Positions 1-46,260 of a stretch of DNA of 46,260 nucleotides are shown one piece after another. The stretch covers positions 1 to 46,260 of the IMG/VR virus record IMGVR_UViG_3300012532_000004; one strand, written 5' to 3'. The position numbers and the translations under genes are program-made. Numbering within the stretch: the stretch's first letter is position 1; every line of letters starts with the position of its first letter. The notes beneath the pieces were generated by a model, which had not been told where the DNA came from, made no database searches, and was given only the letters and a program-made list of their open reading frames with translations. Origin of the DNA: a virus.

Positions 1-1613
1 GCGTCGCGCAGTCCGGGCAGTTGAACGCCTTCCTGACGACCTCCAACGCCATCCTCGGCACGCTCGTCGGCATCATCACCAACGTCGGCTCGATCCTCGT
101 TTCGGTTTTCGGCGCCGGGGCCGCGCAGGGTGCGACGTTGCTCAACATCTTCGAGCAGGCGACCGGGCAGTTGGCCGCGTTCCTCCAGACGGCGACCGCG
201 AGCCAGGGTCTCCAGCAGTTCTTCGGCCTGATCCAGCAGTCCGGGCAGGCGATTCGCCAGTTGGGCTCCGTCGCGGTGCCAATCTTCCAGGGCGTCTTCT
301 CCGTGATCGGAGCGCTGCTGCCGCAGATCGCGACGCTGCGCACGATCCTCCTGCCGATCGCGCAGATCCTCGGGACGGCGATCGGCGGGGCGCTCACGGC
401 GCTCTCCCCGGTGCTCGGCGCCGTGATCGGACTGATCCTCCAGTTGGTCTCCGCGCTGGCGCCCCTCGTCGGTACTGTGCTCACCGCTCTCGGCGGCGCG
501 ATCCAGCGCATCGCCGGGCTGTTCATGACGAACCTCTACCCGGCCATCTCCGGTCTGATACCGGTTCTTCTGCCGATCCTGAACATCTTCCTCAAGGTGT
601 TCGGTGCGCAGGTCGTGAACGCCATCAATTTCATCGTCGATGTCATCGGCGGCGTCTTCGACATCCTCGGTGGCCTCATCACCTTCCTGACCGGGGTATT
701 CACGGGCGACTGGGACAAGGCGTGGCAGGGACTCGTCCAGATCTTCGGCGGCATCGTGAAGATCCTCGGCGCTGCTGTGAAATTCCTCTGGAAGACGCTC
801 CAGACCTACTTCAACAACGGCGGGCGCCAGATTCTCGTCTTCGTCACAAACTGGTGGATCAACGTCCTGGCCTCATTCACCAGTTTCCAGGCGCGCATCA
901 TTGGCGGCGTCATCTCCTGGGTGGTTCGGCTCATCGGCAGGTTCATCGCTCTGCGGGACCAGGCGATAGCCAACGTGCGGGCGCTCTGGAACCTGCTCGG
1001 CTCCCTGTTCCGCCTCGGTGTGCAGACGCTGCTCACTGCTGCCAGTACCGGGGTAGATCACGTCATCAACGCATTCCGCGAACTGCCGGGGCGGATCGTG
1101 AACGCAGTCGGCAGCCTCGGAAGCCTGCTCTTCAACGCAGGCCGGAACGTCGTCCAGGGACTCATCGACGGGATCTTCGCGATGATCGGGCGCCTGGCAT
1201 CAGCGGCTTCCTCGATGGCTGGCACGATCCGTAACTACCTGCCGTTCTCGCCCGCGAAGGAGGGACCGCTGTCTGGTCTCGGTAACCCGGAGCAGTCCGG
1301 CAAGAAGATCGCGCAGATGGTCGGGGACGGCATTACGCAGAACGTCAACGTGCCCTCCCGCGCGATGCAGCAGGCGCTCGCCCCGGTCGCCCCGGGCGGG
1401 CGCGCGCTGGAGCCGCTGCGGCGCGCCACGCAGGGCGCCGCGCAGAGCACCTCCTCGGTGGCCGTTGCGCCGGTCAACCGGGCTGGGGATGTCAGCGTGA
1501 CGCAGATCTTCACCGGCCCGACCACGAGCGGAGGGCGCTTGCAGGAAATCAACTGGAATGTCCGTTACGCCACGCAGGCACGGCGCGAGACGATTGGCGG
1601 TGTAGCGCGATGA
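1..1613 (+). CDS. Tail tape measure protein, C-terminal part (5' end outside window)
   Basis: The frame is open from the first full codon in the window (base 3), so this is the 3' part of a longer gene. About 535 residues are visible. They are rich in Ala, Leu, Ile, Val and Gly, with long hydrophobic helical runs (roughly residues 90-260 of the visible part), as is usual for siphovirus tape measure proteins, which set tail length and help DNA pass the membrane. Near the C-terminus it has YLPFSPAKEGPLSG, a motif common at the end of tape measure proteins. It overlaps the next tail gene by ATGA at 1610. The position just before the distal tail and minor tail genes is the standard order. The family call is secure; the true start is unknown. 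Confidence 0.9.
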   Translation, partial: VAQSGQLNAFLTTSNAILGTLVGIITNVGSILVSVFGAGAAQGATLLNIFEQATGQLAAFLQTATASQGLQQFFGLIQQSGQAIRQLGSVAVPIFQGVFSVIGALLPQIATLRTILLPIAQILGTAIGGALTALSPVLGAVIGLILQLVSALAPLVGTVLTALGGAIQRIAGLFMTNLYPAISGLIPVLLPILNIFLKVFGAQVVNAINFIVDVIGGVFDILGGLITFLTGVFTGDWDKAWQGLVQIFGGIVKILGAAVKFLWKTLQTYFNNGGRQILVFVTNWWINVLASFTSFQARIIGGVISWVVRLIGRFIALRDQAIANVRALWNLLGSLFRLGVQTLLTAASTGVDHVINAFRELPGRIVNAVGSLGSLLFNAGRNVVQGLIDGIFAMIGRLASAASSMAGTIRNYLPFSPAKEGPLSGLGNPEQSGKKIAQMVGDGITQNVNVPSRAMQQALAPVAPGGRALEPLRRATQGAAQSTSSVAVAPVNRAGDVSVTQIFTGPTTSGGRLQEINWNVRYATQARRETIGGVAR

Positions 1614-3682
1614 CCGGCAACAGCGGCGCATGGGGCTTCTCCATGTGGCGGGACGACAACACCTTCCCCGGGCAGTTGAGCGGGATCAGCCTCGACGGCG
1701 GCGACGCGATCATCCCGTACCTGGCCACGGACTCACTGGGCTGGCTCACAGAGCCGCCGGACGGTCTCGGGGTACCCCCGGTACGCAACGGCGACGTGAC
1801 GTTCGCTCAGCGGGACGGCGTGGTGCAGTTCGCGGACTACTACGAGCCGCGCATCCTCACGTTCCAGGTGACCATCTGCAACGAGGGCTGCCCGGGGTGC
1901 GATCCTGTGGGGCCTGCCGAGACGTTCCTCCTTTTGAACGGCGTATCGCCTGGCCGCGCCCGCACGCTGGACGCTGACCACTTCGACATCCTGGGCAACC
2001 TGGACCTCCGGATCCACGCAGCCCTCGACGACTGGACTCCGGCCGCGTCCCAGTCTTTGCTGTCAAAGTCAATGACCTCTGGCAACCAGATTTCCTGGCG
2101 GCTGACGGTGCTGACCAACGGGAAGATTCGCTTCGGATGGAGCGCTGACGGATCCACGGTCCTGACGGCCGACTCGACCGTCGCACCGACCGTCGCTGAT
2201 GGTGCGGACCTGTGGGTGCGTTCGCTCATCGACGTTGACAACGGCGCGGCAGGGCGCGACATCTTCTTCTACACCAGCACCGACGGCGTGACGTGGACGC
2301 AGTTGGGTACGACGGTCACGCAGGCCGGGGTCACCTCGATTTTCAACAGCACGGCAGCCATCAACATCGGCGCGCGGGACAGCGGCACTCTCGACCGCAT
2401 GAGCGGGAAGGTGTACTCCGCCGAGGTGATCCGGGTGAACGGGAACGTCGTCGAAGCCAACCCGGACTTCACGACGGTGGGCGCTGGTTCGACGGTCTTC
2501 GAGGACGGTGTTGGCAACATCTGGGAGGTGTTCTCTCCCGCTGTCATTTCCTCGACGCCCGGGACTCCCCCGCTGACCGCTCGTCAGAAGGTGAAGCGGC
2601 TGACGAAGGAATGGTCCCGCAACTGCAACGGCGCCTCGCTGGTCCTCTTCCCCGACTGCTACGACCCGAACGCCACCGAGGAGGAGAAGACCTACGGCGG
2701 GCCGTACATCGTGCACGGGCGCCCGCGCGTCGCTGAGGTGGCCTGGCAGCGGTCGGACATTGGCTGCGCGGAAATCACTCTGCGCTTCGACGCTGAGGAC
2801 GCGCGACTCATCCTCGCGGATGTCCCTTCCGGGTCCCAGGCCTGGACCGGGGTTCAGAGCCTCATCCCGGACGCGAACGAGAACCTGGTGGCGTCCTCCT
2901 ACCGGCTCGCCGGGAAGACGATGACGCTGAACGGCGCCACCGTGACGGACAACTTCTTCACGGGCGGGGCGCCCGACGGCGGGTCGTACTTCTCGCGGGA
3001 CATCATCACCGCGAACACATCATCCCCGATGACCATGGATGTCACAGCCTCCGGAACGTCCGCCGTCCCCGTCGTGGTCGGCAACTCGTACACCGTGTCG
3101 TGGTGGGCCGAGAAGAGCATCGCGGGCGGTCCGACGACGCAGGCGCAGATGTCCTGGTACACCGCAGCGGGCGCGTTCATCTCCACGAGCAGCGGCAGCA
3201 CGCAGGCCGTCGGCACCTCGTGGAGCCGGTTCTCCAGCACGTTCGTCGCGCCCGCCACCGCCGCGTTCGGGAAGCCGATCCTCGCCTGGGCAGGCACGGC
3301 CCTCGTCGGGCAGGGGCTCGACTTCGCCCAGGTGTGGATGAACCACGGTGCTGCCGCTACGGCGCCGGACACTATGACGGTCGTGGGTGACCTGTGCGTC
3401 TATCCCCGGATCGTGCTGTTCTCGACCATGACAGCACCCATCACCGTCACCTACGGCACGCACGTCTTCGTCTACAACGCGAACGTCTCCTCTAGCAGCG
3501 TCACCATCGACACGCGCTGGGGCAGGGCCTCAGAGGGCACAGTCGACGCCACGCAGAACCTGTCGGGGGACTTCTCGTCTCCTCTGGAGCCGGGCGTGCA
3601 TGACGTGATCGTGAGCACAGGCAACTCGGCGGACAGCGGCAACGCGACCGTCGAATGGGAGAACGCGGTGGTGAGCGGCTGA
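1610..3682 (+). CDS. Distal-tail/minor tail protein with apparent lectin-like insertions
   Basis: This 690-residue protein starts at an ATG overlapping the tape measure stop. Residues 1-100 and about 310-400 (with a KRLTKEWSRNCNGASLVLFPDC stretch and a Cys-rich segment ICNEGCPGC) look like the two halves of a Dit-type distal tail protein. Between them (about 105-300) is a beta-rich domain with LDADHFDILGNLDLRIHAAL and FFYTSTDGVTWTQLG, typical of LamG/concanavalin-like folds. After about residue 430 comes a second beta domain with NSYTVSWWAEKS, like carbohydrate-binding modules. I infer an 'evolved' Dit that helps bind the host surface. Position directly after the tape measure gene supports the Dit role; the domain names are from pattern recognition only. 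Confidence 0.78.
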   Translation: MTGNSGAWGFSMWRDDNTFPGQLSGISLDGGDAIIPYLATDSLGWLTEPPDGLGVPPVRNGDVTFAQRDGVVQFADYYEPRILTFQVTICNEGCPGCDPVGPAETFLLLNGVSPGRARTLDADHFDILGNLDLRIHAALDDWTPAASQSLLSKSMTSGNQISWRLTVLTNGKIRFGWSADGSTVLTADSTVAPTVADGADLWVRSLIDVDNGAAGRDIFFYTSTDGVTWTQLGTTVTQAGVTSIFNSTAAINIGARDSGTLDRMSGKVYSAEVIRVNGNVVEANPDFTTVGAGSTVFEDGVGNIWEVFSPAVISSTPGTPPLTARQKVKRLTKEWSRNCNGASLVLFPDCYDPNATEEEKTYGGPYIVHGRPRVAEVAWQRSDIGCAEITLRFDAEDARLILADVPSGSQAWTGVQSLIPDANENLVASSYRLAGKTMTLNGATVTDNFFTGGAPDGGSYFSRDIITANTSSPMTMDVTASGTSAVPVVVGNSYTVSWWAEKSIAGGPTTQAQMSWYTAAGAFISTSSGSTQAVGTSWSRFSSTFVAPATAAFGKPILAWAGTALVGQGLDFAQVWMNHGAAATAPDTMTVVGDLCVYPRIVLFSTMTAPITVTYGTHVFVYNANVSSSSVTIDTRWGRASEGTVDATQNLSGDFSSPLEPGVHDVIVSTGNSADSGNATVEWENAVVSG

Positions 3683-4938
3683 TGGTCGATGTGTGCGAGT
3701 GCGCCGCTAACTGGCGCGTGGAACTGACGGACCTGCTGACGGGGGAAATCAAGCACTCCATCACCCCTATCCAGTTCGAGTTCGAGACCGCATTCCTTGA
3801 GGCCGGACGCGGCACGATCACGTTCAACCGACGAGGCAACGGGACAAACCTCGACTCCGGTTACGTCTCTGCGAATGACGTGTTCCCGGGAGCAACTGGC
3901 ATCTTCTTCCAGCGCCTTGCTGGTGGAGCAGCGACGCCAACCAGCCCCGTGAACATGTTCGGCGGATTCATCGAGACGGTCCAGGGCAACAGCGACGGTA
4001 CGGTCACTCTCGGCTTCGCTGAGATACAGAAGTACCTCGATTACCGGATGATCCGCTCCGACCTGACATTCACCGGGGTCAACCAGAACGCAATCGCAAA
4101 GAACCTCGTCCTCTATGCACGCGGCACGAACACCATTGGCGGCAGCACCGACCCTTCGCCTTCTCTCGGCATACCGCTGATCGGGGAGATAGGCGGCGCC
4201 GTCACGACGTTGCGAGACCGCACCTATCTCGCTATCGACCGCACGGTCATCGGGGACGCGATCAAGAACTTCCTCCAGATCCTCAACGGTCCCATCTACA
4301 AGATGACCCATTTCCGTTCCGGACCAATCGTCGGCCTCACCGACGGCTGGTACAGCGAGATGAGGTTCTACGACACCTGGCCGCAGACGCTCCCGGCTCC
4401 GTTCATCTCGTGGCACCACATCACCGACTTCACGGTGAACCTCGACCAGAACGACATGGCGAACCAGATCGACGCCTTCGGAGAGGCAGACGCCAATGGG
4501 GTGCCGCTCATCGCGACGGCGGACAGCCCAACGTCCTACCTGCCGCGCTTCGACGCTGCGCCGTCGTTCCAGGGTGTGACCAACCCGACCACGCTCAGTA
4601 ACCACGCCTATGGCTACCAGGACGACCACCGCAACCCGGCGATGAACCTCCAGTTGCAGTTCAGCGGGGTCGATTACGGGACGGCTGCTGGTGACCAGAC
4701 GCTCAGCCTCGATGACCTAATTCCGGGCAACATGGTGAACGTCGATATCCTGACGCCAAACTGGGCCATTTATGGAGGACCCGACATGCCGGAGGTAGGT
4801 ACCCACATTCCGAGCATCGGTCGGGTGTCCGTGTCCGTCGGCCTGGAAGGGCCAGAACAGGTCACAGTGCAGGTCTTCGTCGACAGTTACCCGGACAACA
4901 TGCTGTCCGCTCCGCCCGAGGATTGCGTGGACTGCTGA
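3682..4938 (+). CDS. Minor tail protein (Tal/Gp37-like position)
   Basis: I chose the ATG at 3682, which overlaps the upstream stop as TGATG; an in-frame start 27 bases earlier would lie inside the upstream gene and has no advantage. The product is about 418 residues. The N-terminal segment WRVELTDLLTGEIKHSITPIQFEFETAFLEAGRGTITFNRRG resembles the opening beta domain of tail-tip proteins of the Gp37-like family in actinophages. Third in the tail order after tape measure and Dit, it is expected to form part of the tail tip hub. It ends in a Cys-containing tail, PPEDCVDC. No catalytic signature was recognised. Confidence 0.72.
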   Translation: MVDVCECAANWRVELTDLLTGEIKHSITPIQFEFETAFLEAGRGTITFNRRGNGTNLDSGYVSANDVFPGATGIFFQRLAGGAATPTSPVNMFGGFIETVQGNSDGTVTLGFAEIQKYLDYRMIRSDLTFTGVNQNAIAKNLVLYARGTNTIGGSTDPSPSLGIPLIGEIGGAVTTLRDRTYLAIDRTVIGDAIKNFLQILNGPIYKMTHFRSGPIVGLTDGWYSEMRFYDTWPQTLPAPFISWHHITDFTVNLDQNDMANQIDAFGEADANGVPLIATADSPTSYLPRFDAAPSFQGVTNPTTLSNHAYGYQDDHRNPAMNLQLQFSGVDYGTAAGDQTLSLDDLIPGNMVNVDILTPNWAIYGGPDMPEVGTHIPSIGRVSVSVGLEGPEQVTVQVFVDSYPDNMLSAPPEDCVDC

Positions 4939-5480
4939 TGGCTATCAACACGCTCCCGCGCGACTACGACATCGGGCGCATTCTCGCTGACTACCAGCGG
5001 CGCCTTTCCGCCCTCGAACGCCAGGTGCTTCTGCTCAGCGGGCAGACTGCGGCGATAGGCGTGTGGCAGAACTTCACGCCGTCCTGGACGAACGTCACCC
5101 TCGGCACCGGGGCAATCAACACGGGCCGGTATGTGCAGATCGGGCAGACGGTCCACGTCTCGGTTCACTTCACCCTCGGCACGGGCGGCGACGTGACTGC
5201 CTCGCCGTTCACGATGGCGCTCCCGCTGGCCGCGAACCTCTCGCAGATCACGGGCGTCAACTCTGTCGCATTGCAGGGCCTCGCGGGGGCGCGTGACGCT
5301 TCCGCAGCGACGATCGAGAAGGGTGGCGTCCTGCTGCGCTCGGTCGGTGACATCCGCTTCACGCCGACGGATGTGCCCGCCTCGCAGTGGGGCACACTGG
5401 TTCCGTTCGACTGGACGGTCAGCGACCAGTTGAACGCCTGGTTCTCCTACGAGACGACGGCGGCTGTTCCCATCCTCTAG
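4938..5480 (+). CDS. Minor tail protein, probable receptor-binding tip
   Basis: The start at 4938 is set by a TGATG overlap with the preceding tail gene. The 180-residue product opens with a short amphipathic helix (DIGRILADYQRRLSALERQVLL, about residues 10-32) that can form a trimeric coiled coil. A beta-rich domain follows (GVWQNFTPSWTNVTLGTGAINTGRYVQIGQTVHVSVHF), a pattern seen in phage tail fibre heads. It is the last gene of the overlapping tail run, where host-recognition proteins are often placed. The exact receptor cannot be inferred. Confidence 0.7.
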   Translation: MAINTLPRDYDIGRILADYQRRLSALERQVLLLSGQTAAIGVWQNFTPSWTNVTLGTGAINTGRYVQIGQTVHVSVHFTLGTGGDVTASPFTMALPLAANLSQITGVNSVALQGLAGARDASAATIEKGGVLLRSVGDIRFTPTDVPASQWGTLVPFDWTVSDQLNAWFSYETTAAVPIL

Positions 5481-5493
5481 CAAATTTCACCCG

Positions 5494-5547
5494 CTCACCT
5501 GCGGCTTCGGTGCGGTAAGCGCTCTCGGCAGTAACTAGCCTCGGACC
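5494..5547 (+). promoter_or_regulatory. Putative leaderless promoter for the membrane/coiled-coil protein
   Basis: TAGCCT at 5536-5541 fits the actinobacterial -10 form TANNNT and ends six bases before the ATG at 5548. There is no Shine-Dalgarno before that ATG, so a leaderless transcript starting at or near the ATG is likely. The same interval contains CTCACCTGCGGCTT (5494-5507), a variant of a short sequence repeated elsewhere in the window. Confidence 0.4.
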
Positions 5548-5949
5548 ATGGATTGGAACGACGTGCTCGACCCGACAACCGTCACAGGCTTCATCGCTTC
5601 GATTCTCAGCGGCGCGCTGCTGATCGGGCTGTGGTTCGTCTGGCGCGCTGTCAAGGGTCGGTTGGAGCGGGTACTGGGGCAGACGGAGAACAGCCACGAA
5701 CACACCGAATATCCGAACCTACGCGACGAGGTGACAGCCATCCGCCTGCTGGCGGAACAGACGGCCGTCACGAGCAAGGAGACGGCAGCCGTCATGGGGC
5801 GCCTGGCCTCGACGGTGGAGGAGGACCGCAAGGCCTCCCGCAGCGAGACGGAGGGCGTGCGGGAGGATGTGCGTACGCTGTCCGGACGGCTGGACCTGCA
5901 CATCGCCACGAGCACCACGCAACGAGGGGCTCCTCGCGATCCGATGTAG
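5548..5949 (+). CDS. Small membrane protein with coiled coil (DUF2746-like)
   Basis: This 133-residue protein has one N-terminal membrane segment (about residues 11-33, GFIASILSGALLIGLWFVW). A long charged helical region follows, with heptad character (ERVLGQTENSHEHTEYPNLRDEVTAIRLLAEQ through DVRTLSGRLDLHI). This is the layout of the DUF2746 proteins often found after actinophage tail genes, and of spanin- or holin-accessory-like proteins. Its role is not known. It lies between the tail run and a strong bidirectional hairpin and has its own likely promoter. Confidence 0.7.
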   Translation: MDWNDVLDPTTVTGFIASILSGALLIGLWFVWRAVKGRLERVLGQTENSHEHTEYPNLRDEVTAIRLLAEQTAVTSKETAAVMGRLASTVEEDRKASRSETEGVREDVRTLSGRLDLHIATSTTQRGAPRDPM

Positions 5950-5958
5950 TCTGGACGC

Positions 5959-6000
5959 AGAGAAGAGCCCCACCGCTCCGTCATGGTGGGGCTCTTCTCT
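5959..6000. terminator. Bidirectional transcription terminator between convergent operons
   Basis: A perfect 16-bp stem is formed by AGAGAAGAGCCCCACC (5959-5974) and its complement at 5985-6000, with a 10-base loop. It sits between the plus-strand tail operon and the minus-strand operon that ends at 6008, so it can stop transcription from both sides. Confidence 0.85.
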
Positions 6001-6007
6001 GTTCTGG

Positions 6008-6163
6008 CTACCTGCTGGTGACCTCTGCGCTCACGATGTAGTGACCGTCCACCACGTCGGCCTTGCGCTGCTCGGCCTCGCCCTTCGTCTCGCGCGGGCC
6101 ATAGATCGGGTCGTGGTTCGAGTCGAGCGCGATCATGCGCCAGATCCTCTGCTGCTCATTCAT
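6008..6163 (-). CDS. Small hypothetical protein
   Basis: This 51-residue protein (begins MNEQQRIWRMIALDSNHDP) starts at the ATG at 6163, which overlaps the preceding stop as ATGA. Polar and charged, with no membrane segment or Cys pair. It is the last gene of the minus-strand run and is followed by the 5959-6000 terminator. No family recognised. Confidence 0.7.
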   Translation of the reverse strand: MNEQQRIWRMIALDSNHDPIYGPRETKGEAEQRKADVVDGHYIVSAEVTSR

Positions 6164-6330
6164 CAGTGCCCCTGCGCCGTCTTCTTGTGCTTCGCGTAGT
6201 CCGACTCGGCCTCCGCCTTCGTCGCGACGACGGCCTGGTGGTTGCACGGCACCTTCTTGCCGTTGCGCGTCACCGGCACCTTGCAGACCCACGTCCAGGC
6301 GTAGCCGGACTTCCTGATGACGACGCTCAC
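6163..6330 (-). CDS. Small basic protein with two cysteines
   Basis: A 55-residue product starting with GTG at 6330, overlapping the upstream stop (GTGA). It has the pattern W-T-W-V-C ... V-P-C-N-H, which could coordinate a metal with the following His, and a Lys-rich C-terminus (DYAKHKKTAQGH). The tight stop/start overlaps on both sides support that it is real. Function unknown. Confidence 0.68.
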   Translation of the reverse strand: MSVVIRKSGYAWTWVCKVPVTRNGKKVPCNHQAVVATKAEAESDYAKHKKTAQGH

Positions 6331-6479
6331 AGGTAGGCGCCCTTCCTCTTGTCGGCGTTGCACTCCGGGCACGGCATCTCCTGCGGATTTGCCTTGCTGC
6401 CCTCCATCACCACGCCCTCGCCACCGCACTTCTTGCAGTCGCGGCCCGGGCTGCGGTAGATGTCCTCCATCTTCGCCAC
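6327..6479 (-). CDS. Small DnaJ-type zinc-finger protein
   Basis: About 50 residues with CKKCGGEG and CPECNADKRKG, a CxxCxGxG-like pair as in the zinc-binding domain of DnaJ. The GTG at 6479 is taken as the start because a purine-rich AGGGGG lies just upstream; the ATG at 6470 is an alternative. It overlaps the next gene by GTGA. Such single-zinc-finger proteins are common in actinophages; no activity can be assigned. Confidence 0.7.
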   Translation of the reverse strand: MAKMEDIYRSPGRDCKKCGGEGVVMEGSKANPQEMPCPECNADKRKGAYL

Positions 6480-6490
6480 GCTTCCCCCTG

Positions 6491-7177
6491 CTAGTTGCTG
6501 CTGTAGATCTGCTGAGCCCTGTCCGGTCTGCCCGAGGTGTTCTTCCCGTGCCAGTGCCACGTCCAGGTGCGTTCGGGCAGGTGAGAGAACTTAGCCCCGG
6601 CGTCGAGCAGGCGCAACCACAGCGCCCAGTCCTCACAGTCAGGATGTGGCCACGCCTCGCTGTTCGGCTCCGGAAAGCCGCCAACCTCGACGAACTTCGA
6701 CGTGCGAACGAGCGCCGTGACCGGGATGAAGTTGTTCGCCGCCAGCGCTGCGCCGTCGAACTGCTGACCGAACGCCAGTTCCCCGTTCATCAGCAGCGGG
6801 TCTCTGCTGTTGTCGGTCCTGTCTCCGACCCTCAGGTCGAACCACGGGTAGACGACATCTGCCGCATTCTCGACGGCGTGCTCGATGCACTTGCGCAAGT
6901 GGTCCGGGTGGAACTCGTCGTCGTCGTCCAGGAACGCGATCCACGTCGGCTTGACCCCGGCACCGAGCGCCTGCACCACGGCCCGGTTGCGGGCCGCTGC
7001 CGGGCCGAGACCACCGAGGTCCACCTCGATCGCTCCGACAATGAGCACCCGGCTCATGTCCTCGCGGATCGACGCGATGGCGCGCTTGAGCAGATCCTCG
7101 CGGCCGGGGATCGTCGCTACGACGACGAGCACGTCGGGCTGGTCCAGGTCGATGGTCTTGACCGTCGGCTCGCTCAC
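6491..7177 (-). CDS. GT-A family 2-type glycosyltransferase
   Basis: A 228-residue protein with the GT-A fold signature: DVLVVVATIPGREDLLKRAIASI near the N-terminus (nucleotide-sugar site) and WIAFLDDDDEFHPDHL around residue 80, the Asp motif binding the metal and sugar nucleotide. Later, HPDCEDWALWLRLL matches the conserved ED(W)xLWLR acceptor segment. It starts with a GTG at 7177 overlapping the methyltransferase stop (GTGA), so three sugar/methyl transferases are co-translated. The substrate could be a virion protein, DNA or a host glycan; sequence alone does not decide. Confidence 0.85.
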   Translation of the reverse strand: MSEPTVKTIDLDQPDVLVVVATIPGREDLLKRAIASIREDMSRVLIVGAIEVDLGGLGPAAARNRAVVQALGAGVKPTWIAFLDDDDEFHPDHLRKCIEHAVENAADVVYPWFDLRVGDRTDNSRDPLLMNGELAFGQQFDGAALAANNFIPVTALVRTSKFVEVGGFPEPNSEAWPHPDCEDWALWLRLLDAGAKFSHLPERTWTWHWHGKNTSGRPDRAQQIYSSN

Positions 7178-7782
7178 CGGTTGCCCTTCCAGTACTGGAG
7201 GAACGTCACGCCGCGTGGCGTCGGCAGGCTGATGCGGTTGAAGCCCAACTTCTCAGCGGCAGCGGCAACCTCGTCGGAGAAGCCGGGGTACTTGGTGAAG
7301 CCGGGCTCGCCGCAGTCGTGCACGCCGACGATCGCGCCCTCGGTGAGCAGCGGCCGGATCACGCGCAGTTCCGGCACGCGCAACTCGAACAGACTGTCCA
7401 GCCAGGCGAACCTGACGCTTCCAGCGTGTCCTTCGTCGTAGAGCGCAGCGAGTCCTTCCAGACTCGGCTGCTGCCGGACCTGCACAGGCAGTCCGGCCAC
7501 GCGGTCCGCCGTCGCGGCGACGCGCGCCGTGTCCACCTCGAACGTGACGAGGTGTCCCACGCCTGCGGTGTGCAGTACCTGACCGATGAGTTCGGCCGTC
7601 TGCCCGAACGCCGAGCCGGTCTCGACTACGAGGTCCGGGCGCAGCGCCTCGACGAACGCGGCAGCCAGACGGCTCACCTCGATTTCGGTCGAGTCGCTGT
7701 CCGGGCTGTGCCAGCGCTCAGGGTGCGGGCAGTCCGGGCGGCTGTCGGTGAAGCGGCTTTCCAGTTCCATGGTCTCCCTCAT
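7174..7782 (-). CDS. Class I SAM-dependent methyltransferase
   Basis: A 202-residue protein. I start it at the ATG at 7782, which overlaps the upstream glycosyltransferase stop (ATGA); an internal ATG at 7770 is possible. PDLVVETGSAFGQTAELIGQ (about 50-69) is the SAM-binding motif I, and HLVTFEVDTARVAATADRVAGL has the acidic residue that binds the SAM ribose. IVGVHDCGEPGFTKYPGF resembles the motif of Methyltransf_24 O-methyltransferases. Between two glycosyltransferases, it may methylate a sugar added by them. Confidence 0.82.
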   Translation of the reverse strand: MRETMELESRFTDSRPDCPHPERWHSPDSDSTEIEVSRLAAAFVEALRPDLVVETGSAFGQTAELIGQVLHTAGVGHLVTFEVDTARVAATADRVAGLPVQVRQQPSLEGLAALYDEGHAGSVRFAWLDSLFELRVPELRVIRPLLTEGAIVGVHDCGEPGFTKYPGFSDEVAAAAEKLGFNRISLPTPRGVTFLQYWKGNR

Positions 7783-8843
7783 CTGTTCATGCCCTGTCGG
7801 CGGGCGACTGCCCGCTCCCACGCCTGCGCCCATTCCTCGGCGCGAGGCAGGATACCGAGGTGCCGGACAGACGGCCCGCCAGCCTCGCCCCGCTCCCGGT
7901 CGTGGCGGACGCGCTCGACCTCCATCTCGATCGCCTGCACCCAGGCGTCCGGTGTCTTCGCGATGCTGAGCCCGGTCGTGAGGCTCAACTCGATGTTCGC
8001 CGGGGTCGGGCTCGCGACGACGCGCGCACCGACCGCGCTGTACTCCAGCGCCTTGAGAGCGGACTTCGCCTCGTTGAACCGGGTGTCGGCCAGCGGCACG
8101 AGGCCGATGTCTGTGCCGCGTAGCGCGGCGTGGTACTCGTTCAGCGGGTGACTCCCGGCGTCGATGAGGCGTTCCTCGGGCACCTGGAAGACGCCTGCGG
8201 CCCATGCGGCGTCTCCCACGACCCGGAGGCACACATCCGGGTCCGACGCCATGACGCGCGCCAGAGCGTCGCCTGCGGCCTCCAGGTCGTGCGGGTGCGA
8301 GGCGGCGACGCCTGACCAGCCGAGGGTGACCATCGGGTCGTAGCGCGGTGCAGGCTCGGGCGCGTAGGCGCCCTCGGGCAGCCCGTTCACGATGCGCTCG
8401 ACGCGGTTGTGCTTGCCGTAGTGCCGCGCGAGCGCGTCGGTGGTCACGGTCACGAGGTCGGCGTAGCGGCAGCCCTCGTCGAGATTCGCCCAGTGCGTCG
8501 CGGCGCGGCGGTCGTTCCACGCCGGGTACGACGCGCTGTCCGGGTCGATGCAGTACAGCGCGTCGTCCACGTCGATGGCGACGGCGATCCCGGCGCGCTG
8601 GAGCGACCGCACCAGTTCGACCTGGTTCGGCGTGCCGATGCGCTGGAAGATCGCGAGGTCCAGGCCCTCCAGGTTCAGGCCGTGCACGGCGAGGCCCTTC
8701 GGCCCCATGCCGATCCGCACGTCCTGCGGCCGGTAGACATCTACCTGCCAGTCAGGACGGACAGAGCGCACCGCCTCGGCGGGCCAAATGAGCCGGAAGT
8801 AGCCGCAGGCTCCGAGGTCGGACGGGATGACGGCGATCTTCAC
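7779..8843 (-). CDS. GT-B type glycosyltransferase
   Basis: A 354-residue protein starting at a GTG (8843) that overlaps the stop of the small zinc protein. MKIAVIPSDLGACGYFRLIWPAEAV is the N-terminal Rossmann start, and AIDVDDALYCI is typical of phage glycosyltransferases of this kind. In the C-terminal domain, VTLGWSGVAASHPHDLEAAGDAL and a KALEYSAVGARVVASPT segment near residue 285 match the sugar-nucleotide site of group 1/4 glycosyltransferases. Linked by ATGA overlap to the methyltransferase. Acceptor unknown. Confidence 0.83.
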   Translation of the reverse strand: MKIAVIPSDLGACGYFRLIWPAEAVRSVRPDWQVDVYRPQDVRIGMGPKGLAVHGLNLEGLDLAIFQRIGTPNQVELVRSLQRAGIAVAIDVDDALYCIDPDSASYPAWNDRRAATHWANLDEGCRYADLVTVTTDALARHYGKHNRVERIVNGLPEGAYAPEPAPRYDPMVTLGWSGVAASHPHDLEAAGDALARVMASDPDVCLRVVGDAAWAAGVFQVPEERLIDAGSHPLNEYHAALRGTDIGLVPLADTRFNEAKSALKALEYSAVGARVVASPTPANIELSLTTGLSIAKTPDAWVQAIEMEVERVRHDRERGEAGGPSVRHLGILPRAEEWAQAWERAVARRQGMNR

Positions 8844-8980
8844 TCGTCGTCCTCCTCCTTGATCGGACGCTTCGGGTCCTTCGACTTGAGGTTGTTCAGC
8901 AGGCTGACCGCGTGCTCACAGCGACCACACAGCCGCATGAACTTGGTCCCCCTCTCACCGCAGCGCGGGCAAGATGCCAT
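8840..8980 (-). CDS. Tiny zinc-ribbon protein
   Basis: A 46-residue protein (begins MASCPRCGERGTKFM). CPRCG and CGRC form a CxxC/CxxC zinc ribbon, and the C-terminus is highly charged (KSKDPKRPIKEEDDE). Its ATG overlaps the upstream stop as TGATG and its stop overlaps the GTG of the glycosyltransferase, so it is embedded in the co-translated run. Function unknown. Confidence 0.72.
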   Translation of the reverse strand: MASCPRCGERGTKFMRLCGRCEHAVSLLNNLKSKDPKRPIKEEDDE

Positions 8981-9237
8981 CAGAGAACTCCCTTCGTGAT
9001 AACGCCAGGCCACGCGGCCTGGTCTTTGGTCTGAACGGCTACCTGCCGCGCCTCGTACAGCGCCTGCGCGGCCTGCTGCTTCCGGTGCTCAGCGCCCCGG
9101 CACTCGTCCACGGCGGCGCGATACTCCCTGAGAGCCCGCTCGACGGACTTCGTGATGGACTCCCCGCAGGCGCCGCAGTAGGTCCCGCCATCGGCGTCGG
9201 GCTGTATCTGCCACTTCTCGTGCTGATGGTCGCTCAC
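8980..9237 (-). CDS. Small protein with zinc-binding and helical segments
   Basis: An 85-residue protein, GTG start at 9237 overlapping the preceding stop. YCGACGESI gives one CxxC pair. It is followed by a long helix (VERALREYRAAVDECRGAEHRKQQAAQALYEARQVA) likely to form a coiled coil. No family recognised. Confidence 0.7.
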   Translation of the reverse strand: MSDHQHEKWQIQPDADGGTYCGACGESITKSVERALREYRAAVDECRGAEHRKQQAAQALYEARQVAVQTKDQAAWPGVITKGVL

Positions 9238-9404
9238 TTGCGGAACCAGCCGCGACGCCTCGGCGCCGGGAAGGCGAACGTCGGACTGTCGCCCTCGCTG
9301 CCCCCTGTCGGGACAGAGGTGATCAGGTCCGGGGAGGTGCGGTCGCTGTAGTCGCGACCGAACGAGACCTGAGCGGTTATGCGGTTCATCTTCGTGTCGT
9401 ACAT
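9234..9404 (-). CDS. Small hypothetical protein, first of the glycosyltransferase operon
   Basis: A 56-residue polar protein (begins MYDTKMNRITAQVSFGRDYS) with a basic C-terminus (RRRGWFRK). The ATG at 9404 is preceded by AGGAGAGG at a good distance. An in-frame upstream ATG at 9446 is part of the repeated promoter sequence and would add MSAQQQPPPARRGP; I prefer 9404 because the repeat occurs out of frame before other genes. It is the first gene after the promoter. Confidence 0.6.
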   Translation of the reverse strand: MYDTKMNRITAQVSFGRDYSDRTSPDLITSVPTGGSEGDSPTFAFPAPRRRGWFRK

Positions 9405-9433
9405 GGGTCCTCTCCTTGCTGGTGGGGGTTGCT

Positions 9434-9457
9434 GTTGTGCTGACATACGTAACACTA
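9434..9457 (-). promoter_or_regulatory. Repeated promoter/5'-end motif, copy 1
   Basis: Read on the minus strand: -10-like TAGTGT (9457-9452), TACGT, then ATGTCAGCACAAC. It lies 42 bases before the start of the gene at 9404 and drives the run that includes the glycosyltransferases. It is one of about ten such copies in the window. Confidence 0.65.
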
Positions 9458-9477
9458 GCACCTATCCTGGGCGATTA

Positions 9478-9900
9478 CTACTCCGCGAGGGGGCCTGGCC
9501 TCTGACCTGCGGTTTCGAGGTAGCGGTCCGCCATCGCGCGCAGCCAGCGCGCCCGTCCCGCACGGCGACCGCCGACCGGGTGAGCGTCGAACGCGAACGA
9601 CTGCGCGGCCTGCTGGAGACCGAGTAGCGCCTGCGCCTCCCGGACGCCGCCGAAGAACGGCTCCGCGTCGTGCTCGGCTACCTGCGGCAGCAGGCCGCGA
9701 TCGGTCACGACAGCCCGGTAGAAGTCCCTCAGGAACAGCGGGCGGCTGCCGCGCTCGGGTGCATAGAACCACAGCGGCACGTCGGCGGCTCCGGCGAGAC
9801 GAGGCGGCTCCTCCCGGGTGAGGTAGGCGTACTCGGTGGGAAGCGGTTCCTGGGGGAACCGGATTCCTGTGGTGCTGTTGAGGATGAGGGTTGCGGTCAT
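9478..9900 (-). CDS. Hypothetical protein
   Basis: A 140-residue protein (begins MTATLILNSTTGIRFPQEP) starting with ATG at 9900 after a weak GAGAGG. It has aromatic-rich segments (EYAYLTREEPPR, DVPLWFYAPERG) and a helical Gln/Ala segment (AQALLGLQQAAQSFAF). No known motif. Separated from the operon below by the repeated promoter at 9434-9457, so it is transcribed from further upstream. Confidence 0.65.
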   Translation of the reverse strand: MTATLILNSTTGIRFPQEPLPTEYAYLTREEPPRLAGAADVPLWFYAPERGSRPLFLRDFYRAVVTDRGLLPQVAEHDAEPFFGGVREAQALLGLQQAAQSFAFDAHPVGGRRAGRARWLRAMADRYLETAGQRPGPLAE

Positions 9901-9904
9901 CGGT

Positions 9905-10099
9905 CTAGCCTCTCGTGTTGGCGTATTCCTCTATCAGATTGATCTGTTCTTCCAGGTAAGCATTGCTGTTTCTTGCCGCAAGAAGCGGGCGCCAATGCTG
10001 CAATCTCTGATTGATTGCTGCGCGCTTTTCTGGGTCTCTTTCTATATGAGAATCCCATTCCGGGTCCTCATCTGATACTGGGGTGGGGTTGCTGCTCAA
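9905..10099 (-). CDS. Small hypothetical protein
   Basis: A 64-residue acidic and helical protein (SDEDPEWDSHIERDPEKRAAINQ) with a TTG start at 10099, four bases after the preceding stop. GAGG sequences lie upstream. No membrane segment or motif. Position and codon use match its neighbours. Confidence 0.55.
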   Translation of the reverse strand: MSSNPTPVSDEDPEWDSHIERDPEKRAAINQRLQHWRPLLAARNSNAYLEEQINLIEEYANTRG

Positions 10100-10103
10100 T
10101 TCC

Positions 10104-10436
10104 TCAGTCCTCGTAGTTGCCCGCGTAGGCGATGAGAAAGGTGAGGATTGCTGCGGATAGCGTTTCGTTCACCGACTCGGCCTTCGCGTGTGCGCCGTCC
10201 CACAGAGCGTCGGACACGTAGAACGTACACACGATCCGCTTCGCCCCGCCCGTGCGCGCACGCATCACGCCCACGCCGTCCTTGACGGCCGGACGGGACG
10301 ACTTCACGTAGGCGTCGAGGAACTTCCGCACGGCTGCGCCAATGCTCTTCTCGCCCCGCTCCTCGGCCTGCGCCTTGGCCGCTGTCCACAGTGGCTCGGG
10401 AACGCGGATCGCGCGTCCCTTTCCGGTGGCTGTCAT
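10104..10436 (-). CDS. Tandem ribbon-helix-helix DNA-binding protein
   Basis: A 110-residue protein with two copies of an RHH-like unit. The first is RAIRVPEPLWTAAKAQAEERGEKSIGAAVRKFLDAYV (about 8-44). The second is KRIVCTFYVSDALWDGAHAKAESVNETLSAAILTFLIAY (about 66-104). Each has a short strand followed by two helices, as in Arc/MetJ-type repressors, so one chain could make a whole DNA-binding unit. A strong AAGGAGG precedes the ATG. Its own promoter region contains TACGTACGTA. I infer a transcription regulator, possibly of the repeated TTACGTA sites; that is not proven. Confidence 0.7.
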   Translation of the reverse strand: MTATGKGRAIRVPEPLWTAAKAQAEERGEKSIGAAVRKFLDAYVKSSRPAVKDGVGVMRARTGGAKRIVCTFYVSDALWDGAHAKAESVNETLSAAILTFLIAYAGNYED

Positions 10437-10450
10437 GATCCCTCCTTCCA

Positions 10451-10475
10451 GTAGATATTACGTACGTAGGGTATC
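10451..10475 (-). promoter_or_regulatory. Promoter/operator of the RHH gene
   Basis: Between the polymerase stop and the RHH start, the minus strand reads GATACCCTACGTACGTAATATC. It contains TACCCT, a possible -10, and the palindrome TACGTACGTA, related to the TTACGTA core of the promoters elsewhere in the window. This suggests shared control or autoregulation. Confidence 0.45.
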
Positions 10476-12474
10476 AGGATGTCACGACCGCGATATCCCC
10501 GGCTCCCCACCGCGTACCTACCGTGGCCTCGACGGCGAGCGGCACGTCGAGGAAGCAGCCCATCGGCTCAAGCAGGCGGTGCGGGCTGATCATCCGCTGC
10601 ATCGTCTGCCCGACGGCGCGCTTCCAGTCGTCGGCCGGGACCTGCACCACGATCGAGTCGTGGACGGTTGAGACCATCTGGACGCCCTCGACCGGGTGAC
10701 CGAACTGCCCGCCGATGTCCGCCGCGACGATCTGCATCACGTCGCTCGCGAACGACTGCACTGGCGCATTGCAGCCCTGCCGGGCCGCTGCCGCTACCAG
10801 GTACGGGTCACCGGTCAGCGCGTCCTCCAAGCGCCGTACGCGGCCGAGCGGCGAGACGATCTGCCCCTCGTGGGTGAGCGTCGTGATGACGCGCTGGTGC
10901 CACTGCGCCATGCCGTCCCACAGCGAGAAGAACGCGTCGTACGACTCGTACGCCTGCTCCAGTGTGAGCATGACGCCGTACGCCGTCTCGGCGTACGTCT
11001 GGAAGCCCTCGGGGGTCTGCATGTAGAGCAGCCCGAAGTTCGACGCCTTGGCCCGCTGGCGCTCCTCCGGCGTGATGTCTGCCGGGTCCTTCCCGGTGAT
11101 CTGCGCAGCCATCAGCCGGTGCAGGTCGTCGCCGCGCGCGTAGGCGTCGAGCATGGGCTGGCAGCGCGCGATGAACGCAGCGGCGCGGAGTTCGATCTGG
11201 GAGTAGTCGATCTCCACGATCAGCATTCCGGGGTCGGGAACGAACGCGGCCTTCAACTTCTTCGTCACCTGCTGGAGATTCGGCTCGCTCGACGACAGCC
11301 GTCCGGTCGACACGCGGCCAACGTTGTAACCCGCGTGGATACGGGAAGCCGGGGTGACGAGTTCCTGCCACGACCGCAGGAACTCGGCCTGCTTGGCTGC
11401 CTGCCGTAGTTCGAGCAGGCGCCCGGCCACCTCGTTTCCCTCACGCTGCTGCCGCCGCAGCACGGCGCTGTTCCACTGCGGGCGTCCGGTGCCCGTCATC
11501 GAGTCGATGCGCAGCCGGTTCAGCCGCACAGCCTCGTCGGACCAGGCGCGGAACCAGTTCGAGGTAGGCGCCCACGACACGTCGAGATGAGCGTGCTCCT
11601 CGGGCAGCGGCCACAGCGCGGCCAGTTCGGCGGACGCTGCCGCGACGATCGCTTCGCACTCCGCGAGCCGCGCTGCTACCCACTCCTGATCCAGCCGGAA
11701 CCCGCGCTGCTCGACGGCTGCGAGGTTGCGGACCATCGGCATGACGCAGAATTCGACGTGGCTGCCGAGCCGGATCGCGGTGCGCTCGTCGTCGTCCTCG
11801 TCCCCGATGACCTCCTGGTGGTCGGACAGCCAGAGGTCCCACTGCTGCGCGACGCGCAACCGCCACGTCCAGTACGTGTCTCGGGCGCCGTACATCCCCA
11901 GGTCGATCAGCGGTACGCGCTCAGCGGCGCCCGGCGTCGAGAGGTCGAAATCGGCCCAGTCGTCGATGCCGAACCGGCGCACGGCCCGTACCTTGAGCCG
12001 CGTGCTGCTGTTCTCGTCGAGCAGGTGCTCGACGACCATCGTGTCCCATGTCAGATCCGGCGTCAGATCGACCCCTGTGTGCGCGAAGATCCACCGGCAG
12101 TCGAATCGCCCGTTGTGCGCTGTGAGGTCGGCGCCGGAGTCCTTGAGCGCCTGCGCGCAGCGGCGCAGCACCTGCACCCACTGCGGAAACAGCGAGGCGC
12201 CCTTGTGGCTGAGCGGGATGTTCCAGGTCACCGGGTCGAGGTCGTCGAGGGACTTGGCCATCGTCAACTGGAGCAGCGCTACGCGCGCCGCGACGCCACC
12301 GTTGGTCGGCCCGCCCTCGGTGGCGTGCTCGTCGAGGCCCGTGCCCTCTATATCAAAGGTGATGAACGGGTGCGCGTGAATCTCGCGGATCACCGTGTCG
12401 ATGTCATCGGCGTCCCAGATCCACGCGACGCGCGTCGGGTCGAACAGATCGCCCTGCTGGTAGGGGTCGCTCAT
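10474..12474 (-). CDS. polA: Family A DNA polymerase with 3'-5' exonuclease domain
   Basis: A 666-residue replicative polymerase. The ATG at 12474 has GAGGAGG just upstream. The exonuclease domain shows FDIEGTG (D41, E43), HNGRFDC (D125) and YGARDT (D199). The polymerase domain shows motif A EIDYSQIELR (D423), motif B RQRAKASNFGLLYM (R474, K476, F480, Y484) and motif C TVHDS (H605, D606). There is no N-terminal 5'-nuclease, as usual for phage enzymes. Motif C has Ser where Glu is usual (HDS rather than HDE). The surrounding helicase and primase genes show it is the phage replicase. Confidence 0.96.
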   Translation of the reverse strand: MSDPYQQGDLFDPTRVAWIWDADDIDTVIREIHAHPFITFDIEGTGLDEHATEGGPTNGGVAARVALLQLTMAKSLDDLDPVTWNIPLSHKGASLFPQWVQVLRRCAQALKDSGADLTAHNGRFDCRWIFAHTGVDLTPDLTWDTMVVEHLLDENSSTRLKVRAVRRFGIDDWADFDLSTPGAAERVPLIDLGMYGARDTYWTWRLRVAQQWDLWLSDHQEVIGDEDDDERTAIRLGSHVEFCVMPMVRNLAAVEQRGFRLDQEWVAARLAECEAIVAAASAELAALWPLPEEHAHLDVSWAPTSNWFRAWSDEAVRLNRLRIDSMTGTGRPQWNSAVLRRQQREGNEVAGRLLELRQAAKQAEFLRSWQELVTPASRIHAGYNVGRVSTGRLSSSEPNLQQVTKKLKAAFVPDPGMLIVEIDYSQIELRAAAFIARCQPMLDAYARGDDLHRLMAAQITGKDPADITPEERQRAKASNFGLLYMQTPEGFQTYAETAYGVMLTLEQAYESYDAFFSLWDGMAQWHQRVITTLTHEGQIVSPLGRVRRLEDALTGDPYLVAAAARQGCNAPVQSFASDVMQIVAADIGGQFGHPVEGVQMVSTVHDSIVVQVPADDWKRAVGQTMQRMISPHRLLEPMGCFLDVPLAVEATVGTRWGAGDIAVVTS

Positions 12475-12488
12475 GGTCCTCCTCACGA

Positions 12489-12514
12489 GAGAGGGCGCCC
12501 GAAGGCGCCCTCTC
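12489..12514 (-). terminator. Hairpin between a small gene and the polymerase gene
   Basis: An 11-bp perfect stem, GAGAGGGCGCC with its complement; on the minus strand the loop is TTCG closed by C-G, an unusually stable tetraloop. No T tract follows on the minus strand, so it may stabilise or partly terminate the transcript or block upstream ribosomes rather than act as a full terminator. Confidence 0.6.
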
Positions 12515-12545
12515 AGTTGTTACGTATGTAGGTAGCCTACCTCAC
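12515..12545. promoter_or_regulatory. TTACGTA plus GGTAG palindrome operator region before polymerase
   Basis: The region reads GTTACGTATG followed by AGGTAGCCTACCT (12530-12542), a 13-base palindrome around a central base. On the minus strand TAGGCT could be a -10 for polymerase. The GGTAG/CTACC half-sites resemble those upstream of the repeated promoters. Confidence 0.45.
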
Positions 12546-12757
12546 GCCGGGGTGACGTGGGTGACGCGGTTGTGCCGGAGGCGGATGGTGACCATCTTGC
12601 CGACGTGGTTCGTGACCTGGCTGCCGACCTGCGAGTCGGGCTCGGTCAGATAGACGCTGCCGTCCTCGAAGCGAAGCCGGTAGGTCACGTTCCCGTTCCT
12701 GCTGGTGCCGACGCCCTCGGCAGAGGTGAGGCGCTGGGTGTTCTGGAACAGGGTCAT
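12542..12757 (-). CDS. Small beta-rich hypothetical protein
   Basis: A 71-residue protein (begins MTLFQNTQRLTSAEGVGTS) with alternating hydrophobic strands (YRLRFEDGSVYLTEP, MVTIRLRHNRVTHV), suggesting a small barrel. Its start follows the previous gene by one base. No family recognised. Confidence 0.65.
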   Translation of the reverse strand: MTLFQNTQRLTSAEGVGTSRNGNVTYRLRFEDGSVYLTEPDSQVGSQVTNHVGKMVTIRLRHNRVTHVTPA

Positions 12758-12758
12758 C

Positions 12759-13091
12759 TCAGACTCCCGGCTGCTCGGTCAGGCGAGCCTGGAGGCTACG
12801 CCAGGCGACGGTGGACTGCGCCATCGACGAGTGATAGACGAGGGCGCCGAGCAGCGCTGCGGCCTTCGCGTACCGGACGGCGTACTGGTTGCCGCCTTCG
12901 TTCTCGATCAGGAGGTACTGGAGCGCGAGTCTCCGGGCTACCTTCTCGGCGTGGAGCAGGCTCTCGTTCCCGGTGATCGTGGAGGAGCCTCCGAGGCCCG
13001 AGTCGCGCCCGGTGCGCCACAGCCGCACCGCGACTTCGCGCACCTGGGCGTCGTCGGTGTAGGGAACGTCCTTGAGGTGCTTGACGGTCAT
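12759..13091 (-). CDS. Hypothetical helical protein
   Basis: A 110-residue protein starting at the ATG at 13091, which overlaps the preceding stop as ATGA and is preceded by GGAGGAAGC. Mostly helical (EVAVRLWRTGRDSG, HAEKVARRLALQYLLIENEGG, YAKAAALLGALVYHSSMAQ). No recognised motif. It lies in the run of small genes between helicase and polymerase. Confidence 0.65.
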   Translation of the reverse strand: MTVKHLKDVPYTDDAQVREVAVRLWRTGRDSGLGGSSTITGNESLLHAEKVARRLALQYLLIENEGGNQYAVRYAKAAALLGALVYHSSMAQSTVAWRSLQARLTEQPGV

Positions 13092-13510
13092 GCTTCCTCC
13101 ACCCTCTGAACAGCCCGCTCCCAGACCTCCAGCGCGATGCGTAAGGCACGTGACTTCTCCAGCGTCGGGGTGCGCTCCATCTTGAGGATCATGCTGCGCA
13201 CGTTGGACCAAGCGTCGTTGCGCTCGGCCTGGGCCAGCATCTTCGGCACCTCGGGGTGGGTGCGCGGATAGAGCGAGATGCTGCCGTACGAGAAGCGCCC
13301 CTCGCTGCGGTAGCGGTGGAAGCGGTTCTCCCGCGTCGAGTAGTCGCGCGCCTTGAACCGCAGGTCGCTCGCGCTCGTGACGATCTGCCCGCTCGGGGTG
13401 ATCTTCGTGATGACGGTCTTGGTCACGGTGTCCTTGCCCATGCCGGTGGGGCTGGTCACGAACACCACCTCGGCGTCGAGGACGGCCCAGTCGGGCAGGT
13501 TCTCGGTCAT
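13088..13510 (-). CDS. Hypothetical protein
   Basis: A 140-residue protein; ATG at 13510 overlaps the previous stop and has GGAGGAAGC before it, the same signal as the next gene. The N-terminal half looks like a beta domain (VTKTVITKITPSGQIVTSASDLRFKARDYSTRENRF) and the C-terminal half is helical. The SPTGMGKDT segment superficially resembles a P-loop but lacks the strand context. Unknown function. Confidence 0.65.
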   Translation of the reverse strand: MTENLPDWAVLDAEVVFVTSPTGMGKDTVTKTVITKITPSGQIVTSASDLRFKARDYSTRENRFHRYRSEGRFSYGSISLYPRTHPEVPKMLAQAERNDAWSNVRSMILKMERTPTLEKSRALRIALEVWERAVQRVEEA

Positions 13511-13782
13511 GCTTCCTCCTTGATGATGCTGATGGTCCAGCGGCGATAGCGGGAAGGGCTTTCCGGCTGGTTCAAGCCGGTGCGGGCCGCGAGCACCCAC
13601 TCGGGGTCGTAGCCGCGCAGCGGGAGCCCGTCGTCGGGCTGCTGCGAGACCTGCTTCCAGAACTCGGCCCACGCCTCGGACTCGCGGACGAAGCCGAGCG
13701 AGAACTGCGACGCCCCATCTACGGTGTAGGGGCGACCTCCTGTATCGACCAGGACGACGTACTTGCTGACAGTGCCGGACAT
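13507..13782 (-). CDS. Hypothetical protein
   Basis: A 91-residue protein (begins MSGTVSKYVVLVDTGGRPY). The ATG at 13782 has GAAGGAGG seven bases upstream. Beta-strand pattern at the start (KYVVLVDTGGRPYTV) and a Trp-rich middle (SEAWAEFWKQV). Overlaps the next gene by ATGA. No family recognised. Confidence 0.65.
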   Translation of the reverse strand: MSGTVSKYVVLVDTGGRPYTVDGASQFSLGFVRESEAWAEFWKQVSQQPDDGLPLRGYDPEWVLAARTGLNQPESPSRYRRWTISIIKEEA

Positions 13783-13801
13783 GCTGTCCTCCTTCGGGAA
13801 G

Positions 13802-13827
13802 GGGCGGGCGCCGCAGGGCGCCCGCCC
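13802..13827 (-). terminator. GC-rich hairpin between two small genes
   Basis: An 11-bp perfect stem GGGCGGGCGCC/GGCGCCCGCCC with a four-base loop, just after the stop of the gene at 13838-14035 and just before the ribosome site of the next. It resembles the hairpin at 12489-12514 in size and position. No T tract, so attenuation or transcript protection is as likely as termination. Confidence 0.55.
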
Positions 13828-13837
13828 AGTTGATGAG

Positions 13838-14035
13838 TCAGCCCTTGTAGCCCCAGACACCAACCTGCGGGACGTAGAGGTTGAAGGTCTTGATCTTGCG
13901 GCTCTTGCCGTCGACCCGGATGAATGTGTATCCGTTGGCCGCGTGACGGATGACCGTGCCGACGGTGACCCGGTTGACGATCTGCGCGAGGGTACCGGCC
14001 GGGGCGTCGGGGGTGATGTTCTTGAGGCTGCTCAT
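13838..14035 (-). CDS. Small hypothetical protein under the repeated promoter
   Basis: A 65-residue basic protein (begins MSSLKNITPDAPAGTLAQIV) with strands IRHAANGYTFIRVDGKSRKIKTFNLYV. AAGGAGA precedes the ATG at 14035. The promoter-motif ATG at 14071 is in frame and would add MSAQQEPPKENI, but I prefer 14035. No family recognised. Confidence 0.6.
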   Translation of the reverse strand: MSSLKNITPDAPAGTLAQIVNRVTVGTVIRHAANGYTFIRVDGKSRKIKTFNLYVPQVGVWGYKG

Positions 14036-14060
14036 GATGTTCTCCTTTGGCGGTTCCTGC

Positions 14061-14082
14061 TGTGCTGACATACGTAACATTA
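14061..14082 (-). promoter_or_regulatory. Repeated promoter/5'-end motif, copy 2, with GTAAC-N6-GTTAC site
   Basis: On the minus strand: TAATGT, TACGT, ATGTCAGCACA, 36 bases before the ATG at 14035. Upstream (14114-14130) lies GTAACATGTTTGTTAC, the same imperfect inverted repeat found before copies at 22150 and 23072, marking a probable operator. Confidence 0.65.
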
Positions 14083-14150
14083 CACGTCCCGACCGGGAAC
14101 AACAACTCCCCCGGGTAACAAACATGTTACGAAACCGGGGGAGTCGCTGG

Positions 14151-15770
14151 TCAGTCCTGGTTCTGCTCGATGTAGCGCAGCACGGCGTCCTCGACGGACT
14201 CGCGCGTCAGGTGCGCGTGGTAGATAACCTCGTCCACCGACTTCGGTACGAGCACGTTCCAGAACGTCACGGGCCGCTTCTGGCCGATGCGGTGCAGCCG
14301 GTCGCGGGACTGCACCCAGTCGTCGCGCCGCTCGCTGAGCGAGGCGTAGACGGCGTGCGAGGCGGTCACCAGTTCGTTGACGGCGAGGCTCATCGTCCGC
14401 ATCTGGGCGATCATCACGATCCGGACCCCCTCGCTGCTGCCGAACCGCTGCCGCAGCGCGATCCGCTCCTTCGGCGGGGTATCTCCCGTGATCTGGACGA
14501 TGACCGTGGACTTCGGCTCGCTCTTGCGGATCGCCGCCGCGAGGTCGGCAATCTCCTGCCGGAAGTGCGCGAACACGACCACACGGTCCTCGCCAGCGAG
14601 GGTGTCGCAGACGATGCCGCGCACGGCCGTGACCTTGCTGTCCCCAACGGCCTGCATCACGCCCGTGTCGTCGGGCACGTAGCCGCTCGTGATCTGCCGC
14701 AGGCGCATCATCTGCGCGAGCCGGTTCGGCACGCTGGACAGTGCGCCGTTGGCGTGCGCAACGGCCAACTGGTCCTTCATCGACAGGTAGGCCGCAGCCT
14801 CGCGCGGTCCCAGATGAACGGGCACCATCACATCGGTGATTTCGGGCAGGTCGAGAGCGTCCTCCTTGCGGACAACGATGCTGTTCTGGGCCATCACGTC
14901 CTGCATCTCGCCCAGGTTCTGGTAGCCGACAACCTCCTGCCCCATGTGCCCGCCGAACACGCCGTAGCGCTCCTGGAACCGGCCGAACGGCATCTCCTTG
15001 ATCCCGCCGTACCTGCGGTCGGGCTCGTTGAACGCCAGCGGCTGGAGGAACCGCCACTGTCCCCACACATCCATAGGGCTGTGCGGCATCACCGTGCCCG
15101 TGAGGATCAGGCGCCGGGGCGCCAGGCGCGCCATCCGGGCTGCCGTCCGGCTCACGTTCGCGCTCGGGGACTTGATGCGATGGCTCTCGTCGATCACGAT
15201 CAGGTCCGGGCCGAACCGCTGTACCGACTGGTGAACCACGTCGGACATGTTCTTCGAGCGCGTCACCTCGCGGCGCTGGCTCAGGGAGTCCAGGCTCAGC
15301 ACTTCCAGGATGATCCCCGGGCCGGTCTGCATCGTGTCCCAGTGCAGGCGCTTGACGCGGCCCTGCGCGGGCTGGTGTGAGCCGTCCTGCGAGACGCCCG
15401 CCCACGCGACGGCGCGACGGATGCCCTCGCGAGGGTCGGCGCGGCGCTCGCTCCGCGCCACGAGCACCTGGCAGCGCTGCGCGACAGAGCCACCCAGGGC
15501 CTCTGCCCAGACGCCCACACCCTCGGCGGCATACTTCGCCGCCTGCCCCACCCACGAGTCCAGGGCGACGAGCGGCGCGAGCACGAGCACGCGGATGGGC
15601 CGGTCGGCCTTGAGCGCCAGCGCGGACGCGTAGTCGATCGTCACGGCGGTCTTGCCCGTGCCGGGGTCCATCAGCAGAGCGCAGACGCCGCGCGTCTCGA
15701 TGATGCGCCGGAGCGCCCGCTTCTGGTGGTCGTAGCGCGGCTCTCCGCGCGGTCTGTAGTCCAGGGTCAT
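14151..15770 (-). CDS. SNF2-family DEAD/DESH helicase
   Basis: A 539-residue superfamily 2 ATPase. Walker A is MDPGTGKTA (about 34-42), motif II is VIDESH, LILTGT is motif III, and QSRDRLHRIGQ near the C-terminus is the SNF2 motif VI; VVVFAHFRQEIADL marks the second RecA lobe. Such proteins act in phage replication or recombination by moving along duplex DNA. The start overlaps the stop of a nine-residue leader peptide (ATGA) whose own start lies in the palindromic module at 15784-15842, suggesting coupled translation. Confidence 0.92.
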   Translation of the reverse strand: MTLDYRPRGEPRYDHQKRALRRIIETRGVCALLMDPGTGKTAVTIDYASALALKADRPIRVLVLAPLVALDSWVGQAAKYAAEGVGVWAEALGGSVAQRCQVLVARSERRADPREGIRRAVAWAGVSQDGSHQPAQGRVKRLHWDTMQTGPGIILEVLSLDSLSQRREVTRSKNMSDVVHQSVQRFGPDLIVIDESHRIKSPSANVSRTAARMARLAPRRLILTGTVMPHSPMDVWGQWRFLQPLAFNEPDRRYGGIKEMPFGRFQERYGVFGGHMGQEVVGYQNLGEMQDVMAQNSIVVRKEDALDLPEITDVMVPVHLGPREAAAYLSMKDQLAVAHANGALSSVPNRLAQMMRLRQITSGYVPDDTGVMQAVGDSKVTAVRGIVCDTLAGEDRVVVFAHFRQEIADLAAAIRKSEPKSTVIVQITGDTPPKERIALRQRFGSSEGVRIVMIAQMRTMSLAVNELVTASHAVYASLSERRDDWVQSRDRLHRIGQKRPVTFWNVLVPKSVDEVIYHAHLTRESVEDAVLRYIEQNQD

Positions 15771-15796
15771 GTCTCATCCTTCTGTTCTTCGTTCAT
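15767..15796 (-). CDS. Leader peptide MNEEQKDET coupled to the helicase gene
   Basis: On the minus strand the palindromic module supplies GGGGGAGG, a six-base gap and ATG. The peptide MNEEQKDET ends in TGA, which overlaps the helicase ATG as ATGA. The same arrangement occurs before the Cas4-like gene at 18473. I infer translational coupling; no expression evidence is available. Confidence 0.5.
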   Translation of the reverse strand: MNEEQKDET

Positions 15797-15842
15797 CACG
15801 CACCTCCCCCTTATAGGGGAGGTGCGGTGATGAGAGAAGAAC
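15784..15842. repeat. Palindromic leader module, copy A
   Basis: Arms GTTCTTCGTTCATCACG... (from 15784) and ...GAGAGAAGAAC (to 15842) pair over about 25 bp around the loop CTTATA, with one bulge and two mismatches. Each arm carries GGGGAGG followed by ATG on one strand, so the stem hides both a ribosome site and a start codon. Compared with copy B, a T-A pair is replaced by G-C and one whole pair is lost, i.e. paired changes that preserve the structure. Confidence 0.75.
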
Positions 15843-15846
15843 GATT

Positions 15847-15921
15847 GTGCCTCTGACCAGGGGAAACGCTACACAGCGTAACATGTGTCCGAAATGCGAT
15901 GTAGCGAAAACGTCGTTCTAG
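15847..15921 (+). pseudogene. Decayed relative of the Cys-rich mini-protein at 25064
   Basis: Read on the plus strand from GTG at 15847, the frame gives MPLTRGNATQRNMCPKCDVA and ends at 15921. It aligns with PLTCGYANARNMHPKC of the mini-protein at 25064-25174. The M-R-E-E-R-L start supplied by the module (15830) is in another frame and stops at 15856, consistent with a one-base deletion. The end overlaps the antisense stop codon of the primase gene. Likely a frameshifted remnant, or a 24-residue peptide using the GTG. Confidence 0.45.
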
Positions 15922-18128
15922 TCGTTGATGTCGTTTGGTGAAGACTGGCCGTCTTCTCCATCTTCCGGCGCGTAGTCCGGTACGTAGTCCGGGTTCAGCG
16001 CGTGAAGGAGCGGAGTGCCCCGGCCCGTCCCCCGGCTGGTGACGATTTCCCCGACGGTGACGAGACGCTGCCGGGCCTGGTCGAGCGAGCGGTTGCTGAG
16101 CGGCCTGCCCTGTTCCGTCTCGCCCGCGAGGTCGCAGAGTTCCTGCGACCTCAGGGGCTCGCGGGCCTGGAGCAGCGCGAGCCGCACGGCGTCCTCCGCC
16201 CGGTTCATGTCTGCGAGAGCCTGGTCCGCGCGCTGGGCCTGCTTCTCCGTCGAGTCGATTTCGCGGTAGGTGTTCGTCTCGGTCTCCTTGTCGAGCAGCA
16301 GTTCGCCCTTCACCAGATCTTCGGTCCGGCCGAACGTCCGGATGTGCCGAGGCGAGTTCTGGTCCTTCGGGTCGCTCAGTGCCAGGTGCATGATGTGGTC
16401 GGCGTCCGCCTCCTTCGCGGAGGAGCCCGCTGCCCGCATAGCCTCAGCGTGGCCCGCGTGGTCAGTGACCACGAGGTCGGTCGCGCCGACGACGAGCCGC
16501 GCCCACTGGTTGACCTGCCGGATCCAAGCGCGGACCTGTGTCGCGTCGTTCTGCGAGTCCCCGGTGAAGGCGTGCGAGAACGTGTCGATGAAGACCGACT
16601 TCACGTTCAGCGCCTTCAACTGCTCACCGAGCGACCGCAACTGCTTGGTGTTGTGGAACGGGTTCGCCCGGCCGCGCAGGTCTACCTGCACCACGCGGTC
16701 GAGGGGCACGCCACGCCGGTTGAACATCGCTGCAGCCTTGGCCGGGGTGACCTCGAAGTTCAGCATCGCCACACGCTCGTCCGGCGCCAGCGGGACGACG
16801 GCGCACTCCCCGAGGAACTTCTCCCCCGTCAGCAGGGCATAGGCCATGTTGACGAGCACTGTGGTCTTGCCCGTCTTCCGCTGCGCCGACAGCCAGAGGG
16901 TGCTGTCCCAGGGGAGGACCCGCTCGATACGGGGCGTCTGCTCCGGCTCGGCTTCCAGCACCTCGGCAACGAGCCGAACCAGCGGCTCGCTGTCCTCCGG
17001 CTCCTGCTTCGCGCGGTAGCGCTGAGTCGCCTCCTCACGTACCTCCATGCGGAGGACCTCGTGCTCGACCATGCGCTCGAAAGCGACCCGCTGAATGTCC
17101 TCGTCCTCATCGTCCTCCTCGGCCACCAGCAGCCTGTCAGGGACTTCCGGGGTAACCGGGCCGACGAGGGTCTGCGAGTCGCTGTACGAGCCGTACGGGC
17201 TCTCCGGCTCATCGAGGGACCAAGGCCGGACGTGCCCCTCGGCCTCCTCGACGGCGAACACGAAGTCCTTGCAGCGCTGCACCACGTCTTCGCTCAGGTG
17301 CTGCGCGAGCGTGGGCCAGCCCTGGGTGGGCTTGCCCCGGGCGATCTTCTGGAGCGTGGACTCGACGGACTGGTCGATCCGCGTCTGCATCCCCTCCTCG
17401 TCGTGCGTCGCCTGGACGATCACGGCGATGATGCCGGGAGCCAGTTCCCGCCAGACCGGCGAGACACGGCGGCTGGCGCCGTACCCCTCCGCGAGCAGCG
17501 CGCCCGCGAGCGCGAGGTAGGCGTCGTGCCGACCGCCACGCACGGGCCACTCGATGGCGAGCAGCGTCGACAGGGCGAGACACCCGACCCGGCTGCGCAG
17601 TTCTGCGCCACCGATGAGCGCCGGGCCTTCGGCACCGCCCCACGCCTCGTCGGCCCAGACATACCGCTCGCCGTCCGGGTGGATCGACGGAGGGACGACG
17701 GTCTGCCCTCCGGTGGACCGCAGTTCGACCAGTACGCGGTCGTCCCGCTGGCGGTCCGGGTGCATGTAGCGCGTGGTGCCCTCAGGGAGCCCATCCTCGA
17801 CCCGATACCAGTAGTGGCTACCCGGACGGCTGACACGTCCGCCTACGGCTGCTGTGGTGCCCCGGAGGAAGACCTGCGCGGCGGTGAGGCCCTTGGCGTG
17901 GTCGATGTCCACGTCCACCAGCCCGCCCGACGGCGCGCCGAGTGCGATGCCCAGGTTCGACGGCTCCTGCGCGAACAGCGTGCGCACGTCGGCTGCGGAG
18001 CCGTAGGTCAGCGTGGTCCAGTTCGGGTCGAACGGGCGCTTCGTGCCGGGCCGGATCGGCACCGGAACATACCCACGTTCGTATGCCTCTACAGCGTGCG
18101 CGGTGGTATCATCTGAGGAGAGGTTCAC
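15918..18128 (-). CDS. Primase-polymerase / helicase fusion
   Basis: A 736-residue replication protein. The N-terminus is a bifunctional AEP primase-polymerase: GYVPVPIRPGTKRPF, GGLVDVDIDHAKG (metal-binding D72, D74, D76), RPGSHYWYR and the ELRSTGGQTVVPPSIH segment are its usual motifs. The C-terminus is a RecA-like ATPase with Walker A SAQRKTGKTTV (about residue 415) and Walker B VKSVFIDTFSH, as in RepA/DnaB-like phage helicases, followed by a winged-helix-like tail. GTG start at 18128 overlaps the stop of a 32-residue ORF (GTGA). Supplies primers and unwinds DNA for the polymerase. Confidence 0.9.
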   Translation of the reverse strand: MNLSSDDTTAHAVEAYERGYVPVPIRPGTKRPFDPNWTTLTYGSAADVRTLFAQEPSNLGIALGAPSGGLVDVDIDHAKGLTAAQVFLRGTTAAVGGRVSRPGSHYWYRVEDGLPEGTTRYMHPDRQRDDRVLVELRSTGGQTVVPPSIHPDGERYVWADEAWGGAEGPALIGGAELRSRVGCLALSTLLAIEWPVRGGRHDAYLALAGALLAEGYGASRRVSPVWRELAPGIIAVIVQATHDEEGMQTRIDQSVESTLQKIARGKPTQGWPTLAQHLSEDVVQRCKDFVFAVEEAEGHVRPWSLDEPESPYGSYSDSQTLVGPVTPEVPDRLLVAEEDDEDEDIQRVAFERMVEHEVLRMEVREEATQRYRAKQEPEDSEPLVRLVAEVLEAEPEQTPRIERVLPWDSTLWLSAQRKTGKTTVLVNMAYALLTGEKFLGECAVVPLAPDERVAMLNFEVTPAKAAAMFNRRGVPLDRVVQVDLRGRANPFHNTKQLRSLGEQLKALNVKSVFIDTFSHAFTGDSQNDATQVRAWIRQVNQWARLVVGATDLVVTDHAGHAEAMRAAGSSAKEADADHIMHLALSDPKDQNSPRHIRTFGRTEDLVKGELLLDKETETNTYREIDSTEKQAQRADQALADMNRAEDAVRLALLQAREPLRSQELCDLAGETEQGRPLSNRSLDQARQRLVTVGEIVTSRGTGRGTPLLHALNPDYVPDYAPEDGEDGQSSPNDIND

Positions 18129-18223
18129 TCCGCCGTCCTCTCGTCGCGGCGGTTCGGGGTGGGGTTGCTGTTACGTGAAGGGCCGCTTCTGGGGGAGCGG
18201 CCCTTCGGCATGTCAGAGGTCAT
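18125..18223 (-). CDS. 32-residue ORF coupled to the primase gene
   Basis: Translation from ATG at 18223 (AAAGGA upstream) gives MTSDMPKGRSPRSGPSRNSN and a charged tail, ending in TGA that overlaps the GTG of the primase. It contains the 10-bp hairpin at 18178-18205. It may be a small basic protein or a leader that controls primase translation; the sequence alone does not decide. Confidence 0.45.
   Translation of the reverse strand: MTSDMPKGRSPRSGPSRNSNPTPNRRDERTAE
18178..18205. terminator. Hairpin within the primase leader ORF
   Basis: AAGGGCCGCT and its perfect complement form a 10-bp stem with an eight-base loop (18188-18195). It lies inside the small ORF upstream of primase, where it could act as an attenuator. 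Confidence 0.5.
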
Positions 18224-18394
18224 GTGGTTCCTTTCACCGAGGACGTTCGGCACGTCCGAGCACATGATACATTAGTACACGCATTGACCAGCACATCGAC
18301 CAGCAGCGGGCAGCGACGAGCGGTTCCAGAACCCTACATCGCGCTCTGGTCAGCGAGTTTGTACCTCACTCTGTACCTCTAATCCCCTAGTCGT
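18224..18394. promoter_or_regulatory. Divergent intergenic region between primase and Cas4-like operons
   Basis: About 170 bases without a gene. On the minus strand TAATGT at 18274-18269 matches the -10 of the repeated promoters and could serve the primase leader. On the plus strand TTGACC at 18284 is a weak -35 candidate with no good -10. No convincing ORF or RNA gene seen; the palindromic module copy C follows. Confidence 0.35.
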
Positions 18395-18453
18395 GTTCTT
18401 CGTTCATCACTCACCCCTCCCCTGTAAGGGGAGGGTGATGATGAAAGAAGAAC
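18395..18453. repeat. Palindromic leader module, copy C
   Basis: Arms from GTTCTTC (18395) to GAAGAAC (18453) pair around loop TGTAA, with small bulges. On the plus strand the right arm gives GGGGAGG then ATG at 18441. On the minus strand the left arm gives GGGGAGG then ATG at 18407, opening only MNEEHD. Same design as copies A and B. Confidence 0.75.
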
Positions 18454-18476
18454 GCGGACCTGAAGGAGTCACATGA
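18441..18476 (+). CDS. Leader peptide MKEERGPEGVT coupled to the Cas4-like gene
   Basis: The 11-residue ORF starts in the stem of module copy C and ends in TGA overlapping the ATG of the nuclease gene (ATGA at 18473). A second in-frame ATG at 18438 could be used. An internal GAAGGAG serves the nuclease start. The arrangement mirrors the helicase leader at 15767-15796. Confidence 0.5.
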   Translation: MKEERGPEGVT

Positions 18477-19648
18477 CCGACCTGACCGTGGTGTCCCCCA
18501 GCAGCCTCGGCACCTACCGCACCTGCCCGAAGAAGTTCGAGTACTCCAGTCTGCGCCGTCTGCGCCCGAAGGACATGGGCGTGCTCATCCTCCGCGAGTA
18601 CGGCTCGTGGTGGCATGCGCTGCGCGCTGCCGACGCGATCAGCCGCAGCCGCACTCAGGACGGCCCAGCGCCGAAGCACATCCCCACCACCCTCTCGACG
18701 GGCGACATGGGACCGGAGATTCCCGTCACCGATGACCTGTACGCCCCGGACGTGCTGCTCGCGGCCCAGCGGTTCTGGGAGGCGATGCCGTTCGAGACGC
18801 GGGAGCGGTGGGAGGAGAAGACCGGTGCGCCGCTGCCCGAGCACCTTGCCGAGATGGACAACAGGTGGACAGCAGCCTGGGCGGACGAGCAGCCCAACGA
18901 GCAGTTGATCGCCGTCGAGTTGGCGTTCGAGGTCCCCATCGGGGACACGGGCGTCGCGCTGCGCGGACGTGTCGATGAGGTCTACTACGACGTGAAGCGC
19001 AACCTTGTCGTCGTCCGGGACCACAAGACGAACGGGAACATCGACGCGAGCGAGTCGCTGGACGACCTGCTCGACAGCCAGTTGCACCTGTACGCCTGGG
19101 GCGTCTCCGTCGCCCTGGGGGTCAACGTGGGCGCCGTCGGCTACGACCGGGCGCGCAGCAAGCCCGCGTCGCAGCCTGCCCTCACCAAGTCCGGCACGCT
19201 CTCGAAGTCGACGACCGACTACGACGTGCACGCCTACCTCGCGTTCACCGACGAGCCGGTGCCGTTCCCCGGGCCCAAGAAGGACGGCTCCGGCGCGCGC
19301 GAGTACCTGCGCGACGAGAAGGTCGTTAAGCGCCTGGAGACGCCGACCGAGCGCGACAAGTGGAACCGGCGCACGCTCGACCCGACCAACCCGCGCATGA
19401 TCAGGGGTCACCTGCTCGAAGCCGTCGCTACGGGCGAGGGGCAGGCGGAGGCGCGGCGCCGGTTCCTTGCGGACGACCCGCTCAAGCCGATCCCGCGCAA
19501 CCTGTCCCGGCAGGGCTGCAAGTCGTGCGACTTCGTGCACCTCTGCCTCGACGAGATGCGCACCAACGAGCGGCTCAACCCGGAGCCGTACGGGCTTTCC
19601 TCGAAGGACACGACACAGCCCTCGGCGCCCGTAGACGTCGAGGGCTGA
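18473..19648 (+). CDS. Cas4/RecB-like PD-(D/E)XK nuclease
   Basis: A 391-residue protein. SPSSLGTYRTCPKKFEY at the N-terminus has the first Cys and the helix typical of RecB/Cas4 nucleases. VVRDHKTNG is the D-x-K part of the catalytic site, and QLHLYAWG is the downstream Q-x-x-x-Y motif. GCKSCDFVHLC near the C-terminus gives three further Cys that with C18 can bind an Fe-S cluster. Predicted exonuclease for recombination, next to Sak4 and SSB genes. GAAGGAG precedes the ATG; the module leader peptide stop overlaps it. Confidence 0.88.
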   Translation: MTDLTVVSPSSLGTYRTCPKKFEYSSLRRLRPKDMGVLILREYGSWWHALRAADAISRSRTQDGPAPKHIPTTLSTGDMGPEIPVTDDLYAPDVLLAAQRFWEAMPFETRERWEEKTGAPLPEHLAEMDNRWTAAWADEQPNEQLIAVELAFEVPIGDTGVALRGRVDEVYYDVKRNLVVVRDHKTNGNIDASESLDDLLDSQLHLYAWGVSVALGVNVGAVGYDRARSKPASQPALTKSGTLSKSTTDYDVHAYLAFTDEPVPFPGPKKDGSGAREYLRDEKVVKRLETPTERDKWNRRTLDPTNPRMIRGHLLEAVATGEGQAEARRRFLADDPLKPIPRNLSRQGCKSCDFVHLCLDEMRTNERLNPEPYGLSSKDTTQPSAPVDVEG

Positions 19649-19659
19649 GCAGGGCGCCG

Positions 19660-19890
19660 TCAGACCGGCGTCGGCGTCGGCTCCGGGAGCGGAGGCGGCA
19701 GGGGGACGGTGGCGCGGACGGCGGCGTCCTTGGACTCCAGCAACTTGCGCAGGGCGACGGACTTCTCCGCGCCGTCGGGCAGCGTCGCGGCGAGGTCGTA
19801 CGCGAGCGCGTGGAACTTCGCGCTGGTGTCGCGCAGCGGCCCTTCCGGCAGGTGCTCGAAGCCGAAGTAGAACAGGATCGGTGCGGTCAT
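19660..19890 (-). CDS. Acb2/Tad1-type hairpin-domain protein (putative anti-CBASS sponge)
   Basis: A 76-residue protein on the opposite strand to its neighbours, with GGAGG before the ATG at 19890. The core TSAKFHALAYDLAATLPDGAEKSVALRKLLESKDAAVRA fits the two-helix hairpin of Acb2-like proteins (FHxLAxxLxxxLPDGxExxxAL...LxxSxxAAxRA). Acb2 forms hexamers that bind cyclic oligonucleotides and so blunts CBASS (and sometimes Thoeris) defence. The Pro-rich tail (PLPPPLPEPTPTPV) is an add-on. The family call rests on pattern only. Confidence 0.65.
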   Translation of the reverse strand: MTAPILFYFGFEHLPEGPLRDTSAKFHALAYDLAATLPDGAEKSVALRKLLESKDAAVRATVPLPPPLPEPTPTPV

Positions 19891-19968
19891 TCTGATGCCT
19901 CCAATTGCGGCGGTTTACTAATGGCAGCCCTACCCTATGCCGAGTAGCCGACTGCCGCTCCGGTAGGG

Positions 19969-19995
19969 TAAGGTTACGTATGTAGGGTGCAAGTC
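19969..19995 (+). promoter_or_regulatory. Variant repeated promoter before the Sak4-like gene
   Basis: TAAGGT (19969-19974), TACGT, ATGTAGGGTGC. The -10 and TACGT-ATG part match the repeated motif, but the ATG is directly followed by TAG and the CAGCACAA part is absent. TACCCTA (19931-19937) and TAGGGTA (19964-19970) form an inverted repeat across the promoter. Confidence 0.55.
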
Positions 19996-20026
19996 ATGAG
20001 ACAGCACCCCTGACAACTGGAGACAG

Positions 20027-20872
20027 ATGAGCAACAGCATCGCTGGCCTGACCCTGTACGGCGCGCAGGACATCGGAGACGACTACGGTCGCTTCCTGCT
20101 CCACGGCTCGCAGGGCAGCGGCAAGACGTACCTCGCCAGCACGATCGCAGCCCTCGGCAAGACGCTGATGGTGGACCTGCGCGGCGAGCGCGGCCCGCGT
20201 TCCTGGCTCGGGACGCCCTGGGCGAAGAACATCCAGGTCATCCGGCCGAAGTCGATCCAGCAGATGGACGACATCTTCTACGCGCTGGACCGTGGCGAGG
20301 GCGACTTCAAGGCGGTCATCCTCGACAGCCTGACCGGTGTCCAGAAGATGACGATGCGGTTCCTGCTCGGCCACAGCGAGACGGCAGTGCGCGAGATTGC
20401 GCAGGGCGTCGCAGCGGCTGACCAGCGCACGTGGGGACAGGCGCTCGACATCATGAGCGACATCCCGACGTTCTGGTACAGCCTCGCGGACGCCGAGCGG
20501 CCGAGCCCGATGCACGTCATCCTGACGGCGCAGACGAAGATCACCGAGGACGAGGTGAACAACCAGACGACGCGTACCGTGGACGTTCAGCGCGGCGCGC
20601 AGTCGATCACGCTGGCCTCCCCCGACTACGTGATGTTCTGCGAGACGGAGAAGGACTTCGACAACACGGACGACGAGGGAAACCCGATCGAGCGGCACGT
20701 CGCCCGGTTCGGCAACGACGTCGAGTACCGCATCAAGGCGCGCGTCCCCGCGAACCTGCATGGCCGGATCCCTCCGGTGCTCGGGCGCAAGGCGCCGCTG
20801 TCCCTCGTGAGCCTCGGGCGCACGCTGGGCATCGGCGGCATCCCGGCTGCGGCTCCAGTCGCAACCAAGTAG
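20027..20872 (+). CDS. Sak4-like RecA-type ATPase
   Basis: A 281-residue protein with Walker A HGSQGSGKTYLA (about 26-37), Walker B AVILDSLTG, and HVILTAQTKI near the sensor position, all typical of Sak4 single-strand annealing ATPases (AAA_24 group). It works with an SSB and an exonuclease in phage recombination, and both are adjacent. TGGAGACAG precedes the ATG. The upstream promoter at 19969 probably starts this run. Confidence 0.85.
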   Translation: MSNSIAGLTLYGAQDIGDDYGRFLLHGSQGSGKTYLASTIAALGKTLMVDLRGERGPRSWLGTPWAKNIQVIRPKSIQQMDDIFYALDRGEGDFKAVILDSLTGVQKMTMRFLLGHSETAVREIAQGVAAADQRTWGQALDIMSDIPTFWYSLADAERPSPMHVILTAQTKITEDEVNNQTTRTVDVQRGAQSITLASPDYVMFCETEKDFDNTDDEGNPIERHVARFGNDVEYRIKARVPANLHGRIPPVLGRKAPLSLVSLGRTLGIGGIPAAAPVATK

Positions 20873-20913
20873 CAGCACCTCAACAGCAGCAACTCACAGA
20901 AGCGAGAACTCAC

Positions 20914-21540
20914 ATGGCACCTTCGTACACGCTCGACCTGACGGGCTACAAGGAGCGTCTGAGCGCTACCGTCCCCGAGGGTCGGTACCTGGCGCAGATC
21001 GACGACGTGGAACTCACGAAGACGACCAGCACGAACAAGGACATGTTCAACGTCTGGGTCCGGATCATCGACGGGCCGCACGCGGGCGCCGTCCTCATCG
21101 ACCGGCTCACGATCACGGACAAGGCGCTGTTCCGCATCGTCGCGTTCCTCAACGGGCTCGGCCTGCCGACGCCGAAGAAGCGCCTGTCGCTCAACACGCA
21201 GCAGTGGATGGGCCGGAAGGTCTGGATCGACACGAAGCACGGCGAGCCCTACCGGGGTCGTCCGGGCCGGTCGGAGATCGACGGCTACGTCCGTTACGTG
21301 CCGGAGACGGCCGAGCAGGACGCGACCGTCGAGGTGGACGAGTCGTACTCCGAGATGGACCGTTCGAACGAGCCCGTCAAGGCGTTCGAGACCGACGGCC
21401 CGGTGCCGCTGGAGGAGGCGGTGGCCGCGTCGCAGGGGGACGAGGCCACGCCCGCTGAGGACGATTCCCCGGCTACGCCGAGCCCGTTCAAGGCGCAGGA
21501 CGAGCCCGAGATGCTGAGTCTGTCGGACATCAGCCTGTAG
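20914..21540 (+). CDS. Single-stranded DNA-binding-like protein
   Basis: A 208-residue protein. The N-terminal part (EGRYLAQIDDVELTKTTSTNKDMFNVWVRII ... VLIDRLTIT) fits phage SSB-like OB-fold proteins (DUF669-like). The C-terminal third is acidic and disordered and ends EPEMLSLSDISL, as in SSBs that recruit partners by an acidic tail. It follows Sak4 closely. The Shine-Dalgarno is weak, so translation may depend on the upstream gene. Confidence 0.75.
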   Translation: MAPSYTLDLTGYKERLSATVPEGRYLAQIDDVELTKTTSTNKDMFNVWVRIIDGPHAGAVLIDRLTITDKALFRIVAFLNGLGLPTPKKRLSLNTQQWMGRKVWIDTKHGEPYRGRPGRSEIDGYVRYVPETAEQDATVEVDESYSEMDRSNEPVKAFETDGPVPLEEAVAASQGDEATPAEDDSPATPSPFKAQDEPEMLSLSDISL

Positions 21541-21717
21541 GGTTGCAGACGGCCGGGACGGGTAGAGCGGGTGGTTGTGCTGACACGTAACCTCCTTCGG
21601 CGCTCCCCGTCCCGGTTCTAACCTGGTGGAGTCGGGTATCCCGACCACCAGACCCGGCAGACTTCACCGACTGCCGTAGCGAGGCCCCATCCCCCGCCGG
21701 ATGGGGCCTCGTGCTTT
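21541..21717. other. Intergenic region with nested hairpins and an antisense promoter relic
   Basis: Between the SSB gene and the tRNA. CCGGGACGGG (21553) pairs with CCCGTCCCGG (21606), and CTGGTGG/CCACCAG with TCGGG/CCCGA makes a second hairpin at 21623-21651. On the minus strand GTTACGTGTCAGCACAAC (about 21574-21591) is a copy of the repeated motif without its -10; with AAGGAGG it could start an 18-residue ORF. Confidence 0.45.
21681..21710 (+). terminator. Terminator hairpin before tRNA-Cys
   Basis: GAGGCCCCAT (21681-21690) and its perfect complement ATGGGGCCTC (21701-21710) around a 10-base loop. It ends eight bases before the tRNA and likely closes the SSB transcript or defines the tRNA 5' side. 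Confidence 0.6.
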
Positions 21718-21788
21718 GGCTCCTTGCCCGATCGGCTAGGGAGCGGCCTGCAAAGCCGCGCAGCCGGGTTCAACTCCCGGAGGAGCCT
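21718..21788 (+). tRNA. tRNA-Cys (GCA)
   Basis: A complete cloverleaf: acceptor GGCTCCT/AGGAGCC; D arm with CCCG...; anticodon stem GCGGC/GCCGC with loop CTGCAAA, giving anticodon GCA (Cys); T arm CCGGG-TTCAACT-CCCGG. No encoded CCA: the sequence after the acceptor is TCGTGG. It is followed immediately by the GTG of the nuclease gene at 21790. A Cys tRNA fits a phage with many Cys-rich small proteins. Confidence 0.93.
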
Positions 21789-21789
21789 C

Positions 21790-22104
21790 GTGGCACAACC
21801 AGAGACATTGCTCGTGGGACAGATCCGCCGCGCAGTGCAGCGCGCATACCCGGACGCTCTGGTCGTGAAACTTGCGGGCGGTCCCTACCAGTCGGCGGGC
21901 CTGCCGGACCTCCTCGTCATCCTCGATGGCAAGGCGTATGGCTTCGAGGTGAAGAAGCAGCGACAGGGCGAGAGCGAGCAGCACGCGCGAGGGCGCGCGA
22001 CGCTGCGGCAGCAGGCCGTCATTGAACAGATCCGGCGCGCGGGCGGAGTCGCCGCCGTCGTGCTCAGCGCTGACGAGGTGCTGGCGCTCCTGCCAAATCC
22101 GTAA
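21790..22104 (+). CDS. VRR-NUC domain nuclease
   Basis: A 104-residue protein starting with GTG two bases after the tRNA. YPDALVVKLAGGPYQSAGLPDLLVIL has the catalytic Asp, and GFEVKKQR has the E-x-K of the PD-(D/E)XK site. TLRQQAVIEQIRRAGGVAAVV is the following helix and strand typical of VRR-NUC proteins, which act as junction or flap nucleases in phage replication. There is no obvious Shine-Dalgarno apart from GGAGG within the tRNA 3' end. Confidence 0.85.
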   Translation: MAQPETLLVGQIRRAVQRAYPDALVVKLAGGPYQSAGLPDLLVILDGKAYGFEVKKQRQGESEQHARGRATLRQQAVIEQIRRAGGVAAVVLSADEVLALLPNP

Positions 22105-22173
22105 CATGTTTGTTACCTGATTGCTTAGCGCCCTCCCTTGCTGCCGTGCTAATGTTACGTATGTCAGCACAAC
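22105..22173 (+). promoter_or_regulatory. Operator plus repeated promoter/5'-end motif, copy 3
   Basis: GTAACATGTTTGTTAC (about 22104-22119) with a further GTTACC-N6-CTTAGC spacing is followed by TAATGT (22150-22155), TACGT and ATGTCAGCACAAC (22161-22173). The element ATG is 36 bases before the gene start at 22197. Confidence 0.65.
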
Positions 22174-22196
22174 AGCAGTTCAACCGGGAGGTCATC

Positions 22197-22421
22197 ATGG
22201 ACATCACCACAGCGAAGGTCGAACTTCTCCGCAAGCGCCACATCGGCAAGATGATCCGGCTCGACTCCGGCGAGTACCGCATCTCGGGCCTCGACCGACG
22301 GGTGTACGACCACACGAAGTTGGACGTGTACCTGGAGCGGCTGGACAGTAAGGGCCGCGTCGAGAGCCGCACCTGGACTGTCCTCACCGTCCCGGCCTTC
22401 TACGCCGCGATCGTCCGCTGA
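22197..22421 (+). CDS. Small beta-rich protein
   Basis: A 74-residue protein (begins MDITTAKVELLRKRHIGKMI) with GGGAGG before the ATG at 22197. Strands MIRLDSGEYRISGLDRRVYDH and LDVYLERLDSKG suggest a small barrel like the protein at 12542. The promoter-motif ATG at 22161 is in frame and would add 12 residues; I prefer 22197. Unknown function. Confidence 0.62.
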   Translation: MDITTAKVELLRKRHIGKMIRLDSGEYRISGLDRRVYDHTKLDVYLERLDSKGRVESRTWTVLTVPAFYAAIVR

Positions 22422-22455
22422 CCTCCCCCAACTCGTCGAACCGAAGGAGCACACC

Positions 22456-22977
22456 ATGTCTCGCAGCACCCGCAACCGCTACGCCCGTACCGACGCGATC
22501 CTCGCCACCTACATGACCCTCAAGAAGTCCGGCGTTCCTTCCTGGGTCACCAGCCATGAGGCCTACCGTATGACTGAAGGTCGCGTCGGGACCGAAGGGG
22601 ACAACAGCGGCGCCAACGGCTTCACGCTGATGAACCTCGTGCGGCGCGCCGACGGCAACGTCGTCGCCCTGGCTGACCTGGAGACCGTCCCTCCGCTCGC
22701 GGAGCAGGGCAAGATCCTGCGCTCGCAGTTCCTGGAGGACGACGGCACGGAGGCCGAGTCGCTGGCCGAGGTGCAGCCGCCGAAGACGACCGGCCCGCAG
22801 AAGGGCGATGTCGTCTCGTACGCCCTGCACCGCTCCCGCAAGGGCGTCGCCCCGCGCTGGGAGGTGCGGCACGTCGACCCGGACGGCACTCTCACGCTCG
22901 ACCTTCTCGGCAGCGCAAAGCGCAGCACGGCGCGGTTCGGCGTCGACCCGGCGAAGGTCGTCGTCCGCTCGCACTGA
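22456..22977 (+). CDS. Hypothetical protein
   Basis: A 173-residue protein (begins MSRSTRNRYARTDAILATYM), good GAAGGAG before the ATG. Basic N-terminal helix, then a central acidic region and a C-terminal beta segment (DVVSYALHRSRKGVAPRWEVRHVDPDGTLTLDLLG). No motif recognised. Followed by a terminator hairpin, so it ends its transcript. Confidence 0.68.
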   Translation: MSRSTRNRYARTDAILATYMTLKKSGVPSWVTSHEAYRMTEGRVGTEGDNSGANGFTLMNLVRRADGNVVALADLETVPPLAEQGKILRSQFLEDDGTEAESLAEVQPPKTTGPQKGDVVSYALHRSRKGVAPRWEVRHVDPDGTLTLDLLGSAKRSTARFGVDPAKVVVRSH

Positions 22978-22981
22978 TCCC

Positions 22982-23013
22982 GAGGCCCGGAGTCCCAACG
23001 GATTCCGGGCCTC
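22982..23013 (+). terminator. Terminator hairpin
   Basis: GAGGCCCGGA (22982-22991) and TCCGGGCCTC (23004-23013) form a perfect 10-bp stem right after the stop at 22977. It separates two promoter cassettes. Confidence 0.7.
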
Positions 23014-23024
23014 TGCCAGTTTCG

Positions 23025-23094
23025 TAACATGTTCGTTACCGGAATCGGTAGTCAGCCCGAGTTACTGGGTGTAGTGTTACGTATGTCAGCACAG
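23025..23094 (+). promoter_or_regulatory. Operator plus repeated promoter/5'-end motif, copy 4
   Basis: GTAACATGTTCGTTAC (23024-23039), then GTTACC-N6-GGTAGT, then TAGTGT (23072-23077), TACGT and ATGTCAGCACAG (23083-23094). The GGTAG half-site starts 25 bases before TAGTGT, exactly as in the copies at 26966, 29640 and 37586. The element ATG is 37 bases before the gene start and out of frame. Confidence 0.7.
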
Positions 23095-23119
23095 AGCAAC
23101 ACCAACCGAGGAGAGCATC

Positions 23120-23359
23120 ATGAACAAGGCACACGGCACGGTCACCGAGTGGGAGACCTACGAGGGCGTCACCTACGGCTACAACGAGGCCGGGGACCGC
23201 ATCATCGAAATCTCGGCCCGAGTCCGTCCGAACGCCTGGAACGGGCACACCGACTCCAACGTGCGTGGCTGGGCTGTCTGGGACGAGAACCGCAAGATGA
23301 CCGCTGGTAAGGCCGACGGCCTCCGGGCCTCGAAGAAGGCAGCCCTCGCTGCTCTCTGA
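23120..23359 (+). CDS. Small hypothetical protein
   Basis: A 79-residue protein (begins MNKAHGTVTEWETYEGVTYG) with GAGGAGAG before the ATG. Beta-rich N-terminus (EGVTYGYNEAGDRIIEISARV) and an Ala/Lys-rich C-terminal helix. No family recognised. Sits alone in a promoter-terminator cassette. Confidence 0.65.
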   Translation: MNKAHGTVTEWETYEGVTYGYNEAGDRIIEISARVRPNAWNGHTDSNVRGWAVWDENRKMTAGKADGLRASKKAALAAL

Positions 23360-23365
23360 GTAGTC

Positions 23366-23411
23366 GCCCCGGCTCCGCGTAGGCGGCGCAGGTTCACGGC
23401 CTAGCCGGGGC
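23366..23411 (+). terminator. Hairpin with long loop
   Basis: GCCCCGGCT (23366-23374) pairs with AGCCGGGGC (23403-23411) over a 28-base loop, between two cassettes. Confidence 0.5.
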
Positions 23412-23416
23412 ACGCA

Positions 23417-23431
23417 GTGTCAGCGCAACAC
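23417..23431 (+). promoter_or_regulatory. Partial repeated motif without -10
   Basis: GTGTCAGCGCAACAC resembles the ATGTCAGCACAAC part of the repeated motif and lies 35 bases before the DUF932 gene start, the usual spacing, but no TAGTGT or TACGT precedes it. Probably a diverged copy. Confidence 0.4.
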
Positions 23432-23451
23432 CAACCCGAAGGGACGCCATC

Positions 23452-24573
23452 ATGGCTCACGAAATCACCTCCACCGACAACCTCTTCTCGGTCCGCCAGA
23501 TGCCGTGGCACGGGCTCGGCACCATCCTCAGCGAGTATCCGACCCGCGAGGAGGCGCAGGCCATCGCCCACAACTGGGAGCCGGTCACCGCTCCCGTCTA
23601 CCGTGCGGTCCCCGGCTTCACCGAGGGCGTCCTGGACGAGTGCGGGCACTTCCTGCCCTCGGACCAGTGCAGCACCTGCCCCACAACCTGGGCTGAGGCT
23701 CCGCAGCCGACGACCCGCTACGAGGTCATCGAGGGCACGCAGGAGGTCGTCTGGCAGGACAACCCGGGCGTCAACAGCGGGAACAACGGGGCGCACATCG
23801 GCGTCACGAACGACACCCTCGGCATCGTCAGCAACAGCGAGATGTACGACATCGCGGAGGCGGTGCAGGGCCTCGGCGGCGACGTGCGCTACGAGACGGG
23901 CGGTTCGCTGCGCGGCGGTCGCCAGGTGTGGCTGCTGCTCCGCCTGGACGAGCCGCTGGTGCTCGCCGGGGACCCGAACGGCGCGACGCTCCAGTACTTC
24001 GCCCTCCAGAACAACCACGACGGTGGCGGCTCGTTCCGGGGCCAGGCGATCAACACCCGCATCGTCTGCGCCAACACCAGCCGCATGGCGGACATGAGCG
24101 CCAAGGCGTCCGGCACGGAGATTGTCTTCCGCCACACGAAGAACGTGAAGGACCGCATCGAGGAGGCCAAGCAGGCGCTCGCCATGTGGCGCGTGTCGGT
24201 CGAGGAGTGGAAGGTCTTCAACGAGTACCTGCTCACGATGAAGGTCACCGACGCCCAGCGCGAGGAGTTCATCGAGCGGTTCGTCCCGGCGCCGGAGGCT
24301 GCGATCGTCAGCAAGCGCGTGCTGACGAACATCGAGAACGCCCGGGGTGACCTGCGCACGATCTTCGCCTCGGAGACCTCGGAGGGCGTCAAGAACACGG
24401 CCTACGGGCTGGTGCAGGGCGCTGTCGAGTACAGCCAGTGGTTCCGCTCGACGCGCGGCCAGAACGACCAGGACCGCGCCGAGAACCTGTTCCGTCGGTC
24501 CTTCCTCGACCGCGACCGCCTCGTGCAGTCGGCGGCGAAGATGGCCCAGGACATCGCGCTGAGCGTCGCGTAA
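23452..24573 (+). CDS. DUF932 (phage/plasmid-like) protein
   Basis: A 373-residue protein with the start MAHEITSTDNLFSVRQMPWHGLGTIL, the MPWHGLG signature of the DUF932/TIGR03299 family, and CGHFLPSDQCSTC, an extra Cys pair. Conserved LRLDEPLVLAGD, LQNNHDGGGSFRGQAINTRIVCANT and FRHTKNVKDRIEEA follow the family pattern. Members are common in phages, plasmids and mobile elements near replication genes; the function is not known. Good GAAGGGA before the ATG. Confidence 0.85.
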   Translation: MAHEITSTDNLFSVRQMPWHGLGTILSEYPTREEAQAIAHNWEPVTAPVYRAVPGFTEGVLDECGHFLPSDQCSTCPTTWAEAPQPTTRYEVIEGTQEVVWQDNPGVNSGNNGAHIGVTNDTLGIVSNSEMYDIAEAVQGLGGDVRYETGGSLRGGRQVWLLLRLDEPLVLAGDPNGATLQYFALQNNHDGGGSFRGQAINTRIVCANTSRMADMSAKASGTEIVFRHTKNVKDRIEEAKQALAMWRVSVEEWKVFNEYLLTMKVTDAQREEFIERFVPAPEAAIVSKRVLTNIENARGDLRTIFASETSEGVKNTAYGLVQGAVEYSQWFRSTRGQNDQDRAENLFRRSFLDRDRLVQSAAKMAQDIALSVA

Positions 24574-24653
24574 CCGAGGCAGGAGCAGCCGCCGTGGCGT
24601 CCGGGGTAACCCGGGCGCCTCGGCGTTCTACGAGGCTCTGGAAGGGGCACACA

Positions 24654-25007
24654 GTGAGGACGTTGAAGGAACGCAAGGATCTGCTCGCCCGGCTGCCGTG
24701 GGTAACCCGGCTGCCGTCGTCGATGCCGGAGCACCGTTGCGACGGGATCAAGTGGGGGAAGGCCGCCATGCGCGACATCCACTCCCGGGGCGGGAAGCCC
24801 GCTCGCGGTATCCAGGAGCGGGCGAAGTGCAAGCGGCGCGGCTGGTTCCGGTTCACGGCGCTCAAGCCGCACGGCAACTACCCGCCGATGCCGGGTAAGT
24901 CGGGTTTCTACTGCTACGACCACCTCGCCATGCAGATCCAGGGCCACCCGAAGGAGCACGAGCGGTTCCGGCGCTGGCTGGAGCAGAACGAGCCGGGCGG
25001 GCTCTGA
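24654..25007 (+). CDS. Hypothetical protein
   Basis: A 117-residue basic protein starting with GTG at 24654 (GGAAGGGG upstream). Two Cys (HRCDGIKWG, RAKCKRRGW) and an aromatic segment SGFYCYDHLAMQIQ. A repeated CCGGGGTAACCCGGG-type palindrome lies just upstream. Ends just before module copy B. Unknown function. Confidence 0.6.
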   Translation: MRTLKERKDLLARLPWVTRLPSSMPEHRCDGIKWGKAAMRDIHSRGGKPARGIQERAKCKRRGWFRFTALKPHGNYPPMPGKSGFYCYDHLAMQIQGHPKEHERFRRWLEQNEPGGL

Positions 25008-25016
25008 CCTCGTTCT

Positions 25017-25076
25017 GTTCTTCCTTCATCACTCACCCTCCCCCTTATAGGGGAGGGTGAGTGATGAACGAAGAAC
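25017..25076. repeat. Palindromic leader module, copy B
   Basis: The most perfect copy: 27 bp per arm with one mismatch, around loop CTTATA. Right arm on the plus strand reads GGGGAGG-GTGAGTG-ATGAACGAAGAAC, i.e. a full ribosome site and start. The minus strand also has GGGGGAGG then ATG at the matching place. Confidence 0.8.
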
Positions 25077-25174
25077 GTTTAGACCCTCTGACCTGCGGTT
25101 ATGCAAATGCACGTAACATGCATCCCAAATGTCCGTGCGGTGAAAACGTCGTGCTAACGGTTGATGCCTGTTGA
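25064..25174 (+). CDS. Cys-rich mini-protein starting in the palindromic module
   Basis: A 36-residue ORF: MNEERLDPLTCGYANARNMH then PKCPCGENVVLTVDAC. Start codon and GGGGAGG ribosome site are in the right arm of module copy B. Four Cys (C11, C23, C25, C36) could bind zinc. The segment PLTxGxAxxRNMxPKC is also encoded, with a frameshift, at 15847-15921, so both the module and the coding part were duplicated. Too short to assign a function. Confidence 0.55.
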   Translation: MNEERLDPLTCGYANARNMHPKCPCGENVVLTVDAC

Positions 25175-25238
25175 TGAACCGTCCGCCTGACAATGCGGAC
25201 AGGTTACGCTGGCCCTACCTAGACCGAAGGAGTCCCCC
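25175..25238 (+). promoter_or_regulatory. Putative promoter of the lysis genes
   Basis: GTCCGC/GCGGAC (25181-25200) forms a small hairpin; TACGCT at 25205-25210 fits the -10 form and lies 29 bases before the TTG start, with GAAGGAG in between. Confidence 0.35.
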
Positions 25239-26156
25239 TTGACCACCCTGATCCTCCCCCGTTCTTCCTGGTCGCCCCGCTACCAGGACGGCGACCTGAA
25301 CCTCAGTGGTACCGCCGAAGCCGTCGTCGCGCACCACACCGTGACTCACGCCGACGGCGACACTGAGGAAGCCGAGCGCGCGCACATGCGGTTCCTCGAA
25401 GGCATCGGCCAGGAGCGGTTCGGCACCGGCATCTCCTACAACGTGGTCATCTTCCCGTCCGGGCGGGCCTACCAGGGCGTCTCGTTCAACCGGCGCGGTA
25501 CGCACACGGGCGGGCACAACAGCACCGTCCGGTCGATCTGCTTCGTCGGCAACTTCGAGACGGACTTCCCGAGCGACGCCGCGCTGGTCACGGGCGCCCG
25601 GATCTACGAGGAGGGGAAGAACCGCTGGTGGCTGTTCAACGCGCCCGTCAACGGCCACCGCGACTACAAGTCCACGGCGTGCCCGGGCCGCAACGTCTAC
25701 AGCCACCTCGACGCGATCGAGTCGGGCACCCTGCTCGACGACGGCCCGGTCTTCGTCGACAACCCGATCCCGCCTATCACCCCGCCCAAGCCCGCGACGC
25801 CGCCGAGCACGTTCGTCGACGGCTTTTGGGGCAGGGCGACCACGGCCCGGCTCCAGCGCGTGCTCGGTACCCCGGTCGACGGCATCGTCTCGTCGCAGAC
25901 GGCGAGGTGGCGCGATAGCAACCCGGGTCTGACGACGGGCTGGCGCTGGACCGCGCGTGGTCGCGGCTCGCAGGTGATCTTCGCCCTCCAGGACGCGCTC
26001 GAACTGCCGCACGGGCAGCGGGACGGCCTCGTCGGGCCGTACACGATCAGCCGCCTCCAGGCGCACCTGGGCACGAGCACGCACGACGGCGTTCTGTCGC
26101 GCAACTCCCGTACGATCATGGCGCTCCAGCGTCATCTCGAAGAGGGCTCCGTGTAG
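25239..26156 (+). CDS. Endolysin: N-acetylmuramoyl-L-alanine amidase
   Basis: A 305-residue protein starting with TTG (GAAGGAG at good spacing). Residues about 10-160 are an amidase_2/PGRP domain: VVAHHTVTH (zinc His about 32-33), GISYNVVIFPSGRAYQG, and NGHRDYKSTACPG (zinc H140, C148). After a Pro-rich linker (about 170-190) come two repeats of a peptidoglycan-binding type (FVDGFWGRATTARLQRVLG and DGLVGPYTISRLQAHLG), with WGxxTxxxLQ-like motifs. It cleaves the amide between muramic acid and the stem peptide for host lysis. The last 41 bases overlap the antisense HNH gene. Confidence 0.92.
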   Translation: MTTLILPRSSWSPRYQDGDLNLSGTAEAVVAHHTVTHADGDTEEAERAHMRFLEGIGQERFGTGISYNVVIFPSGRAYQGVSFNRRGTHTGGHNSTVRSICFVGNFETDFPSDAALVTGARIYEEGKNRWWLFNAPVNGHRDYKSTACPGRNVYSHLDAIESGTLLDDGPVFVDNPIPPITPPKPATPPSTFVDGFWGRATTARLQRVLGTPVDGIVSSQTARWRDSNPGLTTGWRWTARGRGSQVIFALQDALELPHGQRDGLVGPYTISRLQAHLGTSTHDGVLSRNSRTIMALQRHLEEGSV

Positions 26157-26679
26157 TTCGATATGGCCTGCGGTTCCTGAGTTGGGTTGACCAGTCAGCC
26201 CACCTCAGGTTCCCCGGCTCGTAGTTGCCCTCGTTGTCGATACGGTCCAGAGTCAGTCCGGCCTGGCGAGGGCCGAGGGTAGATTCGACCCACTCGATGA
26301 AGCCTCGGCTGTCATTGACCCAGGGCTCGTGCATACGGATGCCCCGGCCTCCGTAGTTCCTGTAGCCCCGGCTGTTGGGGTTGAGGCAGCGCTGCTTGAT
26401 CGAGGTCCAGGTGGTCCAGAGAGGGTTCGATTTGATTCCGTCTACAACTCGCCGCACCTTCTCCGGGTCGCCGTTGCTCTTCAAGCGGGCAAGGTGGGTG
26501 CCGCACAGCCCGTGGGCAAGGTGGCTTCGGGTACAGCCCTCGACGGAGCACCCCAACGTCGCGACACGGCCCCGGCTCACGTCACCGTGGACCCTGAGTC
26601 GCTCGTAGTGCTTTGGGCAGAGGCCACGCGCACGGACGTTTGCCTCGCAGTCGGGTACCTTGCATCTGATCGTCTCCAT
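26116..26679 (-). CDS. HNH homing endonuclease
   Basis: A 187-residue protein on the minus strand between endolysin and holin. Two N-terminal zinc-finger-like repeats (RCKVPDCEANVRARGLCPKHYERLRVHGD and LGCSVEGCTRSHLAHGLCGTHLARLKSNGD) are followed by an HNH segment (LTLDRIDNEGNYEPGNLRWADWSTQLRNRR), as in free-standing phage HNH nucleases. Its C-terminal codons overlap the end of the endolysin gene in antisense. Orientation and position suggest a mobile insertion into the lysis region. Confidence 0.85.
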   Translation of the reverse strand: METIRCKVPDCEANVRARGLCPKHYERLRVHGDVSRGRVATLGCSVEGCTRSHLAHGLCGTHLARLKSNGDPEKVRRVVDGIKSNPLWTTWTSIKQRCLNPNSRGYRNYGGRGIRMHEPWVNDSRGFIEWVESTLGPRQAGLTLDRIDNEGNYEPGNLRWADWSTQLRNRRPYRTTRSPLRDDAGAP

Positions 26680-26709
26680 TACAGAAACCCTACACGAGAG
26701 GTTTTCAAC

Positions 26710-26901
26710 ATGAAGTTGCCTGGTCCGAAGGTCCGTCAGTGGATCTACAACGTGCTGAACGCAGCGCTCCTGGTGCTCGTCGGCTACGGCGTCGTGAACG
26801 ACCAGGAAGCGGCCCTGTGGCTGCTCCTGGTCAGCGCGGCGCTCGGCATGGCTGCGGCCAAGGTGCCCTCGGCTCCTGACGCTCAGCGCATCGCGGACTA
26901 G
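26710..26901 (+). CDS. Holin-like small membrane protein
   Basis: A 63-residue protein: MKLPGPKVRQWIYNVLNAAL, then two membrane segments (about 15-30 and 35-50, VLNAALLVLVGYGVVN and AALWLLLVSAALGMAA) and a short polar tail. Size, topology and closeness to the endolysin fit a phage holin that makes the membrane pores for lysis. GAGAGG lies upstream, beyond the end of the HNH gene start. Confidence 0.75.
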   Translation: MKLPGPKVRQWIYNVLNAALLVLVGYGVVNDQEAALWLLLVSAALGMAAAKVPSAPDAQRIAD

Positions 26902-26910
26902 TCCGCAGGC

Positions 26911-26951
26911 AGGCCGCTACCCGATTCGGTAAGTCCCTTGGGTAGCGGCCT
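26911..26951 (+). terminator. Terminator hairpin of the lysis operon
   Basis: AGGCCGCTACCC (26911-26922) and GGGTAGCGGCCT (26940-26951) form a perfect 12-bp stem after the holin gene. Its right arm supplies the GGTAGC half-site placed 25 bases before TAGTGT of the next promoter. Confidence 0.75.
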
Positions 26952-26965
26952 CTCCTGTCAGGGTG

Positions 26966-26990
26966 TAGTGTTACGTATGTCAGCACAACA
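26966..26990 (+). promoter_or_regulatory. Repeated promoter/5'-end motif, copy 5
   Basis: TAGTGT (26966-26971), TACGT, ATGTCAGCACAACA. The element ATG (26977) is 33 bases before the HicA-like gene start and in frame with it. Confidence 0.7.
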
Positions 26991-27009
26991 CACCGACTGG
27001 GAGGTCCTC

Positions 27010-27204
27010 ATGGACAAGGAACTGCGCAAGTTGTTCAAGGCGCTCAAGGAGCAGGGCTATGAGGTCCGCCAGACGACGCGTGGCAACCACTTCATCGTCA
27101 TGCGGGACGGCCGGAAGATCACGACGATCGCCGGTACCCCGAGCGACCACCGAGCGTGGAAGAACATGCTCTCGTACCTCAAGCGCGACGGATTCAAGCC
27201 GTGA
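27010..27204 (+). CDS. HicA-like mRNA interferase
   Basis: A 64-residue protein, GGGAGG before the ATG. KELRKLFKALKEQGYEVRQTTRGNHFIVMRDGRKITTIAGTPSDHRAWKNMLSYLKRDGF follows the HicA double-stranded-RNA-binding fold, with the catalytic His in RGNHFIV. In toxin-antitoxin pairs HicA cleaves mRNA and is held by HicB. The next gene does not look like HicB, so this may be a solo effector, a host-takeover RNase or an inactive RNA-binding protein. Confidence 0.78.
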   Translation: MDKELRKLFKALKEQGYEVRQTTRGNHFIVMRDGRKITTIAGTPSDHRAWKNMLSYLKRDGFKP

Positions 27205-27227
27205 GCGCCGACACCGAAAGGAACGAA

Positions 27228-27527
27228 ATGCCCTCGTTCAATGTCATCGCCTCCTCTGGCCACATCAGCGACAGCGACGCCGACTACCTCGTCGAAGCCT
27301 TGTCGGCTCATTCTCCCGTTGTCGACGGCGACGGGACCGTCGTTCTGACGATGAAGGCCGACAGCCAGAACTACGCGCTCGGCTTCGCTGTCGTGCTGCT
27401 CGCAGCGCACAACGTCCTCACGCTGACGCAGGTCGAGGTCATGCCGACCGAGACCTACGACGAGATGTACATCCACATCGGCGGTGCGCAGGGTGACCGC
27501 CAGGCCAGCGAGAGGAAGCCCTCGTGA
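27228..27527 (+). CDS. Hypothetical protein next to HicA
   Basis: A 99-residue protein (begins MPSFNVIASSGHISDSDADY). ATG at 27228 has AAAGGA; a GTG at 27201 overlapping the HicA stop is an alternative. Predicted alpha/beta, with a hydrophobic helix YALGFAVVLLAAHNVLTL. It sits where an antitoxin would be, but HicB motifs were not seen. Unknown. Confidence 0.62.
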   Translation: MPSFNVIASSGHISDSDADYLVEALSAHSPVVDGDGTVVLTMKADSQNYALGFAVVLLAAHNVLTLTQVEVMPTETYDEMYIHIGGAQGDRQASERKPS

Positions 27528-27940
27528 AGATCACTCCGACGCACCGCCGTGTCTCCCTTCTCGCGCTCGCCCTCGTGGGCGGGTTCGTCGCGGGCGCGGC
27601 GACCATGAACCTCACGCAGCAGCCCGAGGTCGTCACCGTCTCTGAGGACGTGCCGACCGTCTGCGCCGACGCGGCCCAGGCCGGATTCGCCGGTCTGGCC
27701 GCTCGGGAGCGCGTGGACCAGTACGAGACCAAGGCGGAGGTGCTCGCCTCACAGGTCACACTGTCAACCCTCGCGGCTGACGCCGACCTGATGAAGAAGG
27801 CGCTCTCCCCGATCGCAGAGCAGAACGCGAAGGAGGCGGAGTGGCGCGCCAAGCGCGACGACGCTGAGGCCACCTTCCGCGAAGCCGCCAATGCCTGTCT
27901 CGCCAAGGCAGCCGCGACGGAGGCAACCCGTGGCAGGTGA
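27524..27940 (+). CDS. Membrane-anchored or secreted hypothetical protein
   Basis: A 138-residue protein, GTG start overlapping the previous stop. N-terminal basic stretch and hydrophobic segment (about 10-28, VSLLALALVGGFVAGAATM) look like a signal anchor. The rest is helical (EQNAKEAEWRAKRDDAEATFREAANACLAKA). One Cys at VPTVCADAA, but no lipobox. No family recognised. Confidence 0.62.
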   Translation: MKITPTHRRVSLLALALVGGFVAGAATMNLTQQPEVVTVSEDVPTVCADAAQAGFAGLAARERVDQYETKAEVLASQVTLSTLAADADLMKKALSPIAEQNAKEAEWRAKRDDAEATFREAANACLAKAAATEATRGR

Positions 27941-28271
27941 CAGCAAGGCGCGCCGCAACTCGTACGTCAAGCGGTACGCGCCAGAGGTCAGCCTCGACTG
28001 GCAGGAGGAGGCGCACTGCCAGGGGCAGGCGCCGGACTTCGACTACGACCAGACGCTCCCGACGAAGAACGCCGTCAATAAGCCGCGCAGGGTGCCGAGC
28101 AATGTGCCAGCAGCCCAGCGCGTCTGCTGGACGGAATGCCCGGTTCGGGAGCAGTGCCTCGAATTCGCTCTCCAGATCGAGATGCCGAATGGGCGCGCAG
28201 GTATCTACGGAGGCCTCACTCCGAACGACCGCGACGCGCTGTTCAACTCGCAGATGGGACAGACCGCATGA
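27930..28271 (+). CDS. WhiB-like iron-sulfur regulator
   Basis: A 113-residue protein from GTG at 27930. Cys at about 30, 66, 70 and 76 (HCQG, VCWTECPVREQC) are the cluster ligands, and AGIYGGLTPNDR is the G-I/V-W/Y-G-G-L-T hallmark of the family. The middle pair is C-x3-C where most WhiB proteins have C-x2-C, an oddity worth noting. Phage WhiB proteins can change host gene expression and superinfection. Overlaps the previous gene by 11 bases and the next by ATGA. Confidence 0.88.
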   Translation: MAGDSKARRNSYVKRYAPEVSLDWQEEAHCQGQAPDFDYDQTLPTKNAVNKPRRVPSNVPAAQRVCWTECPVREQCLEFALQIEMPNGRAGIYGGLTPNDRDALFNSQMGQTA

Positions 28272-28513
28272 GGAAGGGCCAGATCCAGGCGCGCAGCACG
28301 CCGGAGGACATCGCCTACCGGCGCAAGCGCGTTCGCGCGATGGCGGCTACCGGCATGACCGACGCGGAGATGGGCGCGGCGCTGGGCGTCTCCTGGCGCA
28401 CGATCCTCCGCGACCGTCAGGCCGACGGAATCCCGCCCGGCTACGACCCGAAGACGCGGTTCAAGCCGCGCCGCGAGTGGGGTGCCGAGTTCGTCGGGGG
28501 TGTCGCGTGGTGA
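28268..28513 (+). CDS. Small helix-turn-helix protein
   Basis: An 81-residue protein, ATG overlapping the WhiB stop. RKRVRAMAATGMTDAEMGAALGVSWRTILRDRQADGI is a clear HTH, with the recognition helix at VSWRTILRDRQ, similar to sigma-region-4 or recombinase-type HTHs. Basic N- and C-terminal ends fit DNA binding. Probably a regulator in the WhiB operon. Confidence 0.78.
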   Translation: MRKGQIQARSTPEDIAYRRKRVRAMAATGMTDAEMGAALGVSWRTILRDRQADGIPPGYDPKTRFKPRREWGAEFVGGVAW

Positions 28514-28773
28514 CGCTCAGCGAGGGCGTGATCGCCAAGGCGCGGAAGTACCTGGCCGAAGGCCGCGTGATGCAGGACGCCCTCGACGACTCGGTGTGGT
28601 GGATCGAGGGCAGTCGCCAGGGTGCGCCGTACCGCGTCCAGATCGTCCTGGACGGCGACGGCACGGTCCGGAGCCGTATGTGCACCTGCACCCATGGGAA
28701 GAACGCTCTGGGCGCCGCTCAGTGCTCTCACGTCGTCGCAGCGGCCACGAAGATGCGGGAGGGCGCCGCGTGA
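28510..28773 (+). CDS. SWIM zinc-finger protein
   Basis: An 87-residue protein; I take the GTG at 28510, which overlaps the previous stop, though 28507 is also GTG. The C-terminal CTCTHGKNALGAAQCSHVVAAATKM has the C-x-C-x(n)-C-x-H pattern of SWIM fingers, used for DNA or protein binding. The N-terminal part WWIEGSRQGAPYRVQIVLDGDG is beta-rich, as in SWIM domains. Function in the phage not known. Confidence 0.78.
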   Translation: MTLSEGVIAKARKYLAEGRVMQDALDDSVWWIEGSRQGAPYRVQIVLDGDGTVRSRMCTCTHGKNALGAAQCSHVVAAATKMREGAA

Positions 28774-28922
28774 CCTGGATGCACTGGATCGTGTTCGCCT
28801 TCCTCGCGGTGCTCGCGCTCGGTATGGCTGCCGACCGGAAGACCAAGATCAGCACGCGGCTGACCGCGTTCGTGCTGCTCGTCGGGATGCTTCTGCTGCT
28901 CGTCCTGGGGCAGCGTAACTAG
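28770..28922 (+). CDS. Tiny two-segment membrane protein
   Basis: A 50-residue protein, GTG overlapping the SWIM stop. VTWMHWIVFAFLAVLALGMA and RLTAFVLLVGMLLLLVLGQ are two membrane segments with a basic turn (DRKTKIST). Could be a second holin-like or membrane-disturbing protein. Confidence 0.65.
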   Translation: MTWMHWIVFAFLAVLALGMAADRKTKISTRLTAFVLLVGMLLLLVLGQRN

Positions 28923-28942
28923 CGCAAAGCGCCCGCACGGGG

Positions 28943-28964
28943 TACGGTTCTCATGTCAGCACAA
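28943..28964 (+). promoter_or_regulatory. Repeated 5'-end motif with a different -10
   Basis: TACGGT (28943-28948) then TCTC and ATGTCAGCACAA. The TAGTGTTACGT part is replaced by another TANNNT element but ATGTCAGCACAA is kept at the same place, suggesting that this RNA 5' end, not only the promoter, is conserved. The ATG is 33 bases before the gene start. Confidence 0.55.
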
Positions 28965-28985
28965 ACCGACCCCAGAAGGAACAAG

Positions 28986-29162
28986 ATGGCCAAGATCAAG
29001 GTGGCTGGAGCGACGATCTGCGGCAGCAAGAAGCACGCGGCTGAGTTCTCACCCACCGGTCTCGCGAAGGGCAACTACGCGGTCAGCATCTGCGACCGGC
29101 CCAAGCACTCCAGCGGTGACCACAGCGACAGCGTGACCGGCAAGACCTGGGACGACCGGTGA
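28986..29162 (+). CDS. Small protein with Cys/His-rich tail
   Basis: A 58-residue protein (begins MAKIKVAGATICGSKKHAAE), GAAGGAACAAG before the ATG. Possible metal site from ICGSKKH and ICDRPKHSSGDHSD. No family recognised. The upstream ATG of the repeated motif is in frame but probably not the start. Confidence 0.62.
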   Translation: MAKIKVAGATICGSKKHAAEFSPTGLAKGNYAVSICDRPKHSSGDHSDSVTGKTWDDR

Positions 29163-29183
29163 GCGGGCCACGAAGTAACCACC

Positions 29184-29212
29184 GCAGGTCCCCGCTACAG
29201 GCGGGGGCCTGC
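29184..29212 (+). terminator. Hairpin before the BldC gene
   Basis: GCAGGTCCCCGC (29184-29195) pairs with GCGGGGGCCTGC (29201-29212), 12 bp with one G-T pair and loop TACAG. Could terminate or attenuate before the BldC gene. Confidence 0.55.
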
Positions 29213-29230
29213 ACTACCGAAAGGCACAAC

Positions 29231-29425
29231 ATGTCTGACAATCTGCTCACCCCGGCTGAGGTCGCTGCGCTGTTCAAGGTGGACCCGAAGACGGTCACCC
29301 GCTGGGCGAAAGCCGGGAAGTTGACCAGCATCCGCACGCTCGGCGGGCACAGGCGCTACCACGAGACCGAGGTCAAGGGCCTGCTCAAGCGTCAGGCCAC
29401 GCACCGGGACAACCCCGATGACTGA
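29231..29425 (+). CDS. bldC-like: BldC-like DNA-binding regulator
   Basis: A 64-residue MerR-type winged-helix protein. LLTPAEVAALFKVDPKTVTRWAKAGKLTSIRTLGGHRRYHETEVKGLL is nearly the same as the core of Streptomyces BldC, which represses sporulation genes by head-to-tail binding to DNA repeats. The N- and C-termini are shorter than in the host protein. Such closeness suggests capture from a Streptomyces-like host. The phage may use it to mimic host BldC or to control its own genes. Short GAAAGG before the ATG. Confidence 0.9.
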   Translation: MSDNLLTPAEVAALFKVDPKTVTRWAKAGKLTSIRTLGGHRRYHETEVKGLLKRQATHRDNPDD

Positions 29426-29585
29426 GCCAACCTGGCACCGGACAGAAGTTCCTCCGCTCCGGGCAGACATCGACCGCAGGCTGCGGCAGTTGCGCCGCGA
29501 CTACGCGCGGGCTGCGCGCGGCGGCTGGTTCGTGGTGTCCGGCCTGCTCGGCATCGTCCTCGGCGCGCTGATCGCCTGGTCCTGA
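29418..29585 (+). CDS. Small single-span membrane protein
   Basis: A 55-residue protein overlapping the end of the BldC gene by eight bases. A basic N-terminal part (RRLRQLRRDYARAARGG) precedes one membrane segment (WFVVSGLLGIVLGALIAW). Overlap suggests coupled translation. Unknown role. Confidence 0.62.
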   Translation: MTEPTWHRTEVPPLRADIDRRLRQLRRDYARAARGGWFVVSGLLGIVLGALIAWS

Positions 29586-29593
29586 GAAGTCGT

Positions 29594-29629
29594 AACCACC
29601 CCGTTACCTAATTTGGTAGCGGGGTGGTT
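29594..29629 (+). terminator. Terminator hairpin and GTTACC/GGTAGC dyad
   Basis: AACCACCCCGTTACC (29594-29608) pairs with GGTAGCGGGGTGGTT (29615-29629), 15 bp with one G-T pair and loop TAATTT, then TTACT. It also supplies the GTTACC-N6-GGTAGC half-sites 25 bases before the next TAGTGT. Confidence 0.75.
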
Positions 29630-29639
29630 TACTAGGGTG

Positions 29640-29663
29640 TAGTGTTACGTATGTCAGCACAAC
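29640..29663 (+). promoter_or_regulatory. Repeated promoter/5'-end motif, copy 6
   Basis: TAGTGT (29640-29645), TACGT, ATGTCAGCACAAC (29651-29663). The frame MSAQRSTQTGGSS ends in TGA overlapping the gene ATG at 29689 (ATGA), so here the element could act as a coupled leader ORF. Confidence 0.7.
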
Positions 29664-29688
29664 GAAGCACCCAAACAGGAGGTTCATC

Positions 29689-30294
29689 ATGAGCATCAAC
29701 ACCACCGGCACCGTTCTCCGCAGCCAGGCCCGCGACCGCGCAGGCGAACTGACCCCTCGGGGTTCCTGGGCCGCTTCCTACGCCGTGCACGCCGGAGAGC
29801 AGGGCTGGCTCGCCCTCAACGCGCAGGACGCCGAACTGGCCATCCTGCTCGGCTTCACCGTCGCGGCCATCGAGGAGAACCCGCTGCCGCCGACGACCAA
29901 GGAGCGCTACGCCGCTGCGGTCAAGGCGATCCGCAAGTCCGGCGTCGCGATCCGGCAGAACGTGATGGCCTGCTGCCGGGGCTGCGCCGAGCCGTTCAAG
30001 ACCACCAAGTCGTTCGACCCGGAGACCACGCCCTACGCCTGGAACTTCGGTGGGCAGGGCAGGGCGCTCCGCTGGGCCGAGGACGGCGAGAAGGCTATCC
30101 GCGACAACAGCCGCTCCTACGGCTACAGCGAGGTCACCACGGAGACGGTCTACTTCAACCACGGCAACGGCTCAGCCGAGCGCATCGTCGAGGCGTTCAA
30201 GGCCGAGGGCTTCGAGGTCACCTGGGACGGCGAGCAGCACTCGTGCGTCGAGGTCACCGTCCCGGCCCGCGCGCTCTCCCGCTGGGAGCGCTGA
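29689..30294 (+). CDS. Hypothetical protein (possibly DUF6891-like)
   Basis: A 201-residue protein, ATG preceded by CAGGAGG. An N-terminal short domain, then NVMACCRGCAEPF (a CCxxC cluster), VTTETVYFNHGNGSAE and a beta/alpha C-terminus (AERIVEAFKAEGFEVTWDGEQHSCVEVTV). The Cys-rich segment followed by a YFxH-type strand and the final strand-helix-strand resemble DUF6891 proteins of actinomycetes; this is tentative. Function unknown. Confidence 0.65.
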   Translation: MSINTTGTVLRSQARDRAGELTPRGSWAASYAVHAGEQGWLALNAQDAELAILLGFTVAAIEENPLPPTTKERYAAAVKAIRKSGVAIRQNVMACCRGCAEPFKTTKSFDPETTPYAWNFGGQGRALRWAEDGEKAIRDNSRSYGYSEVTTETVYFNHGNGSAERIVEAFKAEGFEVTWDGEQHSCVEVTVPARALSRWER

Positions 30295-30307
30295 GCACCA
30301 ACCCCGC

Positions 30308-30339
30308 AAGCGGCCCGGCCCTCCCCGGCCGGGCCGCTT
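30308..30339 (+). terminator. Strong GC hairpin
   Basis: AAGCGGCCCGGCC (30308-30320) and GGCCGGGCCGCTT (30327-30339): perfect 13-bp stem, six-base loop. Directly after the stop at 30294. Confidence 0.7.
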
Positions 30340-30363
30340 CACCTCTCATAGAAGGGAAACACC

Positions 30364-30648
30364 ATGACGAAAGGCAGACCGCTCAGCAAGCGGCTCACGG
30401 CCTTGTCGCTGGAGCGCAACCTGACACAGAAGCAGCAGCACTGCATCGTCACGATGGCAGACCGGGCGCGTCGTCTGGAGGCCGACCTCGTAGCCGCTCA
30501 GGAGCGGGTGGAGCGCCTGCGGGCGCTGGCTACCGCCGAAGGGCCGGACGTCTCCTGTGGGGGCTATGGCGTTACGTCTACAGGCTGCTATGCAGGCAAC
30601 TTGGCTCACCGTGTGCTGCTCGTGCTCGACGAAGGAGACGGCTCATGA
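30364..30648 (+). CDS. Small hypothetical protein
   Basis: A 94-residue protein (begins MTKGRPLSKRLTALSLERNL) with GAAGGGAA before the ATG. A basic helix-rich first half (QQHCIVTMADRARRLEADLVAAQERVERLRALA) suggests a coiled coil; the second half has two Cys (VSCGGYGVTSTGCYAG). Overlaps the next gene by ATGA. Unknown. Confidence 0.65.
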   Translation: MTKGRPLSKRLTALSLERNLTQKQQHCIVTMADRARRLEADLVAAQERVERLRALATAEGPDVSCGGYGVTSTGCYAGNLAHRVLLVLDEGDGS

Positions 30649-31124
30649 CCCGCCTGCCCGATGTCCCGGCAGGGACGCGCCTGCTGCCCGATGCACGGCT
30701 CTACCGGGTGCGGGTGGACGGCGGCGAGGTCGCGTCGTTCTCGGCTCTGGAGTCCGCCGTCGAGCACATCTCCTGGATGCTGCGCGACGACCCGATGCAG
30801 CGCGTGACGCTGGAGATTCTGCCGCCCGTCGAGGTGAAGGCGCCGTGCTCGGCCTGCGGCGAAGCGCTGATGGTCCCTGTGGCGGTAGCCCGGCGCATCC
30901 TCGCGGGCGACCTCGCCGTCTTCCACTCGGCCACCGGTCACCGGATCCTCGCAACGGCGCAGGACTTCGAGGCCGAACTGATCGAGGCGATGAGCAGGCC
31001 TATGACCGAGCGCGAGATGCGCAACGCTCCCCCACCCGTCGACATCGGGATCGTCCTCGCGGCCTCCTGGGAGGCGTCGCGCGGGGAGACTGGCGAGACC
31101 AACCCCTACCTGGAGGAACTGTGA
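30645..31124 (+). CDS. Hypothetical protein with one CxxC
   Basis: A 159-residue protein (begins MTRLPDVPAGTRLLPDARLY). CSACGE (about residue 70) is a zinc-knuckle-like pair; the N-terminus is beta-rich (RLYRVRVDGGEVASFSALE) and the C-terminus helical. Overlaps both neighbours (ATGA and GTGA). No family recognised. Confidence 0.65.
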   Translation: MTRLPDVPAGTRLLPDARLYRVRVDGGEVASFSALESAVEHISWMLRDDPMQRVTLEILPPVEVKAPCSACGEALMVPVAVARRILAGDLAVFHSATGHRILATAQDFEAELIEAMSRPMTEREMRNAPPPVDIGIVLAASWEASRGETGETNPYLEEL

Positions 31125-31606
31125 CGATCGAAGACCAGATCGAGGTGATGCAGGACCGCCTCGCCAGTCTGCGCGAGACGTACCTGGCCGACGGCGCCGG
31201 GGAGTTGGGCTGCGTGTGCTTGTTCGACCACTACCCGACGCCGCTCACATGCACCTGCGGGCACGGGCACAACCGGCACGCGGGCAAGCCGGGCAACACC
31301 TCGTGCATGTCGTACATCGACTGGCCCGACTGCGCGTGCACGGAGTTCGTGCCGGACGCGGCCTCGGTCACCAACCTCTGGAAAGCCCACTGGCGCCTGC
31401 TGCGCGCCGTCGACTTCGACGCGATCCTCGCTCTTATCCCGGTGGCTAAGGTCTCCGAGTACGTGCGGGACTGGCCCCAGGACGAACAGGATCTGTACCG
31501 CAGCCCGGACTGGATGTCGTTCACTGAGCGCGCCGAGGCGATGGACATCTACCGGCGCCGGAAGGCAGCCCTCGCACTCGTCACAGCCCTCGTCGGTGCC
31601 TCGTGA
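31121..31606 (+). CDS. Cys-rich hypothetical protein
   Basis: A 161-residue protein, GTG start overlapping the previous stop. LGCVCLFDHYPTPLTCTCGHGHNRHAGKPGNTSCMSYIDWPDCACTEF packs eight Cys and four His within about 50 residues, which looks like a double zinc site. The C-terminal half is helical. Similar Cys/His-rich proteins occur in actinophages without known role. Confidence 0.65.
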   Translation: MTIEDQIEVMQDRLASLRETYLADGAGELGCVCLFDHYPTPLTCTCGHGHNRHAGKPGNTSCMSYIDWPDCACTEFVPDAASVTNLWKAHWRLLRAVDFDAILALIPVAKVSEYVRDWPQDEQDLYRSPDWMSFTERAEAMDIYRRRKAALALVTALVGAS

Positions 31607-31722
31607 CCCGCCACCACGCCCACACCAGCGACCACCTCGTCATGGCCCTCGCTGGCCTCGCCGTCGTCGTCCTTGGCGCCGTCTGCTGGTCCGGTCTGAT
31701 ATGGCTGTTCGGTGCCGCCTGA
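31603..31722 (+). CDS. 39-residue single-span membrane protein
   Basis: GTG overlapping the previous stop. The product is VTRHHAHTSDHLVMALAGLA followed by a membrane segment VVVLGAVCWSGLIWLFGAA. His-rich N-terminus. The overlap supports it; too short to assign. Confidence 0.55.
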   Translation: MTRHHAHTSDHLVMALAGLAVVVLGAVCWSGLIWLFGAA

Positions 31723-31764
31723 TCTTTTCCTGTTCTTCCTGTTCATCCCGATAAGGAGTACCTC

Positions 31765-31980
31765 ATGACAGCGCTGAACGTCCGCCTGCCGTACGCATAC
31801 CGGACAGACTGCTACATCTGCACCGACCCCTCCTATGCCGCTGCGGGTCTGCCGATCTGCCGCGCGTGCCCGAACTGCACCGACTCGCCCGGCGAGGAGA
31901 ACGGGCACATCCCCGCCGACGACATCGCCTGTTCGGTGTGCGGTTACGACACCGACGCCGCCGGGCTGGCGATGCTCTGA
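31765..31980 (+). CDS. Cys-rich small protein
   Basis: A 71-residue protein (begins MTALNVRLPYAYRTDCYICT). Seven Cys arranged as CYIC, CRACPNC and CSVCG, suggesting two zinc sites. AAGGAG precedes the ATG. A partial left arm of the palindromic module (GTTCTTCCTGTTCATC, 31732-31747) lies just upstream without its partner arm. TGATG overlap with the next gene. Confidence 0.65.
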   Translation: MTALNVRLPYAYRTDCYICTDPSYAAAGLPICRACPNCTDSPGEENGHIPADDIACSVCGYDTDAAGLAML

Positions 31981-32141
31981 TGCCTCGCCACGACTGCATC
32001 GAGCACCTTCCGAGCCGCCACCTCGCGCGGCTCGGCGTCGAGCACAACTGCCCGCGCTGCGGCAAGCGGTGGGTGCTCGGCCTGTCCAAGCCGAACCGTA
32101 ACCGCGAGTGGCAGCCGAGGGAGCGGGTGACGCTGTGGTGA
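31980..32141 (+). CDS. Small zinc-ribbon protein
   Basis: A 53-residue protein (begins MPRHDCIEHLPSRHLARLGV) with HNCPRCGKRW and an earlier HDCIEH, giving a likely CxxC plus His zinc site. Basic. Starts by TGATG and ends by GTGA overlap. Unknown function. Confidence 0.65.
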   Translation: MPRHDCIEHLPSRHLARLGVEHNCPRCGKRWVLGLSKPNRNREWQPRERVTLW

Positions 32142-32338
32142 CAGACCCACTCGACGACATCTCGTGGTACTTCGACGAGACCACTGAACCCCGGCACGGC
32201 AACCGGGGCGTCGGCGGGTGGCAGTGCACCTGCGGCCGGTTCGCCCGCTTCATCCGCTGGCAGAACACCGGCGCTCCCGGCGGGGAACGCGGCTACCTGG
32301 TGGACTGCAAGCGCTGCGGAGAGGTGCTGGTGTACTGA
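32138..32338 (+). CDS. Small zinc-ribbon protein
   Basis: A 66-residue protein from GTG at 32138. WQCTCGRFARF and VDCKRCGEVLVY form a CxC/CxxC zinc ribbon of the kind found in many small phage proteins. Overlaps both neighbours. Unknown function. Confidence 0.66.
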   Translation: MTDPLDDISWYFDETTEPRHGNRGVGGWQCTCGRFARFIRWQNTGAPGGERGYLVDCKRCGEVLVY

Positions 32339-32538
32339 TGGCCGACCCGAACCGGGGCTCCGTCGACCGCACCCGCTACATGACCCGCACGGAAGCCGCT
32401 GCCTATCTCGGTCTCCCGTTCGAGCGTCTCGCGCCGCTGGTCGCGCGCAAGCGCCTTACCGGCACCTGGCGCGGGCACTGGCTCTACATCGAGCGGGCCT
32501 CCGCCGAGAAATTCAAGCATGCGGGGCACAGAGCCTAG
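32338..32538 (+). CDS. Excisionase-like winged HTH protein
   Basis: A 66-residue protein (begins MADPNRGSVDRTRYMTRTEA). YMTRTEAAAYLGLPFERLAPLVARKRLTGTWRGHWLYIERASAEKF follows the MerR/excisionase winged-HTH pattern (TxxEAAxYLG... helix, then R-L and W-L-Y-I wing). Such proteins bind DNA as Xis or small regulators. No integrase is seen in the window. Starts by TGATG overlap. Confidence 0.72.
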   Translation: MADPNRGSVDRTRYMTRTEAAAYLGLPFERLAPLVARKRLTGTWRGHWLYIERASAEKFKHAGHRA

Positions 32539-32598
32539 ATCCCGCTCCCGCACGCTGTACGCTCGCACCAGGGGTACTCATCCACCCCAGGGGAGCAG

Positions 32599-32659
32599 AG
32601 AGCCCCGCTCATGGTCCACGTCCCTGCCCAACAGGGACCACGGGCCTGAGCGGGGCTCT
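32599..32659 (+). terminator. Long terminator at the end of the early small-gene block
   Basis: AGAGCCCCGCTCA (32599-32611) and TGAGCGGGGCTCT (32647-32659) form a perfect 13-bp outer stem. An inner hairpin GTCCCTG/CAGGGAC lies at 32620-32638. It ends before the packaging operon. Confidence 0.8.
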
Positions 32660-32702
32660 TCGCCGTCCACCCTCCAGATGTATCATCCCTACCATCAGCA
32701 CA

Positions 32703-32736
32703 TCCGCCCGCATGTTACGTACAGGAGGTACCCGCC
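32703..32736 (+). promoter_or_regulatory. TTACGTA site and ribosome site before the packaging operon
   Basis: TGTTACGTA (about 32713-32721) followed at once by CAGGAGG and a TTG start. The core resembles the repeated promoters but ATGTCAGCACAA is absent. Confidence 0.4.
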
Positions 32737-33150
32737 TTGACAGACACTCCAGCAGGACCCAAGGGGCCAGCAACCCAGGGGCCAGCGAGGCAGTGCACCG
32801 CCAAGTCCACGACCTCGGGTAACCGGTGCGGCAAGTCCGCAATCCGGGGCGGAACCGTGTGCGAGACGCACGGTGGATCCGCTCCGCAGGTGCGCAAGAA
32901 GGCAGCCCTACGCCTGCTCGAACTGGTGGACCCGGCCATCGCCGTGCTCGCCCGGGAGATGGTCAACGCGGACAAGAGCGCCGACCGGCAGCGGGCCGCG
33001 AACAGCGTCCTCGACCGCGCAGGCGTGCCGCGCACGGCGACCGTGATCGACGGCGAGAGCGCCAAGAGCCTGCTGGTGGAGCGCATCAACGCGCTACGCG
33101 GGGAGGCGGAACTGCCCGAGATGACCGACGACGAGAAGGATGCACTCTGA
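32737..33150 (+). CDS. Small terminase-like HTH protein
   Basis: A 137-residue protein, TTG start with CAGGAGG. CTAKSTTSGNRCGKSAIRGGTVCETHGGSAPQVRKKAALRLLEL is a Cys-containing motif that actinophage small-terminase-like proteins carry before an HTH-type helical domain (LAREMVNADKSADRQRAANSVLDRAGV). Located four genes ahead of the large terminase. Recognises the packaging site in related phages; inferred here. Confidence 0.68.
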   Translation: MTDTPAGPKGPATQGPARQCTAKSTTSGNRCGKSAIRGGTVCETHGGSAPQVRKKAALRLLELVDPAIAVLAREMVNADKSADRQRAANSVLDRAGVPRTATVIDGESAKSLLVERINALRGEAELPEMTDDEKDAL

Positions 33151-33305
33151 TGGCCAAGGCACAGATAGTCGGCGGACCGGACGACGGCCGGGAGGTGAAC
33201 GTCGAGCCGTTCCAGAAGACGATCGAGGTCCACCTCGGCAGCAAGCGGTTCGTCTGCCCGATCCGCAACGGTCGCGTCTACTGGAATGAGCGGAGGGAAC
33301 TGTGA
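33150..33305 (+). CDS. Small hypothetical protein
   Basis: A 51-residue protein (begins MAKAQIVGGPDDGREVNVEP). GGPDDGREV at the start and a strand-rich remainder (KTIEVHLGSKRFVCPIRNGRVYW) suggest a small barrel; similar short proteins occur near terminase genes. TGATG and GTGA overlaps. Confidence 0.62.
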   Translation: MAKAQIVGGPDDGREVNVEPFQKTIEVHLGSKRFVCPIRNGRVYWNERREL

Positions 33306-33481
33306 CGGGCGGCTGGGGCAGACCGCGCAAGCGCCCGCCGAGCGACGATCCAGGGCGACCGCCGAAGGGTCTGGCTTCGGGCTCGCTCGCGAACCCAGCA
33401 CGTATCCAGGTCACCTGCTACCACTGCTGCGGCAACCACGAGGGCTGTACCAACACCGAGGAGAACACCGATGACCGTTGA
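33302..33481 (+). CDS. Small basic Cys-containing protein
   Basis: A 59-residue protein from GTG at 33302 (begins VTGGWGRPRKRPPSDDPGRP). A basic Pro-rich first half and YHCCGNHEGC, a possible zinc site. It overlaps the start of the ParB-like gene by 11 bases. Function unknown. Confidence 0.58.
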   Translation: MTGGWGRPRKRPPSDDPGRPPKGLASGSLANPARIQVTCYHCCGNHEGCTNTEENTDDR

Positions 33482-34235
33482 GACCGCGCCGAGGCGTACG
33501 GAGTACATCCCGCTCGATCACCTCAAGGCGGACCCCGCCAACCCGAAGGCGCACAACGTCGACGTAATCGACGCTTCGATCGGGCGGTTCGGCATCATCG
33601 ACCAGATCGTCCGCGACGACCGCACCGGCTACATCATCAGCGGGCACGGGCGTGACGAGACGCTGCGCCGGATGCGCGACCGGGGCGACAACCCGCCCGA
33701 GGGCGTCCGCGTCGATGCCGGAGGGCACTGGCTCGTGCCGGTCATCGTCGGCTGGTCGTCTCGCACTGACGCGGAGGCGCGCGCTGCGCTCATCGCGCTC
33801 AACCGCACAACGGAACTGGGCGGCTGGGTGGACGAGAGCCTGCTCGACCTGCTCGACAATCTGGACGACTTCACGGGCGTCGGGTTCACCGAGGACGATA
33901 CCGACGACCTGCGCGCTCGCCTGGAGGAACTGTCCGCCGAGCCTGCGCCGAAGGTGACGAAGAAGGACGACGTGCCGACGCAGCGCGACAGCGACGACTA
34001 CGCGGCGGAGGGACGCCGCCTCGTCATCATCGACTACTCCGTCAGCGAGTACCCGCTCGTCCAGGCGCGGCTCAAGGCGCTCCGTGTGGACTACGGCGTC
34101 AACAACAATGCGGAGGCCCTGAGCGCTCTGCTGAGCGAGCGCTACGGCGACGTGACGGCTGCCGTTGCCGAGCCGGACGCGGACGACTTCGACCCGATCA
34201 GCGAGGCGCTGGGCGTCGAGACGTTCGATGCATGA
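33471..34235 (+). CDS. ParB-like nuclease/NTPase domain protein
   Basis: A 254-residue protein. EYIPLDHLKADPANPKAHNVDVIDASIGRFGIIDQIVRDDRTGYIISGHGRDETLRRM is the ParB N-terminal domain (P-x-N-x-(K/R) loop and SGHGR). AEARAALIALNRTTELGGWVDESLLDLL is the usual follow-on helix. In phages such proteins often accompany DNA-modifying enzymes, as here, where a TET/JBP dioxygenase and a glycosyltransferase follow by overlap. It may guide or fuel base modification. C-terminal 110 residues are acidic. Confidence 0.85.
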   Translation: MTVETAPRRTEYIPLDHLKADPANPKAHNVDVIDASIGRFGIIDQIVRDDRTGYIISGHGRDETLRRMRDRGDNPPEGVRVDAGGHWLVPVIVGWSSRTDAEARAALIALNRTTELGGWVDESLLDLLDNLDDFTGVGFTEDDTDDLRARLEELSAEPAPKVTKKDDVPTQRDSDDYAAEGRRLVIIDYSVSEYPLVQARLKALRVDYGVNNNAEALSALLSERYGDVTAAVAEPDADDFDPISEALGVETFDA

Positions 34236-35148
34236 CATCCCCCGCGTGCCGATCCAACGCGTGCTCTCCGCAGCGGAAGCGGGTGCGCTGGTCGGTACGC
34301 AGGCGCCCGCGCTCGACCCGACGTTCCGGGGCGATGTGCTGTTCGTCGATGCGGACACGAGCGCTCCTGTCCTCGCAAACCTCGCCATGCCAGACCGCGC
34401 AGCGTTCCGGCGCAACATCCTCCAGGTGAAGATGGGCGGGAGCAGCAGCCCGACGCCGCGCGCGTCCGGCGTGCGCAACACCAGCCGGACGTTCGGCAAC
34501 CGACCGCGCAAGCCGATGATGGGCCAGGAGGCGTGCATGTTGGCCCGGCTCGCGGATGAGCAGCCCGAGGTCCACGCCTACCTCGTCGCCTACAGCAACG
34601 TCATGGGCAGCGCGCTCGGTGAGGCGTTCCCGGAGATAGAACTGGCTGACCGGCAGACGATCGAGAAGGTGCTGCCCGAGTGGCGCCTGTCGGACGAGTC
34701 GCTCTGGACCAGCGGCGTCATCAACTCGGAGAGCGCTCTGCCCTACCACCGCGACGGCAACAACTTCGAGGCGTGGTCCGCGATGCCGGTCGTGCGCCGG
34801 GGCGTCACGGGCGGGCACCTGCACATCCCCGAGTACGGCATGACCGTGCCCTGCCAGGACGGCTACGCGGTCATGTTCTACGGGAAGGGCCTGGTGCACG
34901 GCGTCACGCCGATGCGCGTCACGGCGAAGGGCGGCTACCGCATCAGCGTGGTCTACTACGCGCTCCAGGGCCTCAAGGACTGCCACACCTACGCTGTCGA
35001 GACGGCCGAGGCGCGCAAGCGGCGCACCGAGCGCGAGGAGCGCATGGCCGCGCCCGGATACACCCCAGACCGGCTGATGCAGGGCAAGCGCACCGGGCAA
35101 CCGCGCATCAACGCGAAGATCCGCAACGAGAACGCGGGCCAGGCGTGA
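34228..35148 (+). CDS. TET/JBP-like 2-oxoglutarate/Fe(II) dioxygenase
   Basis: A 306-residue protein starting inside the end of the ParB gene. LPYHRDGNNFEAWS gives the iron ligands H174 and D176; GLVHGVTPM gives H224; KGGYRISVVYY gives R238, which holds 2-oxoglutarate. The segment RGVTGGHLHIPEYGMTVPCQDGYAVMFYGKG is the TET/JBP double-stranded beta helix. Such enzymes oxidise 5-methyl groups of pyrimidines in DNA (T or 5mC). Next to ParB and a TET-associated glycosyltransferase, so base hypermodification is the likely job; whether T or 5mC is oxidised is not visible (no 5mC methyltransferase was seen). Confidence 0.83.
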   Translation: MHDIPRVPIQRVLSAAEAGALVGTQAPALDPTFRGDVLFVDADTSAPVLANLAMPDRAAFRRNILQVKMGGSSSPTPRASGVRNTSRTFGNRPRKPMMGQEACMLARLADEQPEVHAYLVAYSNVMGSALGEAFPEIELADRQTIEKVLPEWRLSDESLWTSGVINSESALPYHRDGNNFEAWSAMPVVRRGVTGGHLHIPEYGMTVPCQDGYAVMFYGKGLVHGVTPMRVTAKGGYRISVVYYALQGLKDCHTYAVETAEARKRRTEREERMAAPGYTPDRLMQGKRTGQPRINAKIRNENAGQA

Positions 35149-35933
35149 GCGGCTACACCGTCGCTATCCCCTCGCGGCAGAGGTCCGGGTTGCTCACGCA
35201 ATGCACGCTCCCTGTTCTCGTCGCTGGCGGAGTGGACCCGGCGCGTATCCACGTCTGGGTGCTGCACGAGGAGCGGGCCGAGTACGAGGCCGCCGTCGGC
35301 AAGCACTTTCCTCAGGTTTCGGTGATGGGGCACGGAGGCATATCCGGGCTGCGCGGGGCGCGGAACGTGCTCCAGGCGCAGTATCCGCGCGGGACCCGGC
35401 TAGTCCAGGCGGACGACGACATCCGCGCGGTGGAGCGGCGCGTCAGTGAGCGCGTACTCGCGCCCGTGCGCAATCTGGACGCGCTGATCACTGGGGCGTT
35501 CGACTACGCCGACCAGCAGGACGTGTCGCTGTGGGGTGTCTACCCCGCTCGGAACGCCTTCTTCATGGCTGACCGCGCCCACCTCGGGCTGCGGCACATC
35601 GTCGGGACGTTCTGGGGCATGACGCTCCGGCACGACCCGACCGAGGTGCTGAACTTCGACGAGAAGGAGGACTACGAGCGCACGATCCGCCACTTCCTGC
35701 GCGACGGCGCCGTGCTCCGCCTCGACAACGTGACGCTCAAGACGCGCTTCTACACCGAGCCGGGCGGGATGCAGGTCTACCGCGACGCGACCTACCAGGA
35801 CGACGGCACGCGGCGCCTCGTCGCGCAGTGGCCGGACCTGCTGACGTACCGTCGCTCCGCTGCAAAGGGCACGGCCGAGGTCACCCTCAAGCGGCTGCCG
35901 GGGCTGCACCTGCCGCCTCTTCCCGTCAACTAG
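35145..35933 (+). CDS. TET/JBP-associated glycosyltransferase (TAGT-like)
   Basis: A 262-residue protein from GTG at 35145, overlapping the dioxygenase stop. YTVAIPSRQRSGLLTQCTLPVL starts a GT-A fold; RLVQADDDIRAV (about 86-95) is the Asp motif for metal and sugar nucleotide; LRGARNVLQAQYPRGTRLVQ precedes it as in TAGT proteins. These were described next to TET/JBP enzymes in phages and are thought to glycosylate the hydroxymethyl base. Late motifs FDEKEDYERTIRHFLRDGAVLRLDN match. Eight bases later the terminase starts. Confidence 0.8.
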   Translation: MSGYTVAIPSRQRSGLLTQCTLPVLVAGGVDPARIHVWVLHEERAEYEAAVGKHFPQVSVMGHGGISGLRGARNVLQAQYPRGTRLVQADDDIRAVERRVSERVLAPVRNLDALITGAFDYADQQDVSLWGVYPARNAFFMADRAHLGLRHIVGTFWGMTLRHDPTEVLNFDEKEDYERTIRHFLRDGAVLRLDNVTLKTRFYTEPGGMQVYRDATYQDDGTRRLVAQWPDLLTYRRSAAKGTAEVTLKRLPGLHLPPLPVN

Positions 35934-35940
35934 GAGCGCC

Positions 35941-37548
35941 GTGAGTACCGATGACCTGGTGGCGCTGCTCGCCACGCTCACCGAGCAGGAGGTCTACGAC
36001 CTGCTCGACGGCCTGCCCGAACCCGCAGCGCGTGCCCTGCTTGAAGCGCTCCCGGCGAGCCAGGTTGGCCTGCCGCAGAACCCGATGGAGCAGGCCGTCG
36101 AACTGGACGACGGGTACAGGCAGCGGCCCCATCTGGAGTACCTGTCCGCCCGGCTGGAGCAGGCCGTCCGCGACGTGGAGAACGGCATCAGCCGTCGCAT
36201 CGCCATCTCGATGCCGCCTCGTGCCGGGAAGAGCACGCTCGCCAGCCAGTACCTGCCGGTCTGGCTGCTGCGTCGGCACCCGGAGTGGAAGATCGGCATG
36301 GTTTCGCACGAGGCTAGCCTCTCCACCACCTGGGGGCGCGCCGTGCGCCGCTGGGCGACGGAGCACCCGGAACTGGGCATCCGCATCGCGCCCGACGCCG
36401 GAGCGGCGCAGGAGTGGGAGACGGCCGAGGGCGGAGGCATCCTGTCGCGGTCCGTTGGCGGGTCGATCACCGGGCGTGGGTTCAAGGTGCTGCTGCTCGA
36501 CGACTTGATCAAGGACTTCGGCGCGGCGCACTCGGAGGTGCTGCGGCAGTCGGTGTGGGACTGGTGGCTCTCGACGGCGAGCACCCGCTTGGAGCCGCCT
36601 GCCCTCGTCATCGCGATCGGCACCCGTTGGCACGAGGACGACTTCATCGGGCGCCTGCTGTCCGCTGAGCACGAGGGCGACCCGGGCGAGTGGGAGGTCA
36701 TCTCGTTCCCGGCCATCGCTGAGGAAGACGACGTGCTCGGGCGCGCCGTCGGGGAGCCGCTGCTCACGCCGCTCGTTGATGAGACGCCTGAGGAGGCCCT
36801 GGTCCGCTGGGCTGGAGTGAAGAGCGATGTCGGCTCGTACGTCTGGTCCGCGCTGTACCAGCAGCGCCCGGCTCCCGCCAAGGGGGCGATCTTCGACATG
36901 AAGTGGTGGCGGTACTGGACGACCAACCCGGCCGTAGCCAACGGTGTGGACGTGCTGTACCTGCCGGACGTGCATGACCCACACGGAGGCGGGACCTGGG
37001 TCGAGGGCTGGGACATGGCCTTCAAGGACACCAAGTCCTCCGATTATGTGGTCGGGCAGCGGTGGGTACGGCGCGGGGTGCAGCGCATCCTCACGGCGCA
37101 GGTGCGCGACCGGTGGTCATTCACAGCGACGCTGCCGCAGGTGCGCGCGTTCTCGGCGCCGCACGTTCCGACGCGGATCATTGAGGACAAGGCGAACGGC
37201 ACGGCGATTATCGACGTGCTCCGCTCGGAGGTGGACGGCATCATCGCCGTCAACCCGAAGGACAGCAAGGAGGTCCGCGCCCGCGCGCAGACCCCGACCA
37301 TCGAGGCTGGCAACGTGCTGCTGCCGCACCCCTCGGAGCCCGGCTGCGAGTGGGTGACGGACCTGCTGACGGAGACACGCAACTTCCCGACAGGCGCGCA
37401 CGACGACATGGTGGACGTGCTGGTGCACTGCCTCGCCCGGCTGCGCACCGCCGAGCCGATGAAGATCGGAAACCCATCCGGCGCGCGCAAGCCGGAGCGC
37501 GCCCGCACGGGCAGTGCGTTGACGGCTGCCAGAATCCAGCGTCGCTAA
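35941..37548 (+). CDS. terL: Terminase large subunit
   Basis: A 535-residue packaging motor. Walker A MPPRAGKSTLA (about 91-101), Walker B KVLLLDDLIK (D187, D188), IGTRWHEDDFIG as the coupling segment, and nuclease residues in VEGWDMAFKDTKSSDYVVG and GAHDDMVDVLVH. Starts with GTG (TAGGAGCGCC). Its position after the base-modifying genes and before portal matches phage order. Cleaves and pumps DNA into the prohead. Confidence 0.95.
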   Translation: MSTDDLVALLATLTEQEVYDLLDGLPEPAARALLEALPASQVGLPQNPMEQAVELDDGYRQRPHLEYLSARLEQAVRDVENGISRRIAISMPPRAGKSTLASQYLPVWLLRRHPEWKIGMVSHEASLSTTWGRAVRRWATEHPELGIRIAPDAGAAQEWETAEGGGILSRSVGGSITGRGFKVLLLDDLIKDFGAAHSEVLRQSVWDWWLSTASTRLEPPALVIAIGTRWHEDDFIGRLLSAEHEGDPGEWEVISFPAIAEEDDVLGRAVGEPLLTPLVDETPEEALVRWAGVKSDVGSYVWSALYQQRPAPAKGAIFDMKWWRYWTTNPAVANGVDVLYLPDVHDPHGGGTWVEGWDMAFKDTKSSDYVVGQRWVRRGVQRILTAQVRDRWSFTATLPQVRAFSAPHVPTRIIEDKANGTAIIDVLRSEVDGIIAVNPKDSKEVRARAQTPTIEAGNVLLPHPSEPGCEWVTDLLTETRNFPTGAHDDMVDVLVHCLARLRTAEPMKIGNPSGARKPERARTGSALTAARIQRR

Positions 37549-37585
37549 TTGCCCGGTATAGGTAGCGTGTTGCCCCTGTCGGGTG

Positions 37586-37610
37586 TAGTGTTACGTATGT
37601 CAGCACAAAC
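37586..37610 (+). promoter_or_regulatory. Repeated promoter/5'-end motif, copy 7
   Basis: GGTAGC 25 bases upstream, then TAGTGT (37586-37591), TACGT, ATGTCAGCACAAA. The element ATG (37597) is 31 bases before the next gene and out of frame. Confidence 0.7.
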
Positions 37611-37627
37611 CGACGGAAGGAGGCGAC

Positions 37628-37801
37628 ATGTCGAAGGAAATCCGCAGGCACCGCGAGGCCCTCGATGCGCTACGGAAGGCCGTGTTCTCGGCCGACACCT
37701 GCGGCGACATCACCGGGTACGACTGCCACTGGGTCATCACGAGCGCCAAGGCGTTCGAGAAGCACCTGGCTGAAGTTCACCCCGAGGGCGAGTTCCGCTG
37801 A
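37628..37801 (+). CDS. Small hypothetical protein
   Basis: A 57-residue protein (begins MSKEIRRHREALDALRKAVF) with GGAAGGAGG before the ATG. Helical basic start, then CGDITGYDCHWVITSAKAFEKHLAEVHPEG, which has C, C and H's spaced like a C2H2-type finger. Sits alone between promoter copy 7 and a hairpin. Confidence 0.6.
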   Translation: MSKEIRRHREALDALRKAVFSADTCGDITGYDCHWVITSAKAFEKHLAEVHPEGEFR

Positions 37802-37807
37802 TCTACC

Positions 37808-37832
37808 GGCCCGCCCCTCCACGGGGCGGGCC
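37808..37832 (+). terminator. GC hairpin
   Basis: GGCCCGCCCC (37808-37817) and GGGGCGGGCC (37823-37832) form a perfect 10-bp stem with a five-base loop right after the stop at 37801. Confidence 0.65.
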
Positions 37833-37854
37833 ACCTACTACCTGAGGGAGCAGC

Positions 37855-38181
37855 ATGGACGAATACCAGATCGGTGACCTGATCGAAGCCACCGTCTACC
37901 ACGCGGGCGGGTTCAAGCGCCTCGTTCTGGCCTACGTGCCGGACGACGAGGAGGACTACATCCACTGGCGCGCGCTGGTGCCGAACACCTGGCCGGGCGG
38001 TGGCTGGTTCGCTGACCAGGACCTGGAGGACATCGTGCCGATGGTCGCCGTCCCGCGCTACAGCCGGGAACAGATCGTCGATACGCTCGCCCCGGAGTGC
38101 CCGGACCTCACTACGGCTGAGGACGTGGCCGATGGTGTGCTGCGCCTGATGGGCCAGCCGGTCCCGGAGTACGAGGAGTGA
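37855..38181 (+). CDS. Hypothetical protein
   Basis: A 108-residue protein (begins MDEYQIGDLIEATVYHAGGF), GAGGGAG before the ATG. The N-terminal half is a beta domain (EATVYHAGGFKRLVLAYVPDDEEDYIHWRALV), the C-terminal half helical and acidic. Overlaps the first of three paralogous genes (GTGA). Unknown. Confidence 0.65.
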   Translation: MDEYQIGDLIEATVYHAGGFKRLVLAYVPDDEEDYIHWRALVPNTWPGGGWFADQDLEDIVPMVAVPRYSREQIVDTLAPECPDLTTAEDVADGVLRLMGQPVPEYEE

Positions 38182-38369
38182 GGGCTTCGGTCGGGAGCCG
38201 CTCTTTCGAGGGCGGTTCCTGGGCCGAGGTGCTGGCCGCTGTCCTCATGGCTGTGGCCACGCACCGTCCAGGCAGGGAAGAGCGCCTGGCTGCTGTAAAC
38301 CAGATGAAGAAGGGGTACACCGTCGTCATCGGCGGAGTGCTCATCAAGCCGGAAGGGGCACGCGAGTGA
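38178..38369 (+). CDS. Tandem paralogue 1 (62-residue family)
   Basis: A 63-residue protein (begins VRASVGSRSFEGGSWAEVLA). Shares with the next two the pattern FE-x2-SW near residue 10, a central helix ending EERLxAVxxM, and a final strand VVIGGVLIKPE. GTG starts and GTGA overlaps link all three. Such a tandem gene triplication with strong divergence suggests a small oligomeric protein with specialised versions. Function unknown. Confidence 0.68.
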   Translation: MRASVGSRSFEGGSWAEVLAAVLMAVATHRPGREERLAAVNQMKKGYTVVIGGVLIKPEGARE

Positions 38370-38554
38370 AGGTATCTGTTGGGGGCAAGATCTTCGAGGC
38401 GCCGTCGTGGCGGGGGGCAGTCGGGGACGCGCTCGCGTCGCGGGGCAAGCGCCCGACGACCGTCGAGGAGCGGATGCGCGCCGTCGACGCGCTGATGCAC
38501 GGCCGTGAGGTACAGATCGCGGGCATCCTCATCAAGCCCGTGAAGGAGAAGTGA
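38366..38554 (+). CDS. Tandem paralogue 2 (62-residue family)
   Basis: A 62-residue protein (begins VKVSVGGKIFEAPSWRGAVG). Same pattern: FEAPSW, EERMRAVDALMHG and VQIAGILIKPV. GTG start overlapping paralogue 1's stop. Confidence 0.68.
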   Translation: MKVSVGGKIFEAPSWRGAVGDALASRGKRPTTVEERMRAVDALMHGREVQIAGILIKPVKEK

Positions 38555-38739
38555 CCGTGGCCAAGGCAACAGCGGCCGGACGGACGTTCGAGGACAAGTC
38601 CTGGAACGGGCTCGTGTCGCGCATCGTCGCGGCGAACCACATCAGCACGACGCCGCGTGAGCGCGTCGAGGTGGCGGGCGCTCTGTCCGAGGGACAGGCT
38701 GTCACCCTCGGAGGCATCCGCATCACCCCGGAGCGCTGA
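38551..38739 (+). CDS. Tandem paralogue 3 (62-residue family)
   Basis: A 62-residue protein (begins VTVAKATAAGRTFEDKSWNG). FEDKSW, RERVEVAGALSEG and VTLGGIRITPE match the other two. Closest to copy 2 in layout. GTG overlap at its start, TGATG at its end. Confidence 0.67.
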   Translation: MTVAKATAAGRTFEDKSWNGLVSRIVAANHISTTPRERVEVAGALSEGQAVTLGGIRITPER

Positions 38740-38942
38740 TGGCAGACCGCAGCACTTACCCCGGCTGGTCCGATGTCCGGCTCAAGGGACAGGTGGTCGG
38801 CTTCGTCGTCACTCCATCCAAGCCGGGCGGCAAGTGGTACGCCTACCTGGACTTCCAGGTCAAGGCGGGCAGCAGCCGGATCGGCTCGTACGACAGCAAG
38901 GACGCCGCTGTGAAGGCGGTACAGCGGGCAGCCTTCGGCTAG
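38739..38942 (+). CDS. Small hypothetical protein
   Basis: A 67-residue protein (begins MADRSTYPGWSDVRLKGQVV). Beta-rich (VVGFVVTPSKPGGKWYAYLDFQ) with a C-terminal helix DAAVKAVQRAAFG. TGATG start. Ends before a hairpin. Unknown. Confidence 0.64.
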   Translation: MADRSTYPGWSDVRLKGQVVGFVVTPSKPGGKWYAYLDFQVKAGSSRIGSYDSKDAAVKAVQRAAFG

Positions 38943-38952
38943 CCTCAAGCAG

Positions 38953-38981
38953 CGGCCCGTCTCCCAAGTGGAGGCGGGCCG
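38953..38981 (+). terminator. Terminator hairpin before the head genes
   Basis: CGGCCCGTCTCC (38953-38964) pairs with GGAGGCGGGCCG (38970-38981), 12 bp with one G-T pair and loop CAAGT; then TTGTG. Confidence 0.65.
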
Positions 38982-38996
38982 TTGTGCTGTGCGGGA

Positions 38997-39008
38997 TACG
39001 ATCGTCAC
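38997..39008 (+). promoter_or_regulatory. Putative leaderless promoter
   Basis: TACGAT (38997-39002) ends six bases before the ATG at 39009, where no Shine-Dalgarno is seen. A leaderless transcript of the membrane gene and head genes is likely. Confidence 0.4.
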
Positions 39009-39374
39009 ATGTCTCCCCTCCTCCTTGACCTGCTCGACGGTCTGATCCTCGCCGTCGGCACGCTGCGCCTGGTGCGCTTCTTCATCGCGGACGACCTCGG
39101 TCGGCGCATGCTCATCCCTCTGGAGACGCGCCTGCGCGGGCGTCTGAGCGAGTCGAGGCAGTGGGTTGCGGACGGGTTCATCTGTCCGTTCTGCATCGGT
39201 ATGTGGATCGGCCTCGCGTCAGTGCTGCTCTGGTACGGCGCCGACCTGCTCGGCGGAGGCTGGCTCATCGCGTGGCGCCTCGTCGTCGGCTCGCTGGCGC
39301 TGAACTACCTCGTCGCGCACGCCGCCTCTCGTCTGGACATCTACGATGGCGATGACGACCAGGAGGCCCGATGA
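39009..39374 (+). CDS. DUF1360-like membrane protein
   Basis: A 121-residue protein with a starting hydrophobic helix (LLLDLLDGLILAVGTLRLVRFF), the ADGFICPFCIGMWIGL motif (C-x2-C) typical of DUF1360, and a second and third membrane segment (LASVLLWYGADLLGG, AWRLVVGSLALNYLVAHAA). Present before the portal gene in many actinophages; function unknown. Overlaps the portal gene by ATGA. Confidence 0.78.
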   Translation: MSPLLLDLLDGLILAVGTLRLVRFFIADDLGRRMLIPLETRLRGRLSESRQWVADGFICPFCIGMWIGLASVLLWYGADLLGGGWLIAWRLVVGSLALNYLVAHAASRLDIYDGDDDQEAR

Positions 39375-40993
39375 CCACGCCGAGCACGACCCTTCCCCGC
39401 CGCAAGCCTGCGGCCAGCCAGCAGCCGAGCACCTGGGGACGCGTCGGCCGGGCGCTGCGCGCCTCTGCCGCGCGCATCGTCGGGCAGACCGTCGACCGGG
39501 TGTTCAACTTCTCGACGCAGAAGGGGGGCTGGCAGAGCGAGGCGTGGGACCTGTACGACCTCGTGGGCGAGCAGCGGTACATCGTCGACACGATCGCCAA
39601 CACGATCGGTCGAGCGCGGCTGTACGTCGGCCACGTCAGCGACCAGGACGACCTCGGAGCGCCGATCCCTGTCGAGGACGGCGACCCCGCAGACGTGCTC
39701 GACCTGCTCGGCACCGAGAGCGAGCGCTCCCAGATGCTGGCGCGCTACGGCGTCAACGACCGCGTGGCGGGCGAGGGCTACCTTGTCGGCGTGCCGCGCG
39801 CCCGGCTGGAGGTGCGCTCGGAGGAGGTCGTTGGAAACCCGATGCTGCGGCTGTCCCCGACGGCTACCCCTCCAGAGACCGCAGTCGAGGACCTGGTGTG
39901 GCGCTACATGTCCGTCGAGGAGGTGACGATCGAAGGCGACGAAGTGAAGTTGGAGTGGGCGGACGCTCGCGCTGCGGACACCAACGACCAGATCGCCTTC
40001 ACGCAGGAGGAGATCTACCTGATCCGTGTGTGGCACAGCCATCCGCGCCGTCGTCGCGACGCCACGAGCCCGACGCGCGCCAGCCTGCCCGTGCTGCGCG
40101 AATTGGTCGGCCTGACGATGCACATCTCCGCCCAGACGGACAGCCGCCTCGCAGGCGCTGGCGTGCTGTTCATGATGCAGTCGGCGCAGGCGAAGATCGC
40201 CAGCGAAGGCGAGGACGACGAGGACGTCGACTTCAATGACGCCTTCATGGAGGCGATGCTGACGCCGATCCGCGACCGCTCATCCGCAGCCGCCGTCGTC
40301 CCTCTGACCGTCCCGATCCCCGATGACGGCACGGGTCGGTCGGCCTCGGACTACGTGCACTACCAGACGTTCCACACGCCGTTCGACGAGGAGACACGCG
40401 AACTGCGCGAGGAGGCCATCCGCCGTCTCGCTCTCGGCCAGGACGCTCCGCCAGAACTGCTGCTCGGTGTCGGCAACATGAACCACTGGGGCGCGTGGCT
40501 GGTCCAGGCGGACACGATCACGACGCACGTCGAGCCGCCCCTGGCGCGCTTCTGCGACGCCGCGACGACGCAGTTCCTGCACCCGATCCTCGCCGCGCGC
40601 GGTGTCGCGAACCCGACCGAGTACGTCATCCACTACTCGGTGCAGCACCTGCTCAGCCGCCCGAACAACGCGGCGGACGCCTTCACCGCGCACGAGCGCG
40701 GCGTCATCTCCGACGACTCGCTGCGCACGGCGACGGGCTTCAACGACACGGATGCCCCGGAGGAGATGGACCCGGACATCGCCATGGTGCTCTCCCTCGT
40801 TACGCAGGCTCCGGCCCTCGCCGCCAACCCCGGCCTGCCCTCTCTGCTGGAGCAGGTGCGCGAGGTGCTGGCCGGGCAGACGAGCGAGCATCCGCCAGCC
40901 GAGGAGTCGCCTGTGGAGGAGCCGACTGCCGAGGAAACCCTGCCGCACACCGCAGGGGACGCCGCCCCGATCACAGCAGAGGAGCCCGTATGA
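39371..40993 (+). CDS. Portal protein
   Basis: A 540-residue protein. FNFSTQKGGWQSEAWDLYDLVGEQRYIVDTIANTIGRARLYVG near the N-terminus, a long central domain with YVHYQTFHTPFDEETRELREEAIRRLALGQDAPPELLLG and a helical C-terminal part fit actinophage portals. The C-terminus is acidic. It forms the dodecameric ring at the capsid vertex through which DNA passes. Position between terminase and MuF-like gene supports it. Confidence 0.85.
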   Translation: MTTPSTTLPRRKPAASQQPSTWGRVGRALRASAARIVGQTVDRVFNFSTQKGGWQSEAWDLYDLVGEQRYIVDTIANTIGRARLYVGHVSDQDDLGAPIPVEDGDPADVLDLLGTESERSQMLARYGVNDRVAGEGYLVGVPRARLEVRSEEVVGNPMLRLSPTATPPETAVEDLVWRYMSVEEVTIEGDEVKLEWADARAADTNDQIAFTQEEIYLIRVWHSHPRRRRDATSPTRASLPVLRELVGLTMHISAQTDSRLAGAGVLFMMQSAQAKIASEGEDDEDVDFNDAFMEAMLTPIRDRSSAAAVVPLTVPIPDDGTGRSASDYVHYQTFHTPFDEETRELREEAIRRLALGQDAPPELLLGVGNMNHWGAWLVQADTITTHVEPPLARFCDAATTQFLHPILAARGVANPTEYVIHYSVQHLLSRPNNAADAFTAHERGVISDDSLRTATGFNDTDAPEEMDPDIAMVLSLVTQAPALAANPGLPSLLEQVREVLAGQTSEHPPAEESPVEEPTAEETLPHTAGDAAPITAEEPV

Positions 40994-41445
40994 CCGCCAC
41001 CGTGCCCGTCACCGCGTCCCCAGTGGCTCCATGCCCCGCGTGCGGCGCCTGGTCTCTGCCCGCTCTGGCGGAGCGCTCAGCGCTGCTGGAGGTGTGCAAC
41101 GTGCTCGTCGTCACGGCGCTCGCGTCGCTCGGCCGGAAGATCGTGCGGCAGCCGCGTAGTCGCTTCAAGGAGTTCAACGGGCGCCCGTGGCACGTCGCGC
41201 ACACGCAGTGGCGACCGGACGTGAAGGATGTGGACCGCACGCTCGACTCCGCGTGGGACGTGCTGCCCGCGCTGCTGTCCGCTCGCCGCGCCGACGCGCT
41301 CGGCATCTCCGCTGAGCAGGTGGTTACCTGCCTCGACGAGTACGTCCGGCTGCTGCTGGAGCGCGGTCTGGAGCACGAGCCGTCGTCGCTGCGGTACTGG
41401 CTCAGCAACCGGCTCGGGCTCGTTCTCCCTGAGGAGCACTCATGA
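40990..41445 (+). CDS. Hypothetical protein between portal and MuF
   Basis: A 151-residue protein (begins MTATVPVTASPVAPCPACGA). CPACGAWSLP gives one CxxC. Two helical stretches (LLEVCNVLVVTALASLGRKI, VTCLDEYVRLLLERGLEHE). Overlaps both neighbours by four bases, so it belongs to the head operon. No function recognised. Confidence 0.65.
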   Translation: MTATVPVTASPVAPCPACGAWSLPALAERSALLEVCNVLVVTALASLGRKIVRQPRSRFKEFNGRPWHVAHTQWRPDVKDVDRTLDSAWDVLPALLSARRADALGISAEQVVTCLDEYVRLLLERGLEHEPSSLRYWLSNRLGLVLPEEHS

Positions 41446-42422
41446 CGCTGCGCGACCGGTCAGCCGCTTCCATGCTGCGCGACCTGGACGGCATCGAGGC
41501 TGATGTCGTGGCGCCCGCAGTCGATCGCGCGGTGCGCGCGTTCCTCGCGGCTGTCACCGAGTCAACCGACTACGGCATCCGGCAGGCGCCCAACCCACAG
41601 TCGCTCGTGGCCGCGCTCACCCCGGGCGCTACCCGCGTGTGGCCGCTGACCGTTGGCACGCTGTCCTCCTGGTGGGAGGAGTTCGTGTCGGACCACGTGG
41701 TCGCCGCCGTGCGGGCGGCGTGGCGCGCGGGCTATGGCGCCACATCCGACGGCGAGGAGACCGTCTCCTCCCTCGACAACCTGGACGAGTACGTGGCTCG
41801 CGTGAGTGACCGGCTGGTGCGCGGGCTGGTGCCGCCCCTGCCCGACGCCGCGATGGACCTGGTGCGCGTCGCCGTCACGCTGGCCGCGTCGTTCGGCTGG
41901 TCGAACAACGAACTGTCCGCCCGGATAGCAGCCGACCTGGACTGGGAGACCGATGGCGCGTACTGGCGCTCCGAGTACGAGCGGTTGACGACGGGCATCG
42001 AGGCGATCCTCGACCCGCTCGGTCCACCCGGTACCCCGGCGCGCGAGCACGCGCGGGAGAGCGACCCGAACGTCGCGCAGTTGCAGGCGCAGCGCAGCCG
42101 CGCGCGCCTCGAACTGGACGCCGAGCAGACCTACTGGCAGACCCGCGCGCAGCGCATCTCTCGTACGGAGTCCACTGCCGCCTACAACGCTGCGGGCATC
42201 GCCGCGCTCGCTGACGAAGACGAGACGGAGAAGGTGTGGATCGCCACGGAGGACGCCCGCACCCGCCCGTCGCACGCCGCTGCTGACCGGCAGCGCGTGC
42301 CGATCACGGCGCCGTTCGAGGTCGGCGCCTCGGCGCTGCTCATGCCCGGTGACCCGACCGGCCCGGCGCACGAGACGGTGAACTGCCGCTGTACCCTCAT
42401 CGGCGCGAGCGTACTGTTCTAG
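41442..42422 (+). CDS. MuF-like minor head protein
   Basis: A 326-residue protein. The C-terminal part TRAQRISRTESTAAYNAAGIAAL, then KVWIATEDARTRPSHAAADRQRVP and GDPTGPAHETVNCRCTLIG, is the Mu gpF / SPP1 gp7 domain (R-T-E, W-x-x-T-x-D-x-R-T-R-x-x-H, N-C-R-C). The N-terminus is helical. Minor capsid protein interacting with portal and perhaps ejected with the DNA. Confidence 0.9.
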   Translation: MTLRDRSAASMLRDLDGIEADVVAPAVDRAVRAFLAAVTESTDYGIRQAPNPQSLVAALTPGATRVWPLTVGTLSSWWEEFVSDHVVAAVRAAWRAGYGATSDGEETVSSLDNLDEYVARVSDRLVRGLVPPLPDAAMDLVRVAVTLAASFGWSNNELSARIAADLDWETDGAYWRSEYERLTTGIEAILDPLGPPGTPAREHARESDPNVAQLQAQRSRARLELDAEQTYWQTRAQRISRTESTAAYNAAGIAALADEDETEKVWIATEDARTRPSHAAADRQRVPITAPFEVGASALLMPGDPTGPAHETVNCRCTLIGASVLF

Positions 42423-42432
42423 ACCGTTGGGC

Positions 42433-42451
42433 TACCCTGGCGGCAGACATG
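42433..42451 (+). promoter_or_regulatory. Putative head-gene promoter (TACCCTGG type), copy 1
   Basis: TACCCTGG (42433-42440) preceded by TTGG and followed ten bases later by CATG. A near match occurs at 44447 ahead of the next head cassette. TACCCT fits the -10 form. Confidence 0.4.
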
Positions 42452-42498
42452 AACGTGGCTGGCTAGCGGGCCGCACGGGTACCCACGGAGGTTTCCTC

Positions 42499-44439
42499 GT
42501 GAAGACCCTGCGACCCGACCCCCGTCGGCTCACCACCTACGCCACGCTCACGCGCACCGTCGAGGAAGCCGCTGCGCTGGTCGCCTCCGGCGACGCCGAG
42601 TGCGCGCCGTGCACGCTCCGCGCCAACTACGAGGGCTACACCAACGACGCCGTACAGCGCACCGTCGCGGCGCTGGTGTCGCTCGTCGCCGCTGGGGACC
42701 GCCCGGCTGCCGCGTGGTCTGGGCCGATCGGCTTCGAGAACGAGGCCACGGGCGACGGCCGGATGATCGAGGCCAACGCGCTCTCCTGGGACACGCCCGT
42801 CCCGCTCATGTGGGCGCCGGAGAACAACGGCGGACACCAGGGCGCGCAGGTAGTCGGGTGGATTACCGACATCACGCGCGACGGCAGCGCCATCATGGGC
42901 AGCGGCGCGTTCGACCTCGGCTCGGAGGTCGGCCGTGAGGCATACCGGCACGTCCAGGAGGGCCTGACCCCCGGCATCTCGATGGACCTGGACGACGTGT
43001 CGTTCGAGGTGCGCGTCAAGGCCGAACTGATGGGCATCAGCGCGGAGGGCGACATGCCGATGCCTGAGGAGCCGATGCAGCCGCAGGTTGACGCAGATGG
43101 CCGCGTCGTCGTGTACGAGGCAGCCTCCGACGACGAACTGATGGTCACCACGTCCGCCCGCATCCGGGGCGCGACCCTCGTCGCGACGCCCGCCTTCGCC
43201 AAGGCGCTCATCTCCCTGGACACGGCCGACGCCCTCGTCGCCTCCGTGACCGGCGCCACCGACCTGCCCGTGGCTGGTCGGGATGTCGCATGGGACGGCG
43301 CAGCCGCAGCGACCCGCGTGTTCGACTTCTACACCGACGGCGACACCGTGGACACGGCGGGCGTGGCCCGGGCGTTCCTCTGGCGCGACGCCGACGCGGA
43401 CCCGACCACAAAGGGCGCCTACTCCCTCGGATTCGCGGACATCATCGACGGCGCGCTGCGCATCGTGCCGCGCGGTGTCGCGGCGACAGCGGGCGGGCGC
43501 GGCGTGGACGCGACGGACATCCCCGACGCGGACAAGGGCCGCGTGCGCTCGCGTATCTGCACCCTGTACGCGAAGATCCGCGCCGAGTTCGAGGACTGGC
43601 CGGAGTGCCCGTTCTCCGGTGGCAGCAACTCCGGCGCCTCCGTCACGGCGTCGGCTGCCGTCGAGGAGCGGGACCTCGTTGCGCCCGTGCTGCCGCCGCA
43701 GGCCTGGTTCGCCGCGCCGGACCTCGACGAGCCGACTCCGTTCACGATCAGCGACACGGGGCGCGTGTTCGGGCACATCGCCGTGTGGGGCACCTGCCAC
43801 ATCGGCTACGCGGGACAGTGCGTCACCCCACCCGAGTCCTCGACGAACTACTCGTACTTCCGCACGGGCGAGGTGATGACCGAGGAGGGCAGCCTGATCG
43901 CCGTCGGCTCGATCACCATCGACACCGGACACGCGGGCGACAAGATGGGCGCGCTCCCGGCCATCAGCCACTACGACAACACGGGTACGGCCGTCGCCTA
44001 CGTCGCGGCGGGCGAGGACGCGCACGGCATCTGGGTCAGCGGCACGCTGCGCGCTGACGCGACGCCGGAGCAGGTGCGTGCTCTGCGCGCTGCGCCGATC
44101 AGTGGCGACTGGCGCAAGGTTGGCGCCGGGATGGAACTGGTGGCCGCGCTGGGCGTCAACGTGCCGGGCTTCCCGGTGCCGCGCACGCGCGCGCTCGTCG
44201 CGGGCGGGCAGATGCAGTCGCTCGTCGCGGCAGGCATGCTCGCGCCTCGGCAGGTCATCCGTCCGGGGCTGCCCGGCGCTCTGAGCGAGGACGACCTGCG
44301 CTACCTCAAGCACCTGGCCAACGCCGAGCGGGAGCGGCAGCGTCGCGAGGCTCCGGCCGCTCCGGACCGCCTCGCCGCTGCTGCGGCCATGGCCAAGCGG
44401 GTGAAGGTGCTCGCCTTCGCCACGGGCCTCAGCCGGTAG
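42499..44439 (+). CDS. Capsid maturation protease
   Basis: A 646-residue protein from GTG at 42499 (GGAGG at good spacing). The N-terminal domain has WAPENNGGHQGAQVVGWITD, EAYRHVQEGLTPGISMDLDDVSFEV (the G-x-S region) and ATLVATPAFAKALIS, as in phage prohead proteases. The C-terminal half, GRVFGHIAVWGTCHIGYAGQCV to VGSITIDTGHAGDKMGA and SGTLRADATPEQVRALRA, is the extra domain seen in many actinophage proteases. Cleaves scaffold and capsid during head maturation. Confidence 0.82.
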   Translation: MKTLRPDPRRLTTYATLTRTVEEAAALVASGDAECAPCTLRANYEGYTNDAVQRTVAALVSLVAAGDRPAAAWSGPIGFENEATGDGRMIEANALSWDTPVPLMWAPENNGGHQGAQVVGWITDITRDGSAIMGSGAFDLGSEVGREAYRHVQEGLTPGISMDLDDVSFEVRVKAELMGISAEGDMPMPEEPMQPQVDADGRVVVYEAASDDELMVTTSARIRGATLVATPAFAKALISLDTADALVASVTGATDLPVAGRDVAWDGAAAATRVFDFYTDGDTVDTAGVARAFLWRDADADPTTKGAYSLGFADIIDGALRIVPRGVAATAGGRGVDATDIPDADKGRVRSRICTLYAKIRAEFEDWPECPFSGGSNSGASVTASAAVEERDLVAPVLPPQAWFAAPDLDEPTPFTISDTGRVFGHIAVWGTCHIGYAGQCVTPPESSTNYSYFRTGEVMTEEGSLIAVGSITIDTGHAGDKMGALPAISHYDNTGTAVAYVAAGEDAHGIWVSGTLRADATPEQVRALRAAPISGDWRKVGAGMELVAALGVNVPGFPVPRTRALVAGGQMQSLVAAGMLAPRQVIRPGLPGALSEDDLRYLKHLANAERERQRREAPAAPDRLAAAAAMAKRVKVLAFATGLSR

Positions 44440-44446
44440 CCGGTTG

Positions 44447-44464
44447 TACCCTGGATCGGACATG
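44447..44464 (+). promoter_or_regulatory. Putative head-gene promoter (TACCCTGG type), copy 2
   Basis: TTGTACCCTGG (44444-44454) followed by ATCGGA and CATG. Resembles the element at 42433. Confidence 0.4.
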
Positions 44465-44486
44465 TCACGCGACAAGGAGGACTCCA

Positions 44487-44606
44487 ATGTGCGCCTGTAA
44501 CCAGAAGCGGAAGAACCCGGCGATCACGAGCGCGTCGAAGACGGCTGCCAAGGTCGCCCCGGCACCGGCTCCGAAGCCCGCTCCGGCTCCGACTCCGGCT
44601 TCCTGA
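44487..44606 (+). CDS. 39-residue Pro/Ala-rich protein
   Basis: ATG at 44487 with AAGGAGG before it. MCACNQKRKNPAITSASKTA is followed by a repeated Ala-Pro-Lys tail. Short CACNxK-type proteins of this kind lie just before capsid genes in actinophages; a head decoration or scaffold role is possible but unproven. Ends before a strong terminator. Confidence 0.62.
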   Translation: MCACNQKRKNPAITSASKTAAKVAPAPAPKPAPAPTPAS

Positions 44607-44617
44607 GCAGTTTAAGT

Positions 44618-44656
44618 CCCCTGACCTGCGGTTATACCGCTGGTCAGGGGATTTTT
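44618..44656 (+). terminator. Strong Rho-independent terminator
   Basis: CCCCTGACC (44618-44626) pairs perfectly with GGTCAGGGG (44642-44650); inside, after a T-T mismatch, GCGGT pairs with ACCGC around loop TAT. ATTTTT follows. The best classical terminator in the window. Confidence 0.9.
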
Positions 44657-44667
44657 GCTATCTGGGG

Positions 44668-44716
44668 GTTGTGCTGATCCCGCCGGAGGTCTAATGTTAC
44701 GTATGTCAGCACAACA
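44668..44716 (+). promoter_or_regulatory. Repeated promoter/5'-end motif, copy 8, with inverted half copy
   Basis: TAATGT (44692-44697), TACGT, ATGTCAGCACAACA. Upstream GTTGTGCTGA (44668-44677) is the exact complement of TCAGCACAAC (44706-44715), making a 10-bp inverted repeat across the promoter. The element ATG is 35 bases before the gene start. Confidence 0.7.
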
Positions 44717-44737
44717 AGCCACAACCTGGAGGTCATC

Positions 44738-45199
44738 ATGGACAGCAACCTCACCGGCGCCGAGTTCGTCTCGAAGTTCGCCAGCCCGATCCTCGACATC
44801 CTGCGGGACACGGCGCACGCCGAGCGTCGCGAACTGGTCAACCTCTACACCGGACAGGACCGGGCCGAGCGGATCGCCAGCATCGACCGGGTGATCGGCA
44901 TCATCGAGGAGGAGCAGGCCAAGCGTTCCGGACTCGCCTCCGTCGAGGACATCCTGGCTGCCTTCTCCCGTACGGAGAACCTGAGCCTGACCTCCGACGA
45001 CGCCCGGGCGCTGCCGCAGCCGAAGCGGGGCTACCAGGTCGGGCAGCGGGTCATCTGCACCTACCTGCCGCACATCGGTGCCACGGTCACCCGGATCGAC
45101 AGCAACGGTGTCGCTCTCGTCTACGACACCGACTCCGACGAGGAACGCGGCACGTACGGGGCGCTGTTCGGCAACATCCGCCCGATGCCCCACCTGTAG
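44738..45199 (+). CDS. Hypothetical protein
   Basis: A 153-residue protein (begins MDSNLTGAEFVSKFASPILD), CTGGAGG before the ATG. Helical first half (DILRDTAHAERRELVNLYTGQDRAERIASIDRVIGIIEEEQAK). Second half is a small beta domain (RGYQVGQRVICTYLPHIGATVTRIDSNGVALVYDTDSDEE), like a KOW/Tudor-type barrel. Single gene placed inside the head operon under its own promoter. Confidence 0.66.
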   Translation: MDSNLTGAEFVSKFASPILDILRDTAHAERRELVNLYTGQDRAERIASIDRVIGIIEEEQAKRSGLASVEDILAAFSRTENLSLTSDDARALPQPKRGYQVGQRVICTYLPHIGATVTRIDSNGVALVYDTDSDEERGTYGALFGNIRPMPHL

Positions 45200-45253
45200 T
45201 CCCCAGACCGCACTACCTCACCGGTGCCTTGCGGAGACGCGCATCGGTGAGCA

Positions 45254-45300
45254 GCCCCGGCAGCAGCCGCGAGGGCGCCGGATCGAATCCGGCCCGGGGC
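45254..45300 (+). ncRNA. tRNA-like minihelix (acceptor plus T arm only)
   Basis: GCCCCGG (45254-45260) pairs with CCGGGGC (45294-45300). Between them a T arm GCCGG-ATCGAAT-CCGGC (45277-45293) stacks directly on it. Only 16 bases (45261-45276) replace the D and anticodon arms. The T loop has A in place of the usual first T, and there is no CCA. It could be a decayed tRNA, a tRNA mimic or the 3'-tRNA part of an attachment site. A full cloverleaf starting at 45226 pairs poorly. Confidence 0.4.
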
Positions 45301-45339
45301 GCGCAAGTCAGCACACCCACCCCGTATCCAGGAGGAATC

Positions 45340-45597
45340 ATGAACATGCTCACCGTCGCCGCCCCGGACCAGACCGACATCGTGACCACGGCCCGCCGCG
45401 TCTTCCCCGGAGACATCCTGCTCGACGCCAACGGCGTCCCGGTCGTGCTCGTCACCAGGGCGCGTACCCGCATGACCGGGAAGCAGGTGACGCAGATCGA
45501 GGGCGAGTGGCTGATTCAGCGCCCGGCTACCGCTCCGAGCGTGTTCCGCCGCACCTCGCTCGCCACCTCGGCCACCTACATCCGCCGCGCCGTCTGA
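45340..45597 (+). CDS. Small hypothetical protein
   Basis: An 85-residue protein (begins MNMLTVAAPDQTDIVTTARR), CAGGAGGAATC before the ATG. Beta-rich (DILLDANGVPVVLVTRARTRM, IEGEWLIQRP) with a basic C-terminus. GTCAGCACAC (45307-45316) upstream is a partial copy of the repeated motif. Followed by a terminator. Confidence 0.64.
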   Translation: MNMLTVAAPDQTDIVTTARRVFPGDILLDANGVPVVLVTRARTRMTGKQVTQIEGEWLIQRPATAPSVFRRTSLATSATYIRRAV

Positions 45598-45610
45598 CGC
45601 TGAGCACAGC

Positions 45611-45654
45611 AAAGAGCCCCGACTACTGCACAACTGCGGTGGTCGGGGCTCTTT
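45611..45654 (+). terminator. Terminator before the capsid gene
   Basis: AAAGAGCCCCGAC (45611-45623) and GTCGGGGCTCTTT (45642-45654) form a perfect 13-bp stem with an 18-base loop; ends in TTT. Works in both directions. Confidence 0.85.
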
Positions 45655-45739
45655 CGTGTGTGCATAGGTGCTACTCTCGCGGACTAGAGATACGTCGCTG
45701 GCGCGCAGGGCCGGACCTCCCTCACAGGAGGAGTTCCAC

Positions 45740-46260
45740 ATGGCGAAGATTCTCGGCGGACTGCGCGTCTCGCGCTTCCCGCTGGCGACCAACTACGAGG
45801 ACCAGGGCTCGGCGGACGAGATTGTCTTCCCCGAAGACCTCGCTGGTCTCGACGACGCAGGTGTCGACTCCCTGCTCAACGGCGCCCTTGAGGCGTTCCA
45901 GGACATCTACGGCGACGGCTCCAACCTCACCGACGCGCAGGTCGACGCGCTCTCTGCGCTGACCGAGGGCATCACCCGCGTCAAGGGCGAGAAGGACGCG
46001 CGCACCACCGCCTCGGCGGAGCGCTCGGCCAGCGCTGCCGCGCTCGCGGAGGCCGCTGGCATCACGCTCGGCGGCGAGACCGAGCCCGTCGTCGAGGCGC
46101 CTGCCGTCGAGGACGAGGCCCCGGCCGGGGACGCCCCGGCTGCGGTCGAGGACACTGCCCTCGTCGCGTCGGGCACCGGCCCGAGCCGCGTTCCGCTGTC
46201 GGCCGTGCGCCGCCCGCGCAACGCCACGCCGCGCCGCGAGGAGGTTCCGGCCGACCGCTA
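45740..46260 (+). CDS. Probable major capsid protein, N-terminal part (3' end outside window)
   Basis: ATG at 45740 with AGGAGG; the frame is open to the window end, about 173 residues. Opening MAKILGGLRVSRFPLATNYE, then an acidic helical region (EDLAGLDDAGVDSLLNGALEAFQDIYGDG) and a helical RSASAAALAEAAG part, an Ala/Glu/Pro-rich linker and a basic VRRPRNATPRREE segment. This matches the scaffold-like N-terminal domain of HK97-type capsid proteins of some Streptomyces phages, removed by the protease encoded upstream. The fold-bearing part lies outside the window, so a separate scaffold protein remains possible. Confidence 0.65.
   Translation, partial: MAKILGGLRVSRFPLATNYEDQGSADEIVFPEDLAGLDDAGVDSLLNGALEAFQDIYGDGSNLTDAQVDALSALTEGITRVKGEKDARTTASAERSASAAALAEAAGITLGGETEPVVEAPAVEDEAPAGDAPAAVEDTALVASGTGPSRVPLSAVRRPRNATPRREEVPADR

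Follow-up and report, generated by a model that had tools for sequence, protein, structure and literature searches.

Palindromes of the window and their neighbouring genes

The window analysed here is one complete IMG/VR virus record, 46,260 bases long. Three near-perfect palindromes of 59–60 bp occur in it, at 15784–15842, 18395–18453 and 25017–25076, and are lettered A, B and C in the order of their coordinates. All three had been reported in a preliminary description of this DNA and are present where it placed them; the pattern GTTCTTC-N20..46-GAAGAAC matches three times in the window, compared with none expected from 100 shuffles. Folded as RNA, the stems have energies of −38 to −48 kcal/mol (z = −7 to −11), and the corresponding values for DNA are −23 to −28 (z = −8 to −11).

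Copy A (minus strand) occupies the gap between the gene for a PrimPol-AAA helicase (15918–18128, minus; Pfam PF09250 and PF13481), the 3' end of which lies ahead of it, and the downstream gene for an SNF2 family helicase (14151–15770, minus; Pfam PF00176, E 3.1e-14; phrog_62, E 2e-88). Copy B (plus strand) is found between the divergent PrimPol and nuclease units, 19 nt upstream of the ATG of a RecB/Cas4-like PD-(D/E)XK nuclease gene (18473–19648, plus; Pfam PF12705, E 1.9e-18; phrog_1218, exonuclease). Copy C (plus strand) begins 9 nt past the stop codon of the ORF at 24438–25007, and the gene downstream of it codes for an N-acetylmuramoyl-L-alanine amidase, the lysin (25239–26156, plus; Pfam PF01510, E 3.6e-16; phrog_1493, endolysin). 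The window also carries a Holliday-resolvase-like ORF at 21724–22104.

All six arms in the window read ATG-(AAC/AAA/AGA/AAG)-GAA-GAA and are preceded by GGGGAGG-like cores, so that the ribosome-site-like core and M-x-E-E start of the preliminary description are readable in every one. The three leader ORFs that it listed also exist, with the letters of the second and third copies exchanged relative to coordinate order. MNEEQKDET* belongs to copy A (minus strand) and its TGA overlaps the ATG of the SNF2 gene, MKEERGPEGVT* belongs to the second copy (18395) and its TGA overlaps the ATG of the nuclease gene, and the Cys-containing ORF of 36 residues belongs to the third copy (25017).

Copies in related viral records

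Scans of the viral collection detected the palindrome in two large records, G001 (57.6 kb) and G002 (59.1 kb), and in a fragment, G003 (4.2 kb), which is nearly identical to a segment of G001. By ORF comparison these are related to the window and colinear with it, and identity is 50–90% for most of the proteins in common. A covariance model built from 14 copies recovers these 14 (three in the window, five in G001, five in G002 and one in G003), and nothing beyond them in the four records at E values up to 1. A 15th copy is held by G004 (8.4 kb), which was retrieved using a 19-bp repeat as bait. A search of related phages, as proposed with the preliminary description, gave 12 further copies in four related viral records, with stem pairing retained, bringing the family to 15 copies in five records at five homologous gene junctions. 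Each large record (the window, G001 and G002) carries 3–5 copies, every one at a gene junction.

The palindrome was not found in the more distant relatives G005, G006 and G007, nor in the Microbacterium phages reached by structural-protein alignment, including Fireman (about 62–65% in a conserved virion protein), and the stretches examined of Microbacterium phage Hendrix and Dulem virus 38 (32–37% nuclease relatives) contain no copy. The Rfam 15 covariance models gave no match in the window at the gathering score, INPHARED held no near-identical phage DNA, a distant search with copy C returned just short, unrelated matches to the flank of C, and tblastn with the 36-residue ORF gave no match. 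In a scan of a genome collection, the sole match was an unrelated 42-bp palindrome on three contigs of one gammaproteobacterial MAG. A looser viral scan gave at least 118 stretches and, among the matches listed, the strongest hairpins all came from contigs already known. No relative was recovered by a single-protein search with the nuclease, and an alignment search with Sak4 recovered G001 and G002 only.

Five homologous gene junctions

Site 1, that of copy B, lies between the divergent PrimPol and nuclease units. Its homologues in G001 (7318–7375) and G002 (25960–26018) are 20 and 21 nt upstream of the start codon of the nuclease gene, so the spacing is 19–21 nt in the three large records. 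Site 2 (copy A; G001 9848–9905, G002 28475–28533) is between the PrimPol gene and the next gene in the same direction, which is the SNF2 gene in the window and in G002. None of the three large records lacks a copy at site 1 or site 2. Site 3 (copy C; G001 562–621, G002 18539–18598) is upstream of the amidase lysin gene and, in G001 and G002, an ordinary terminator separates the upstream gene from the palindrome. Before the lysin start at this site, GTTACGAT/GTTACGCT resembles the −10 element of what may be a near-leaderless promoter. A promoter role of the palindrome arms was rejected, as their distance to −10-like sequences is not constant.

At site 4 (G001, G002 and G004), the palindrome fills the gap between two convergent stop codons and is 2–4 nt from each; the segment that would carry this site is missing from the window record. 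Site 5 is in the head operon and is occupied in G001, G002 and G003. In the window it is empty, and the homologous stretch at 42420–42437 (plus strand) reads TAG-ACCGTTG-GGCTACCC when aligned to the occupied site of G001. At four of the five sites, a stop codon precedes the palindrome on at least one side.

Stem anatomy and paired changes

Across the family, the length of the copies is held at 57–60 bp. The outer arms, GTTCTTC-NN-TCATCA, hardly vary on either side, and the inner stem is GC-rich and variable. Its usual form is CCCTCCCC/GGGGAGGG around TTATA, with a GCGCGCC type instead at site 3 in both G001 and G002. G001 has at site 2 an outer arm that now reads TTTAT/ATAAA, having been rewritten on both sides with pairing kept. 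The 3' side of the palindrome is purine-rich. Beyond the arms the flanking ends vary, and are CGATC, ACGACTAG or AGA. Integron attC sites end in RYYYAAC..GTTRRRY; the palindromes end in GTTCTTC..GAAGAAC, unlike these, and attC was dropped as a candidate.

Paired changes that preserve the stem had been claimed from the three window copies, and the enlarged family bears this out. Seven of the 19 consensus pairs are changed on both sides, 94% of the cells are paired, and none of 500 shuffles equalled this. Left and right halves joined across copies as chimaeras fold less well than the true pairs do, and none of 20,000 permutations folded as well.

Copying between sites and orientation of the loop

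Sequence is shared between copies beyond the palindrome itself. Sites 1 and 4 of G002 have a further 12 bp in common, ACGACTAGGTGA. Copies A and C of the window have in common a flank of about 95 bp, now diverged (15843–15936 beside A and 25077–25175 beside C, both plus strand); element plus flank are identical at 128 of 180 positions, compared with 50 of 110 in the adjoining stretch. The flank of C contains the 36-codon ORF; in copy A that reading frame is interrupted. The common flanks uphold the earlier description of a mobile or duplicated module, insofar as copying within genomes is concerned.

Central loops occur in both orientations across the copies. G001 and G003 differ at 19 positions over 4.2 kb, three of them in the final four bases, and two of the differences lie inside the palindrome, 5 bp apart, where they convert CTTATAG to its exact reverse complement. 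An equal flip of the central loop distinguishes the site 4 copies of G001 and G002. The flips suggest strand switching within the palindrome, with an effect of assembly as a caveat.

Comparison with known repeats

REP elements (GTAG and CGTC superfamilies, 20–40 bp) lie between convergent genes at less than 20 bp from either 3' end, and between unidirectional genes close to the 3' end of the upstream one (PMC3733652). The phage palindromes are likewise dispersed and intergenic, and for the most part near flanking 3' ends at convergent and unidirectional junctions, some of them bordered by the stop codon of a flanking gene. Site 4 matches the REP placement and sites 2, 3 and 5 largely do so, whereas site 1 is divergent. 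They differ from REPs in being longer (57–60 bp), in showing no constant GTAG or CGTC tag in the flanks inspected, in having 3–5 copies per large record where REPs have many, in residing in phages, and in an inner stem sequence that changes freely. The REP-type RAYT (Y1_Tnp, PF01797) is absent from the window, G001 and G002, although a host-encoded enzyme is possible.

Among actinophages, the ESAS of Cluster K mycobacteriophages are 17 bp inverted repeats that are intergenic and conserved at homologous genes; according to the authors, their arms do not support RNA pairing, and all but one precede a start-associated sequence (PMC3203893). The likeness lies in repeated inverted repeats in intergenic regions of actinophages, at homologous genes and in some cases near start codons. 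The arms of the phage palindromes, however, are near-perfect and co-vary, and the copies are often at 3' ends rather than at starts. ESAS lie directly upstream of a start-associated SD sequence, whereas site 4 is between 3' ends and most other sites are at variable distances from starts. Inverted repeats of 18 bp in Microbacterium Cluster EG phages and dyads of 17 bp in Cluster O mycobacteriophages (PMC7302621, PMC4351075) are also repeated, dyad-symmetric actinophage sequences, but they are short (17–18 bp), have 8–10 or over 30 copies, and are without a long, variable inner stem.

Two further comparisons are with structures of other kinds. Ordinary bidirectional terminators, such as that at 5958–6001 of the window, are also long hairpins that fill a convergent-gene gap, but they are U-rich on the 3' side (GGGGCTCTTCTCTG), whereas the palindromes are purine-rich there and lack a U tract. 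As in a MITE, there are inverted repeats, and one site is empty; no target-site duplication is clear, and Y1_Tnp is absent from the window, G001 and G002. Given that placement is largely shared with REPs while length, tag, copy number and transposase are not, that the arms of ESAS reportedly do not support pairing, and that the EG and O dyads are short, the palindromes would be of the dispersed-palindrome kind, REP-like in behaviour yet no member of the REP family.

Dispersed palindromes of the REP type have been reported mainly from bacterial chromosomes, and here a small family is found within one phage clade. Its homologous junctions, empty site, copied flanks and two loop orientations make it a tractable system for the spread of repeats and their action at gene ends.

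A proposed role at the ends of transcription units

The reading we favour, with about even confidence in it, is that of a low-copy, clade-specific family of dispersed, REP-like palindromic repeats acting at the ends of transcription units. The palindromes would spread by copying from junction to junction, whether replicatively or by recombination, and would be retained because the hairpin, whichever the direction, acts at unit ends as a barrier at the RNA 3' end or as a stem for processing, limiting read-through or exonuclease. Such a role would be neither that of a U-tract terminator nor that of a translation switch, and the SD-like and ATG-like letters would accompany the purine-rich 3' arm.

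The strongest hint of function is site 4. In G001, G002 and G004, one or two genes that run opposite to the structural genes are inserted there, and the palindrome closes the unit; in G001 and G002 the opposed genes are preceded by the 19-bp repeat, which is promoter-like. G004 has one gene fewer than G001 and G002, and its palindrome is directly behind the stop codon of the remaining gene. As it follows a different gene in G004 than in the other two, the palindrome keeps to the end of the last gene of the unit. In G007 and Fireman this locus showed no opposed gene and lacks the palindrome, and the next structural gene comes directly after the adaptor gene. The other convergent junction of these genomes is filled by an ordinary long hairpin, similarly placed (window 5958–6001), which, together with the pattern at site 4, suggests that the palindrome takes the place of a unit-end hairpin.

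Not all sites fit equally well. A need for a barrier is not obvious at site 1, which is divergent, or at site 5, inside the head operon, and site 3 of G001 and G002 already has an ordinary terminator beside the palindrome. The sequence conservation of the outer arms also exceeds what a hairpin alone would need.

Conservation of this kind is what the main rival to a unit-end RNA hairpin would explain. Here the palindrome would be a DNA-level site, in which a protein of the phage or the host (a regulator, or a replication or recombination factor) binds the outer 15-bp arms, inverted and at near-fixed spacing, or an extruded cruciform, and the complementarity of the inner stem is kept by template switching during replication. 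We regard this as a serious possibility, although considerably less probable than the unit-end hairpin. It agrees with almost invariant outer arms around a variable inner stem, with the constrained length, with the loop orientation that differs between G001 and the near-identical G003 and among the site 4 copies, and with the presence of a Holliday-resolvase-like ORF. The sense strand of the palindrome is no more stable than the antisense strand, which is also in keeping with a DNA site and gives the proposed action as RNA no support. On the other hand, the window contains no lone half-sites, the sole other match with two mismatches (at 6778) being near chance level, and the arms of site 2 in G001 have been rewritten on both sides and still pair, which a sequence-specific site would not tolerate.

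It is rather unlikely that the palindrome is a selfish or neutral mobile element (MITE-like) or a recombination linker that is functionless for the phage, the junctions being places where insertion and module recombination are tolerated. Site 5, occupied in some records and empty in the window, the flanks copied between sites, and the gain and loss of genes at site 4 with a breakpoint exactly at the edge of the palindrome are all as such an element would leave them. Sites 1 and 2, however, are filled in all three large records, the outer arms are nearly unchanged (5 of 56 Glu codons altered, with one copy left out) although the proteins diverge by 10–45%, the Y1_Tnp transposase (PF01797) was not found in the window, G001 or G002, and there is no clear target-site duplication at the sites compared.

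A bidirectional intrinsic terminator is improbable. The convergent position at site 4 and the placement after a stop codon at sites 2, 3 and 5 would suit one, but no U tract follows the GC stem on either strand, and ordinary terminators coexist beside the palindrome at site 3. The terminator scan does not list the palindromes, its lone match nearby (24995–25015) being just upstream of copy C. The purine-rich 3' side is the reverse of the AGAGCCCC..GGGGCTCT terminators of these genomes, and intrinsic termination is therefore unlikely, as had been thought earlier from the missing T tract.

The ribosome-site-like sequences

The preliminary description had proposed an RNA switch, with a hairpin that masks, on each strand, the ribosome site and the start codon of a leader, and with leader translation that is coupled to the downstream gene. 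An SD-like core and an ATG at good spacing are indeed present in about 20 of the 28 arms compared, and exact TGA/ATG overlaps occur twice in the window and once at site 3 of G002. Beyond the window this proposal fares poorly, and we consider it very improbable. The SD-like core is missing in about 8 of the 28 arms, among them the nuclease-facing arm in G001 and G002, both arms of site 2 in G001, and every arm of site 3 in G001 and G002. With one aberrant copy excluded, the GAA-GAA codons of 28 arms have changed five times, in each case non-synonymously (5:0), and codon 2 is AAC, AAA, AAG, AGA or ATG. These changes do not bear out a conserved coding frame in the leader.

Coupling to replication genes finds no better agreement, since the relation of the leader frame to the following gene shows no order among homologues. 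The leader of the nuclease gene overlaps its ATG in the window, is fused in frame in G001, and runs past it out of frame in G002. At site 2 the leader overlaps the gene in the window, has lost M-x-E-E in G001, and stops before the gene in G002, while at site 3 it stops well before the gene in the window, is an in-frame fusion in G001, and overlaps in G002. Both arms at site 4 face the 3' ends of convergent genes, some copies adjoin lysin or head genes rather than replication genes, and the nuclease gene and the SNF2 gene each carry an SD of their own, immediately upstream of the ATG and downstream of the hairpin.

A mobile, two-way translational valve, in which the palindrome hides SD and ATG on both strands until they are freed by cleavage or by an internal transcription start, is just as improbable; it would have to treat the loss of SD or frame at several homologous sites as decay of individual copies. 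From these comparisons we conclude that SD and ATG are by-products of the purine-rich arm in most copies, and a role as a ribosome site is possible in single ones. The purine-rich arm of a palindrome can imitate ribosome sites on both strands, which is a pitfall when raw sequence is read.

Promoter-like repeat

Eight exact copies of TGTTACGTATGTCAGCACA are found in the window, six on the plus strand (at 22153, 23075, 26969, 29643, 37589 and 44695) and two on the minus strand (at 9436 and 14061). A Shine-Dalgarno sequence and start codon lie a short way 3' of each copy, and a -10-like TAATGT or TAGTGT is located on the 5' side. About 9-11 copies, with no more than one mismatch, are present in each of the two colinear viral relatives, G001 and G002. 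By its appearance, TGTTACGTATGTCAGCACA is a candidate phage-specific repeat of the promoter or leader type.

Other inverted repeats

The gap between two convergent genes is occupied by a perfect 17-bp hairpin (5958-6001) that carries CTCTTCTCT on its 3' side; it is an ordinary bidirectional terminator, and served as a contrast to the junction palindromes. More distant relatives, G006 and G007, carry a different palindrome with 23-bp CTGAATTAGGGTGGCTCG arms where structural genes adjoin (L158, 2012-2061, and L161, 2022-2071). The G001 contig opens with a fold-back, GGGCGAGTACCGCGCC..GGCGCGGTACTCGCCC (L022, 1-60), which lies within the lysin gene, the remainder of that gene being found at the opposite contig end; this is probably an assembly end effect. 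A 42-bp palindrome beginning TTCTTCACTCATCAATAGC, found within larger inverted flanks on three contigs of one gammaproteobacterial MAG (L012, 482-523; L013, 3354-3395; L014, 250-291), is apparently an unrelated repeat.

Other features

A possible DNA-modification set (6494-7177, 7782-8843, 33471-34232 and 34165-35148) consists of two glycosyltransferases together with one ORF that is ParB-like and another that matches Tet/JBP oxygenases. The Tet/JBP match is weak (28.6 bits, under the cut-off of 34.9), and the PHROG label for the same ORF is queuine tRNA-ribosyltransferase. The window carries one gene for tRNA-Cys (GCA), at 21718-21789. Adjoining copy C, the junction palindrome upstream of the amidase lysin gene, is CCCTCTGACCTGCGGTTATGC (25080-25108), which matches Nocardia phage NBR1 and Tsukamurella phages TIN3/TIN4 over 23-29 nt, in unannotated stretches close to their genome ends.
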